Shown: piece by piece, positions 1-64,000 of the stretch
Position numbering within the stretch: position 1 is the first letter of the stretch
Layout: the number at the start of each line of letters is the position of its first letter
From: Cordylochernes scorpioides
Lineage: Eukaryota; Arthropoda; Arachnida; Pseudoscorpiones; Chernetidae
Assembly (NCBI GenBank): GCA_030710605.1
Contig: CP092882.1
Location: 15,932,062-15,996,061, forward strand
DNA: 64,000 nt
Direction of reading: 5' to 3'
Made by a program: the position numbers and the translations under genes
Notes under the pieces: model-generated
Database searches by the model: none
The model's input: only the letters and a program-made list of their open reading frames with translations
Told to the model about the DNA's origin: nothing

Positions 1-2
1 TT

Positions 3-1282
3 GTACGCCACAGTACGATCAGAACAGTTTTAGCCTTGGCCGTTGAATATGATTTGCTGGTCCATCAAATGGATGTTCAGTCTGCCTTCTTGAATGGTGA
101 TGTCAAAGAAGAAATTTACATGACACAACCAGAAAATTTCGAGTCAAAGAAATATCCAAGAAGGGTATGTAAACTAAAGAAGGCTATATATGGTCTGAAA
201 CAGGCTGGAATGACTTGGCATGCAAAGCTCGATTCAGTATTAAAAGAAATGGGCCTAGAACAGATGAAAACTGATAACTGTGTCTACATTAAAAGAGAAG
301 AAGGAGTTCTTCTGGTCGCAATCTATGTTGATGATTTGATAATTGCAGCTGAAAGAAAAGACACGCTGATATCCTTTAAAGAAAGTATGAAGAGAAGATA
401 TTCAAAATAAAAGATCTTGGAAAGAAAAATTATTGTTTGGGTATAAGAATACAAACGGAAAAGGATGGCTCAATATCCATAGATCAAGAGAAATATATTG
501 AAGAACTTCTGGCGAAATATAGAATGAAGGAGGCCAAGCCGATTTCTACACCCATGGACTCGAACTCCAAGTTAACAAAGATTTCATCTATAGAGGGTGA
601 GAATGAGCCAGTAAAAAAGGTAGAATACCAATCACTGATTGGATCGTTAATATATCTTTCAGTGTCGACAAGGCCTGATATAGCCTATGCGGTTAGTGCT
701 TTGGGACAATTCAGCAATGATCCTAGGAGACAGCACTGGAATGCGGCCAAGCGTGTCCTCCGCTATCTAAAGGGCACTTTATGTTTGAAAATAACTTACG
801 AGAAAACTAATGAGACCCTTTATGGTTGTGTCGACGCTGATTGGGGTGGAAACCTCGCGGATAGAAAATCTCAAACGGGACTTGTTTTCTTCTTAGCAGG
901 AGGTCCAATAGCTTGGGAATCGAAGAAGCAGCAGACTGTCGCTCTTTCGAGCACGGAATCAGAGTACATAGCACTTTGTGAAGCGGGAAAGGAGGCAGTC
1001 TATCTTAGAGCGCTGTTGGATGAGATGGGATTTGGTGAATTATTGAATGAACCTACGGTTTAAAAGACTGATAACCAGGGCGCTCAACAGCTGGCGAGAA
1101 ATCCAGTCCATCATGCCAGAACTAAACACATTGACATCAAATGGCATTATATTAGAAGCATTTGCAGCGATAGTCTTATCGAGGTCGTTCACATACCAAC
1201 CCAGGAAAATGTTGCCGACATCCTTACTAAAGGTCTGCCAAGAGTCTTGTATGATAAACATGTTGCTGGATTGGGAATGTAG
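3..1282 (+). pseudogene. Copia pol: reverse transcriptase and RNase H, frameshifted
   Basis: Frame 36-410 holds RT motifs: the FLNGDVKEEIYM block, IYGLKQAGMTW, and the catalytic YVDD. Frame 437-1063 holds the Copia connection region and RNase H (DADWGG, SSTESEY). The RT frame stops at 408-410, a frame change lies at about 400-437, and an in-frame TAA at 1061-1063 interrupts RNase H. The same frame continues after the stop with the family motif ARTKHIDIKWHYIR up to a TAG at 1280-1282. This is typical Copia order (RT, then RNase H); integrase would be upstream. The first codon is outside the window. Confidence 0.92.
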
Positions 1283-1296
1283 AAATTGAGGGAGGG

Positions 1297-1504
1297 TGTT
1301 GGAATAATCAATTTCAACATTTTACTCTTCTTTTATTTGTTTTTGACCAGTTGACCGCCATGTATATAAATTATTTCTCTCATTGTCGTATTGGAGTATG
1401 TAAAGCAAGCTGCTTTAACTTTATGTAAAATTAGAGCATAACTTAATAAAACTTTCAATCTTTAAAGACAATTTCCCGGCATTCTCCTTCCTATTTTTTC
1501 AACA
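1297..1504 (+). repeat. Copia 3' LTR
   Basis: 208 bp with inverted TGTTGGAA/TTTCAACA ends, directly after a GAGGGAGGG polypurine tract at the end of pol. It contains AATAAA at about 1445. The 5' partner LTR is not in the window, so its age cannot be judged. Confidence 0.8.
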
Positions 1505-2995
1505 TATATTTATAATTAATAACAATAAAATTTAACGAAGTAACGTCTTTTGCAATCGGCTGTTACACGTCATTTAGACATACTCTAATTTGTATATAGA
1601 ATAATAGAAGTGAGAATATATTTAATAGTAGAAATTTTAGTAGTTAGAGAGAAAAGAGAGAAAGACAGAACCATGCACTTTTATTCAAACTAATAATAAG
1701 AAAAACAAAATTGTAAAGAAGGTAGATAAGATTGTTAGTATATATATATATATTTTTTATAATTTTATATTTTATCCTTTTTTTAATGATTTTTATTTTT
1801 TTTTATTTTATAATATGAATATATCTAGTTGTATTTAGTAATATATCTATAATATGAATTAACTTTTGTTATAAGTTTGGTTATTATGTTTGAAACCCTA
1901 ATGGTAGACCAGACATATACAAAAAAATTTAAAATGAATTAATTAGTGGAAAGAGAGATATGCTGGACCGGAGATTTTCAAATAGAAATCCAGCTGACAT
2001 TTCACTCCTGCTCTATTATGCCATAGATCTCTCTTCGACCGGATTCTATGTGTTAATATTTGTTGTTTTAGTAAAACATTTATATACACAGATTTAACAA
2101 ATACAAGTGTTAAGAAATTCTAACTGTAACCTACCTAGTCTGTGACGCCTTCCTCTGTAAACAGCTATTTCTGGTTAACATCTGTTGCGGGGGGGGGAAC
2201 ACATGTTCGTCCCTTCAAAATTAGAATGTTTTCTCAGAAGTTTCAGATTAATAAGACAACTAAAGAAGAGAGAAAATAGTTGAGGGAAGAAAGCCAATCT
2301 TTATAATCTTTACAGTTAGTTATATTAATATAACTGATTCAATTATTATTTATCTTTTAATTTTCCTTTAAAAAGGTAAATTATTAGATGATTAATAAAG
2401 TTATTAATTTTGAAAATTCATTATTATTTAATTTCCATTTTCCTCCCCAGAAATTGGAGATTAAATAAAATGAATTCAATACAATATTACTTTAAAATTC
2501 TTGTGAAAAAATATCAAATTAGTTATATAATTTAAGTTTAATTAACTGTTAAAGATTATAAATTTGTATTAGTTATTATTGAGAGAAATTATAAAAAGTT
2601 GATTTAATAAATGGATACTTCCATTTATTTTTTTTTAAGTATTTTATAATTGATATACTGTTGAAATATTTTACTTGTTTAATACTAAATTTGTTTTTAA
2701 TAAATTCCATGTTTAAATTTTTAACATCTTCTATGAATTTTTTTAATATATTATTTACTCTATAAAATCTTAGAAAGTGAAATTTTTTTTCTTATTATTA
2801 GTTTGAATAAAAGTGCATGGTTCTGTCTTTCTCTCTTTTCTCTATATAACTACTAAAATTTATACTATTAAATATATTCTCACTTCTATTATTCTATATA
2901 CAAATTAGAGTATGTCTAAATGACGTGTAACAGCCGATTGCAAAAGACGTTACGTTGTTAAATATTATTGTTATTAATTATAAATATATATGAAT
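1505..2995 (-). mobile_element. Degenerate 5'-truncated Naiad-type Penelope-like element with an inverted 3' arm
   Basis: Positions 1505-2770 match, with many changes, the 3' untranslated region and the last codons of the Naiad reverse transcriptase in the array at 6.6-18.5 kb (compare 1880-2100 with 7290-7510, and 2590-2770 with 8020-8190). The last part, about 2790-2995, is an inverted copy of 1505-1745, so the relic forms a stem-loop with arms of about 200 bp. This is an older insertion of the same family. It keeps all stems of the hammerhead-like motif at 1962-2022 but has lost the CUGAUGA core. Confidence 0.8.
1962..2022 (-). ncRNA. Relic of the permuted hammerhead-like motif in the old Naiad copy
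   Basis: Also 61 nt. Stem I changed from AUAAA/UUUAU to AUAGA/UCUAU and stem II from GGGG/CCCC to GGAG/CUCC, both compensatory; stem III GGCAU/AUGUC keeps pairing through a G-U; the extra helix keeps GCUGGA/UCCAGC. GAAAUGUC is kept but CUGAUGA has become UUGAAAA. The structure outlasted the core. Confidence 0.55.
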
Positions 2996-2999
2996 GAAG

Positions 3000-3503
3000 T
3001 GTAAGAAGTAAAAAAATATGTTTTTCTCTCTCTCTACTAAATAATAACAATTTACAAATTTTATAATTTGAATTTAAATAATCAAAGTAATAAAGATAAT
3101 TTTAATACAAAACTAAACTATAAAACTAAACAACTATTTATTTATATATATATATATATATTGGTCTCAATATACATTTTTAATTATAGATATTTATTTC
3201 GAAACTGAAAATAGTTCTGAAGCGAGTTAATATATCACATGTGCGTATTTGATTGCTCTCTTTATATTTGATTTATATCTTACAAACTACTTTTGAAAAT
3301 GATTACTATATGGTATAAAATTTCTTTGGTGTATAATAAAATATAGAAGAATTGAGTAACACTGGAAAAATAGTATATTTGTGACTGAAAAATGCAATAA
3401 TTAGAAACACGCATATAAAGGGAGCTAGTATAAATGGACAAATAATTCAGTATATCCTATAGTCATAAAGTATATGATAACTGAGAACAACACTCAGGTT
3501 TAC
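3000..3503. other. AT-rich intron, no gene seen
   Basis: Short TA and CT microsatellites (3018-3034, 3143-3161) and no coding or splice signals that I can support. Confidence 0.5.
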
Positions 3504-3623
3504 CTTGTTCTTTTGAAGAATGGATCGAAGCCAAGGTAGCATTTTGGTCTGCGCATTTGTTCTGGGCTTCTTTCCTATTCTTTCTTATCGTGTCATCGAC
3601 GAAATTCCTGTAGCAATGTTGAC
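3504..3623 (-). CDS. Lectin receptor CTLD5, first exon
   Basis: Acceptor AATGCAG and donor GTAAAC flank a 120-nt exon reading [14 protein letters not shown] and [16 protein letters not shown]. Joined by phase to the CPEDWLPLG end of the previous exon, it makes the standard first third of a CTLD. The remaining exons must lie left of 3504; I saw none in 1505-3500, which holds a Naiad relic and AT-rich intron. Confidence 0.85.
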
Positions 3624-6600
3624 CTGCATTTGAAAAAAATTTTAGAATGACCACTTTCAATAAATATTTATTGTACATATTCTTCGAAAACTACCAATCA
3701 CAATTTCAACTACCTAGAAATGCCACAAAATACATTCATTTACAGAGACTCTTTTCATTATCATGAATATCTATATCATCTTGTAAGAATATTAGAATTA
3801 TATAAAGCTGTTTAAATCTAAACGTGAGATTCCTATGTTGGTTTAATACCATATATATATATATATAGAAATTCTTTTTTTTTCCAGAAACATAAAATCT
3901 TTTCAATTTCACTTCCTTATAATATATCTTTAGACTTTTATCTCATTAATATGAAAATTTTATTTACAAAATAAGGATTTTATTATAGATAAATTAATTT
4001 GTGAAAATATAACTTTTTATAGAAAAAAATAATGTATGGAGGAATATTGAGCCCATTTGATACGCTTACGCTTCACTGTATGTCATCATTTTATATAGCA
4101 TGGTATAAAGAAAAATTAAGTACTTATAGAAACATTAGTTCAACTTTATACTCATGGAAAAACGTAAAGAAGTGCGTTTCTTGAAGTCGCTGGTTTCCTG
4201 TTATTTTTAAGGATATATAGAAAATTATTTTTCAAACTTGGTTATCTCTTGTCTTTAATAAAGGTCACAGTTTATCAAATATCTTTCAGAGTCATTGTAT
4301 GAATTTCGATATACATACTATATTTGTCTATGAGTATATATTTTTTAAAGTAAAAGAAACATGCAGCGAGAATCTGTCCATCTTGTTTAAAAACAAACAA
4401 AAACACTGGAGTTTCAAGTTACTCAGATATTTTTCTGATTGGTCAACATTCATAGGCAAAAGCGCCCTAGTCTTTTACAAACATTCCATTTCTATCTATT
4501 ATTCTGGTGTCGCCACAACGTATTACACTATTGCATCTTTCAATCTTCTATAAACTAAATTATATCAATGAAATAAGTAAATAGGAGATAACACCATCTT
4601 TGATCAATTTTTAAAAATGCCTTCTGTTTATAATGGTTTTAAGCTATGACACAACACCAACAGCAGTACACCTGATACTATGGTTATGTAAATTCCTCTA
4701 AAAATAATAAATCTCTCAAAGAGGTGTTTTAGAAAATTGACCTCAGAATAATATAATATGTATTAATCGTGAACATGTGATCATTTATAAAAGATTTTCA
4801 TGAAATATTTTAAACCACTTTCCATATTACTACACTTTAGAATATGTAATAAATAAACTTCCAGCATGAATTGAGATGTGAGTTTGGAAAATTGATTCTG
4901 ATTTAAAGAGTCAATATTTTTCTAGCTTACTCTTCAATATTCCTAAATATTTCGAAAATGTTAACATACATCAGGGTTAGTTGAGGTAATATATAAATAT
5001 TTTGAAGTATAGTTACCACACAATGTTGAGTTTGAGAACAGATTGAATCGATATATTATCACATTTTCATTTAAAATCTATTGTGGTGTTGTGTTTTAAT
5101 TTTTCAACCTTATCTTACCAAGTGGAAGCCAATCCTCTGGACATCCAGTCATATCAGGAAGTTGGACGCTGGAACCCGGGGCTGGTGGAAGTTCTGTCGT
5201 CGTTGGAAGCAAATCCTGTAAATTATTCTTGCAAATGAATGGAAGTTCTTGATTGCAAGCATTTTGTATCCATTGGCCAGCATATTCCACAGACTCGACT
5301 ACATATATGTTTATTAATACAAGCATAAACAATTGACTAGAGTGAACTTACTTCCATTTAAAGATATGCAACTAAATGCCATGGCGTAGGATTCTTTGAA
5401 ATTGGAGTAGTCTATGGGTTCTTGGCTATTCCCCCAAGATGAAAGGCCACCTTCGACTTTTAGACCAATCCAGATATCATAATATTTACTTGTAGAATTA
5501 CTGAGGCTAACCTATTTAACAAAATTACCATTAGATTCACTTGAAAAAAATTATTTACAAATTTCAAAGTATATAATAATGAGGTGAGTGTGATATTTAT
5601 TTGCGTATATTATGGATAAGTGTCTGCTATTCAGACCTGTAGACATGTGGTGCACTTATAGTAAAAACAGTCGCCTACTACCTACCATGAATATCATGGT
5701 CTGTACCACGTGTACTAAAAATAAGCAAAAAAAAAAAACCGTAAAAGAATACATGAAATTACATAACAATCTTTGTGAAATATATTTGTAATTTTCACAT
5801 TTATCACTCACAGTAACGAAATAGCAGTTTTATGATATTGGCTCATCTTTCATAAATTTATGGAATATATGAATATATTTTTCCAAATATGCTTCTTGAA
5901 AATTATTTATTTTATATTTTTAATATCAATGTGGGGGTAGGAATATTAATAAGAAATATTATGCATTTAGATGAATTCCATTGAACTATTCACTTGAAGG
6001 AGATGTGCAAAACCTATTGTATCATTTCATACTAATTCATATATATTCGTGTATATTCATCCCTGCCTTTACAATATAACAAAATCAAAAGGCAATACTC
6101 AGTCGGGTAACTTCCTTTTGAAAAAAAAAATCCCAGCCCTCTGGTTAAATATTGATTTTGTTAAATCTCATATATTCAATTCTCCTATAATATTTTTATA
6201 TTGATATAAATATAGAAATAAAGAGAGATTTTAAAATTAAAATATTATATTCTCAATTTTTTGAACACTTACCAGTTTGAGAAGGAAATCATTTTCATCT
6301 TGAGAATGTACAGTCGCCAAGTAACCACCTTCTACTTCACATTGGTCCACAGCCTGTTGCCAGTTTACAAGGGTAGAGTTTATTTTGTAGCAACTTTGAT
6401 CATACTGGAAATAACCTGCTGCGATTGGGCATTGTTGCACTGTGAATACAGTTAGACAAAATGCATATTTAAATACAACGCTGAATACTTACATTTCTCA
6501 GGTTGTAAGGAATTATTAACCTGCCTTGGTTTCTCATCTGCAATAAAAGTAAAGTTTTCTATCTAAAATGAGCAATATTTTGATGATGAGAGGTAATATT

Positions 6601-9600
6601 ATATAATATATATATATATATATAATATATAGTGTAGAAACTATATAACAAAATTATAACAGTGATTCTAATTTTAAAAACTTAAGGAGCAAACTGATAA
6701 TAATGATAACTTATATCAGTTAGATTTGATTAGATTAGCAAGCTAAATCTAAATTAATTATAATAATAAATAGTTATTTAATTTTATAGTCCAGTTTTGT
6801 ATTAAGATTATCTTCACTATTATGATCATTTAAATACAAATTATAAAATTTGTAAAATGTTATTAATTTGTAGATAGAGAGAGAAAAAAAAAATCCTTTA
6901 CTTCTATTACATCCTCAAGTTAATTATATATTTATAATTAATAACAATAAAAAAAATTAACAAAGTAACGTCTATTACATCGGCTTTTACACGTCATTCA
7001 GACATACTCTAATCCTATATATAGAATAATCGAAGAGATAATATATATAATAGTTAGAAAAAAGAGAGAAAGACAGAACCATGCACTTTTAATCAAACTA
7101 ATAATAAGGAAAAAAAAAAAAAAGAGTTTTATAAAGAAGGTAGATAAGATTGTTAGTATATATATATATATTTTTTTATGATTTTATATTTTATCCTTTT
7201 TTTTAAAAAGATTTTTATAGGTTTTTTTATTTTATAATATGATTATAAATAGTTGTATTTAGTAATATTTCTATAGTATGAATTAACATTTGTTATAAGT
7301 TTGGATATTATGTTTTGAAACCCTAATGGTAGACCAGACATACACAAAAAACTTTAAATTGAAATAAATTGGAAAAAGAGATCTGCTGGAACGGGGATCA
7401 TCAGATAAAATTCCAGCGACATTTCAACCCCTTCTTTATTATGTCATAGATCTCTTTTAAACCGGATTTTATGTGTTAATATTAAGTTGTTTCAGTGAAA
7501 TATTTAAATGAACATATATAACAGATACAAGTGTTAACAAATTCAAACTGTAAACCTACCTCTGCCGTGGAGTCCTCCATTGTGAATATCTATTTCTGGC
7601 TAACACATGTCGCGGGAGGGGAATGTCCCCCCACATTTCAAATTTAGACCATTTATTCAGAATTTTTTTGAACAACAAGAAAATTAAAGAAGAAAGGAAA
7701 AATAGTTAAGGGAAGAAAGCTAAATTTCATAATATTTACAGCTAGTTATATCAAAATAACTGATTTAACACTTATTCATCTTTTAATATTCCTTTAAAAA
7801 GGCAAATTATAATAGTTTAATAAAGCTATTAATTGTGTAAATTCAACTTTATTTAACTTCCATTTTCCTCCCCAGAAATTGGAGATTAAACAAAAATGAA
7901 CTATATACTTTAACACTTTAAAAATCTTGTGAAAAAATCTTTTAATCAGTTATTTAATCAAAGTTTAATTAACTGTTAAAGATTATAAATTTGTATTAGT
8001 TAATATTAATAGAAATTATAGAAAGTTGAATTCATAAATGGATATTTCCATTTATTTTTTTTTAAATATTTTATAATTGATATACTGTTGAAATATTTTA
8101 CTTGTTTGATACTAAATTTGTTTTTAATAAATTCCATGTTTAAATTTTTAACATCTTCTATGAAATTATCTAATATATTATTTATTCTATAAAATCTTAG
8201 AAACTGACCAAAATATATACCTTTACAGCAATTTAATGATATATTAGAATTCATATTACAGTATTTTATAATATTGAAATTATAATTACTCTTTTTGTTA
8301 TAAACTCTAACAGCACTATTTGTAAGGTCTATATTCAAGTCTAAAAAGTTAACTTTTTTGTTTCTATAAATTTTTTCATTGTTCTTAAGTTTCAAGTATT
8401 TAGGATATATTTCAGGTATTAATTTTTTAAACAGTGGATTATTAAATATTATTATGTCATCTACATATCGGAATATTTGCCAATTAATATTATTTTGTAG
8501 AAAGTATTCTCTTTCGTACCAGAACAATATTAAATTTGCTAATAACGGACTAGAAGAAGTACCCATGGGAACGCCTTCTGATTGAATATATATTTTATTT
8601 TTAAATTCTATATAGTTAAAATTTAAAAATGTTTCCAGTAGAGTTTTTGCTGTTTTAAGATCTAATTTAAATGTTTTATATCTGTTATGAATAATTTTAA
8701 TGTAGAAAGTTTTGTCATTAATGAATTCATTAAATAAATTGGTTATTTTATTATTTAGATCTCTTAAATTTATTTTAGAATATAGGTCCTCAAAGTCAAA
8801 TGTGTGTACTGTTTCAATGTTTGTCCAATTGTTCATTAAATAATTAATGATTTTTTTATTTGAGTCGATAAATTTATAATTATATTTATTAGTTAATTTA
8901 TTTATAATAAATTGTAGTGTTGAGGCTAATTGTATATCAATATTTTTTATGACTGAATTTATACCAGATGTGATTGTTCTGAAAGAAATAGGTTTTTTGT
9001 GTAGTTTAGGAATTATATAGAACTTTGGTATGTTTGGATTTTTGTGGTTATTATAAATTTTTAGTGAATTTTCAACATTTTTGATGTCTTTTTTGATTTT
9101 TGTGCCTGTAGTTCTAGCAAAAGTGTATTTATGATTATTATCAATTTCCTTTTTTAGTATATCGTGGTATAGATTTTTACAAATTAAAGATAAATTATTG
9201 GAACATTTATCTATAGGAGTGATAATATAGTCCTTCTGTAAATTAATTATATTTTCTTTAAAAGAAGGAATGTCTGAATTGGGTTTTGTGTATTTAAGTG
9301 TATTATTATAATAATTTATAATTTCCTTTTTAATATTATGTTTCCATTCCAGAAAAGTAAATTCTGGAATACTGTATCTTATACTAGTTTTATTTATGAA
9401 AATATCTATATCTTTTAATATAGATTTAATTGTATTATTATAATTGTGTTTAATTTGAGGTATATATTTATACCCTTTATTTAAAATTTCTTGATATTCT
9501 GGATTTAAAAAAGAAAAGTTGCTAGTTAATATATGACCTGAGAACTTATATTTATCAATATAGTTGTTGCAATTACATTTAATTTTTTTAAAATTTGCCA

Positions 9601-12600
9601 TATTATTAATAAATTGGTTATAATTGCAAACTAAATTACCTATATTTTTATTGTATCTCCAGATTGTTTTAAAATTTAAATTTTTTATAGGGAAAAGATT
9701 ATTGATGATTTGGTTATTAAAAATATCATTAAATTTAATATGATTAAATAAATTGTTATTAAATTTAATGATAATATTAATGTTATTAGTATTTTGTTTA
9801 ATTTTTCTGTATTTAAAGATGTCGTGTGTGATATCTATTAATCTGTTAGTCAGATTATGAATTTTAATATATTCTATGAGTTTGATAAATTTATTATTAT
9901 TTAGTTTAAATAATGTTTTAATAAATTTATCGACGAAGTTGTTAGTGTACATTTGTTTTGGGTCCAGTAATTCTTCAAATTCAATGTAACCTAATTTATT
10001 TGTAGTTTTACCTCTAGTTTTATTAGGTTTAGTTTTAAATTCATTTTTATATTTGCAACTGATTTCATAAGTTGAAATTTCTTCTGTTTGTGGTTTGTAT
10101 GTGTAGTTTAATTCGTCGTTAAGTCCATAAGGGAATAATGTGTTGTGTTTATAAATGTAGTTGTTTTCTAATAATAGTCGTTGTTTTTTGTTTTGACATA
10201 TGTCTAGTATTTCTATCTTAAAGTTGTTAAAAGTATGTAATTGATTGTGTTCTTTCATATATATATTACCAATTGATTTTTTAGCGTGGTTTCTATGTAG
10301 GTTTATTCGTATATTTAATGGATTACAAGTTTGTCCTATATATGATAGTTGACAAATTTGGCATGTTAATTTATAAATAGTATTCACTAATTTACAACTA
10401 GTTGTTTGAAAAGTGTCATGGTTCTTAAGAGAGGGACAAGTTTGACAATTTTTTCTTAGGCAATTCTTAGCGAGTTTAAATTAACATAAAAGAGGTGCTA
10501 ACACTAATATGTTTGTAGTTTTTTTTAGTTTTTTTAGTTTGTTATTCTTATGAATTTTTTAAATATATTTTACTTAATTGTTTTTGTGGTGATAAAATTT
10601 GTAATAAATCGAATAATTAATCTATAAATATATAGATATTACTGTTTGTTATCTGTTATATTTTTAAGAATAACTAATAAAAAAAAACATCTTTAAACTA
10701 ACAAAAACACTGAAAAAAACAAAAGTTCTGAAATTATTTTTTTTTCTAGAATTACCTTTATAATTTAATTTTTAATAATCAAACAATGAAAGATAATTAA
10801 AATTTGTATGAAGATTTATTTATATTAGAATATCTAATATAATTTAATTTGTATATTATGTTATATATAAAAAAAATATATCATAGAGCAAGCTCATATG
10901 AATTAATATAGTGTAGAAACTATATAACAAAATTATAACAGTGATTCTAATTTTAAAAACTTAAGGAGCAAACTGATAATAATGATAACTTATATCAGTT
11001 AGATTTGATTAGATTAGCAAGCTAAATCTAAATTAATTATAATAATAAATAGTTATTTAATTTTATAGTCCAGTTTTGTATTAAGATTATCTTCACTATT
11101 ATGATCATTTAAATACAAATTATAAAATTTGTAAAATGTTATTAATTTGTAGATAGAGAGAGAAAAAAAAATCCTTTACTTCTATTACATCCTCAAGTTA
11201 ATTATATATTTATAATTAATAACAATAAAAAAAATTAACAAAGTAACGTCTATTACATCGGCTTTTACACGTCATTCAGACATACTCTAATCCTATATAT
11301 AGAATAATCGAAGAGATAATATATATAATAGTTAGAAAAAAGAGAGAAAGACAGAACCATGCACTTTTAATCAAACTAATAATAAGGAAAAAAAAAAAAA
11401 GAGTTTTATAAAGAAGGTAGATAAGATTGTTAGTATATATATATATATATTTTTTTATGATTTTATATTTTATCCTTTTTTTTTTTTTTTTTTTAAAAGA
11501 TTTTTAAAGGTTTTTTTATTTTATAATATGATTATAAATAGTTGTATTTAGTAATATATCTATAGTATGAATTAACATTTGTTATAAGTTTGGATATTAT
11601 GTTTTGAAACCCTAATGGTAGACCAGACATACACAAAAAACTTTAAATTGAAATAAATTGGAAAAAGAGATCTGCTGGAACGGGGATCATCAGATATCAG
11701 ATTATCACTCCTATAGATAAATGTTCCAATAATTTATCTTTAATTTGTAAAAATCTATACCACGATATACTAAAAAAGGAAATTGATAATAATCATAAAT
11801 ACACTTTTGCTAGAACTACAGGCACAAAAATCAAAAAAGACATCAAAAATGTTGAAAATTCACTAAAAATTTATAATAACCACAAAAATCCAAACATACC
11901 AAAGTTCTATATAATTCCTAAACTACACAAAAAACCTATTTCTTTCAGAACAATCACATCTGGTATAAATTCAGTCATAAAAAATATTGATATACAATTA
12001 GCCTCAACACTACAATTTATTATAAATAAATTAACTAATAAATATAATTATAAATTTATCGACTCAAATAAAAAAATCATTAATTATTTAATGAACAATT
12101 GGACAAACATTGAAACAGTACACACATTTGACTTTGAGGACCTATATTCTAAAATAAATTTAAGAGATCTAAATAATAAAATAACCAATTTATTTAATGA
12201 ATTCATTAATGACAAAACTTTCTACATTAAAATTATTCATAACAGATATAAAACATTTAAATTAGATCTTAAAACAGCAAAAACTCTACTGGAAACATTT
12301 TTAAATTTTAACTATATAGAATTTAAAAATAAAATATATATTCAATCAGAAGGCGTTCCCATGGGTACTTCTTCTAGTCCGTTATTAGCAAATTTAATAT
12401 TGTTCTGGTACGAAAGAGAATACTTTCTACAAAATAATATTAATTGGCAAATATTCCGATATGTAGATGACATAATAATATTTAATAATCCACTGTTTAA
12501 AAAATTAATACCTGAAATATATCCTAAATACTTGAAACTTAAGAACAATGAAAAAATTTATAGAAACAAAAAAGTTAACTTTTTAGACTTGAATATAGAC

Positions 12601-15600
12601 CTTACAAATAGTGCTGTTAGAGTTTATAACAAAAAGAGTAATTATAATTTCAATATTATAAAATACTGTAATATGAATTCTAATATATCATTAAATTGCT
12701 GTAAAGGTATATATTTTGGTCAGTTTCTAAGATTTTATAGAATAAATAATATATTAGATAATTTCATAGAAGATGTTAAAAATTTAAACATGGAATTTAT
12801 TAAAAACAAATTTAGTATCAAACAAGTAAAATATTTCAACAGTATATCAATTATAAAATATTTAAAAAAAAATAAATGGAAATATCCATTTATGAATTCA
12901 ACTTTCTATAATTTCTATTAATATTAACTAATACAAATTTATAATCTTTAACAGTTAATTAAACTTTGATTAAATAACTGATTAAAAGATTTTTTCACAA
13001 GATTTTTAAAGTGTTAAAGTATATAGTTCATTTTTGTTTAATCTCCAATTTCTGGGGAGGAAAATGGAAGTTAAATAAAGTTGAATTTACACAATTAATA
13101 GCTTTATTAAACTATTATAATTTGCCTTTTTAAAGGAATATTAAAAGATGAATAAGTGTTAAATCAGTTATTTTGATATAACTAGCTGTAAATATTATGA
13201 AATTTAGCTTTCTTCCCTTAACTATTTTTCCTTTCTTCTTTAATTTTCTTGTTGTTCAAAAAAATTCTGAATAAATGGTCTAAATTTGAAATGTGGGGGG
13301 ACATTCCCCTCCCGCGACATGTGTTAGCCAGAAATAGATATTCACAATGGAGGACTCCACGGCAGAGGTAGGTTTACAGTTTGAATTTGTTAACACTTGT
13401 ATCTGTTATATATGTTCATTTAAATATTTCACTGAAACAACTTAATATTAACACATAAAATCCGGTTTAAAAGAGATCTATGACATAATAAAGAAGGGGT
13501 TGAAATGTCGCTGGAATTTTATCTGATGATCCCCGTTCCAGCAGATCTCTTTTTCCAATTTATTTCAATTTAAAGTTTTTTGTGTATGTCTGGTCTACCA
13601 TTAGGGTTTCAAAACATAATATCCAAACTTATAACAAATGTTAATTCATACTATAGAAATATTACTAAATACAACTATTTATAATCATATTATAAAATAA
13701 AAAAACCTATAAAAATCTTTTTTAAAAAAAGGATAAAATATAAAATCATAAAAAAAAATATATATATATATACTAACAATCTTATCTACCTTCTTTATAA
13801 AACTCTTTTTTTTTCCTTATTATTAGTTTGATTAAAAGTGCATGGTTCTGTCTTTCTCTCTTTTTTCTAACTATTATATATATTATCTCTTCGATTATTC
13901 TATATATAGGATTAGAGTATGTCTGAATGACGTGTAAAAGCCGATGTAATAGACGTTACTTTGTTAATTTTTTTTATTGTTATTAATTATAAATATATAA
14001 TTAACTTGAGGATGTAATAGAAGTAAAGGATTTTTTTTTTCTCTCTCTATCTACAAATTAATAACATTTTACAAATTTTATAATTTGTATTTAAATGATC
14101 ATAATAGTGAAGATAATCTTAATACAAAACTGGACTATAAAATTAAATAACTATTTATTATTATAATTAATTTAGATTTAGCTTGCTAATCTAATCAAAT
14201 CTAACTGATATAAGTTATCATTATTATCAGTTTGCTCCTTAAGTTTTTAAAATTAGAATCACTGTTATAATTTTGTTATATAGTTTCTACACTATATTAA
14301 TTCATATGAGCTTGCTCTATGATATATTTTTTTATATATAACATAATATACAAATTAAATTATATTAGATATTCTAATATAAATAAATCTTCATACAAAT
14401 TTTAATTATCTTTCATTGTTTGATTATTAAAAATTAAATTATAAAAGTAATTCTAGAAAAAAAAATAATTTCAGAACTTTTGTTTTTTTCAGTGTTTTTG
14501 TTAGTTTAAAGATGTTTTTTTTATTAGTTATTCTTAAAAATATAACAGATAACAAACAGTAATATCTATATATTTATAGATTAATTATTCAATTTATTAC
14601 AAATTTTATCACCACAAAAACAATTAAGTAAAATATATTTAAAAAATTCATAAGAATAACAAACTAAAAAAACTAAAAAAAACTACAAACATATTAGTGT
14701 TAGCACCTCTTTTATGTTAATTTAAACTCGCTAAGAATTGCCTAAGAAAAAATTGTCAAACTTGTCCCTCTCTTAAGAACCATGACACTTTTCAAACAAC
14801 TAGTTGTAAATTAGTGAATACTATTTATAAATTAACATGCCAAATTTGTCAACTATCATATATAGGACAAACTTGTAATCCATTAAATATACGAATAAAC
14901 CTACATAGAAACCACGCTAAAAAATCAAATGGTAATATATATATGAAAGAACACAATCAATTACATACTTTTAACAACTTTAAGATAGAAATACTAGACA
15001 TATGTCAAAACAAAAAACAACGACTATTATTATAAAACAACTACATTTATAAACACAACACATTATTCCCTTATGGACTTAACGACGAATTAAACTACAC
15101 ATACAAACCACAAACAGAAGAAATTTCAACTTATGAAATCAGTTGCAAATATAAAAATGAATTTAAAACTAAACCAAATAAAACTAGAGGTAAAACTACA
15201 AATAAATTAGGTTATATTGAATTTGAAGAATTACTGGACCCAAAACAAATGTACACTAACAACTTCGTCGATAAATTTATTAAAACATTATTTAAACTAA
15301 ATAATAATAAATTTATCAAACTCATAGAATATATTAAAATTCATAATCTGACTAACAGATTAATAGATATCACACACGACATCTTTAAATACAGAAAAAT
15401 TAAACAAAATACTAATAACATTAATATTATCATTAAATTTAATAACAATTTATTTAATCATATTAAATTTAATGATATTTTTAATAACCAAATCATCAAT
15501 AATCTTTTCCCTATAAAAAATTTAAATTTTAAAACAATCTGGAGATACAATAAAAATATAGGTAATTTAGTTTGCAATTATAACCAATTTATTAATAATT

Positions 15601-18464
15601 TGGCAAATTTAAAAAAAAATTAAATGTAATTGCAACAACTATATTGATAAATATAAGTTCTCAGGTCATATATTAACTAGCAACTTTTCTTTTTTAAATC
15701 CAGAATATCAAGAAATTTTAAATAAAGGGTATAAATATATACCTCAAATTAAACACAATTATAATAATACAATTAAATCTATATTAAAAGATATAGATAT
15801 TTTCATAAATAAAACTAGTATAAGATACAGTATTCCAGAATTTACTTTTCTGGAATGGAAACATAATATTAAAAAGGAAATTATAAATTATTATAATAAT
15901 ACACTTAAATACACAAAACCCAATTCAGACATTTCTTCTTTTAAAGAAAATATAATTAATTTACAGAAGGACTATATTATCACTCCTATAGATAAATGTC
16001 CCAATAATTTATCTTTAATTTGTAAAAATCTATACCACGATATACTAAAAAAGGAAATTGATAATAATCATAAATACACTTTTGCTAGAACTACAGGCAC
16101 AAAAATCAAAAAAGACATCAAAAATGTTGAAAATTCACTAAAAATTTATAATAACCACAAAAATCCAAACATACCAAAGTTCTATATAATTCCTAAACTA
16201 CACAAAAAACCTATTTCTTTCAGAACAATCACATCTGGTATAAATTCAGTCATAAAAAATATTGATATACAATTAGCCTCAACACTACAATTTATTATAA
16301 ATAAATTAACTAATAAATATAATTATAAATTTATCGACTCAAATAAAAAAATCATTAATTATTTAATGAACAATTGGACAAACATTGAAACAGTACACAC
16401 ATTTGACTTTGAGGACCTATATTCTAAAATAAATTTAAGAGATCTAAATAATAAAATAACCAATTTATTTAATGAATTCATTAATGACAAAACTTTCTAC
16501 ATTAAAATTATTCATAACAGATATAAAACATTTAAATTAGATCTTAAAACAGCAAAAACTCTACTGGAAACATTTTTAAATTTTAACTATATAGAATTTA
16601 AAAATAAAATATATATTCAATCAGAAGGCGTTCCCATGGGTACTTCTTCTAGTCCGTTATTAGCAAATTTAATATTGTTCTGGTACGAAAGAGAATACTT
16701 TCTACAAAATAATATTAATTGGCAAATATTCCGATATGTAGATGACATAATAATATTTAATAATCCACTGTTTAAAAAATTAATACCTGAAATATATCCT
16801 AAATACTTGAAACTTAAGAACAATGAAAAAATTTATAGAAACAAAAAAGTTAACTTTTTAGACTTGAATATAGACCTTACAAATAGTGCTGTTAGAGTTT
16901 ATAACAAAAAGAGTAATTATAATTTCAATATTATAAAATACTGTAATATGAATTCTAATATATCATTAAATTGCTGTAAAGGTATATATTTTGGTCAGTT
17001 TCTAAGATTTTATAGAATAAATAATATATTAGATAATTTCATAGAAGATGTTAAAAATTTAAACATGGAATTTATTAAAAACAAATTTAGTATCAAACAA
17101 GTAAAATATTTCAACAGTATATCAATTATAAAATATTTAAAAAAAATAAATGGAAATATCCATTTATGAATTCAACTTTCTATAATTTCTATTAATATTA
17201 ACTAATACAAATTTATAATCTTTAACAGTTAATTAAACTTTGATAAAATAACTGATTAAAAGATTTTTTCACAAGATTTTTAAAGTGTTAAAGTATATAG
17301 TTCATTTTTGTTTAATCTCCAATTTCTGAGGAGGAAAATGGAAGTTAAATAAAGTTGAATTTACACAATTAATAGCTTTATTAAACTATTATAATTTGCC
17401 TTTTTAAAGGAATATTAAAAGATGAATAAGTGTTAAATCAGTTATTTTGATATAACTAGCTGTAAATATTATGAAATTTAGCTTTCTTCCCTTAACTATT
17501 TTTCCTTTCTTCTTTAATTTTCTTGTTGTTCAAAAAAATTCTGAATAAATGGTCTAAATTTGAAATGTGGGGGGACATTCCCCTCCCGCGACATGTGTTA
17601 GCCAGAAATAGATATTCACAATGGAGGACTCCACGGCAGAGGTAGGTTTACAGTTTGAATTTGTTAACACTTGTATCTGTTATATATGTTCATTTAAATA
17701 TTTCACTGAAACAACTTAATATTAACACATAAAATCCGGTTTAAAAGAGATCTATGACATAATAAAGAAGGGGTTGAAATGTCGCTGGAATTTTATCTGA
17801 TGATCCCCGTTCCAGCAGATCTCTTTTTCCAATTTATTTCAATTTAAAGTTTTTTGTGTATGTCTGGTCTACCATTAGGGTTTCAAAACATAATATCCAA
17901 ACTTATAACAAATGTTAATTCATACTATAGATATATTACTAAATACAACTATTTATAATCATATTATAAAATAAAAAAACCTTTAAAAATCTTTTAAAAA
18001 AAAAAAAAAAAGGATAAAATATAAAATCATAAAAAAATATATATATATATACTAACAATCTTATCTACCTTCTTTATAAAACTCTTTTTTTTTTTTCCTT
18101 ATTATTAGTTTGATTAAAAGTGCATGGTTCTGTCTTTCTCTCTTTTTTCTAACTATTATATATATTATCTCTTCGATTATTCTATATATAGGATTAGAGT
18201 ATGTCTGAATGACGTGTAAAAGCCGATGTAATAGACGTTACTTTGTTAATTTTTTTTATTGTTATTAATTATAAATATATAATTAACTTGAGGATGTAAT
18301 AGAAGTAAAGGATTTTTTTTTCTCTCTCTATCTACAAATTAATAACATTTTACAAATTTTATAATTTGTATTTAAATGATCATAATAGTGAAGATAATCT
18401 TAATACAAAACTGGACTATAAAATTAAATAACTATTTATTATTATATATATATAATATATATAT

Positions 18465-18507
<43 letters not shown>

Positions 18508-21500
18508 GAAAAAGGCATCTCCTTATCGTGCAACTGAAAGTTGCTGATGGATGGCGCCATCTATCGGAATAAATATCAACTATTCTCGTTGATTTTTAAT
18601 TATTCCAGAATTGGCCAAATACCCATTCTTGATTAATCAAGAAAAGCTAACCACGGACGCGTTTCGGGCTGTTGGCCCTCATCAGCGTGGTGCAAGCTGT
18701 ACCTCACCGACCAAAAAATTGGTCATTAAGGCATCCTGAAAAATCATGAAACGGGTAGTTAAGGCCAGAATTGCGTGAGGACGCTACACAATGTGAATAA
18801 ATAGTACAAATGTAACATTGTACTGGGATAAGGTGCATAAATTAAGAAAAAGGCATCTCCTTATCGTGCAACTGAAAGTTGCTGATGGCTGGCGCCATCT
18901 ATCGGAATAAATATCAACTATTCTCGTTGATTTTTAATTATTCCAGAATTGGCCAAATACCCATTCTTGATTAATCAAGAAAAGCTAACCACGGACGCGT
19001 TTCGGGCTGTTGGCCCTCATCAGCGTGGTGCAAGCTGTACTTCAACGACCAAAAAATTGGTCATTAAGGCATCCTGAAAAATCATGAAACGGGTAGTTAA
19101 GGCCAGAATTGCATCCGTGGTTAGCTTTTCTTGATTAATCAAGAATGGGTATTTGGCCAATTCTGGAATAGTTAAAAATCAACGAGAATAGTTGATATTT
19201 ATTCCGATAGATGGCGCCAGCCATCAGCAACTTTCAGGTGCACGATAAGGAGATGCCTTTTTCTTAATTTATGCACCTTATCCCAGTACAATGTTATATT
19301 TGTACTATTTTTTCATATATATATGTTATATTAAGATATTATTTAAAATGTTATATTAAAATATTTTATTTAAAATTATAATTTCATAGATATAAATACT
19401 CTGTTTTAATCGACCGCCAGAGGTCACGCTTCTACTATATAAACTGATTGTTGTTCTTCCCCGTTGGTCGGCCCAAAACTTTGTAATTATGTAAATAATA
19501 TTTTGTTTTCTTATTCTACTCGCCTTAAGACAGGCAGTACTTTACTCAAATTATGTTTTTCATATATATCACTTAGCTCAAATAAAGAAATCTATGATCT
19601 TCAATATTATATTTATTTCAAGATTTTAGCCACGACTGCACCACCATAGCATAACCATCAATATGATCAAAATTCAAGCAGGAAATCTCTCAATCTTTTT
19701 TTTAATATAATATATATATTATAAAACTATTATAGAGGCGTAATATTCTTTTTAAAATAAAACAATTTCTACTGTCCTTACTGCGATGGAAAAATTAAAG
19801 GGAGGGCCTGGCTCATCAGTGGTGAACCCTCCCAGCGGTTTCGCCAGTAAGGACAGTAGAAATTGTTTTATTTTAAAAAGAATATTACGCCTCTATAATA
19901 GTTTTATAATTTGATAACAGATGGCGCTCTAGTACATCATAATAATATATATATATATTCAAAAATAAATAAAGTTTTCCAATTGGAAAAAATATTCGAT
20001 TAATAAATTTAAAGTTGTAAAATGAAGATCATTGATGAATAATTATCTTATAAAATATATTTGGTAGGGTCTATAATATTAAACAAAAAGGATTTAAATA
20101 TAATCTTTATTTTTATGTTTAATATATTGTAAAATCTTTGTTTACGTAATATAATTAGCAAACGTATTATAAGATTTATTTATTGGGGTATTAGATATAT
20201 TTATTTACTTACAGGATTGTTGTTAGTATTAGATAGCGTTAGTTCTTTTATTTACATTCTATATAGAACTCAACTGTGTTGCCGAGTACGAAATTAACTA
20301 TATTGCATCTCTCCTTTTTTATAAATCCATTCTTTTTGGTGGCTTCACCTGGCGACCGCTTCTTGTGAACTTCCGCACCTCTCTGGTCTCCTCCTCTCCA
20401 GCTGGATTATCAGTTTCCGACTGCAGCTCCATGCTGTCAGAACCTTTAGGCTGAGTTTCTTGATCTTGCTCCATAGTTGAACAGGCACTTCCACTGGGTT
20501 CTTGCTCAAGGATGCTTTCATGGTCTCTTTGGGATTGGTTAGTTGTAATATGTGATTGGTTTCTTCTGTAGAGTCCTTTGTTGTTCTGGACTGTATAGGA
20601 CTTTGGACCATCTTCTCGAACTATTGTGGCTGGTTTCCAGTTTCTTCTGTTTTCTCTTAGATAAACTTCTTGTCCGATCTTGAAAGTTGGTTCGTCTCTT
20701 GATCCTTTGTCATAGTAGAATTTCTGCTTGTTTCTGGATCTTCTTAGCTTTAAAGTGACATCTTTTTGGATGCAAGGTCTTAACAATTCTTTGCTGATTG
20801 GCAAGATTGTCTTTGTTCTTCTTGAAAGTAATCTTTGTGCTGGTGATCCCATGTCTTCTCTTGGAGTATTTCTATAGTTGAGTAATGCAATCTGGATATC
20901 ATCTCCACTTTGTTTGCATTTTCTAAGAATGTTCTTTGATATTTGCACAGCTCTTTCAGCCAGTCCATTTGATTTAGGGCAATGTGGACTTGAAGTCTTG
21001 TGATTAAACTTCTATTTGTTGCTGAATTCATTAAACTCTCTTGAAGCATAATTTCTTCCATTACACAGGTCTACAAAAAAAACTTTTTTTTTTGCACAAG
21101 AGAACCTGATGGTGTTTCTAGTGTAACTTTTCATGCTGAACTCAAAAATCTAATCAGAAATTTCCCATCACCCATGGTTTTTGCCTGACGATCTTTTTTT
21201 AGTATTGGGATAAATACATGCATCCAACATGAAAGAGACTTACGGAAACATGAAACTGCTTTGGAAAAAGATAGAATATGAAAGATACGGTTGAAAAATA
21301 TGCAGCGATTTGAAAGTCGTTGCTCTCTTGCGTGGATTACAGCTTGGATATACAAAATTTTGTTGTTTTCTGTGTGAGTGGGATAGCAGAGATAGAGAAA
21401 GGCATTACATAAAAAAATCTGGCCAAACCGTAAAATCCTTACTCCAGGATATAAAAATATTGCAAATCTACCCCTGATCGATTCAGAAAATATTTACTTA

Positions 21501-24500
21501 CCACCATTATATATTAAACTGGGATTAATGAAGAACTTTGTCAAGACAATGGATCGAAATGCCAGTGGATTTGCCTACCTAAAACAAAAATTTTCTAGTA
21601 TAAGTGAAGCGAAGATTAAAGAAGGCATTTTCGTTGGACCTCAGACTCGAGAATTGCAGCAGGATGGAAATTTTCAAAATAGTTTGAATGAAGTTGAAGC
21701 AGCAGCATGGAATTCCTTTAGAAACGTTTGCAAAAACTTCTTAGGAAGTGTCAAGGTTGAAAATTACCGAGACATAGTTAATGATCTGTTGCTTTCCTAC
21801 AAGGCACTGGGATGTAACATGTCCCTCAAGATCCATTTCCTGCATTCACATCTAGATTTATTTCCAGACAATCTTGGCGCAGTTAGCGATGAGCATGGTG
21901 AGAGGTTTCATCAAGCTATATCAAGCATGGAGAAGCGGTACCAAGGTAAATGGAGTCCCGCTATGCTTGCCGACGACTGCTGGACACTCAAGAGGGATCT
22001 ACCACAAGCAAAGTATAGAAGAAAATCCACTGTCACTGCTTTTCAATAATAAATATGTTTCGTTCATATATGCCTATATATTAACAATATTTCCAAATTC
22101 AAGTAGGTGTATCTCAGAAATATTGTGTAATAGAAAAAAAACAGTTACGTGACATTGTTTGCAATTTTTAGTGTATTTATCCCAATACTAAAAAAAGACC
22201 GTCACGCAAAACCCATAGGTGATGGGAAATTTCTGATTAGATTTTTGAGTTCAGCATGAAAAGTTACACTAGAAACATAATCAGGTTCTCTTGTGCAAAA
22301 ATCTTGTTGACCAGTGTTATCTGTCTCCAGAACTTTAGGAATTCCATGTATGCTAAAGTTTCTTTTGAGAAATCCAATGGTATCTTTTGAATTTATGGTG
22401 TTAATAGGTTCAAAGTTTATGAATCCAGAATAACTGTCTATAATCACAATGTCTTCATTCCCTTCAAATTGAAAGATATCTAATGCGACAATTTTCCATG
22501 GGAGCTCAGGAATTTCTTTAGGGGTTGTTTTTGTTTGTCTCTTTGTGTAGCTATGCATGTCTTGCAATTTTCTACCATGTCAGATATATCTTTGGACATT
22601 CCTGCCCAATAAATGGAGTCTTTGGTTCTTTTGGTACAACCAGTAATGCCTAGGTGGCCTTCATGTATCTGTTTGAGAACTTGTTTTTTGATTGATTCTG
22701 GTATTATTATTTTGGTTCCCTCAGAACTAGGTCTTCATGAATGGAAAGTTCATCTTTTATATTCCAATATCTTCTGCAAGATAGAGGAACTAGTGACTTT
22801 TGGTCTGGCCATCCTTGGATTATTGTTTCTTTTAGTTCTTCTAATTCTGCATCTTCCTTTGTAGCTTTCATGAAATTGGTTGTTGATCTATTGTCAAATG
22901 CAGTAATTAAAAGGATTTCTAATGGATTTTCTTCTAGAATCTCATATGATTTGCAATCTCGACTCAGTAAGTCTGCAATCAAGAGCTCCTTTCCACTCTT
23001 GTATTTAATATTTGGTCCATATTGATTAATTTCCATGAATATTTTTTGAAGTCTTGGTGGCATTTTATCCATTGGTTTTTTGTAAATGGATTCTAACGGT
23101 CGATGGTCTGTTTCTATTAAAATAGATTTACCATATATATAGGTATGGAATTTCTTACAACCAAATTTAATTGCCAGAGCTTCTTTTTCTATTTGAGGGT
23201 AATGCCTCTGAGCATCATTTAATGCAGAAGAAGCATACGCAATTGGTCGATCTTCTTGGAGTAAGACTGCTCCAATGGCATGTTGGCTTGCATCAACCGA
23301 AAGTACCACATCTTTGTTAGGATCATAATACTTTAGGGTTGGCGCTTGTTTTAATAAGTCTTTTATTCTTTCCATATCCTTGTCCCTCAAGCTGTTCCAT
23401 TGCCATTCTGTGTTTTTCTTCAGAAGCAATCACATTCTGTATGTTATCTCTGAGAGATTTGGGATGAATTTATGTAAGTTTTGAACCATTCCCAAAAGTC
23501 TTTGTAGTTCTTTTTTGTTTGATGGTGACTTGATATTGTCAATGGCTTTGACTTTTTCTTCATCTGTTTTTATTCCATCACTGGTGAAGATATGTCCCAA
23601 GAACTTTATTTTTGTTTTTCAAATTCACACTTGTCCTTATTGAGTCTTGCTCCAGCTTCCTGAAGAGTAGTCATGACTATTTTAGTTCTTTCTCTCAGTG
23701 TTTGGATGTCTTCAGCATGGATGAGTATGTCGTCCATTGAGTTTTCTACACCAGGTATATTCTCTACAATCTTTGATATGGTATTCTGGAAAATCTCTGG
23801 GGCAGCATAACGCCCCCAAGGTGTGCTGAAGGTCATGTAAGGTTGTGTTTCCGCAGCGACCTTCAATTGCCAAAAGCCTTTTAAGAAGTCAAGCTTTGTG
23901 AAGTATTTTGAATTTTTGATATTGGAAGCTATGTCCTCTATCGTTCTTAGTGGGTAGTGTCTTCTTAGCAGGATCTTGTTTAAATCTGATGGATCAATGC
24001 AAATTCTTGAGACAGGTGTCGGTTCTTCCATTCTTTTTATCACCTTACCTTTTTCCATTAAGTCTAGTTGTTTCTTGACCTCATCTTTTATTTTAAGGGG
24101 TATTCTCCTGGGTGGTTTTATTTACAACTTGTGGTCCCCTTTTGTGAATTCTGCTCTGTATTCAAAATTCTTTAAGCAACCATCTCCGTTGAACAGCTGG
24201 TGAAACTATTGTTCTACTGGTTTTATTTCATTTATTCTCTTGAGTAGTCCTAGCATAAAGCAAGATTCACTGCCCAGTATTGGTGTGGTCCCTGTTTTGG
24301 TGACAATGAACTTAATGTCGGCCTTGATGTTGTTTATTATGCATGAGGCAATAATTTCTCCTTCCACCTTAATTCTGTGGCCTGAGAATGATTTTAAACT
24401 TTTCACTGAACTTCTGTTAAGTTTTGAATTTATTTTCTTGAAAATGTTCCAAGGCAAGACATTGCACTGAGCTCCAGTGTCCAATTTTATTTTGAAAGGT

Positions 24501-27500
24501 TCAGTGTTGTTTATTTGGATTTTTTCCATTGGTTCACTAGTGAATTCCGACAATGAATTAATTTGAAGACTAAATTCATCATTTTCTGTTCCTTCTTCTT
24601 CGAAGGTATTGATTTTCTTTTTATACCTGAAATTTGATCTGCAACATTTTGCATAATGATTTGTTTTTTTACATTTTTTGCAAATTTTTCCATATGCGGG
24701 ACATCTTCTAATTGGATGTGTGCCGCCACATTTTTTGCAATTGTCTATTAATTTTGGAACATCTTCCATTGTTACATTCTTTTTTGGCCTGAAGTTCTTT
24801 TTAATGACTGATACTTCTTGATCCGAACGCTGTTGCATGACCTTTATTTCTTTGTTTGTCCTTTCTGCAGCCATACATATTTGTATTGCCTTATCCAGGT
24901 CCAAATCAGGATCACTTAGAAGTTTTTCTCTTGTGTGGTCATCATGAATACCAACAACAACCCTGTCTTTGATTAGTTCATCTTCCAAACTTTCAAACTT
25001 GCACTTTGATGCTTGTAGGAGCAATCTTGTGATAAATTCTGTAATTGTTTCAACCATGCTTTGTTGTAATTTATTAAAGTTATAACGTTCCATGGTATAA
25101 TTCTTTTTTGGCAAAAAGTAGTTGGCGAAACGTTTTTTGATTTCTTCAACTTTTTTGGTTTCTTCTGGAGATAGTACAAATGTACAGTAAATTTTTTGGG
25201 CATCGCTTCCTATTATTGTCATGAACGACGCGACTTGAACTTCTGGTTCTTTCTTTTTCATCTCCGTAGCAGTTTCATACCAAGAATATTGTTGAAGCCA
25301 ATCTTCCCACCTTTCTCTATTAGGATCAAAATGTTTTGGTGCCTCCATGGTTAGTTATTTAAATATTATTCTCAAAGCTATTTATTTTCGCTTATTTTTA
25401 AGTTTGGAACTTTTGTTTAGCCTTTCAGTTTAGAACTAGGGTTAGCGAAATACGCTACCTTTATTTATTTTAAATTTTAAACTTCTGACACCATGTAAAA
25501 TCTTTGTTTACGTAATATAATTAGCAAACGTATTATAAGATTCATTTATTGGGGTAGTATATATATTTATTTACTCACAGGATTGTTGTTAGTATTAGAT
25601 AGCGTTAGTTCTTTTATTTACATTCTATATCGAACTCAACTGTGTTGCCGAGTACGATATTAACTATATTACATATATATTTAATATAATAATAGAAGAG
25701 AATAATTTATAATTTATATTTTGACTTAATCATGACTGAAAATACATATTTACATCAATATTGCCATGTAGTAAATTAGGTAAAACAAACTTCAGGATGA
25801 AATTCAATTTATTTGAAGCACAATAACAAATAAAATTAATAAAATAAATATATATTTGTTATAGAAGCAAGAAGGGAAAATTATACAGGTTTTCAAGATA
25901 TATAAATATCAAAATTAATAATCTGTTCATAATAACAAAATATTTTTATAATATAAATTAATCATTAGTAATACATAAAAAATAATATTGCTTTTTTGTT
26001 TCATTTTATTCATAACATAAAATATTTAAAGGTAATTATTAATTAATATATCTTAATACTATTACTTACTTAATACAAATACTATTATCTCATGATAAAA
26101 GACATCATATACACTATTAACATAAATTAATGTATTCTAGGCAAACCTGAATTGATCATGCAGGCAAATTGTCGCGGAATCTTGCATTCAGCTGGATCCA
26201 AGGTGTGATAATTTAGGTGACAAAGTTGATATTCTCCTGCATATGACAAAAACTCATATTATTCAAAATATAATTCAATAAATAATATTTTGGAGAAATC
26301 TTGATATTCATACATTATAATAATTAGAGATTGATCCCCTTATTATTAACACTTTGATATAAATATATATATCGTAATTTGAACCAATAACCCCATATTG
26401 GTTGTGTTGTATAAAAAACATTTCTGGAAATAATTATACGCATGATTGACATGAACCATTGCATCACCATATGTAATATCCTTTGTACAAACTGAGTATA
26501 ATAAAATGAAATTGTGTAATAGAAGTAGAGTTAAGATAAATAGTAGAGATTGAGATATAGAAGCAGTGCTGTAGTGGAGGGTATACGGGGGTATACGCCG
26601 TATACCCTATGCTTTTAAAATTTAGATAGCGTTTACCTAGTGGTTTTACTTAAAAATAGCGTATACCCTATGATTTTGTTCAAATTTTTTATTAAAAATT
26701 TATTATTTTCTTTCTTTGTAATAGTAAAAAAAAATGATGATAAAAATTGTACTGAAAAATTGCAAAAAAATTTCAAATTAACAATTCACACAAAATATTT
26801 CATTCATTTAGTAAAAATTTCTTGGGAAAAATATATCAACTATATTCAAATTAATAATCAAACAAGCCTCCTTTAACGAAAAACGGAAAACGAATATAAC
26901 CGAACCTTTAATTTTTGAAAATGGTAATTTTGTTTGAAACCACAATGAAATGAAAACTTTAAAAACTTTCCTAATATTTAAAAGTTATTATGTTTGCTTA
27001 ATAGAAAATATGTTAAAAAATTAAAGTTTAAATAAAAATAAAGTTATATTTTCTGATGTTAAAATAATTTACAAAAAAAAGTAAAAACGACTTCTTCAAG
27101 ATAGATGTTCTCTTATTACCAATGCTGTATTTATCCAGCAGTGATGTAAACTAATACATAAACAATTTGGTTTTCGATTTAAAACGATTTTCTTCTAATT
27201 CTATACAATTGAAAATATATTTGAATTTTATCAAATACTCTTCTTTAACTAAAGTTGCTATGGTAACCATGCTAAACTACTTTATTGTGGACGTTAATTT
27301 TGCATATTCTTTAGTTTATTTGAAGTTAGCAAAAGCTGTTGACAAAATAACATTGATTTTCAAAAAAATATAATTTTGAAAACTTCTTTAAGTAAGTTTA
27401 TTGATACTGGCTTAAAAGCTTATTTAAATTGTTTTTAATTGTTGATAAAAGTTGGTGTTTATTTTTTAAAAAAATAAATAAAATAAAGATTTTATTCAAA

Positions 27501-30500
27501 ACAAATCGATTAAGTAAGTATCTAAATTTTGTTAATGTTAAAATAAGTGAAATTTAAATTTTCTGTACTTATACTAGCTTTCGAAAATAACTCTTCTGTT
27601 TAATTATGGAAATTTTTAATCCAACATTATTTTGAAAAAAAAAAATCAATTTTACTTTTATTTTCATTATATTATTTTAGTATTACAAAACATTTATTTG
27701 TTGTCAAAAATCACTTTCATTCTTCATTATTATTACTTTTATATATTGTATGTTTGATTCTGTTCACTTAAACTTTATTCAACCACAATGATATTTCTAT
27801 ATTTTTATTCATTTTATATTTGTTTTTATACCTTTATAATAGGACAAATAATATCATTAACTATCGGGCATACAACAATCTATTTCTCTAACCACTTCAG
27901 TTTACTTTTCACTACTATCTTCTCAGCTAATGCTTCACATCAACGTAGAAAAACAATAGTACTGCTTGACAATTTTTTTTTATTTCTTAATTTCAATAAA
28001 CTCATTGAGAACATAGTTCCCCAGATTTAAAAATCCAAAATTCTGGCTTGAGCACGCTTCAAAAGTTTACTTCAATCATCCACAGAGCACAAATACCAAC
28101 GCATACACAAAGCGTTCACGACTCTCACAACTCAATTTTTTTAGATCTAGCGGACCACAATCAACCTTTGATTTTAAGTCAAGTCAGATCACCTACTGTC
28201 GAAACAACAATTCTACTTATAGCATGGTTCTCCATTTCAGCCCTTTCAATCATATTAATGAACAACTTTTTCTTCAACAACTTTTCAACCCAATAACCCT
28301 ACAATTGTGACAAAGCACTGTAACCTTATACAGGATCACAGGTGAAACATTGCCTAGGAAGACGCACAATTCTATATCCTCGCTTTGCACCTGGATCTCA
28401 GTATTTGATTGTCTGTGCAATACTTACAATTGCATATTCTTCAACCCCTAACCCTTTCCAACTCCCGCCAAAAATCTCTTAGAACATCATTTTATTTTTT
28501 ATCATCATTATTTTTTAGCAAACAAAGGTTTTATATACATTTCTCTTTTATAATGAATATCATAACTTTTAAATTAAACATAAGTTTTATTTTTTATAAT
28601 TTTCAGATATATCCAAACAAACATCTTGTTATAGCCCTTTAACCTCACAGTTTAAATTAATTAAAAGAAATTTTAATTACTTACCTGTGTTAGAGAGGCT
28701 TTACCCATTTAAACCTGGATAAACCCTTTCACTCCCGGGGCTCATCTATGGTAATTTAAACCAACAACCCTATATTGTATAATACTTATAACAAGATTGT
28801 CATGTTGTATATAGAACCACATCTATAAATAATTATACGCATGATTGACATGTGTCATTGCATCACCATATGTAATGTACTTTGTACAAACTGAGGGTGA
28901 ATAAATAAAACTATGTGATAGATTAAGAGCTGAGTTAAAGCAACATTGAGTAGTTTAAAAACGTCTAAAATCGAGAGAGAAATCCAACAACCCTAAAGGA
29001 ATGTGGCAGCCCGTCGCCATTATGGTCTAAGGGTGCAGAATGCCGCAGACGTCCAAAGTCCAAATTCTCAGACATCTCCCCCCCCCCCCCCTCCTCGGGA
29101 ATGGTATATAAAAACCTTGGTTTTAGCCCAACGTAGTCAGTCACTTCACCGTAAGCGTAAGCCCTTGTTGGCTGCAGCCAGGTCCACCTCATCGACCATG
29201 TAAAACAGTAAGAAACCTTCTTTCTCCATCTTGCTCTTAGCTAGACTCCTATCTGTTCACGGAACTTTCCTACTACAACTGTGTCTCTTCGTTTTTTGTT
29301 TGTGGACATTCCCAAGCTTTCCACTCTGCCTCGACCACGACTGTCTGTACTCTGTGAAAACTGTTAAATGTCTTCCAAAGTGCAGAGAGGTACTGGAAAA
29401 CTCTCCACGCCCATACTGTCCCTCTCGGTTACTACAGGTTTGACCCTCGGTTACCACAGCTTATAGCGAGAGTTGACAGGATCCCTCATCACAGATAAGT
29501 CGACAGGACCTATATCACAGCCATAAATTTGAAAGTTATAAAATGAATAAAATTCATCTAGTTTATTTAATTATAAAGCGAAAACGTGCCATCTATTTAT
29601 TTCAAATGGAAGCATTGAAGCATGAAATGTTTCGTTGCAAATATAAAACATACATCTATATATTAATATTGTTTCATCGCATTAAGTACAGTAGAAGTTC
29701 ATTTTATATTTACAAAGAAACATTCGTGCTTTAATGTTTCCATTTAATATATTTTAATAATAGAAATACCTCCTTTTTCTGTGATTATGATTGAGTTCAC
29801 CTACCTGATGAATTCACCAGTTTCTTGGACATATAGATCAGCTGAGATCCTTGATTCGCCATTCTTGAAAAATGAAATAGATATAAGAAATATTAATTTA
29901 TTATTATGAGGATGTGTTCTTACCTTCCTACTTCATTTTCGTGTGAATGATCTGCCAACATAGCTCCAAACTGTTGACAGTATTGATTTCCGAAATTCCA
30001 GTTTTCTCTAAATGACGATAGCTGCAACAAAGTTACTTACATATCATTAATGTATTAGCATATATATGCAAATTATTTATAGATAAAACATATATATTAA
30101 GATATATTTTATATTTTTTATTGTTGAATCCTTTTTTGGCACATATATTAAATAACATCTCTCGTTTGAAATTATATTTATAGTGAACTCTATAAAAGTT
30201 AATTAACCTTTTAAAATGTTCAATATTTAAGATGAAGTAATTGAGTGAGATTTAAAATGGAATAACATCTAATTGAGACGAGATTCTTCATTAAAGTGAA
30301 ATTTATTTTTTAGATTTTTGTATTTGCATTGCGACCTCTTGAAGGAGGTTATTGTCTGAAAGTTGGCAAGCTGATATCTCCTTAATTAAATAATCTAGTC
30401 ATCATTAACATATTCCTTTTTAGAAATGATATCCTGAGTTTCCTTTTATTGTAAGTAGATATATGCCATACCTGGATTATAGGCGAACATCTACTAGGTA

Positions 30501-33500
30501 CCATAGCTTTTATGGCTGATTAATGGGTTATTAGTATGAATTTTATAGTAAACGCAGTACATGCCAGGGTAATAATGGTGGGTGGAAGTTGGCGACTGCT
30601 TTTACTTTAAGAGAACCACAAGTTTACGCTGGTAATTCGACTTTGCACTTACAAATATGCCAGAGCTCCAATTGGTTACTTGCACTCGCTGGTAGGGATG
30701 GACCTTTTTAAAGAATCGAGGGCCAGTGGAGAAATTTATTTCAATTAAAAAATTGTGTCCAATGCGGGATTCAATCTCGAGTCATAGTGGTTGAAACCCA
30801 GATTTATATCATACATTTACCGACCTCCATTATTATTATGATGACATCAAGAACATGTTAGGTATACATACCCAGAGACAGGAGCTGTTTGGAGCCTTAT
30901 ATGGACATATCCGGGGAGTAAGGGGGAGATCGGGATTGGTTGGGTTGGTATAGCGGTACTGTGGGGCAGTACAGAGTTGTAGAGCAGAAGATTCGCAGAC
31001 ACCAGTCTCCATATTGTGCCATCTACCATGAAATATATGACAGCCGAATCCTAGACAACAAAGTAGTTATTTCTTTCTCACAAGAGAGTATCGAAGAATA
31101 AAAGATAGAAATTCGTTAAGAAAATATCAATAATTTAAAAGGTTTAAGATTATATACACTAAAATAGATAGGCACTATGAATTATGTTACAAGAATCAAT
31201 ATACAATTAGAAAGGTAATTTTAACTTTTGACATCAAATTTATTATTGTCTGAATATATGTCATTCGCTAAGTTCTTTCATAATTAGTGGTTTTAATTTA
31301 ACTTCAACAATGATACCCTAATTTCTTTTATCAATTCAAATTTTTGGGAGTTATGAATATATGAAAACTTGTGAAATATATTATAAAAAACAGCCTCAAT
31401 TGGTATGAATATATTTAATTATACAAGAACTATAGAAAATAAGGTAATACAAACCTGATTCATTTTTCTTCTCCACATGAAATTTGAAGGATGGGTAAGG
31501 TTCAAAATTTAAAGCTTTCGCCAGTGAGAGGTCTGAGCTTGAAAATACATACAATAATAAATGTTAACGTGTAAAAGATAATCATAAATATTATAGCTAT
31601 TTTATTTAAGGGCTTATTATTAAATCAATGAATAAATTTATTTATAATAAATAAATTCACTGGCAATGATGTGTTTATTTTAATAATATCATCAAATATT
31701 ATTCATATAAAAATCTTACTACAAGGATAAAGGTTTTTGAATATGTGGCCTAGGTTCATCATTGTATGGAATGGTTTTGTTATATGCCCCGCACTTTCTG
31801 TGGAAGACAACTTTGGGATTTTTGTGAACCTATGAATATAAGCTTATAGGTCTGTAGACGTGCATATATATATATAATTTCATTTAATATTTGATGATAT
31901 AATTTTAATAAAAGAAACACATTGCCAGTAAATTTATTTGTTAAAGATGTTTATTGATAGATGATAATCAAAATTTAAAAAATAGATATGTTTTGCGAAA
32001 TGTAATGCTATCTATAAGTTGTATATAACCAATGATATGGAGAATCACATGAAAATGATTTATTATCAGAGAATAAACGCCTTATATATGCAAATATGTG
32101 AATAAAGTTATTGAACGTTTCTGTTTTTCAAGCCATTCATAATCATACGCGCGTCCATAAAATGTTTTGTCTGAAACACATTATTCATAGTCTAGTAAAA
32201 GAACAATAAAAAGGTATATTCATGATATACTGGAACTGCTTGAAAATGAAAAACGCTCAGCTTTTATAATATTGCGTTTATTTTGTAATAAATAAACTTT
32301 TTCGTATAAATCCAATATATCTTATCAATATTCATATATAACATTATATATCGTAGAATTTGCTGTTCATATTTTTTATTAATCTGCTTAAACTCCTCAT
32401 AGCTTCTCCTGTATTTTAAAAATTTTAGTGTATGCTTGTGCCTTTAAATAGATCGCTGTGTCAGCCTGAAAAGTTTATCTTTCATAATTTTCATTTGGTG
32501 GAGATGATGGGTATATTACGAGGAGGAAAGGCAAACTGAAGGTCACCAAGAAGACCTTGAGGCCGTGAGTCCTGTGATCTGCATTTCTCGAGACTCAGTA
32601 CAGGATTCCACCGCCATGTCAAAACACAGACTTTCTTCCAAGATGATAATTTCCCTATAGACGATACGACGACAAAGCCGCTCTTCATGCCGCAAAAGAA
32701 TGGACGCAAAGCTACTAGGAACAGAGTTCCAAATTTCCGAGGGAATACTTGGCAGTAGCACGTCAGATCCATGTCAGTATCTACAATATTTTCTAGCTGT
32801 GGGTGTGTGTCCTATAGAGAAAGATCTATGTAGAATAGTATTTATATATTTTAGCAGATTATTAATATTGATATTTATATATATGTGGTATCATCGTTGC
32901 GGAATCTTTTGAAGTTGGTGGATAATTGATTTGATTGGTGTTGGCGCAGTCGTTTGAGTGACAAGTTATGCATACAAGGGAAAATAACGAACACAGAGGG
33001 TTGGTTGAGTTGAAAAAGGCTGGCAATCTAGGGAGAAAAGGACTTGAGGAGTTGACTATCGACTATCTATTCCATAATTGAGAATGGACTTATCTGAGGT
33101 TTGAGAAGATGGGCTTTTGCTCCAAGCTGATTCCTATGGCGCCACGATCCTGACTCGGTGCTGTCCCGGGGCTAACTAACTATTCTGCGTTCCAGATTTA
33201 AGAAGAAAACTCTTTTGGCCTCTCATTGGCTGATCGTTCGTGACGTGTAATCTCGCTATAGGTTCTTGGCTAATGTTCTACTCTCTGATTGGTCTTTGCT
33301 AATTCTTTGTTCTTTGGACTTGTCCTAACCTGACCAGGAAATGCTAGGTTCTTGAACTCAGTTTTTATGAGTTCCGGGATAATAAACCCTGCTAATGATT
33401 GCTTCCTCTTTGTCAGTCCTTCTCTCCCAGATTCTTAAGCCTTGTATTTATTAAATATTTTAAAACATACATTGCATACATATTTGGGCGGGTTTGCATC

Positions 33501-36500
33501 CAGTTATGTACAAATTATGACAGATGCGCCCCCTACATGCGAAGAATTCACGAAGGGGTTTAGCCTGAGTGAGCTCTGTAAATGGAGAAAATAATTTTGT
33601 GGGAAAATTAGTTGGTTATAGAGAGGCTATATACAAGCATTGGTAGCGATATAAAAGATAAAAGAGAAAGGTGTTAATGACATATAGCTTGCGTATAATT
33701 AATAGAAATCAAAAATATTTTAATTGTAAGACATCAAAATGAATACTATGATACATAGTGGGGGAAAAAAAAAGAAATGCCTAACTATATTCTACTCGAA
33801 ATTGGGAATGAAAGTCGAGGGAGCTTTATTAGGTCTTTTGAGAAATCAAAAATAAAATAAAAGTTGGAAGAAATCAAAGTTGAAAGCTTTTGTTGCATTG
33901 GTGAAAAAAAAAGAAAAATGCCTAATTATATTCTACTCGAAATTGGGAAAGAAAGTCGAGGGATTTCTATTAGGTCTTTTGAGAAATCAAAAATAAAAAT
34001 AAAAGTTGAACGAAATCAAAGTGAATGCTTGGTTGCATGGTGAAAAAAGAAAAATGCTTTGTTGCATTAAAAAAAAAGAAATGCCTAACTATATTCTACT
34101 CGAAGTTGGGAATGAAAGCCGAGGGAGCTTTATTAGGTCTTTTGAGAAATCAAAAATAAAATAAAAGTTGGATGAAATCAAAGTAAATGCTTGGTTGCAT
34201 GGTGGAGAAAAAAAGGAAAAAATGCCTCGTTGCATGGTTGAGAAAAGAAAAAAATGAAAAAGGTTTTGTAAATCAAAATAAAACATAATATCTAATTTTA
34301 ACCGAAAACCAGTGAGTTTTCGTTGATAAAAATTGAACTATGACAAAATAAAAGAGGTGGTAAATAAAATGGTAAATAATTGCTAAAATAAATGATAAGT
34401 AATTGAATTAGGAAAAAATGATAAATTGGATTAAGTATTTTGATTTAAAATAAAGAAAATAAGGTAAATGAATGATATAAAAAAAATGTATAGCGAGGTT
34501 CGTAAACTCGCTTGTTAATTACATGCCACAATCTAATCATGTTCGCAACCAATTAATTATATGCCTTGTAGAATTTTTTGTCTTTCCTGTGCGACTCTTG
34601 GGTAGAAACGTGATCTGTCCCAATTGCGGATTCATATTGTGTATAGAGGAGACATGGGAATCTAATTAACCTTACGTGTGTATTTTGTCTTGGTGTGTGT
34701 TTGTATTTCGAGATCTCAATGCCGAATGTTGTATTTTAATGTGTCCCGAGCCTTAATGCGTTCCAGGGATTTTTATGCATTTCCCTAGGGCACTTAAGAT
34801 GTGCTCGCCCAATATCCACTTTATATATCGGGTGTCGGTACCGTAGTCAAAACTTTGAATACAGGATCCGAGGAGAGTCCTCAATCCTTCTAAAAGGTTG
34901 TTTAATCCCTTCGGAAGAAAACGCAAGCTCGAAAGCTTAGTTACCTAATTTTTCCTATCATTTTAAGTGGTTATTTGCGTGTTTTGTTCATATTTGACCT
35001 TGAGATCTGCGTGTCTTAAAATCTAACGTCTGTAGTCTAATGTGGGTTGAATGTAACGTTTTTTGGAAGTCTTTAAAGAATAAAAGAATAGAAATGTGAA
35101 CTCATTTGGAAGTGTCGGTAACGTCTTAAGTCTCTTGTGAGAGTGCAATTGAATTGTATTTTTTTTGTAAAAGTCGATATGCAGGCTCAAACTGGTATCC
35201 AAAATTGGCCGACGTTCATAGCGCGCTGACCTCAATTTAGCTGTTGGTCAAGAGGGGCCCACGGTAATTCGATACCGGAAGCATGGCAGATGTGCGGGAG
35301 AAACAAGGTCCCTCCCCGGGGTGAATCCCAATTTATCCCCCCTCTATTTGCATGTAGTTTGGTGACGTTTAATGGCGTTAGCTGCTGGCATCTTGTGTCG
35401 TGCGACTCAAATGGTTCTCTCACTTCCTGCCTCTTAATTGATCTTTTGCTCAACGCCAAATTATCCTTCTAATTGAATTGGGGCTTCTCCCTTCAAATGT
35501 GTGACGGTCTCTTCCAACATATTCCACACCAGCTTTAGTAATTCAAAAATGGCATTGCCTATATGGGGGATTGAATTTAAGACGGAATTTCCTATATGGA
35601 CGATTGAATTTAAGACGGAATTTCCTATATGGAAGATTGAATTTAAGACGGAATTTCCTATATGGAAGACTGCCTCTTGCAGCTGGTAAATTCTATGGGC
35701 AGGTAGGGTATAAATTAGCATGTGAATGATGAATAAAAATGGGATGAGTCCATAGGGTAGAAATAGTAGACAAATAACAGAGATTAGGTGAAAAATGGGA
35801 TATTGACCCATCTTCTCCCATATTTTTGGCATGAATGGTGGCTCTGGGATATCTGGTGGGACTTCTGCTAATTGTGGCTGTGGCGTGTTTGAAACGGGGT
35901 GCGTTGATGGTTGGCATTTAATATTATCGCGGGTGAATTGCGTAAATCGTTTTTCGGAAAAAATGGTAGGATCTAGATGCTTGAAAGGCTCGCTGTTTGT
36001 TGGTTTGAATCTCAACGGCTCTGCTGTAAATAATTCGGGTGTGAAATGTTTAAACGGGAACGTGTAATGGGGTTTGTGTTGTACATGGTGTATTCTAATG
36101 GCGGGTGGGTGTATATATCGGACTTTTTCTGTGTATAGTTTAAGCTTGTTGACGTGGATCATATCAGTATCTCTTTGGAGAGGTTGATTGGGTCTATCGA
36201 TACGGACCACATTTGGTGATATGATCTCTAATATGGTGTGGGGTCCTGTGAAATACGGGGCGAGTTTCCCTGTGTTGGGGTGGTGATATAATTAAATAAC
36301 ACCAGATCACCTATTTCTAAATATGGTTGTTTGTGTCTTTGGTCATAAATGTTCTTATCTTGTATATGTTTGTTTTGTGTTCGTGTGTGTGCGATCTTCC
36401 TAGCTCTGTCGATATCTGGGTAAGGTGTGCTGTGGTCAGATAGTTCTGGGGGTAGGACGCCAAACATCAGGTTGATGGGCGGAAAACCGGTGATAGAGTG

Positions 36501-39500
36501 GGGGTGCTGTTATATATAGTTGTAACTCGTTTGACCAACTTGGTCCATGCGATCTTAGGATTTTCCAGATGTAATAGCCTAAGATTTCCTGTGAGGGTGG
36601 CGTTTAGGCGTTCACATAGACCGTTGGCTTGTGGATTATTGCTAGTTGTGAGTAACGGGTGGATGTTCCTGTTAAGCAGGAAGCTATCAAATTTTGGTGA
36701 AGTGAATGCAGGGGCTCTATCCGTAAGAAGGCGTTTCGGAGAGCCATCCTGTAATACTCGCTTGATTACCTGTTGGTAGGTGATAATGCTGGTGGATTTG
36801 GATGGAAACGTCCATGCGTAGCGCGAAAAATGGTCAACTACAACATGGAAATATGGTAGAAATTAAACTCTTAAAATCACGATCATTAAAACAATAATAA
36901 ACATTAAGAGGAGCTTCTTGTGTAAACTTCTTTAATACCGCAAGCTTTCGAACAGAGCGTTCTTCAACGGGCGTGGATAGTAAAAACGTACTAACATCTG
37001 TTAGTACGTTTTTACTATCCACGCCCGTTGAAGAACGTTCTGTTCGAAAGCTTGCGGTATTAAATAAGTTTACACAAGAATCTCCTCTTAATGTTTATTA
37101 TTGTTTTAACATGGAGATATGTTTTGGTGTTGCCATATTTGGCAACTCCTGCTATGGTGTCTAGGGATAGTAGGTCAAAGGGTCCCTTGGCTTCCGGCGG
37201 TTGACCTAACTCCCCGTAAGTGGGTCCCAATGGACGTTTTGTTAACTGGCAGGTGGGGCAGGTCTTAACCTTTTGTGTAATGTCTTTCGACATACCCTGC
37301 CAGTAATATTGAGCGGAGATGAGTCGTGTCATTTGTGAAATACCGGGGTGGATGTATTGTGCGTGTACTGTTTGTAAGAGTTGTTGGACGAGTGTTTTGG
37401 GGATTATAATTTTTGTTACACCCTTTCGGGAAATGGTATGCAGTCCATTGTGATCAATGGTCAGGCTAGACTCTCTCGATGGAGAAGGTTGGTGTGTCTT
37501 AATAAGGGACGCGTCTAAGAACCCACAGAACGGGTTACGGGACAAAAGATCTGCCTCATACTGTTGTTTTCCTTTTACGTAGCGGACCTCATACTCGTAA
37601 CTCGACAGTCGTAAACTCCATCGAAACAATCTGCCTGACGGGTTTTTGATTGTCTTCAGCCACTGCAATGCGTGATGGTCAGAAAATATAGTAAACTTTC
37701 AGCCCATCAGATAAATGCGAAACTTCTCCACACTCTCAACGATTGCTAAGCACTCAAGTTCAGAGATGGAATAGTTTCTCTCGTGCGAACGCAGAGTGCG
37801 ACTGAAAAACTGGACTGGATATACGTTCCCATCAGTGTGAACCTGTTTTAGGATGCCTGCTATACCGAGGGTGGATGCGTCACAATACACCTGGCATGGC
37901 AGGCCCTCTTTGTAAAGGTGTAAAATGGGGTGTTGTGTGAGGCTCTCTTTCAGGCTAATGAACGCCCTTTGGCAGGCTTCATCCCAGACCCACACGACAT
38001 CCTTTTTGAGAAGGTTGTTGAGTGGTGTCCGCAAGCGGGCGTATTCCGGGATGAATTTGTTATAGACGTCCACAACGCCTAGAAAGGATTGTAGTGTTTT
38101 TCGGTTGTAGGGTTGTTTGATGGCGTGGATAATGTCTGTGTTGCGTGTGAGCGGTGTGTTTGTACCAGCTGTGATGGTGTAGCCTAGGAAATCTATGGAC
38201 TGCTTAAAAAATTCGCATTTTGCGAAGTTAAGTTGTAACTTCTCTACCTCGCAAAAGGCGAAAAATCGTCGCAGGTGGTTTTGATGTTCCTCCAGTGTGT
38301 TGGAGAAAATGATGAAGTCATCAAAATAATGTGCCACACAGTCAAGTCCGTGTCTCTGAAGGACCTGACTCATGGCTCGTTCGCAGATCTGAGGGCTGGT
38401 TTTTAACCCGAAAGGCAATCGAGTGGGCTGGTATAACCCTTCGAGCGTGGCAAAGGCCAACAGTGGTCGAGAATCGGGGTGTATTGGGACCTGCCAATAC
38501 GCGGAGGATATGTCGGCCGTGGAGAAATACTTGGCCTGTGCGAGGCGGTCGAGTATATCCTCGATCCTAGGGAGGGGATGTACATCAGAGCAGATTAGCT
38601 CGTTCACCTTTCTATAGTCGATACAAAACCTTTTGGTCTTGTCGCGCTTGGTGACGAGAGTGACCGGGCTAGAGAAAGGTGAAAAAGACTGCTCGATAAT
38701 GCCATTTTCCAGCATCTGTTGTACCTGGTTGCGGATTTCCTGTTGGTCACATATCGGAACACGATATGGACGTATGGTGACTATTTTGTCAGAGTTCGTG
38801 GGGATTTTTACTTGGGGAATTTTTAAGCATGGTACACTGAATTTGTTTTGGGCAAAAATGTGATGGTATATTTGTAAAAGTGTGGTGAAATGGGGTGAAT
38901 AGTAAGGGTTGTTTGTCGTGTTGTAGCATGTGTATGGAGAATAATTTTGTTGTGTTTTAGTGTGAGTGTCGAGTTCGTTGCGTTGGTTGGGCATGTGACA
39001 GTTGTGTGACGACGTGTGGTCACCTATATGCTCGGTATGCGAGCTGTCCTGCTGTATGGACATGTTTTGTGCATTGTGGTTGCAAGTTGAAGCCGTTGTG
39101 GCTTTGTTATTTGAGGGCATATAAAAAAGGCAATTGGCCTTAGTGAAAAAGTTGTGTGGTGCGTGACTAGATTGATGGCATGTAGGTAATTGTGTTTTTA
39201 TCAATGGATGCACGCAGTGGTTGTCATGTGCGGAAGGTTTGGGTGCAGGGCAAGTCCTTTGGGACATCGCTTGACATTGCCAGTACGTGCATTCATTTGG
39301 TACATGGTTAAAATGGTAGGTAGGGGTAGACAATGGGGCGCCAAGCTGGAATATAGTGCAGTTGTTAAAATCTATTGTTATTTTAAAATGATGGAGGGTA
39401 TTTATGCTGAGAATTCCAAATGGCAGAGGTGCTTCCACCACGTGGAAATTCTCTTTTCTAGATATTTTACCTATTGTCAGAGGGGGAGAGTAATTTTACC

Positions 39501-42500
39501 TACTGAGATAAGAGGCAGCCAGCGGGCGACGTCCCACGCCGGTGCTTCCCACGTGACCGCCGCCGCCGCGCATGCGCGCCGACCGTGACGTCGCCACCAG
39601 GGGCTGCGCGCGCAGTTTTCGAACACCGCCTGATGTCAGCCGGCTTGCTTACCGCGCGTCTCTACAACCTACGGCGTTTCCTTCCATTATATAATACTCT
39701 AGGCGCTGGTGGAGTAAAAACTGTGCTCCATCTGCCTCTTATAATTGTATGTAATTTTTGGACTTATTAAAATAAATTATTAATTGATAGTTCTCACTGC
39801 AGCTCGAACCTTTACCCTAACGTGGTAGAACATGGCGCAGTCGACATTCGGTTAATTATAGTCGTTTTTTAAGTGACAGCTCAGTGACAATTAGTAATCA
39901 AGATGCCCTCAAGAAGGAATCGCCGACCATCCCAAACCCCTCCAGAGAACCCTGCCTCGCCGACCAGCACCGACATCCTCAGGTCCATGACCGCACTGTT
40001 GCAGCAGATGGCTACTCGGAATCCGACACCGACAGTCCCATTAGGAGCTCCTCCTCACCACGCCACAAAAATCATCCAGCTTCCTAAACTGGCTTCCCCG
40101 GAGGAGTTAACGATGTCTTTTTTCCGCGATTGGAAACAACGTTGGAACGACTACGTGGACGCCCAACAAGTAGCCACCTTCCCGCTATCCACACAGCAAG
40201 TGACTTTGCGTGCCGCCCTCCATTCCGAATGGACCATCCTTTGGCAATCAGGCCGCCTTCATATTTCTACCACCACCACCCTCGATGAAGCCGTGAATGC
40301 TCTCGAGGCCTACCTACGCAAGAAGCGAAACCCCCTCCTTGATCGGCAAGATTTTCATCGTAGGGACCAACAAACCGGAGAATCGGTGGATCGCTACTTC
40401 GCAGCCCTTAAAGCTCTTGATGACTCGTGTGCACATGAGCTGGATTTTAAGTGCAGCACATGCGGCGACCCGTGTATTACAATATGCACAAAAAGAGCTT
40501 GTGGGAAAACGTTTGCCCTTGCTGGTTATCAACAGCAACTCCGTATCCGTGACAGGCTAATATGTGGCCTGTTTGATAAAGAACTCCAACGAAAAGTACT
40601 GGCGGAGCAGTACAATTCCGACCTCTCACTGGACCGAGTCCTCTCAATTTGTCTCGCACATGAGAGTGCTACCGCCGTGGGCGCGACTCTTTCACCCTCC
40701 CCAACCACCTCCCCCGAAGCCTTCATTGCAACCAGACGTGCACCATCAACCTACAAGCATCAACAAGCCAGCTCGTCTGAAACCTCACCTAAGGCCAACC
40801 GTTTCTTTCAGAAACCCTATGATCCTAACGACCCCTGCTCCGGATGTGGGGCTAACCCAAGACACCGCCGTGACCAGTGCCCAGCAAAAGACATAGAGTG
40901 TAACAAATGCGGCATCACCGGGCATTACGGAAGGGTTTGCCGACAACTGAAACGGAAACCCACAACCAAACCTAATATCCCGCCACCTGCAACCAGAAAC
41001 AATCAGTCCCAACCAGGACCCTCAAACACAGTTGTTGCAGCTGGAGTACGCAACGAACTCATAACCATTCCGACCGATATCAACCATAAGTTACACCAAA
41101 TCCGTTGGCTGGCGGACCCGGGGTCAGATCTGGATCTAATCCCAGAATCAGAATTCCTGTTACTGGATGAGCAGACCCGATCAGCACTCAACCCGAAGAA
41201 CGTCCCTTGCGTAGGAGCCAACGGCATCAGCTTAAGTCCTTGTGGATCGTTCGTCGCGGCACTGCATCTCAACGGGAAAACATACAGTACTACCGTTGGA
41301 GTCTGCAAGCACCTGAACGCCCCTCTCTTGAGCAAGAGCGGATGCAAAGCCTTAGGACTTCTGCCGGATAACTGGCCCCATTCAATGATCGTCAATGCCA
41401 TAACCAAAAAAGGCTCATCACAAGTCACTATACCAAATGATCTCGCCGGTGCCATCATTGGGAAAGGTGGTCAACGCATCAGGAAGATCCGGCGCGAGTC
41501 TGGTGCGGGGATCACCATAGATGAGTCTCAACCTGGTAGCAACGAACGGGTCATCACCATCTCTGGCACGCCCCAGCAGATCCAGATGGCCCAGTACCTC
41601 TTGCAGCAAAATGTAAGAGAACATTCCTTCCGGAAGCGATACAATCGCAACGCCAAGCCACTCTCACATTTGGAAGTGGGAGCAATAGTCCTTGTCCAGG
41701 ATCACCGCACAAAACATTGGACCCTCCTTGCTGAGGTTCTCGAACAACTTCCACGCGGTCGCAGCTACCTCATCCGGACCGACGCCGGACGCCTTCTTCG
41801 CCGTAATCGCAGAGTCTTACGACCTTTCGTGCCTCCACCGTACACCACCCCACCCAACTCAGCTCAACATCAGCAGACATTATCCCCTCGAACCCGAGAA
41901 CCGAACCCGCGTTATAGCAACTACGTTGGATCGGTCCCAAGTCCCAATCTCCAGGGAGGGCATGAGATAAGAGGCAGCCAGCGGGCGACGTCCCACGCCG
42001 GTGCTTCCCACGTGACCGCCGCCGCCGCGCATGCGCGCCGACCGTGACGTCGCCACCAGGGGCTGCGCGCGCAGTTTTCGAACACCGCCTGATGTCAGCC
42101 GGCTTGCTTACCGCGCGTCTCTACAACCTACGGCGTTTCCTTCCATTATATAATACTCTAGGCGCTGGTGGAGTAAAAACTGTGCTCCATCTGCCTCTTA
42201 TAATTGTATGTAATTTTTGGACTTATTAAAATAAATTATTAATTGATAGTTCTCACTGCAGCTCGAACCTTTACCCTAACGCGGTAGAACACCTACTGTT
42301 TTTATATGACCATTTATAGCCTGTAGATCTAGGGACTGCTTTTTTAAATTTAAATTAGGAAGGTGAGTTTTTAACATTTTGTACAGGTTATATGGCACTA
42401 TATTCAAACTCGCGCCTGTGTCAATTAAAAATGGGCATGGTAGATTAGGGGTCAGAAACAATTTCAACGTCAACTGTGTGACGGTAAAGGGTTGAGATCC

Positions 42501-45500
42501 TACCTCAGTCCCGAAAAGTCTCCGCTGCTTGTGCGTCTTCGGCGTGGGGTGGCTGCGTGGAACGCTGGGCGTGTGGGATTGGGACCGTTTGCACTGTCCG
42601 CGCACTCGGGTGTCGATTTTGGGCCATTTGCACTGCCCTTGCGTTTGCGTGTGTTGTCGGGGCTGGCCTATGCCGGCATTCGCTGTGCCAGTGACGAGCG
42701 CCGCATAACTTACAGTTGGACGGCGGAGGAGGTGCAGTCCATGCACCTGTTCGTCGGGGCGTGTTGGGGTATGGCCCCGACATGGTGGGCGGTTGGTCCT
42801 CTCGGTGTCGTGCCGTTGGCATGCTGGGCCCGTGGATCCACTGTGCCAGTCGGAACCACTCTCCTAGGCTCTCAGGAGGTACCACGCGGACCAGGCGCTG
42901 GTCGGAGAACGGCAATCCTTCCGTCAGCGTCTCGAGGATCACCTCCTGTGGGGGCCCTAGTTGTAAACCCATGGCGGTTTTCTCCCGGTAGTACGTTCCC
43001 AGGTCTGCTTGTCAGTGAGCTTCATGGCGAAATATTTCGCGAAGGACGCTTCGCTGGATTCTGGATAGAGATCCAAGAGGATTTGCCTCACCTGGAAATA
43101 TTCCTGGGTGGCCAACCGGAGTTTCCTGAAGTGTTCCAGGGGTTGGCGCGTCAGGTAGTTCGGCAGTCGGAGTAGTTTTTCGGGGGCGTCCACGTGGGCG
43201 TTATCCATCTTCTGGTCGAAGGCTTGGAAGAATTGGTGTGCGCTGTAGGTTCCATCGAAGGGCGGGAGCGCCGCCGCGGCTCCGTCGGAGACCTTCGCTT
43301 GGCTCAGCAGCGTCGCTAGTTGTAACAGGACGCCCGCCAGGGGCGCAGTTGTCTCCCCACTCCCTGCCGACTCGCCCTCTCTCGATTGGTTGCCGTCATC
43401 TTTGACTTCTGTATTCTAGTTACTTTCCATTATATCCTGTCGACTTATTGTGGTATCATCGTTGCGGAATCTTTTGAAGTTGGTGGATAATTGATTTGAT
43501 TGGTGTTGGCGCAGTCGTTTGAGTGACAAGTTATGCATACAAGGGAAAATAATGAACACAGAGGGGTTGGTTGAGTTGAAAAAGGCTGGCAATCTAGGGA
43601 GAAAAGGACTTGAGGAGTTGACTATCGACTATCTATTCCATAATTGAGAATGGACTTATCTGAGGTTTGAGGAGATGGGCTTTTGCTCCAAGCTGATTCC
43701 TATGGCGCCACGATCCTGACTCGGTGCTGTCCCGGGGCTAACTAACTATTCTGCGTTCCCGATTTAAGAAGAAAACTCTTTTGGCCTCTCATTGGCTGAT
43801 CGTTCGTGACGTGTAATCTCGCTATAGGTTCTTGGCTAATGTTCTACTCTCTGATTGGTCTTTGCTAATTCTTTGTTTTTGGACTTGTCCTAACCTGACC
43901 AGGAAATGCTAGGTTCTTGAACCCAGTTTTTATGAGTTCCGGGATAATAAACCCTGCTAATGATTGCTTCCTCTTTGTCAGTCCTTTTCTCCCAGATTCT
44001 TAAGCCTTGTATTTATTAAATCTTTTAAAACATACATTGCATACATATTTGGGCGGGTTTGCATCCAGTTATGTACAAATTATGACATATATATTACTTT
44101 GGGTAATCTTCTTTCATTGCTTTTCTTATATTTCATCTATTTTAGTTTGTGGTTTTCCCTTAAATGAATTGCTGCCTCAACCTGAAATTGTCTTTACTAA
44201 TTTTCTCATCACCATATTTAGTTTCTAGAATATATAGATCTATATGTAAAATTGATATTGTGTTTAGGTTTTATCTATAGATTGCCATAATAACATTTAG
44301 ATCAGGTTTAGTTGATATGTTTCCATTCCTGTACCTAATGACATTCCACAAAAAGATCGTGATTACACTCTATGGATCTTTTTAGTCGAATGCACTATAG
44401 AGATCAATATATTAAAAATACTCATAAAAAACTAAATAATTGTAAAATAATTGCTTATTTATACAAGTATAGACACATATATAGGGATATGCCATATATA
44501 GACACAACCAAAACATCGAAATTAAAATAATTTATTAAGAAAAAAGCCATCTGTTGAATGTGTGGCTGAAAGTTCTAGATCAGTAGATGCCTTTTTCTGA
44601 ATCCAAGTCAAGTACAAATTCGTTTTTGTACTAATATAAAAATAATTTATGTTTATTCTAAAATCTACTATTTCTATTAGGTTATTAAAATGAAAATAGA
44701 TAGATGATTCAAATATTTTAACACAAAGCAATAACGCGCCATCTGTACATATAAAATAAAAGGATTTAAAAGCGCGAATGTTTCTTTTATACATAAAACG
44801 AACTTCTACTGTTCTTACTGCGATGAAAAAATATATTGGGAGGGCTTGGCTCATCAGTGGTGAACCCTCCCAGCGGTTTCGCCAATTTAATCCACCAGAC
44901 CGCTTCTCAGAGCTCTAATACTGTATTGGATCATTCTGCTTTTATATGCTACACTGAAGGATGGAATCTTAGAAATGGTTTTCAAGTAAACTATGGACAT
45001 AAGCTAATAGGACAGTAGAATTACATTCAAATATTTGCTTCGAGCAATGCTCTTCAGCAAACTATAAATACAAGGCCATTAGGAATAAATTAACACAAAG
45101 CATTGCTCGAAGCAAATATTTGAATGTAATTCTACTGTCCTATAAGCTTATGTCCATAGTTCACTTGAAAACCATTTCTAAGATTCCATCCTTCAGTGTA
45201 GCATATAAAAGCAGAATGATCCAATACAGTATTAGAGCTCTGAGAAGCGGTCTGGTGGATTAAATTGGCGAAACCGCTGGGAGGGTTCACCACTGATGAG
45301 CCAAGCCCTCCCAATATATTTTTTCATCGCAGTAAGGACAGTAGAAGTTCGTTTTATGTATAAAAGAAACATTCGCGCTTTTAAATCCTTTTATTTTATA
45401 TGATTCAAATATTTAATGTACATTACAGTAGCGAATATGTATATAGACAAAGAAATCTGATTCACTCTATAGATTTTGTGAAATATCTTTAATATTATTA

Positions 45501-46666
45501 ATCGGTAAAGAATACACAAACACTATCTCGTTTGGAATAGTTTCAAATATTTACTTATATTATTTATCAAAATACTCTATATATATATATCATAATATGT
45601 GGTTTATGTTACAATACTGAATGTAATACTTACTCTGATTTAGCTATAAATGCCGTACTTCTTCCAGAACAATTATTGTTTGAAAAGGAAAAGCATTTAC
45701 CATCGATATATATATCAGTGGTATTCTGAAATATGCAAAATATTAACAAACATTAAATATAATAGATTGATATAGTATTACCTCACAGAGAATTGATGGA
45801 TTATATACTGTATTTTTCTCACAGGCAAACCCTAGTTGGTATTCGAGACAGTTCACTGGACTGAGTCTCTGCAAAGAAAATGCATCAGGTTTTTTAATAA
45901 ACAGTATATCATTATAAACTGAGCGAGAGGAGACTTTGTAAATGAAACACCAAAAAAGAGAAGCCAGAAAGTGATGAAACTCAGTATAAAGAGAGAGGAA
46001 GGGACGAAAAATAAGTTATCATTATTTCAAAATAATATTCATTATACAGAAAGAAAATGGGGTCGGCTCAATAGAGGTATAAGTGAACCCTTTCACAAAT
46101 TACGATACGAATTTTCAATGAATAAAAATGAAACAAAATTAAACCTCTCTCTAAATATTTTTCAGGTTTTACAGATAAAGATGTTATTATAAGTATGTTT
46201 CATTAAAAATTCCATAAACGATTAATATTATTTTAGAGTAATAGAACCAAATAAATATTTATTAATAGACACTTCTGTCAATTAAAATTTTATTTTCTCA
46301 ACGTTTCAACAAAAATCTTGCGTCTTTGTCAGGAGGAATAAAATAAAATATTTGACAAGGCTTTAAAAATTATTATAATTACAATTAGCCTTGTCAAATA
46401 CTGTATATATCTTTCTCCTGATAAAGAGACCAAAGATTTTTGTTGAAACATTGAGAAAATAAAAGTTAAACTTTCCGAAATGTCATTTTTTCAAAAAATA
46501 TTAATGCCAGCCAGGAAACCTACCTCTATCTTCAAAACGAATAAATATTATTATTCTTACATAATAGCTATGAAGGTAAAGCAACATTAAGAATTGTCAG
46601 AAAATGTATACCACAACTCAGGATATCAAATTGTAAATTTGATAATAATAAAGATAGATAAACTCG

Positions 46667-46699
<33 letters not shown>

Positions 46700-49600
46700 G
46701 GTATTGATAAATTGCTGTTAAAAAAACTAGGCAGGCTATCGATTAGGTGTATGATAAAAATTCGAATCATAAAGTTGCAACAAAGTCACAACACTAGCTG
46801 TGGCAAAGTGAGCTTTATTCATTTATGCTAATGTATCTGTGAATTTTTTTTAATTTTACACAAAATTTGATATTTGCCCTTTGCTCAAATGATGACCTTG
46901 TAGACACCGACGCGAGATAAATACTCACAACAAAAATGTACCAAAATGAAAACCACGCATGCGCATTTTTCAAAAGTTGTTTTAAATTTTATTATTTGAA
47001 TGTTCAGGAACCTTTTGATCCTACCGTGTATATATATATAGTTATTAGATGATAAAAAGAGATTTACAAATATACATTTTTTTTTATTTCAGAAAAACTC
47101 ATTCTTAGAAACCTGATAATAATGCCTTAATTTAACAAAGGGGTTAACTTATTAAAAAAAAATGTTTTATTATATTGTGAGACGGATTAGAAGCAAGATT
47201 GCTTTGTGATGAGATTTAGGGCATCTGAGGTGCATGCGCGCGTGAGGCGCGTGTGTGTGACGCGATGGGATAAATTAACAACCCAAAATATTTATATTTA
47301 GTTCCTATTTATAGAGATATTTGTAACCCAGGTTCCCTTTTTAAACGCGTCTTATTTTGATTGCTGAATTGAAACATTTGACCAGAAATATCCAAGCTGA
47401 GATTGAGTCTGAGAGATTAGCCAGAGATCTAGGATTGAGGTGGGTTCCTATTTATAAGTGATTAAAAATTTGGTTGAAGCTTACCTCATAATTTAAGGTA
47501 GCACAAATTCGACGTCCATAGTGTCTTCTGAATACAGGATTCCGAAAAGAAAGCACCCAGTAGGATTCTTTGTCTGAACAACATGATGGCTAGGTTATTA
47601 TGTGAACTGCAATATGAACTTAGCTGAACATTCGAATTTTAAAATTGGATGAAGATTGAATGTAAAGATGCAGGTTTTAAGGCTATATCTTTCTTTATTA
47701 TATTTATATAGGTTTGCGAGCGTAGGGTCACTTCCCTTTACGCCTCGAAAGCTAAAATTAAAAACAACCGAAAACCGTTGTTTACCGCTTATTTATTTTT
47801 AAAGAATGTTTTAGAACAAAAAGCACGCGACTGCCGGCGCGCGCGCGTGCCTGCAGGCGAGAACACTAGCACGTGACTTCCTGTGCGCGCTCCTGCCTGC
47901 CAATGAGAGCAGTTTCACGCTCCCGCCCGCCAGCGAGAGAAGCTTTTTCTTAATTACAATTTAAATTCTTAACTATATTTAGAGATTTCTATTTTATAAC
48001 TATTTCACATATTTACATTCCGGCCTCCGATTTATGGAGCTGGTCTTTATGAATCTGCCTCTCATTCCGCCAAGTTATATTCTTAATCCAAGGGGGCAGA
48101 TCTTTGTCACTGGTCGCTTGTAGATCACCGCTTTCCCGTTTTGCTTGATAGTGATCGTAGCGACGCGTACTTGGCCGTCAGGTCCAAAGTGTACATCAGA
48201 GACGAAACCGCGCTTCCACATGTTCTAGGGATGTAGCTCTTCTACGAGGAAACTTGATCTCCAGTCCTTATCGGCTCTGTCTGGTGATGTCATTTGGTTC
48301 TTGTCATGAGCTTTGGAATGTAATCCCTAGTCCATTTTATTCAGAACTCGTTAGTCAACTGCTGTGCTCTTTTCCATTGCTCTCTCAAGTCGCGATTGTT
48401 TGCCTCGATTAACTTCGGAATGGAGGGGCTAGCATTGTTAGCCCCCCGAAGAAAATGTTTCGGAGTGAGTGAGTCTTCTTTGGTAGGATCACTTGAGACG
48501 TAGGTTAATGGGCGGCTGTTAATGATGTTCTCCGCTGACTTGAGGGCTGTGAGTAAAGTTGTATCTTTTGGATTTACCTCATTAAGCGTCGCGGGCAGAC
48601 ATTTTTTCACTGATTTGATGAGACGCTCCCAAGCTCCTCAAAATTGCGGTGCCGCAGGTGGGTTAAATATCCATTTGACGGGGCCGAACCTTCCACTGGC
48701 AACGATCACTTCAAAGAATATTTCACTAGCCGCAAGCTCGAGCTCCTTACTTGCTCCCACGAAGTTGGTCCCGTTGTCGCTATAGATGGTGTCAGGCCTT
48801 CCGCGAGTGTCGATAAACCGGGAAAGCCCCATCATGAATTCGTCTGTACTCAAGGCGTGCACCACTTCCAGATGGATGGCTCGAGTGAAGAGGCACGTGA
48901 AAATGATAACCCATCGCTACTCATGTCGCCTTCCGACAGTCACGTAAATGGAACAAAGGCGTACAACCCAGTGAACGTGAATGGGCGCTGGTAGGCGGCA
49001 AGTCTGTAGTGTGGGAGTTGGCCCATCTCCAGAATCACTGGTGAAGCCCTAGAAAGTCTGCACCTAGGACACATTAGTATTGTTCGTAGAACCGTCTGCC
49101 TTCCATCTATGATCCAGAATCTCCCATGGAGGTTGTTCAGCAATGTTTCTGAACCTTGGTGGGCACATCGCTCGTGCTCGGCCTTAATGAGTAACTCCGT
49201 GACGTGGTGATTGGAAGGGAGAATTGGAGATGTCTTCTGCTCTGCTGGAACGTTGTTGGCTTGAAGAATGCGACTTTTGAGGCAAATAGGCCCATTAATG
49301 AGGCATGGAGAAAGTCGTGCTATTTTCGCTTCAATATTTTAGCCTTTGCAAGCTCTGCAATTTCTCTTGGAAATGATTCAGTCTGCACCCAATGCACAAG
49401 TGTCGTCACTGTTGACCAGTATTCTTCGGGGCTGACAGTGAAGCTGGGCTGCCGTACATATGAGCTTCCACTCACCGCTTTTGTGGAAGGTCTTCTTGTA
49501 CCAGAATTGGGCGGCCTTATGAACTGCCGCTGCTCGACAGAATAAATAATTGAGGTAGCTGAAATCTTCAAGATTAAAGAGTCATGTCAAAGGACGGTGC

Positions 49601-52600
49601 TAAACCACAATTACTCAACGTTTGATATCCGCAAATGTTTCAAACATCTTCTCAGGTAACAGGCGTTGACTAATTTTCTTTATCAGATGGCCTGATTTCC
49701 ATCCGCACTCTACAACTGAAGATGGGCTGACTCTGGAATCGTCCCCAAGTTTTAGCATCCGAGTCGCTAAAATAATTCCTAATTCTTTGCCTTTTGCTTA
49801 CTTGGGCCACTCCTCTTCTGGTTTTTTAAGGAATTCTGGCCTAGTGTACCACATGTCCGTAGGTTTAAATAAAATCTCTGTTTCAAATCTGGTCGCTATA
49901 TCAACAGGATTCTCGCTTGTTGGAACCCATCTCCAGTCGGTTCCTTTTATCGCTTCCTGAATCTCGCCGACTCAGTTAGCTACAAACTCCTTGTAGCGTC
50001 CTGCTTCAGAGCGGATCCAGGCCAGAATCGTTTTGGAGTCACTCCATAAAACCTCCCTGTCCACTTTTGGAAGTCGCAGTTCGAAGCGAAGAAGGATAGG
50101 GAATCTCGTTCTCTGCACGTAGGCCTTGCAGCTCCAATTTTGGTATGGTAAGCTTTTTCAATGAGGCTACTCTTGCTTTGAAGCCAAAGAGAGTTGTAGT
50201 AGTATTTCCATTTCTCGCTTCCACTCGCAGGTAGGTTACAGAGGAGAAAGCTTCTTGGCTGGCATCAACAAATGTGTGGACCTCCACTTGTCGAATGATA
50301 CTTCTGCTGAGCATGTCTGGAAGGTAGCACTGTGGAATTTGAACGAGATAATTTCTTTAAACTTACTGAGCCACAGTTTCCACGCTGCATAGATGTCTGG
50401 CGTAAGTTCCTCATCCCATCCAATACCAGCAATCCACTTTCATTGAAGAATAATGATTCCCTTTAATTTGAAATGGTTGAGCAAGCCAAGGGGATCATAG
50501 ACACTAATCACGAGACTGCTTGCTTGACGTCTCGTAGGTACCGCTCCTTCAAGTATCTCTGGGGGCACCTTATTAAGTCCGAATTTGAATCCAAATATAT
50601 CCTTCGTTAGATCCCACCACATACCGAGCACGATTCCCGCGGAAATAAGGGACTTCTCGTTCAAAGATTCCACCCCTTTTGCACTAAGCTCTTCTAGGAT
50701 TGACTCAACGACTGCTCTGGAGTTGCTGGTAAACTTGCATAGGTGGAATCCTCCAACTTCATTCACCTCAGAGAGTTCCCTTCTCAAGTCCATGCAAATC
50801 TCTTCTGAATCTGCACCCGTCAGGCAGTCATCAACATAGAAGTCGTTCACAATCGTGTGCGCCAATTCATGATTTACCAGCTCATGCTGCATGGCGTTTT
50901 CATTCTTCGCGTGGATTGCAGAACACGGTGAGGAAGTGGCCCCAAAGATCAAGACTTGCATTTCGTAATGATTCGGTTCTATTGACGTATTCATGTTTCT
51001 CCATAGAAACCGCTGACTGCATTGGACTTCTTCGATTACGCGAACACGATGAAAAATGTCTGTAATATCTCCAGTTAGCGCGATATTGTGAACTCTAAAG
51101 ATCCAAAGGATTGATGTGAGTGGGCGAATTAAGTCTGGTTCTTTTGAAAGAGCTTCGTTCAAAGACACGCCATTCGATCTTGCTGAAGCATCAAAGACAA
51201 GGCGTAGCTTTCCCGGCTTAATTGGGGTAGTGACGCCAAAATGGGGAATGTACCACACCGCGCACTTTCTTTAGTTACTTCAATGCTGTCCAGCTTTCGA
51301 ATGTACCTTTTTTCCAGATATTCATCAAACTTCGCTTTATACGCCACTAGAAGTAATGGATATTTTGCAAGCTTTCTTTCTGTATGGCGAAGCCTTCCAA
51401 GAACCATTTAATAGCTCTCGGCTAGCGTACCCTCTGCGTCACGCCAAAGTAGACCGTTCTCCCAACATGCTCCGGTCCTCTTGGTGGTCTTTTGCAGGAT
51501 GTCATACGGTAGTCCTTCAACTTGATTCATGCCCTGCCACCTGGTTCTCGCGATTACTCCAAAGTTCTCAGTTGAAAATGATGACTTGATCAATTCATGG
51601 ATATCATTATCGTTAACTGGTTCCGAAACTGTGTAGTTGACGCATCCCTGTGTCTCCATTAGGTCATGAAAATTTCCTCCAACAGTCCATCCCAGCGGTG
51701 TTTTCCATCCAATTGGAGCGTCGGAAGGACCCAAGGCAAGCTCGCGGTGAAGGATTAGCCTGAGATTGTTTATTCCGATAATCAGCTCAGGAACAACATT
51801 CTTCAGGTCTCGGGGGTTTGATCTTGTTAGATGTGGCCATTTATGACGGATTTTCTCAATTGAAATCGAGTAAGGTTTCATCTTTAGACCACTCACAGTA
51901 ACTGCGTTTTGCATTGAGAGGTACGGAGCTCCACCGAATGTTCCTTTTGCTTTGTTGACGCTGCTAGGTCAACCTCATCTCATCCTTGAGGAATGCGAGC
52001 TGTCCTAAGTACGTCTTTGCTTTTGCTCCAGTTCTAGATGGACTTCCTAGCTTCTTGTATTCCAGGCGGAATGGTTCATGGCGACTCCTAGCAGCACCAA
52101 TCTTGGGAATTCCTTTGTTTTCCATAATGAGACAACAATTGGTCTTTTCAAAGTTCAGTTATTCTTTTCAAAATCAGTAAGCCTGGACGTCCGTCAAGGA
52201 GCGTGTCCAACCAATCAACTCAAATAACTTTCCAAGAATTTAAACTTTAAATTAACCTGTTACCAAAGTGTCATCCTGCTCGAGGGACCAGTGATGTAGG
52301 TTTGCGAGCGTAGGGTCACTTCCCTTTACGGCTCGAAAGCTAAAAATAAAAACAATAGAAAACCATTGTTTATCGCTCGTTTATTTTTAAAGAATGTTTT
52401 AGAACAAAAAGCGCGTGCCTCCCAGCGAGAACACTAGCACGTGAGTTCCTGTGCGCGCGCCTGCCTGCCAGCGAGAGCAGTTTCACGCGACCGCCCGCCA
52501 GAGAGAGAAGCTTTTTCTTAATTACAAAGCAAATCCTTAACTATATTTACAGGTTTATATTTCATAACTATTTCACAAATTTACAATATATAAATAAGAA

Positions 52601-55600
52601 CAGGAGAAGATTTTATTTAAAATGTTCTTCTTTCTCAATCAATCATTAATCTAATTTGAATGTAAAGATACATGTTTTAAGGCTATATGGTACTTCATTA
52701 AATATATATATATATATAAAAATAGGAGTTTTCTGTTTGAATTTTCATCATTCTCAATCTGAAACAATCATTAATCACGAGCCATTTCTGAAATTATATG
52801 AATATGATATTTGATATCAATTTTTTTAAATGGCGTTTCTCTTCTCTGTTAAACAAAAACTATCTATTTACTGTTTCAACAAACTGGCAGGGTTTGGTTC
52901 CTGACAGTAAATAGATTGCGTCTATTTTGTGACAGGAGGTATAACTGTATTTCATTAGATCATTATATATTATAACAGAAAATGGTCTATCTATATACAC
53001 TCTACAACATTAAAAAAATCTAAGTTTAAAGTTGTTCAATTGGAACAAAAATTGGTGTTTGTGAAAAACATGTTCAGAAGAAAATCTAATAAACATAAGG
53101 AAAAATGAATTGTTTTATTCCAGAATTTGATCCTCACAAATTAAGAAATCCAATATGTTGTTGGACATTTAATTCAGTGGAGGATGAAGAAAACCTATCT
53201 ATTTATGGAGATCTTTTATTATTTTGAATATTTGAAAAATGCAATTATTGAGAAGAGGCAGTTATGCAAATCAAAAAAATCATTTATACATAACTCTCTT
53301 TCCACCTTACCTAAACCATACCTATCCAACAAGGAACAACATTATAGTAATAACATTTTATTCGCGATCGTATGTTGTAGACCACCGTATGTATCACATC
53401 CCAAACACGATGCGATACCAGACATCTCTGTCTTGAGCTCGATTTACTATATCGGCGACCGTCAAGCCAGTGAGTTCTTTTAATTGGTCCACGAAGCGTG
53501 TCAGCAGGCGTCGAGGGAAAGCGTCGCCCAGACGTCATTCAGGTCAGTATGGTGTACTTCATTCCCTTGCGTCGCGCGAAGTGACCAAAGAATATCAAAC
53601 AATTCCATTGTACACGTCACAGAAGTCGGCAATCTTCCGAAATAGAAATTTCCCAACAATATTCTTAACTTTTATAATACGATGCACTAGCGCGCCATCT
53701 CTTATCAAAATTCGAAACTATTTCAAACGCGTGATTCTTTTTGAAAATAAACAATTTCTACTGCCTTTACTGCAATGGAATCTTACGCGTTTAAAATAGT
53801 TTCGAATTTTGATACTTAACTTTAATTTAGAGATAATAGTTGAATCAGTAGGGTTGTTCACAATTATGGATATGAGTAAAATACATTATAGGTGAAAAAA
53901 GAAATGGATTACCTTCAGGAGGTATCAGGTATTTCAATCTGTTCTTGGATAATTCGTATAAACAAAGAGTTGCCCCTTCTCCTTCACAGTAGTTATCAGC
54001 TTCTATTTCGGAGACCTTGTTGGTTCGTAGCAGGTAGCAATTATTTATGAAGGTCCGCCAACCCTCAGGACATGGACCTGTAACATTCTCTTGCTTAAGT
54101 TGTCATATTGCGGACAAAATGTTATTGTGTTGAGACCTACGTCACACACTTTCATTTGGAGAATATTTATAGCCAATGTATGGACCTCTGGTATTGTCGT
54201 AGTAAAACATTAATCTGTAAAGAAAATATCGAGAGAGAGAGAGAAGTAAATTGAGTGATACTGTGGCAAAAGGAACTAAAAAGTATTTATTCTCGTTGTC
54301 TAAAGGTATGTGATGTTTGCCTGGTCATTTTTATTATTCAGAATACAAACTGAATTTGCATTTAATAAAAAATGAAAATTGATCAATGGCTGAGTGGTTC
54401 ATACCGTCGATTTTCGATTGAAAAAGAACCGAGGTCGAATTCCTAATTGGAAAATACTTATGAAGAAGTAATTGCTTTGATATGGCCTTGATTCTTTCAC
54501 AAGTCTAAGCTTACTGTTGTTTGCAAATAACCAATTGCGACTCTGGAAAACTGCAAAGTCGTTAACTGCCCACCATGATTATCTTGGTCTTAATCTCAAA
54601 TGTATGTGGTCTATTAAAAAATAATACAATTTGTATATTTAAGACAGAAATAGAAACTTTATAAATTAAAGGAAAAAATGTCGTCTTCTAGTAACAATTT
54701 TAGATTTTAGATACTCTACTATGCTCGCGGTAATATGCAGACCATATATCTGTTTAGATCAAATTATATTATAAAGGTATACCTTGATATTTTGTGAATA
54801 TGATTCCAAAAATAATTGACTTAATTTGGCGTTAGATTCATGGCTAACTTGAGTTGACAATTCAATTGTATAATCCCCTGCATCAATATCGGTCAAAAAC
54901 ATATGACCTCCAGGGAAAAGCATCACTTAAAAGAACATTTTATTCATATTTCTCGGTAACGAATGCCCCTCTACACCAAAGAACGTGGTATCATGAATCT
55001 ATCGTCCAATGAAATAAATAATTACTTGAATCTGATTCACTAAAAATCATTGAAGCTAATAAATAATGCTTGAAAAGGCCTTCTGTGTCTAAAAAGACAA
55101 AATTATATGTATTTAGGAAAACAGTGGCTATGTGTTTTGACAGAACACCAGGTTCCTGCGGATGTGATAATCAAGAAACATGATAAGTGGGTTAAAGACA
55201 GAAAATAAAAGCTCTCAGGATTCATAAATCAGCTTTACAGAAATCATTTCCTAACTTTTCATCATAATTATTTTTCTACGTCATTAAACAAATTATATAT
55301 ATATTAATAATATATATATATTATACAGTTAAAAATGAATAAATTAATAATAAAGTAATAAAATACAGTAGACCCTCTATAAAGGACACCTAATCACAGA
55401 GCCAAAATGTCCTTTAGGGAGAAGTGGCCTCTTACCGGAGAGTTGCCAAATATTGAAAATAGTAATTTTGTAAATGAAAACTGCCCTTTGTAGAGAGGTG
55501 TCCGCTAGCTGGGTGCCGCTAAAGGTAGGTTCTACTCTAATACAATATTACTTAAATATATTGTTGAATCATGATTAATGCGCTATTTTTAAAATATATA

Positions 55601-57202
55601 TTATATATATTATTTTCCATAATTTTCAAATTTAAATTTTATATTTCATTATAAAGGACTGCGGCGTATGATTATAAAACAACACTTAAAGTTTCACTGC
55701 ATAAGTATATTTTCTGTGAAAAATCAATACTTATTTCAAAGAGAAATATCCACTATTTCTAACTTTTTTGGATGACGTATGAAAGGGTGAAAATATGAAG
55801 AGTAATGGTCTATATATGATTGGATGACGTATGAAGGGTGAAAATATGAAGAGTAATAGCGAACGGAAAAATAAAAGTGTCCAGGGGCGGGAATCGAACC
55901 CACAACCTTCTGCTTACCGGGCAGGTGCCATGTCCACTAGGCTACCCTGGACGTATTTCTCCGTTCGTAACTAATACTCAAAGTAACTTATAATACATTA
56001 TAAAGGACTGAGGCGTATGATTATAAAACAACACTTAAAGTTTCACCGCATAAGTTTCTTTTCTGTGAAAAATCAATACTTATTTCAAAGAGAAATATCC
56101 ACTATTTCTAACTTTTTTGGATGACGTATGAAAGGGTGAAAATATGAAGAGTAATGGTCTATATATGATTGGATGACGTATGAAAGGGTGAAAATATGAA
56201 AAGTAATGGCGAACGGAAAAATAAAAGTGTCCAGGGGCGGGAATCGAACCCACAACCTTCTGCTTACCGGGCAGGTGCCATGTCCACTAGGCTACCCTGG
56301 AGAAATACGTCCAAATTTCGAGGTCTTGCACTTTCTCTTTCTTTCTTTAACAAATTTGTCTGATTAGATATTTGACCTATTACTTAATTTATCTTTTTAA
56401 ATGTTATGAAATCAAAGCCCCCTGAGTTATAATGAGGGTCATAATCCAAAACCAAGGTATACAGTTTTGATTTTCTCTGAAATTACTGAAACTGTTGTGT
56501 GTTGATATATACTTTATCCCCACTGTACTTTTTCAACTGAGGTGATAGTAAAATGTATTATTTTACTTCACTTTTAAGAAGGTGATGACACTTTGGTTTA
56601 GATATCCCATACCACTTCTACCTAATGTTATATATATGCTCATCTATCTTGATTTCAAATAAATCTTAATTTAAATGCATATAACTAGGTGCATTAGCGT
56701 TCATCTGTTAATGGGAATTTATACTATATATAGCGTTTATAGGTTTCTTTAAAAAGAAAATATAGCATTAGAATATTGCTTCATTTTCTAAAAAGAACAT
56801 ACGTCTTCTATATTGTCATTTAGAAAATGAGAAAAGGCACACCTAAAAAAAAGGAATTTAAATGGTAACAAATTGAAACGTATAAAATACAAAAGGAGCA
56901 ATGAGATAGGTTTACAAATTAGAAAGTATAAATTACAATTTTGTTAATCTGTTAATAAAATAATAAATAATTCACCACAATATGGTTCAAAATTATAGAA
57001 ACTCATTAATAATTTTTCAGGTTGATATATAATTTTGAGTTAGAGAGGTATTATACGAGTTAAAAAAGGCTCAAATCATTCTATAAGATTATTTAGAAGG
57101 TAAGTATATAAAACATATATATATATATATATATATAAACTACCAACCTTCTTGGGCCGCAGAGATGGAAACTAACAAAGCTGCAGTAACCACTACCAAC
57201 AT
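3504..57202 (-). CDS. Multi-C-type-lectin-domain receptor, mannose-receptor-like (spliced; continues beyond left edge)
   Basis: Assembled by eye from 18 GT-AG exons with matching phases. Coordinates: 57202-57148, 54925-54783, 54749-54715, 54214-54150, 54077-53913, 47573-47485, 45868-45782, 45725-45634, 31537-31455, 31050-30872, 30021-29924, 29863-29805, 26236-26147, 6537-6493, 6439-6273, 5511-5352, 5298-5119, 3623-3504. Each donor/acceptor phase pair agrees and no exon has an internal stop, so the gene looks intact despite introns filled with retroelements. The product is secreted or membrane-bound: signal peptide, about 85-residue N-terminal segment, CTLDs 1-4 and the start of CTLD5. The 3' end (more CTLDs, possibly a transmembrane segment) is outside. 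Mannose-receptor-family proteins bind glycans at the cell surface; ligand and calcium dependence here are unknown. Confidence 0.85.
3624..5118. other. Intron of the lectin receptor gene
   Basis: The 1.5-kb intron between the CTLD4/5 linker exon and the CTLD5 exon. AT-rich, with a short TA run at 3852-3867. Open frames here show no recognisable protein. Confidence 0.6.
5119..6439 (-). CDS. Lectin receptor CTLD4 and Pro/Thr linker (6439-6273, 5511-5352, 5298-5119)
   Basis: The best-preserved CTLD of this gene. Exon 1 has [20 protein letters not shown], the W..A...C helix ([19 protein letters not shown]) and the HSQDEN turn. Exon 2 has [15 protein letters not shown] and a partly matching long loop ([11 protein letters not shown]) with no EPN or QPD. 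Exon 3 has [17 protein letters not shown], the closing Cys pair. The same exon carries a Thr/Pro-rich linker ([12 protein letters not shown]) and the start of CTLD5 ([10 protein letters not shown]). Phases 1, 0, 1, 1 agree. WIGL supports a true lectin fold; the missing EPN/QPD makes mannose- or galactose-type binding uncertain. Confidence 0.88.
5636..5716 (+). repeat. SINE 3'-part fragment
   Basis: Part of this stretch (about 5660-5705, a GTCGCC...CCTACCATGAATATCATGG stretch) resembles the 3' region of the tRNA-derived SINE at 54386-54612 and its minus-strand relative at 30480-30835. Only the tail remains, in the intron between two CTLD4 exons. Confidence 0.45.
6493..6537 (-). CDS. Lectin receptor linker exon (45 nt)
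   Basis: A short exon with acceptor TTGCAG and donor GTAAGT that reads [14 protein letters not shown], phase 1 on both sides. It separates CTLD3 from CTLD4 by a polar, Pro/Asn-rich spacer. The 19.6-kb intron before it contains the Naiad array, the retrozyme repeat and a Gypsy element. Confidence 0.72.
6600..6630. repeat. (TA)n microsatellite at left border of the Naiad array
   Basis: A TA run directly adjoins the 3' end of the minus-strand Naiad copy. A second TA run borders the other end of the array (18440-18502). Naiad elements are known to favour microsatellite targets. Confidence 0.75.
6631..7412 (-). repeat. Naiad pseudo-LTR, 3' copy (copy A)
   Basis: Same sequence and orientation as 10911-11693, with differences mainly in poly-T and poly-A lengths. 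It continues without a break into the rest of the copy A 3' untranslated region (to 8005). Confidence 0.8.
7385..7445 (-). ncRNA. Permuted hammerhead-like RNA motif, Naiad copy A
   Basis: On the minus (sense) strand, in 5'-3' order: stem III 3' side GACAU (7445-7441), candidate cleavage base A (7440), stem I AUAAA (7439-7435), stem II GGGG (7431-7428), GAAA (7425-7422), stem III UGUC (with the last A of GAAA pairing U), extra helix GCUGGAA (7417-7411), stem I UUUAU (7409-7405), CUGAUGA (7404-7398), stem II CCCC (7396-7393), G, extra helix UUCCAGC (7391-7385). All helices are perfect. The stem-II core pair is U/U instead of G-C, which may weaken activity. A flanking 10-bp stem (7375-7384 with 7448-7457) closes the motif. 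Activity is inferred, not shown. Confidence 0.6.
8006..10480 (-). CDS. Naiad Penelope-like protein: N-terminal GIY-YIG endonuclease plus reverse transcriptase (copy A, intact)
   Basis: An uninterrupted frame, 793 codons from the first ATG at 10387. Residues 1-80 are a GIY-YIG nuclease: IY at 4-5, YIG at 16-18, the CxxC pair C9/C12, R27, H31/H34, and a likely catalytic Glu at 74. A CxC motif (CNC) sits at 271-273. The reverse transcriptase fills the C-terminal half, with VPMG at about 606-609 and catalytic YVDD at 641-644. Nuclease before RT is the reverse of canonical Penelope and defines the Naiad/Chlamys group. The same frame stays open upstream to 10480 with [10 protein letters not shown], which resembles the Cys block normally preceding GIY-YIG in this family, but has no ATG. 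The true start is therefore probably upstream, spliced or non-AUG. Confidence 0.92.
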   Translation of the reverse strand, partial: FKLAKNCLRKNCQTCPSLKNHDTFQTTSCKLVNTIYKLTCQICQLSYIGQTCNPLNIRINLHRNHAKKSIGNIYMKEHNQLHTFNNFKIEILDICQNKKQRLLLENNYIYKHNTLFPYGLNDELNYTYKPQTEEISTYEISCKYKNEFKTKPNKTRGKTTNKLGYIEFEELLDPKQMYTNNFVDKFIKTLFKLNNNKFIKLIEYIKIHNLTNRLIDITHDIFKYRKIKQNTNNINIIIKFNNNLFNHIKFNDIFNNQIINNLFPIKNLNFKTIWRYNKNIGNLVCNYNQFINNMANFKKIKCNCNNYIDKYKFSGHILTSNFSFLNPEYQEILNKGYKYIPQIKHNYNNTIKSILKDIDIFINKTSIRYSIPEFTFLEWKHNIKKEIINYYNNTLKYTKPNSDIPSFKENIINLQKDYIITPIDKCSNNLSLICKNLYHDILKKEIDNNHKYTFARTTGTKIKKDIKNVENSLKIYNNHKNPNIPKFYIIPKLHKKPISFRTITSGINSVIKNIDIQLASTLQFIINKLTNKYNYKFIDSNKKIINYLMNNWTNIETVHTFDFEDLYSKINLRDLNNKITNLFNEFINDKTFYIKIIHNRYKTFKLDLKTAKTLLETFLNFNYIEFKNKIYIQSEGVPMGTSSSPLLANLILFWYEREYFLQNNINWQIFRYVDDIIIFNNPLFKKLIPEIYPKYLKLKNNEKIYRNKKVNFLDLNIDLTNSAVRVYNKKSNYNFNIIKYCNMNSNISLNCCKGIYFGQFLRFYRINNILDNFIEDVKNLNMEFIKNKFSIKQVKYFNSISIIKYLKKNKWKYPFMNSTFYNFY
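10481..10910 (-). other. Naiad copy A 5' leader
   Basis: AT-rich leader between the pseudo-LTR (from 10911) and the first open codon. It is repeated in inverse orientation at 14298-14720 ahead of copy C. No ATG in the coding frame is visible. Confidence 0.6.
10911..11693 (-). repeat. Naiad pseudo-LTR, upstream copy (truncated)
   Basis: Direct repeat of 6631-7412, starting GTGTAGAAAC. It ends inside the hammerhead-like motif, where it is fused to reverse-transcriptase sequence of the opposite orientation at about 11694. Confidence 0.8.
11697..12921 (+). pseudogene. Naiad reverse transcriptase, 5'-truncated (copy B)
   Basis: Starts at a position equal to about residue 387 of copy A and keeps frame to the natural TAA at 12919-12921, including VPMGTSSSP and YVDD. 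It has no nuclease domain, CxC motif or leader, so it cannot move on its own; the truncation is at the inverted junction. Confidence 0.85.
12922..14297 (+). repeat. Naiad 3' region of copy B / upstream pseudo-LTR of copy C
   Basis: Inverted relative to 6631-8005 and nearly identical to it. It holds the hammerhead-like motif (13482-13542) and runs directly into the copy C leader. Confidence 0.8.
13482..13542 (+). ncRNA. Permuted hammerhead-like RNA motif, Naiad copy B
   Basis: Same 61-nt motif as at 7385-7445, in sense orientation on the plus strand. GACAU, A, AUAAA at 13482-13492, GAAA within 13502-13505, CUGAUGA at 13523-13529, closing helix ending at 13542. It sits in the pseudo-LTR between copies B and C. 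Confidence 0.6.
14721..17168 (+). pseudogene. Naiad Penelope-like protein, full length but broken (copy C)
   Basis: Same domain order as copy A, with three lesions. A TAA at 15033-15035 replaces codon Glu74 of the GIY-YIG domain; a poly-A indel near 15610-15620 shifts the frame just before the CxC motif; a poly-A deletion near 17141 changes the last residues. The RT part (from about 15700) is otherwise open with VPMG and YVDD. Like copy A, the open frame extends upstream of the first ATG (14814) to 14721 with no start codon. Confidence 0.88.
17170..18440 (+). repeat. Naiad 3' region of copy C
   Basis: Nearly identical to 12922-14160. It stops at a (TA)n run about 230 bp before the point where the pseudo-LTR of copy A ends, so the 3' end is slightly truncated or fused with the target microsatellite. 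Confidence 0.8.
17756..17816 (+). ncRNA. Permuted hammerhead-like RNA motif, Naiad copy C
   Basis: Identical in layout to the copy at 13482-13542, in the 3' region of copy C. Confidence 0.6.
18440..18502. repeat. (TA)n microsatellite between Naiad array and hammerhead repeat
   Basis: Imperfect TA run with ATATAATAT phrases, probably the shared insertion target of both neighbours. Confidence 0.75.
18651..18690 (-). ncRNA. Canonical hammerhead ribozyme, unit 1
   Basis: On the minus strand: stem I CCACG, core CUGAUGA, stem II GGGC with loop CAACA and GCCC, core GAAA, short stem III over the palindrome ACGCGU, cleavage triplet GUC, stem I CGUGG. Every conserved core position is present. The predicted cut is between 18656 and 18655. 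The tiny palindromic stem III is typical of Penelope/retrozyme hammerheads that work as dimers, and a second unit lies 338 bp away. Confidence 0.9.
18989..19028 (-). ncRNA. Canonical hammerhead ribozyme, unit 2
   Basis: Same 40-nt sequence as unit 1. Together the two sites would release a 338-nt RNA. Confidence 0.9.
19319..19718. other. AT-rich intron, no gene seen
   Basis: AT-rich spacer. A plus-strand frame at 19464-19649 has no recognisable domain and I do not call it. Confidence 0.5.
19719..19914. mobile_element. Small fold-back element with partial hammerhead-like loop
   Basis: Near-perfect inverted arms of about 68 bp (19719-19787 and 19846-19914) enclose a loop with GGGAGGG/CCCUCCC and CUGGC/GCCAG pairings and, on the minus strand, GAAA (19842-19839) and CUGAUGA (19819-19813). 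It is a shortened relative of the 681-bp element at 44719-45399. The segment carrying the cleavage site is missing, so this copy cannot form the full motif. Confidence 0.75.
20128..20307 (-). repeat. Gypsy 3' LTR
   Basis: 180 bp, close to its partner at 25494-25673 with several substitutions, so the element is not very recent. Confidence 0.88.
21091..22302 (+). mobile_element. TIR-bounded element with transposon-like ORF, nested in Gypsy integrase
   Basis: Inverted terminal repeats of about 128 bp (21091-21217 and 22174-22302, outer end TTGCACAAGAGAACC) bound a plus-strand coding segment. The two arms differ by several substitutions. I could not define a target-site duplication because the left flank is a poly-T run. 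Confidence 0.75.
21300..22049 (+). pseudogene. Conserved repeat-associated protein fragment in the TIR element
   Basis: The reading frame 21528-22049 (173 aa) has [38 protein letters not shown] and [10 protein letters not shown]. In another frame upstream (about 21310-21410) the phrases [20 protein letters not shown] fit the same protein, so it is frameshifted and lacks its N terminus. I have the impression this family is widespread in invertebrate repeat proteins of unknown mechanism. The HxxSHxDxFPxN and HGERFH blocks may be metal-binding. I do not name a superfamily. Confidence 0.6.
22707..24203 (-). pseudogene. Gypsy reverse transcriptase and RNase H, frameshifted
   Basis: The part at 23606-24058 has RT motifs ([21 protein letters not shown], active-site region [10 protein letters not shown] where the usual Y before MDD is S). 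The part at 22707-23429 has RNase H ([25 protein letters not shown]) and the start of the integrase spacer. At least two frame changes (about 23430-23605 and 24060-24200) separate them, so no full polyprotein can be made. Confidence 0.85.
24206..25348 (-). CDS. Gypsy gag-protease (380 aa)
   Basis: Capsid-like N-terminal part (residues 1-200), then two zinc knuckles ([13 protein letters not shown] and [13 protein letters not shown], about residues 205-240), then an aspartic protease with the catalytic motif LDTGAQ at about 291-296. It starts at the ATG after the leader and has no internal stop. Confidence 0.9.
   Translation of the reverse strand: MEAPKHFDPNRERWEDWLQQYSWYETATEMKKKEPEVQVASFMTIIGSDAQKIYCTFVLSPEETKKVEEIKKRFANYFLPKKNYTMERYNFNKLQQSMVETITEFITRLLLQASKCKFESLEDELIKDRVVVGIHDDHTREKLLSDPDLDLDKAIQICMAAERTNKEIKVMQQRSDQEVSVIKKNFRPKKNVTMEDVPKLIDNCKKCGGTHPIRRCPAYGKICKKCKKTNHYAKCCRSNFRYKKKINTFEEEGTENDEFSLQINSLSEFTSEPMEKIQINNTEPFKIKLDTGAQCNVLPWNIFKKINSKLNRSSVKSLKSFSGHRIKVEGEIIASCIINNIKADIKFIVTKTGTTPILGSESCFMLGLLKRINEIKPVEQ
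25494..25673 (-). repeat. Gypsy 5' LTR
   Basis: 180 bp, followed on the minus strand by a tRNA primer-binding site at about 25493-25481. Confidence 0.88.
25680..26146. other. AT-rich intron, no gene seen
   Basis: Between the Gypsy element and the CTLD3 end exon. AT-rich with no supported features. Confidence 0.5.
26147..31050 (-). CDS. Lectin receptor CTLD3 (31050-30872 end, 30021-29924, 29863-29805, 26236-26147)
   Basis: The start [12 protein letters not shown] joins in phase 0 to [20 protein letters not shown], a clear CTLD helix-1/Cys block, then [11 protein letters not shown]. Exon 29863-29805 gives the middle ([19 protein letters not shown]) and 26236-26147 gives [17 protein letters not shown] and the end Cys in RQFACMINS. 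Compared with CTLD1 the domain is complete, but it too lacks WIGL and EPN/QPD motifs. CTLD1 and CTLD3 are the most alike in their second halves, which suggests internal duplication. Confidence 0.78.
26374..26534 (+). repeat. Left copy of a 160-bp dispersed direct repeat
   Basis: Similar in the same orientation to 28751-28937 (shared blocks TAATTATACGCATGATTGAC and GCATCACCATATGTAAT). The pair brackets 2.2 kb of AT-rich DNA. It could be a diverged terminal repeat pair or two members of one repeat family. Confidence 0.6.
26568..28720. other. AT-rich spacer with possible hAT-like end; no supported gene
   Basis: At about 26568 a sequence starting CAGTGCTGTAGTGGAGGG has the look of a hAT-type terminal repeat, followed by GTATACGGGGGTATACGCCGTATACCC, an imperfect palindrome. 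No matching right end was found. Small frames at 27788-28030 and 28048-28296 encode hydrophobic peptides with no recognisable domain, and I do not call them genes. Confidence 0.35.
28751..28937 (+). repeat. Right copy of the 160-bp dispersed direct repeat
   Basis: Partner of 26374-26534, about four-fifths identical by eye. Confidence 0.6.
29060..29520 (+). promoter_or_regulatory. GC-richer block with TATA box, possible solo LTR or promoter remnant
   Basis: After a C-tract (29080-29091) there is TATATAAAA at 29105-29113 and, about 25 bases on, TCAGTCACT, a good initiator. The base composition differs from the surrounding intron. It may be a promoter-bearing fragment of an LTR element, but no partner or coding part was found. 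It is inside an intron of the lectin gene. Confidence 0.35.
30480..30835 (-). repeat. tRNA-derived SINE-like repeat (minus strand)
   Basis: Shares the GTCGCC...CCCACCAT tail with the SINE at 54386-54612. On the minus strand a degenerate B box (GAGATTGAATCC) lies near 30780-30770. It sits between two lectin exons. Confidence 0.5.
30872..45868 (-). CDS. Lectin receptor CTLD2, degenerate (45868-45782 end, 45725-45634, 31537-31455, 31050-30872 start)
   Basis: After CTLD1 the protein reads [15 protein letters not shown], then [19 protein letters not shown], then [19 protein letters not shown] and a final Cys (ALQLCTAP). Cysteine order and the [11 protein letters not shown] block fit the second half of a CTLD, but the WIGL motif and the long-loop calcium ligands are missing. 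I call it a diverged CTLD. The intron between 45634 and 31537 is 14 kb and holds the 11-kb Gypsy nest and the 681-bp fold-back element. The same last exon continues into CTLD3 ([14 protein letters not shown]). Confidence 0.7.
31540..32480. other. AT-rich intron, no gene seen
   Basis: Start of the 14-kb intron inside CTLD2; AT-rich, with no supported features. Confidence 0.5.
32488..32800 (-). repeat. Unclassified GC-richer repeat, possibly a retroelement remnant
   Basis: Minus-strand frames here read phrases such as [17 protein letters not shown], which resemble the end of non-LTR retrotransposon proteins (IWNSLP...). The block is short and no element ends are visible, so I treat it as a relic. 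Confidence 0.35.
32884..33522 (-). repeat. Gypsy 3' LTR (639 bp)
   Basis: Pairs with 43449-44087. On the minus strand it is preceded by a purine-rich GTAGGGGGCG tract. Confidence 0.9.
33523..35460 (-). other. Noncoding 3' region of the large Gypsy element
   Basis: 1.9 kb between the last reading frame and the 3' LTR. It contains three imperfect tandem copies of a roughly 150-bp unit (about 33770-34215) and no supported gene; short frames here are not protein-like. Confidence 0.65.
33770..34215. repeat. Tandem repeat, three units of about 150 bp
   Basis: Each unit has ATGCCTAACTATATTCTACT, then a GGGA(A/T)(T/G)GAAAG(T/C)CGAGGGA block, AGGTCTTTTGAGAAATC, and an A-rich stretch ending in GTTGCAT. 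Confidence 0.8.
35461..36210 (-). CDS. Integrase C-terminal end fused to a transmembrane, 11-residue-repeat extension (249 aa)
   Basis: Residues 1-30 look like the end of a Gypsy integrase ([11 protein letters not shown]). About 100 Pro-rich residues follow, then a long hydrophobic segment ([20 protein letters not shown] and on, about residues 140-170). Then come about four copies of an 11-residue repeat, [10 protein letters not shown] plus one residue (33 bp in DNA, 35560-35680), and an amphipathic end. The position downstream of integrase is where envelope-like frames sit, but it has no signal peptide, cysteines or fusion-like features, so membrane anchoring is all I infer. Confidence 0.6.
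   Translation of the reverse strand: MVRIDRPNQPLQRDTDMIHVNKLKLYTEKVRYIHPPAIRIHHVQHKPHYTFPFKHFTPELFTAEPLRFKPTNSEPFKHLDPTIFSEKRFTQFTRDNIKCQPSTHPVSNTPQPQLAEVPPDIPEPPFMPKIWEKMGQYPIFHLISVICLLFLPYGLIPFLFIIHMLIYTLPAHRIYQLQEAVFHIGNSVLNSIFHIGNSVLNSIVHIGNSVLNSIPHIGNAIFELLKLVWNMLEETVTHLKGEAPIQLEG
36228..36855 (-). pseudogene. Gypsy integrase, C-terminal half
   Basis: From 36855 down, the frame reads [21 protein letters not shown], the integrase core after the insertion point. Further on there is [18 protein letters not shown], the C-terminal domain (36228-36467). Separated from the N-terminal half by the 252-bp hairpin. Confidence 0.8.
36856..37107. mobile_element. 252-bp hairpin (fold-back) element inserted in integrase
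   Basis: Two inverted arms of about 105 bp meet at 36999 (GTACTAACA/TGTTAGTAC) with a two-base spacer. Flanks AACATGGAAATATG (36842-36855) and AACATGGAGATATG (37108-37121) form a 14-bp target duplication with one mismatch; one copy belongs to the integrase sequence. Both arms encode the same peptide outward ([20 protein letters not shown]), which looks like protein-coding sequence, so the element may be a snap-back copy of a longer coding element. Long duplications fit nuclease-primed retrotransposition rather than a cut-and-paste transposon. Confidence 0.75.
37122..37668 (-). pseudogene. Gypsy integrase, N-terminal half
   Basis: Contains the HHCC zinc domain ([19 protein letters not shown]) and the start of the catalytic core ([16 protein letters not shown]). 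It is cut at about 37108-37121 by the hairpin element. In front of it (37560-37668) is the end of RNase H. Confidence 0.85.
37699..39441 (-). pseudogene. Gypsy protease end, reverse transcriptase and RNase H (580 aa)
   Basis: The start is the second half of a protease ([13 protein letters not shown]). RT follows from about residue 225, with [34 protein letters not shown] and the catalytic YFDDF. RNase H begins with [13 protein letters not shown] and TDG...QFFSRTL. The frame is open, but it is cut off from gag by the nested LTR element, and the RNase H end (37560-37680) needs a frame change near 37690. Confidence 0.88.
39504..39832 (+). repeat. LTR 1 of the KH-bearing element
   Basis: 329 bp, TG...CA ends, GC-rich upstream part, TATATAATA box at about 39687-39695 and AATAAA at about 39770. 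Confidence 0.93.
39903..42047 (+). CDS. Gag-protease-KH-integrase-tail fusion protein (714 aa)
   Basis: The ATG at 39903 follows the leader. Residues 1-270: gag with a Cys-rich insert (CSTCGDPC...CTKRACGK, about 180-200). Two zinc knuckles at about 313-345 ([29 protein letters not shown]). Protease at about 400-490, with DPGSD where DTGS is expected, so catalysis is doubtful. KH domain at 504-575 ([48 protein letters not shown]) with the GKGG loop intact; it closely matches the third KH domain of hnRNP K as I remember it. Residues 576-650: integrase C-terminal domain ([20 protein letters not shown]). The frame has no stop, which suggests it is expressed. The KH replaces RT through integrase core. 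Confidence 0.92.
41412..41628 (+). other. Captured KH domain (hnRNP K KH3-like) inside the LTR element
   Basis: 72 codons with beta-alpha-alpha-beta-beta-alpha spacing of a type-I KH domain and the RNA-binding GKGG loop. The join to the protease (after ...[10 protein letters not shown]) and to the integrase tail (from [10 protein letters not shown]) is in frame with no intron, so a spliced host mRNA was the likely donor. Confidence 0.88.
41963..42291 (+). repeat. LTR 2 of the KH-bearing element
   Basis: Same as LTR 1 apart from one C for T near the 3' end (42282). The reading frame of the element runs 28 codons into it. Confidence 0.93.
42276..42746 (-). pseudogene. Gypsy nucleocapsid-protease junction, first half of the split protease
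   Basis: Carries the protease active site [12 protein letters not shown]. Translation reaches the nested LTR element at 42296, after INGHIKTVG, and resumes at 39503 on its far side, so the nested insertion splits the protease. Confidence 0.85.
42505..43208 (-). CDS. Gypsy gag (two overlapping frames)
   Basis: The part at 42957-43208 has a capsid-like sequence ([20 protein letters not shown]). The part at 42505-42972 has a Pro-rich segment and one zinc knuckle ([13 protein letters not shown]). The two frames overlap, so at least one frameshift is present, or a natural slip. The start codon chosen is the ATG at 43208; gag could begin further upstream, toward the 5' LTR. Confidence 0.7.
43449..44087 (-). 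repeat. Gypsy 5' LTR (639 bp)
   Basis: Pairs with 32884-33522; a few substitutions were noticed (for example GAACTCAG versus GAACCCAG). Confidence 0.9.
44088..44703. other. Intron spacer with weak similarity to hammerhead repeat unit
   Basis: AT-rich. At 44521-44580 a stretch (AAGAAAAAAGCCATCTGTTG, GGCTGAAAGTT) resembles the edge of the retrozyme unit at 18505. No gene supported. Confidence 0.4.
44838..44903 (-). ncRNA. Permuted hammerhead-like RNA motif, fold-back element left arm
   Basis: Minus strand, 5'-3': stem III GCGGU (44903-44899), candidate cleavage base C (44898), stem I UGGUG (44897-44893), linker, stem II UUGGC (44885-44881), GAAA (44880-44877), stem III CCGC, U, extra helix GGGAGGG (44871-44865), UU, stem I CACCA (44862-44858), CUGAUGA (44857-44851), stem II GCCAA (44850-44846), G, extra helix CCCUCCC (44844-44838). 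All four helices are perfect. The stem-II core pair is the canonical G-C, and the triplet at the cut site is GUC. Confidence 0.7.
45247..45312 (+). ncRNA. Permuted hammerhead-like RNA motif, fold-back element right arm
   Basis: Same motif in sense orientation on the plus strand. GCGGUC at 45247-45252, predicted cut between 45252 and 45253, GAAA at 45270-45273, CUGAUGA at 45293-45299. The short copy at 19800-19847 has stem II CUGGC/GCCAG instead of UUGGC/GCCAA, a compensatory change. Confidence 0.7.
45782..54077 (-). CDS. Lectin receptor CTLD1 (exons at 54077-53913, 47573-47485, 45868-45782)
   Basis: The first exon opens with the usual CTLD start ([15 protein letters not shown]) and the helix region with a conserved Cys ([13 protein letters not shown]). 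The middle exon gives [12 protein letters not shown] and [11 protein letters not shown]. The last gives [18 protein letters not shown], the closing cysteines of the fold. Phases run 1, 0, 0. The WIGL core and the EPN/QPD calcium-site motifs are not seen, so sugar binding by the classic site is unlikely. The intron between the first two exons is 6.3 kb and contains a BEL/Pao element that ends only about 130 bp from exon 47573-47485. Confidence 0.8.
45869..47484. other. Intron between CTLD1 exons
   Basis: AT-rich with an inverted repeat (46284-46467) and a TA run (46665-46692). A GC-richer stretch near 47220-47260 holds CG-rich words but no gene. Confidence 0.5.
46284..46467. repeat. Inverted-repeat (fold-back) element of about 180 bp
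   Basis: Imperfect arms of about 75 bp (ATTTTCTCAACGTTTCAACA and its partner near 46441-46460). The right arm has CTGATAAAGAGACC followed by GAAAC, a decayed look-alike of hammerhead core words seen in Penelope-like termini. Confidence 0.55.
47707..48017 (-). repeat. BEL/Pao 3' LTR
   Basis: 311 bp partner of 52295-52585; about 20 bp longer through indels in the GC-rich part. Confidence 0.82.
48341..50314 (-). pseudogene. BEL/Pao RNase H and integrase
   Basis: RNase H start at 50039-50314 ([20 protein letters not shown]), integrase zinc part at 48940-49143 ([11 protein letters not shown]) and core at 48638-48865 ([16 protein letters not shown]), continuing past a stop at about 48637 to [20 protein letters not shown] (48341-48610). 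Several frameshifts and stops. Confidence 0.85.
50440..51914 (-). pseudogene. BEL/Pao protease end and reverse transcriptase
   Basis: The part at 51408-51914 carries the protease-RT spacer typical of the group ([16 protein letters not shown]). Positions 50440-51258 carry RT with [29 protein letters not shown] and catalytic YVDDCLTG. A frame change lies at about 51260-51400. Confidence 0.88.
52295..52585 (-). repeat. BEL/Pao 5' LTR
   Basis: 291 bp, TGTAGG...TTTACA. Next to it on the minus strand is TGGTCCCTCGAGCAGGATGA, a likely primer-binding site. Confidence 0.82.
52586..53703. other. Intron spacer, no gene supported
   Basis: AT-rich. The CG-containing stretch 53370-53570 encodes overlapping short frames on both strands with no recognisable domain; probably a decayed repeat. 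Confidence 0.45.
53704..53813. repeat. Short fold-back repeat related to the 681-bp element
   Basis: Arms ATCAAAATTCGAAACTATTT (from 53704) and its inverse (to 53813) enclose TTTCTACTGCCTTTACTGC, the edge word of the hammerhead-like fold-back family. The loop with the ribozyme-like core is absent. Confidence 0.6.
54150..57202 (-). CDS. Lectin receptor exons 1-4: signal peptide and N-terminal non-lectin segment
   Basis: Exon 1 (57202-57148) starts with ATG and encodes a hydrophobic leader [18 protein letters not shown] with a plausible cleavage after SISAA. Exon 2 (54925-54783) gives a segment with no cysteine ([20 protein letters not shown]). Exon 3 is a 35-nt microexon (54749-54715, [11 protein letters not shown]) that joins a phase-0 donor to a phase-2 acceptor. 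Exon 4 (54214-54150) encodes [19 protein letters not shown] and leads into CTLD1. I do not recognise the domain; alternating hydrophobic residues suggest a small beta-rich fold. The microexon rests on splice signals and phase only, so it is the least certain piece. Confidence 0.72.
54386..54612 (+). repeat. tRNA-derived SINE
   Basis: Has a good A box (TGGCTGAGTGG, 54392-54402) and B box (AGGTCGAATTCC, about 54431) of an RNA polymerase III promoter, then a tail shared with repeats at 30480-30835 and 5636-5716. It lies in the intron between the microexon and exon 54214-54150. Confidence 0.7.
55366..55538. repeat. MITE, copy 1
   Basis: Inverted ends CAGTAGACCCTCTATAAAGG and its rough inverse ending TTCTACT. 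The phrase GGACACC...GGTGTCC marks the family. About 173 bp, no coding capacity; the ends look like those of pogo/Tigger-type MITEs. Confidence 0.7.
55880..55951 (-). tRNA. tRNA-like gene or tRNA-derived repeat, copy 1 (anticodon GGT if read as tRNA)
   Basis: On the minus strand: 7-bp acceptor TCCAGGG/CCCTGGA, D arm GCC/GGC, T arm GTGGGTTCGATTCCCGC, anticodon stem CTGC/GCAG with 7-base loop CCGGTAA. The loop gives anticodon GGT (Thr), but position 33 is C instead of the near-universal T. It may therefore be a pseudo-tRNA or the head of a repeat. Confidence 0.5.
56230..56301 (-). tRNA. tRNA-like gene or tRNA-derived repeat, copy 2
   Basis: Identical 72-nt tRNA-like body to 55880-55951, with the acceptor stem intact. 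The tandem duplication and C33 favour a repeat over a working tRNA gene. Confidence 0.5.
56330..57147. other. First intron of the lectin receptor, no further gene seen
   Basis: AT-rich, with a (TA)n run at 57118-57136 next to the signal-peptide exon. Confidence 0.5.
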
Positions 57203-60200
57203 GTCTCTAATTACATTAGTTAATCAGCCCTCTGATAAAAGTACGCCCACAACATCCTTTTCCTTTTCCAGACTGATATAATTCCTCCCTAATGTTCACA
57301 CTTGAAGTAGGTAATTTAATAGTTTCGAAATATATATTTTTTAAAAACTATTTTTAAGCATTTGATTCATTTTATATTAACATTTCAGTGTGGACTATTT
57401 ATTATTTTAACATAAAAATAATAATATATTTTAAAATATTTTGTACCTTATGAAACAAATCAATCTTTTTAACCCTTTTTTGGTTGAACGTAAATTCAGT
57501 CAATGTGTGTTTTATGAACAAAATAATACATCTTGTTATTTTCACGTTTGCCTTCATTTATTTTCTATGTTACATTATAGGAAGTAAGGTTGACAATTTT
57601 TAATCATATTATGGTTTTTATTCAGTCCAAACTTTCAAAAATATTAATTTATATATACAGTGAGATAAAACAGAGGAAAAGTTGTAAATTTATAAAATCA
57701 TTTCCATCAGTTTATCACGCAAGTGAAAGAGACATATTGTGGAATATAAGATATATACTACGTATATGAATCTGAATAATTTTAAATGAATTATAGAAAA
57801 CAATTTTATATAGCATGAATTTTCTTCTTTAAAAATATATTTTTTCAATACTTTCTGTAATGAAAATATGTAAATGGACATTTGCGATATAGCAAGTGTA
57901 TTGGGAGTAATGTTTTCATATAAATGAAAGGTAAATATTCAATAGGAATTTTTTCTGTTTTTGTCTTTTTATCAAATTATGCTTAATTGATTTTGTCTTT
58001 TCTGTTCATGAATGAGCATTACCCGAGTCGAATTTTTATTTATAATTCTATTGTCCTCTAAAAGGGGGAGAGAGATTGAAATTTAAGCTAATTTATTACC
58101 TTTCATTTAATATATATATTATTAATAATATATTTTAGCACACTTTCAATTAAAATTAATATTAGTAGGTGACCGGACATTTTTCGCTTCTTCTTCTCCT
58201 ACCAAGAAAGTTTGCGGTGGATATACACTCATGGACATAACTAAAGGAAGTAGAAGGTTTTTGATGTCAGGTAGTATTTTTTCTTTTAAGGAGTCAGAGG
58301 TAGTTTTTTCACACTTGGTGATCTCGTGTCTTCAATAAAGGTCACTGCGTTTCAAATATCTTTCATAGATATTGTCTGAATTTCAATATACATGCTAAAA
58401 GGTACAACCTACTTAAATTTTGCCCATGAGTGTGTAATTTATACCAACCTTTAAAAGCCTACATAATACAACAATTCTTTAATATTTCAATATTATTCCG
58501 TGATGAAATAGTTTTCTCTTTGGGGTTCAAATAAAAATGTGTACAAAATCCCTTCTTTCTTCTAAATTATTTTATTTTATTAATTACAGTAGAACCTTCC
58601 TTTAGTGGACACCTCTCCCTAAAGGATAGTTTTATTTTGCAAACTACCATTTTTACAATTGAGCCACTCTATGGTAAGTGGGCTTTGGCTCTGCAATTAG
58701 ATATCCTTTACAGGGATGTACTACTTAAAAAATAATATATATGTGGTGTGTGTATTTATTTTTATTATTCTCATCATATTCAGACGCGATATCCCCATAA
58801 GGGAGGCTTTCTTCAAGAAACAATACAAAATTCTTAGATTAATTTACATAAACAATTACTGATTTAAAAATTCAAGCATGAATTGTAAAATCAAGCATGA
58901 TTTTATATACAAACCAGGAACAACAAATGAAATAAAAAAAATACAAATATATATATACATTGTTTAGCAATTACGTTTTCTAATTAAGAGAGAAATCATA
59001 GATATATTTGCAGAATTTCATGCATTTAAAATATGAGTCTTTACTTTTTATGAACATAAAAAGATTATTATATTCAATGTCTTTTCCCAATATCTTTAGT
59101 TCTGTAAGATTGACACTCAATATGGTGTATAAAATTTAGAAAAATGAACACATCACAAGAGAGACCTAGGAAACCATAGAGAGAGAGGGGACAGGCACAG
59201 CCAGACGGTCGCTCGTGTTGCCCACAATAATCAAATATCTTAAAAGTCCTGAGGTGTTAGCTAACAGGCCTTAGTGATCGCCTCTTGTTATATCGCTGCT
59301 ATTTCAAGTGACAAGACTTTACCCTCCATCTTTGTTTCTTATAGGTTAGCTTTATTAAATTAAGACATATGTTATTTAACACTTAATTTATTATCAATAT
59401 AGATCAATTATAAGTTGGAGGTGTGTTATAATATGAATTTTAATCAATTTCAATCACTTGTTATGTAAATATTGAGCATTGTTTCGCTTTGTAGCAGTTT
59501 ACTTTTTTTTTATTGAACATTATTTTAACACTCACACATCAAAACAGTTCTGGCGATATTGAAGAGTTTCTCTGTCATTCTTTCCTTAGTGGAATTTATT
59601 TCATCAATGACCTTTTCTTTATTATTTTATTTCATGGACCAGGCTCTTTTCAAATAAAAATAAAACATCCACTGATATTTCTTCCACTTAATGTGCGTAC
59701 TTTATCGATCTCTTAATTATATTTGAATTCAATACTTTCTAAGAAAGTGACTCTTTATTTATCATGTGCAAAAGATTGCCAAATACTAAATTCAATAATC
59801 TGTGCATTGTTGTTTCAATATTTTAATTAAATAAAAATACCCATGATGTACATCTTGAAGATATAGTATGATTATATGTAACCATCATTTCTTCCATTAC
59901 ATCTACACTCTCCTTTGTTATGTTATAATTATCTCTGGCTTCGAGGATTCTCCTGTTAAAATTATTATTGTACTGCCTAAATATACTAAATATTTGATAG
60001 GATATTCAGGGCCAATATATTGAATATAGCGCGCTCAGGCGTCAATGTATCATAAATTCGAGAGGTATTTCATATCATCGAAATACTTATCAATTTTGAG
60101 AATTATAATCTCTTGTTCTTTATTATTTGACAAATAGAGTTTCCCAAATAATTTTCTATTTGAACCGTTATTTCGACATGCATGCCATCCATTTATCTAA

Positions 60201-60486
60201 AGGTGATATTGTGACTATAACTAAGTAATCAAAAAAGTTTATTCGAAATTATTATGATGCCTTGGATGACCCTATTGCTTTGTCATTTAGAAACACTTAA
60301 AATATTTGGACTTACTAGCTTAAAACCAAGATGCATGTCAATTCTAAAATGTTGTATTTATTTCGATGGCTACCAAGATCGATTGACTTTTTAAAAATAA
60401 AAATATAATTAATAAAGAAAACCACAAGATATGTTATGAAATACTTTTAAAACGTTTTATTTAAGAGAGGTTTTGAAATTTATTAT
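57203..60486. other. Region between the two lectin genes
   Basis: 3.3 kb holding the promoter side of the downstream gene, one MITE (58587-58724), a GC-richer unclassified stretch at 59160-59330 and AT-rich DNA. No convincing TATA/initiator pair was found for the gene start at 57202. Confidence 0.5.
58587..58724. repeat. MITE, copy 2
   Basis: Same family as 55366-55538 (CAGTAGAACCTTCCTTTAGT start), shorter at the right side. Confidence 0.65.
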
Positions 60487-62703
60487 CTAGAGATATATGG
60501 TATCTTGGTTTAATGAGTTGCGAAACTGCAGTCGTTCTCTGCTGAGCTGATACCAGGTCAGTATCTGGGGTTGACGGCGGGCCATGTGTAGCGCCATGAG
60601 CAGCAATGTGGCGCCGAGGGCCACTCCCAGTATGGCCACTAACGTGATCAACCCGTTGGATGAAGCCTCCTGGCCTGGAACATTAGAAAATATAGTTAAA
60701 ATGATACTTTACAAATCATAGAATGAGTGTTTTTTTTCACACATGCAGTTTTATTAAGACAACTGATCTTATATAGATTCATCGCAGTAAGGAAGCTCAA
60801 ATGGAGATCCAATACTCCAGGCAGCACAAAACCCAACAACAGCCTCCAGGTCTGACGCATGTCCAGTGGCCACAGATTCGACCATGTCAAGATTAGCCTA
60901 TCACTTAAAAGACAAGTGTGGAATCAGCCGCGTTCTGGAATAAGTGCTATTATTTTCAAGTTTGTATAATATCCAAAGTTATTGATCAATTTTTATAGCT
61001 ATGTTGCCTTAATTGTTCTATAGAGATAATTAAAATGTTGTTTAGAGTTTATGTTTTCTTATGTGTAGATATATTGTTAATAATTAAGATGCTGCTAGTG
61101 TCGTGAGGACTGTGATGTTGGCCAAAATTTATACATTTTTTGTTTTCTGTGTGTGTGAGAAGTTATATATGGCTCTGCAGACTGTCTGTAGTGTTGTCCT
61201 GGATAAATGTGATTCACAGAAATTTATTGAATTTAAAATAACTAATTACAACCATGATGTGAAAAAAAGTGCATACATATTATAATATTTTGGGAGAGGA
61301 AATACAACAAAATCAATATAATTATTATTTTAAATGACAAGAAAGGCTAACAGAAATGAAGTTGAACAAACCATTCATGCTTGTCAGGTATTCTTTCGAA
61401 TCTAGATCATTATTTCCAGGTACTGTACAAACAACAATTTATCCATGAGTACTGAGAAATATAGAAAGAGGAAGTCAATACAGACCCTTTTCTGCTACAC
61501 ATAGGGCGAATCGATATGAATCACATTGGATGTCATTCCAGTGTCCAGAATCAGCCAGCATCTCCACACAGCGGTCCCCAGAATGATGTTCATCAGTCCA
61601 GTTTACATAGTCCAGAGGTGATCCATCACTCCATTCGTATCCTGGTACATAGGTCCATACATAATATCTATCCATGTTACTGAATGCACCAAGTAATCCT
61701 TGCATTTTCATGATTTGATTGAATATATTTACATCATTCGATTTTGTATTTTCAAACATAACCTATTGACACATAAATAATTTCTACAGGTAAACTCCGT
61801 ACAATTGGTATAAGTGTATAACGAATCAAAAGTTTTGACGAAGGAGTATCTTTTATATTTTCGTCAAAACTTTTGATTCGTTATAAACATAAATTAGTGG
61901 AGTCCAACCCCTCCTCTACATGGCGTGGGGGAGAAGCAGCACAAGTAAGGGACTGCCCTGTAGGGCGAAGTACGGTATCTTGAACCCAGAGTCGCCATGG
62001 TAACCGTGAACAGAGAACTCTGAAATGTGGCTAACTAATGGGGCAATGACCCTCCTCTTCATCCATGGAGAATAGACAAGGCATCACCACTATATGAATA
62101 ATTAATTAGTTGAAGTGAGTGTACCAAATAATTCTTGACTTTTCATAATTTGATTGGATATGTTAACATCATTATCAATATTTCCTATATATATATTGAC
62201 ACAATATTCATTAATTAATTAAAATAAATTTTAACTCTACGAAAATATATTTTTCTAGTTGTTCTCTTCCTTAATATAAAAAAACTGGTTTTAATTAGGT
62301 TCTAAGAAGACCACATTAATATAATTTATTCTCTATATATTTGTTAGTTATAGTGATATAAAAATGTTAGCTAATTAGTTTCCTTCATTGTTTTTAGCAA
62401 CACATCTGACCTTTAAAAACCTCTCATGCATTATTTCATGACAGCCTTTAAAATATGTATTTTAATAATATGAGTATTTTAACGAATGTTATTTAATATT
62501 TTTTGCCATTTGTTGGAGTTAGATTATATTTTAAAATTAAATATTATTTTAGCATAACGGAATCATACTATGATATTGAAAATAAATAAACAACTTACCA
62601 TCCACAGTTTGGTGCAATCCAATCCACACAGATTCTGACTTGTTAAGATGTGAAAAAATGATTTCATTTTCTGCAGCATTGTGAATACTAACTTGATTGC
62701 CTC
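60487..62703 (-). CDS. 3' end of an upstream C-type-lectin receptor gene: last CTLD, transmembrane helix and tail
   Basis: Exons 62703-62599, 61641-61486 and 60674-60487, all phase 1. The CTLD part reads GGNQVSIHN, VWIGLHQTVDG, YEWSDGSPLDYVNW, GDRCVEMLADSGHWNDIQC and ALCVAEKG, a well-kept domain with WIGL, WSDG and closing cysteines but no EPN/QPD. The last exon gives a transmembrane helix (LITLVAILGVALGATLLLM), a basic stop-transfer ARR and a tail of about 30 residues ending DTIYL, then TAG at 60489-60487. AATAAA follows within a few bases (60484-60479). The 5' part is outside the window. Exon 61641 was chosen because it gives normal CTLD spacing; an upstream acceptor would add 16 residues. 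Confidence 0.85.
61679..61745. repeat. Intronic/exon-edge direct repeat, copy 1
   Basis: Similar in the same orientation to 62112-62178. It lies just upstream (on the gene's strand) of the CTLD exon and may be a decayed duplicated exon edge. Confidence 0.6.
61817..61885. repeat. Perfect 26-bp inverted repeat (hairpin)
   Basis: Arms 61817-61842 and 61860-61885 match without error around a 17-base loop. No run of T and no gene end, so it is not a terminator; possibly a miniature element end pair. Confidence 0.75.
61886..62100. other. GC-richer unclassified block in a lectin intron
   Basis: Base composition differs from the AT-rich surroundings (GGCGTGGGGGAGAAGCAG and following). No frame or family recognised; probably part of a repeat that includes the hairpin at its left. 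Confidence 0.4.
62112..62178. repeat. Intronic direct repeat, copy 2
   Basis: Partner of 61679-61745 (shared TTTTCAT(A/G)ATTTGATTG core). Confidence 0.6.
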
Positions 62704-64000
62704 CTGCACAACACATTAAACTTGTATTTGTTAATATTATCAGTGAAATTATAAATAGTATCATAATTATACCTGTTGAAGGGCTGTTATGCCCAAAGGC
62801 TAGTATTGTTTGTGATAAAAAAAAACTTTCCCTCAGAGAATTATATTTTTATCATATTTGTATATTGCCTATTGTTTATATTATGTTTATTATTTTTTAT
62901 ATACAGTACAACCTCCTTTTAAAATACACCTAATGGCAGAGCTAAGTGTTCTTTATGAGAGGTGTCCTTTTACCAGAGAGTTGATAAATTGTAAAAAAGT
63001 AATTTTGCAAATAAAAACTGTTCTCTGAAAAGAGGTGTCCACTAACGGAGTGTCCGCTATAGATATTAGTATAACATTACAATGGTATATCATGACTTGT
63101 TCTCTCTCTTGTAATGATTCACAATTATAATATTTGAGAATTTTTTTTCAATTTGGATGTCTTCAAATAGGATAGTCTTTTTTATTTATTTTTTTTTGAA
63201 ATATTAAAATAATGACACATTTACGTTTATGTTCTTACTCCAACTGTCGTTGCTTAATTTATGTCCACTCTGAAGGAAATTTTCTATTCGAGCTAGAGAG
63301 AATATTAATATTAATATTTTATGAACAGATTAATAAATCTGATATTTATATTTTGATACTCTGTATAGATATTGCTGTTTACATTATTGCTCAACTTTTA
63401 CTTTATAAATAACAGTTTGTTCTTGTGCTTTAAATACATTTCTGTGTCATCCTGTGTTACCTCATTGTCTATGTCACAATATAATAACAGTCTTGAATAT
63501 CGCTTAAATAAAATCATTTTATTATATATTTATGTCGTATTGTAATTTTTCCAAAGTTCAATGTGTGGAAATGACAATTAAGCAGTCGTTTGTGGCTGTC
63601 TCCACCTCAATAATCATCGTCTTTTTTTTTTTTTTCAAATCTTTTTTAAACAAAACAAAAATTTACATACACCATTTAATTAAATCTTTAGTAAAAAAAA
63701 TAAAATAAAAAAAAATTTACATTCTATCATTCAAAATGTATCATTTATATATACACAACATCGAAGTAGTGTATTGTCATAGCAAAAATGTACCTGTCCC
63801 ATAAATGTCTATAATACCTCGGCAAGAGGGTTGTGTACCTGAATACCTAAATATTGCGGTTAATGTTTATAAATTTCCCGCCTTGAGCGCGCCATCTATC
63901 GGAGCTTAGTTGCACAAAACCTGCCGAGCTGCCAATGTATTACAGGCTATATTTATTTTTGGCTATGACAATATATTTTCAAGATTCATTTCTAAAACTA
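62704..64000. other. Right edge: intron of the upstream lectin gene, no further exon seen
   Basis: Contains one MITE (62904-63073). At 63880-63905 a GCGCGCCATCTATCGGAG stretch resembles the edge of the retrozyme and fold-back repeats. No CTLD exon was found; upstream exons should lie beyond 64000. Confidence 0.45.
62904..63073. repeat. MITE, copy 3
   Basis: Same family (CAGTACAACCTCC start; GTGTCCACTAACGGAGTGTC near the right end). Confidence 0.65.

Follow-up and report, generated by a model that had tools for sequence, protein, structure and literature searches.

The non-circularly permuted hammerhead of type SGC, comprising the HRIMA-1 motif and its variants, was described by Eckert et al. 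(2023; PMC10085705). The sections of that paper devoted to this type put the number of predicted members at 583, report in vitro cleavage at the expected bond for five of them, and show for one tested member that all four helices are needed, including the helix that joins stems I and II. Some of the members have no bases between stem III and this joining helix. According to the same sections, the only candidate among all of their RNAs that came from the genome of a known organism was of type GCS. A search of the open-licence literature for type-SGC hammerheads in an animal or in a retroelement produced no report among the matches listed.

Two retroelement systems are relevant for comparison. 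Metazoan non-LTR retrozymes are described, in the part of the source dealing with them, as carriers of type-I hammerheads (Cervera and de la Pena, 2020; PMC7229834). The second is the lizard Penelope-like protein of PMC11167929, which, in the experiments described there, is able to cut either strand of the target and to extend it. Its reverse transcription begins at two internal sites that lie next to each other, a behavior that the authors tie to the optional 30–40 bp tail. In the same account the start site was alike on the top and bottom strand, hammerhead mutants were still able to insert in vitro, and among the RNA-seq reads the authors saw none with an end at the hammerhead position.

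Identification of a type-SGC hammerhead

The window, i.e. the whole stretch of 64,000 nucleotides of Cordylochernes scorpioides DNA that was analyzed, contains a fold-back element for which the original prediction had proposed a permuted hammerhead in each arm. Our layout scan found the motif again at the same positions, with a canonical core and mirrored in both arms (Table 1). In both arms the strands follow the order S-G-C, that is, cleavage-site strand, GAAA strand and CUGAUGA strand, and are accompanied by a fourth helix; this pseudoknotted order is not the nested one of hammerhead types I, II and III. All of the conserved core, CUGAnGA, GAAA and U16.1-H17, is present in the plus-strand motif, as are stems I, II and III with their strands ordered S, G, C, and the cut site proposed earlier coincides with the bond at which a hammerhead would be expected to cleave. 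It is worth noting that the two arms count as one observation, because both belong to a single 304-nt inverted repeat that is 99% complementary. For the same reason the ribozyme could be trapped in a 304-bp hairpin, and the window locus itself may therefore be inactive.

In the folded unit, the fourth helix, which joins stems I and II, had a pair probability of 0.99–1. The 66-mer folded alone by a program that cannot draw the pseudoknot of stems I and II gave stem-III and fourth-helix hairpins at -26.3 kcal/mol (z = -2.3), with 5 of 200 shuffles being equally stable.

Table 1. Positions of the features in the window and of one array elsewhere in the genome (contig C1).
Feature	Position	Strand	Remarks
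Type-SGC hammerhead	45247..45312	+	Layout, permutation scan
Stem III' GCGGU	45247-45251	+	
H17 = C45252	Predicted cut 45252/45253	+	
Stem I' UGGUG	45253-45257	+	Extendable to 45259
Stem II' UUGGC	45265-45269	+	
GAAA strand	45270-45273	+	GAA 45270-45272; last A opens stem III
Stem III ACCGC	45273-45277	+	Then U before fourth helix
Fourth helix GGGAGGG/CCCUCCC	45279-45285 with 45306-45312	+	UU after first strand
Stem I CACCA	45288-45292	+	
CUGAUGA core	45293-45299	+	
Stem II GCCAA	45300-45304	+	J = G45305
Same ribozyme, other arm	44838..44903	-	H17 at 44898
Whole fold-back insertion, subfamily A	44719..45399		Two inverted copies of 372-nt unit
Target-site duplication, left copy	44704..44718	+	ATGATTCAAATATTT
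Target-site duplication, right copy	45400..45414	+	
30-nt tail with AGATGGCGC	44719..44748	-	Only this end
Repeat of tail start	45090..45102	+	372 bp from 44718
Second fold-back, subfamily B	19720..19941		Right-end tail; AT-microsatellite duplication
G-C blocks of second fold-back	19800-19846	-	Without cleavage-site strand
Third fold-back	29572..29741		Arms stop short of ribozyme; left tail; 7-bp duplication only
Fourth fold-back	53673..53814		Without ribozyme; left tail; duplication CTTAACTTT
Type-I hammerhead retrozyme-like tandem repeat	18499..19318		338-bp unit, inverted arm
Type-I hammerheads	18636-18701 and 18974-19039	-	
Naiad-type Penelope-like ORF, 824 aa	8006..10480	-	GIY-YIG first, reverse transcriptase second
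Naiad SGC-layout motif stretch	13447..13567	+	Identical copies 17721-17841 (+), 7360-7480 (-)
81%-identical Naiad motif copy	1935..2057	-	Core decayed
L279 array	C1:7155500-7163500		Minus units, then plus units

When set beside type SGC as characterized in the relevant sections of PMC10085705, the motif has the same block order, all conserved core letters and a short I'-II' linker. In both, the distal sides of stems I and II are connected by a helix, which is the "extra helix" of the first description, and at most a few bases separate this helix from stem III (here one base, or none if stem III is taken as 6 bp). The I'-II' linker of 7 nt (5 if stem I is 7 bp) is longer than the 3 nt typical of the published members. 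The source is also different: those members came from metatranscriptomes, whereas the ribozyme studied here is DNA-encoded in a retroelement, with over 10^5 matches to a piece of its core. On the basis of layout, core, joining helix and covariation, the ribozyme is a member of type SGC, with cleavage as a prediction. The original prediction had gone further in suggesting a distinct ribozyme class, a proposal that we reject since a layout with this block order and joining helix has already been published and cleaves in vitro (PMC10085705). With the class being known, the novelty resides in its DNA-encoded home within a mobile element.

As the original prediction had argued, the layout is not due to chance. 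In 780 Mb of an order-2 Markov null, scanned on one strand, there were 0 matches with stems of at least 5 and a fourth helix of at least 6, 2 matches (about 3e-4 per window) with stems of at least 4 and a fourth helix of at least 5, and 5 matches with stems of at least 4 when the fourth helix was left out. A scan of the window for all six permutations, using a strict CTGATGA and stems of at least 4 (with a stem III of at least 2 allowed for the type-I order), returned nothing beyond both SGC arms and a pair of ordinary type-I hammerheads. Among the matches listed, the full layout with stems of at least 4 occurred in 0 of 248 IMG/VR loci that had been chosen for GAAA and CUGAUGA strands with matching first pairs. 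A chance origin of the SGC layout was dropped on the strength of these Markov nulls and the viral-contig control. Neither patterns nor the Naiad protein revealed relatives in IMG/VR among the matches listed. The Rfam hammerhead models gave no match in 44700-45440 up to E = 5, and the Rfam microRNA matches at 44942-45208 were discarded as a reflection of the long hairpin.

Fold-back insertions in the window

The outer ends of the fold-back that carries the complete ribozyme correspond to the RNA 3' side. The insertion is approximately 0.7 kb in length, none of the listed ORFs of at least 150 aa overlaps it, and it lacks the ORF with GIY-YIG and reverse transcriptase by which an autonomous Penelope-like element would be recognized. 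Together with three further, related fold-backs in the window, it has border direct repeats, which are 15, 13 (AT microsatellite), 7 (weak) and 9 bp long in the order of Table 1, and a tail of about 25–30 nt containing AGATGGC(G/A)C at one end only in each. In the copy with the complete ribozyme, the left arm runs past the inner end of the inverted repeat, after which the tail start recurs 372 bp on; a 12-nt match of this kind arose by chance in 1 of 5000 shuffle pairs and in 13 of 20000 random window pairs. Since the left cDNA apparently ran past the unit end, the template was presumably tandem or circular, and this arm seems to be a cDNA that went once round a 372-nt template of either form, circles and multimers fitting alike.

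Genome-wide family and subfamilies

A 36-base G-C piece of the ribozyme was searched for, with up to 3 mismatches, in 2,619,359,433 bases (2.62 Gb) on 24 contigs. The search yielded 111,719 matches (55,722 forward and 55,997 reverse), a figure that counts the G-C piece and not complete ribozymes, as against 0 for the reversed-pattern control. While the original prediction was correct in that the fold-back carries a permuted hammerhead, the element is not an isolated one, as evidenced by these more than 10^5 core-piece matches and by the 372-bp unit. The listed places of the G-C piece included arrays with an exact 372-bp spacing, which is the unit length predicted from the window. As is the case for retrozymes, the tandem units of these arrays are non-coding, measure a few hundred bp and each contain a ribozyme.

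The minus-strand part of the array L279 contains 11 full 372-bp units and an outer unit truncated to 342 bp, and is followed by 3.6 units on the plus strand. The array is flanked by a 14-bp duplication, ATGTTCGTTTATAT (identified by eye), and has a tail at its right end but none at its left, and the 14 units that were compared differ by 0–9 bases of 372. A higher-order period of three was observed in this array (m6=m9, m7=m10, m5~m8), of the kind that a later block duplication or template reuse might leave.

A free-stem scan covering 76 sources (292,925 bases including overlaps) identified 72 full-layout instances that represent 24 distinct strings. The complete ribozymes of subfamily A have the cut triplet GUC and a stem II of UUGGC/GCCAA, and those of subfamily B have GUA and CUGGC/GCCAG. 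The U-A to C-G difference in stem II between these two large subfamilies is a compensatory change, in effect one event; in subfamily B, the fifth pair of stem I is also mismatched (A-C). The CUGGC/GCCAG stem that had been read in the shortened copy at 19800-19847 is accordingly genuine, as complete copies in the genome share it, and our earlier explanation of its C-G pair by junction homology was withdrawn. Between the A and B copies of the window, the block from the G-C piece to the fourth helix was identical at 46 of 47 positions, whereas the outer arm agreed at 70 of 90 (Fisher p = 0.001). Two other variants were seen: a third subfamily at L257, L258, L268 and L277 with AGAGCGGTCTAGAGA or near variants upstream of the GAAA strand, and a minus-strand copy at L298 with CUGU/ACAG instead of CGGU/ACCG in stem III, a possible compensatory change.

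The conservation data bear on the simplest alternative, namely that the S-G-C order is a coincidence in a GC-rich repeat patch and that we are dealing with a fold-back DNA transposon or MITE of the ordinary kind. The long terminal inverted repeats speak for this, as does the fact that the two arms represent a single event. We nevertheless consider this explanation highly improbable, given the null rate of about 3e-4 matches per window even at the looser stem setting, the formation of tandem arrays by the unit, the better conservation of the ribozyme block than of the arm, and the arms of different copies, which vary in their inner starting point and in their tail, unlike the products of cut-and-paste. 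The best reading of the family is that of a non-coding, non-autonomous, retrozyme-like element with a 372-nt unit and a putative SGC hammerhead in each unit.

Insertion ends and the predicted cut

Outer ends were assigned in 62 fold-backs drawn from 83 sampled loci and the window; the loci were picked for the G-C piece, at its first places on contig C1, and the arm-end counts do not represent a random genome sample. One tailed and one tail-less end were found in 37 fold-backs, two tailed ends in 2 and two tail-less ends in 2; a further 20 had at least one end elsewhere, and 1 had an end off the locus. The tail at one end, the variable target duplication and the inverted or tandem copies are features of Penelope-like insertions. 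Inner ends vary between fold-backs, and many of the joins overlap by a few bases.

This variability helps to distinguish between two cDNAs copied from two RNAs and a single cDNA on which the second strand was made by snap-back (hairpin-primed) synthesis. The 99% complementarity of the arms of the window copy is what the snap-back route would give, but among the 55 centers listed only that of L295 has two equal inner ends, two different outer start sites were used in 37 of the 62 insertions, and the type-I element of the window has an inverted arm that is 95% like its first unit when the direct copy is 98.6% like it. Snap-back synthesis is thus an improbable origin of the fold-backs, and we continue with the reading of two cDNAs.

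If the ribozyme cuts, some of these cDNAs are expected to end at the first base after the cut. Inner arm ends at -1/0 of the predicted cut were indeed in excess: 6 of 124, from 5 insertions, as opposed to 0.67 expected (Poisson 7e-5), two of the six being both arms of one insertion, L295. When ends anchored by the G-C piece were considered, 8 of 106 fell on the cut or within one base of it, with 0.57 expected, a count that uses material overlapping with the former and is not independent of it. Clustering at 15–20 among the 46 G-C-anchored ends within 5–60 nt was weaker (p = 0.008). Palindromes of the form ...AATCTACCA|TGGTAGATT..., joined exactly at the predicted cut, were present at L291 and L295, and of all 743 unit offsets tested in the 83 loci only offset 0 gave a palindromic junction of this kind (2 loci), bar one AT repeat. 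The 24-base subfamily-B palindrome at the cut occurred at 30 genome places on 16 of 24 contigs, these being raw places that are possibly not independent (several pairs are 45–105 kb apart), and the reversed control at 0. The palindrome contains AT, a 2-nt homology that could favor joining there, and the reversed-pattern control does not cover this effect. We infer from these DNA scars that the RNA is probably cut in vivo at the predicted bond.

Most arm ends lie away from the predicted cut, so most templates were either copied through the cut site or stopped short of it, as would be expected if uncut, ligated or circular RNA also served as template. The same observation would be in keeping with an SGC hammerhead that is real but a passenger of a Penelope-type non-autonomous element, with its cutting irrelevant to mobility, and the insertion in vitro by the Penelope protein in the experiments of PMC11167929 proceeded without hammerhead cleavage. 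We judge the passenger explanation to be unlikely in light of the conservation of the block across subfamilies, the compensatory stem-II change, and the cDNA ends and palindromes at the exact predicted cut. The tie to retroelement mobility that the original prediction had suggested was supported, and a ribozyme that takes part in mobility remains our preferred reading.

Naiad-type and type-I elements of the same window

The sharing of the layout with a second, Naiad-type element of the window was likewise substantiated. Slices of its ORF matched GIY-YIG (PF01541, E = 1.6e-6) at the N-terminus and reverse transcriptase (PF00078, E = 9.4e-9) at the C-terminus, an order that we take to be that of Naiads; the whole ORF had no match when compared with Pfam, and only matches above E = 0.2 were obtained among PDB sequences. 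The Naiad group, which Craig et al. reportedly described in 2021, is said to form insertions at AT targets that are tailed at one end, carry target duplications and occur in tandem and inverted arrangement; its members reportedly lack canonical hammerheads. The fold-back element shares these insertion features with the group; moreover, the Naiad-order ORF in the window belongs to an element with an SGC-layout motif. The 372-nt unit differs in that it codes for nothing, and a candidate sequence link between this unit and the Naiad element was rejected, none being convincing.

The Naiad motif has an odd stem-II core, with U against U or UU, in three unchanged copies. The more divergent copy has compensatory changes in stems I and II and in the fourth helix: out of 21 pairs, 17 were unchanged, 3 had two-sided changes, 1 had a one-sided change and 0 were broken, a pattern as good as which was seen in 6 of 200,000 random mutation simulations, with helix borders that were fixed after looking. 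The Naiad-type cluster at 6627-18462 consists of a full minus copy, a partial plus copy and a full plus copy between AT microsatellites; within it, a cDNA junction at about 11696/11701 falls in the SGC motif.

The type-I element offers a further comparison. Its hammerheads matched Rfam HH9 with 26.5 bits (family cut-off 52; E = 3.7e-4), and its inverted arm starts within 2 nt of its own cut site, as judged by eye. The AGATGGCGC word of the fold-back tail is found 93 nt past the cut site in this element and 93 nt past the last ribozyme base in the SGC element, and its position relative to the start of reverse transcription differs between the two. This shared word and the similar build indicate that type-I and type-SGC hammerheads reside in similarly built elements of one genome. 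The right outer end of the type-I element is 46 nt longer than the left.

With the retrozymes, as portrayed in the part of PMC7229834 dealing with them, the SGC family has in common AT-rich, non-coding tandem units that are a few hundred bp long and contain one ribozyme each, duplications of more than 4 bp, and Penelope-like elements in the same genome. The difference is that the retrozyme hammerheads are of type I, as in the element at 18499-19318, whereas a non-circular permutation is found here.

Other features were noted in the window. At about 63885-63900 (minus) lies CCGATAGATGGCGCGC, the first 14 letters of which are common to the type-I element; the sequence, which is truncated where the window stops, probably represents another family of Penelope type. 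On the minus strand, a 314-bp direct duplication with 97% likeness at 55879-56301 contains two tRNA genes, each scoring 57.2 bits. A BEL/Pao-like reverse transcriptase fragment at 50440-51270 and a C-type-lectin-like stretch at about 61590 were recognized by eye and point to an animal genome.

Proposed mechanism and implications

Taken as a whole, the reading that we favor, at a probability of roughly four in five, is that the family is retrozyme-like and is mobilized by a Penelope-like reverse transcriptase, with an SGC ribozyme that would cut in vivo. Tandem 372-nt units would be transcribed, and the ribozyme would cut between H17 and the next base (45252/45253 in the window copy) to release monomers, which may remain linear or become circularized. 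At an opened target, these RNAs would then be copied by a Penelope-like reverse transcriptase that starts at two sites separated by about 30 nt, putatively one per target strand. The two cDNAs would grow inwards and join, often at short homologies, leaving a fold-back insertion that is tailed at one end and tail-less at the other; from a multimeric or circular template, long tandem-plus-inverted arrays would result.

The fold-backs, as read from the genome sequence, resemble the lizard Penelope reaction as it is described in PMC11167929, and the same applies to the tail. Other observations in that description, namely the equal start sites on both strands, the insertion without cleavage and the finding of no reads at the cut, argue against parts of the model. 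We found no autonomous element sharing the fold-back tail.

With less assurance, though still on the favorable side, we lean towards a broader proposition: that an entire branch of Penelope-related elements, including autonomous ones of Naiad type as well as the non-autonomous 372-nt retrozyme, may have swapped the ordinary hammerhead for the SGC permutation, which would cleave in vivo and whose cut ends would be fossilized as head-to-head cDNA palindromes. The non-circular hammerhead had so far been reported only as sequence from unknown organisms, and is here placed at a defined position in a mobile element. If the proposition is true, the orphan SGC ribozymes of metatranscriptomes would gain a likely biological home. 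The cDNA ends and palindromes would provide a DNA-only readout of ribozyme cutting and of Penelope-like two-strand priming. Having SGC and type-I elements in one genome would permit a direct comparison of two topologies at what is apparently the same job, and the system would allow the origin of permuted ribozymes to be put to the test.
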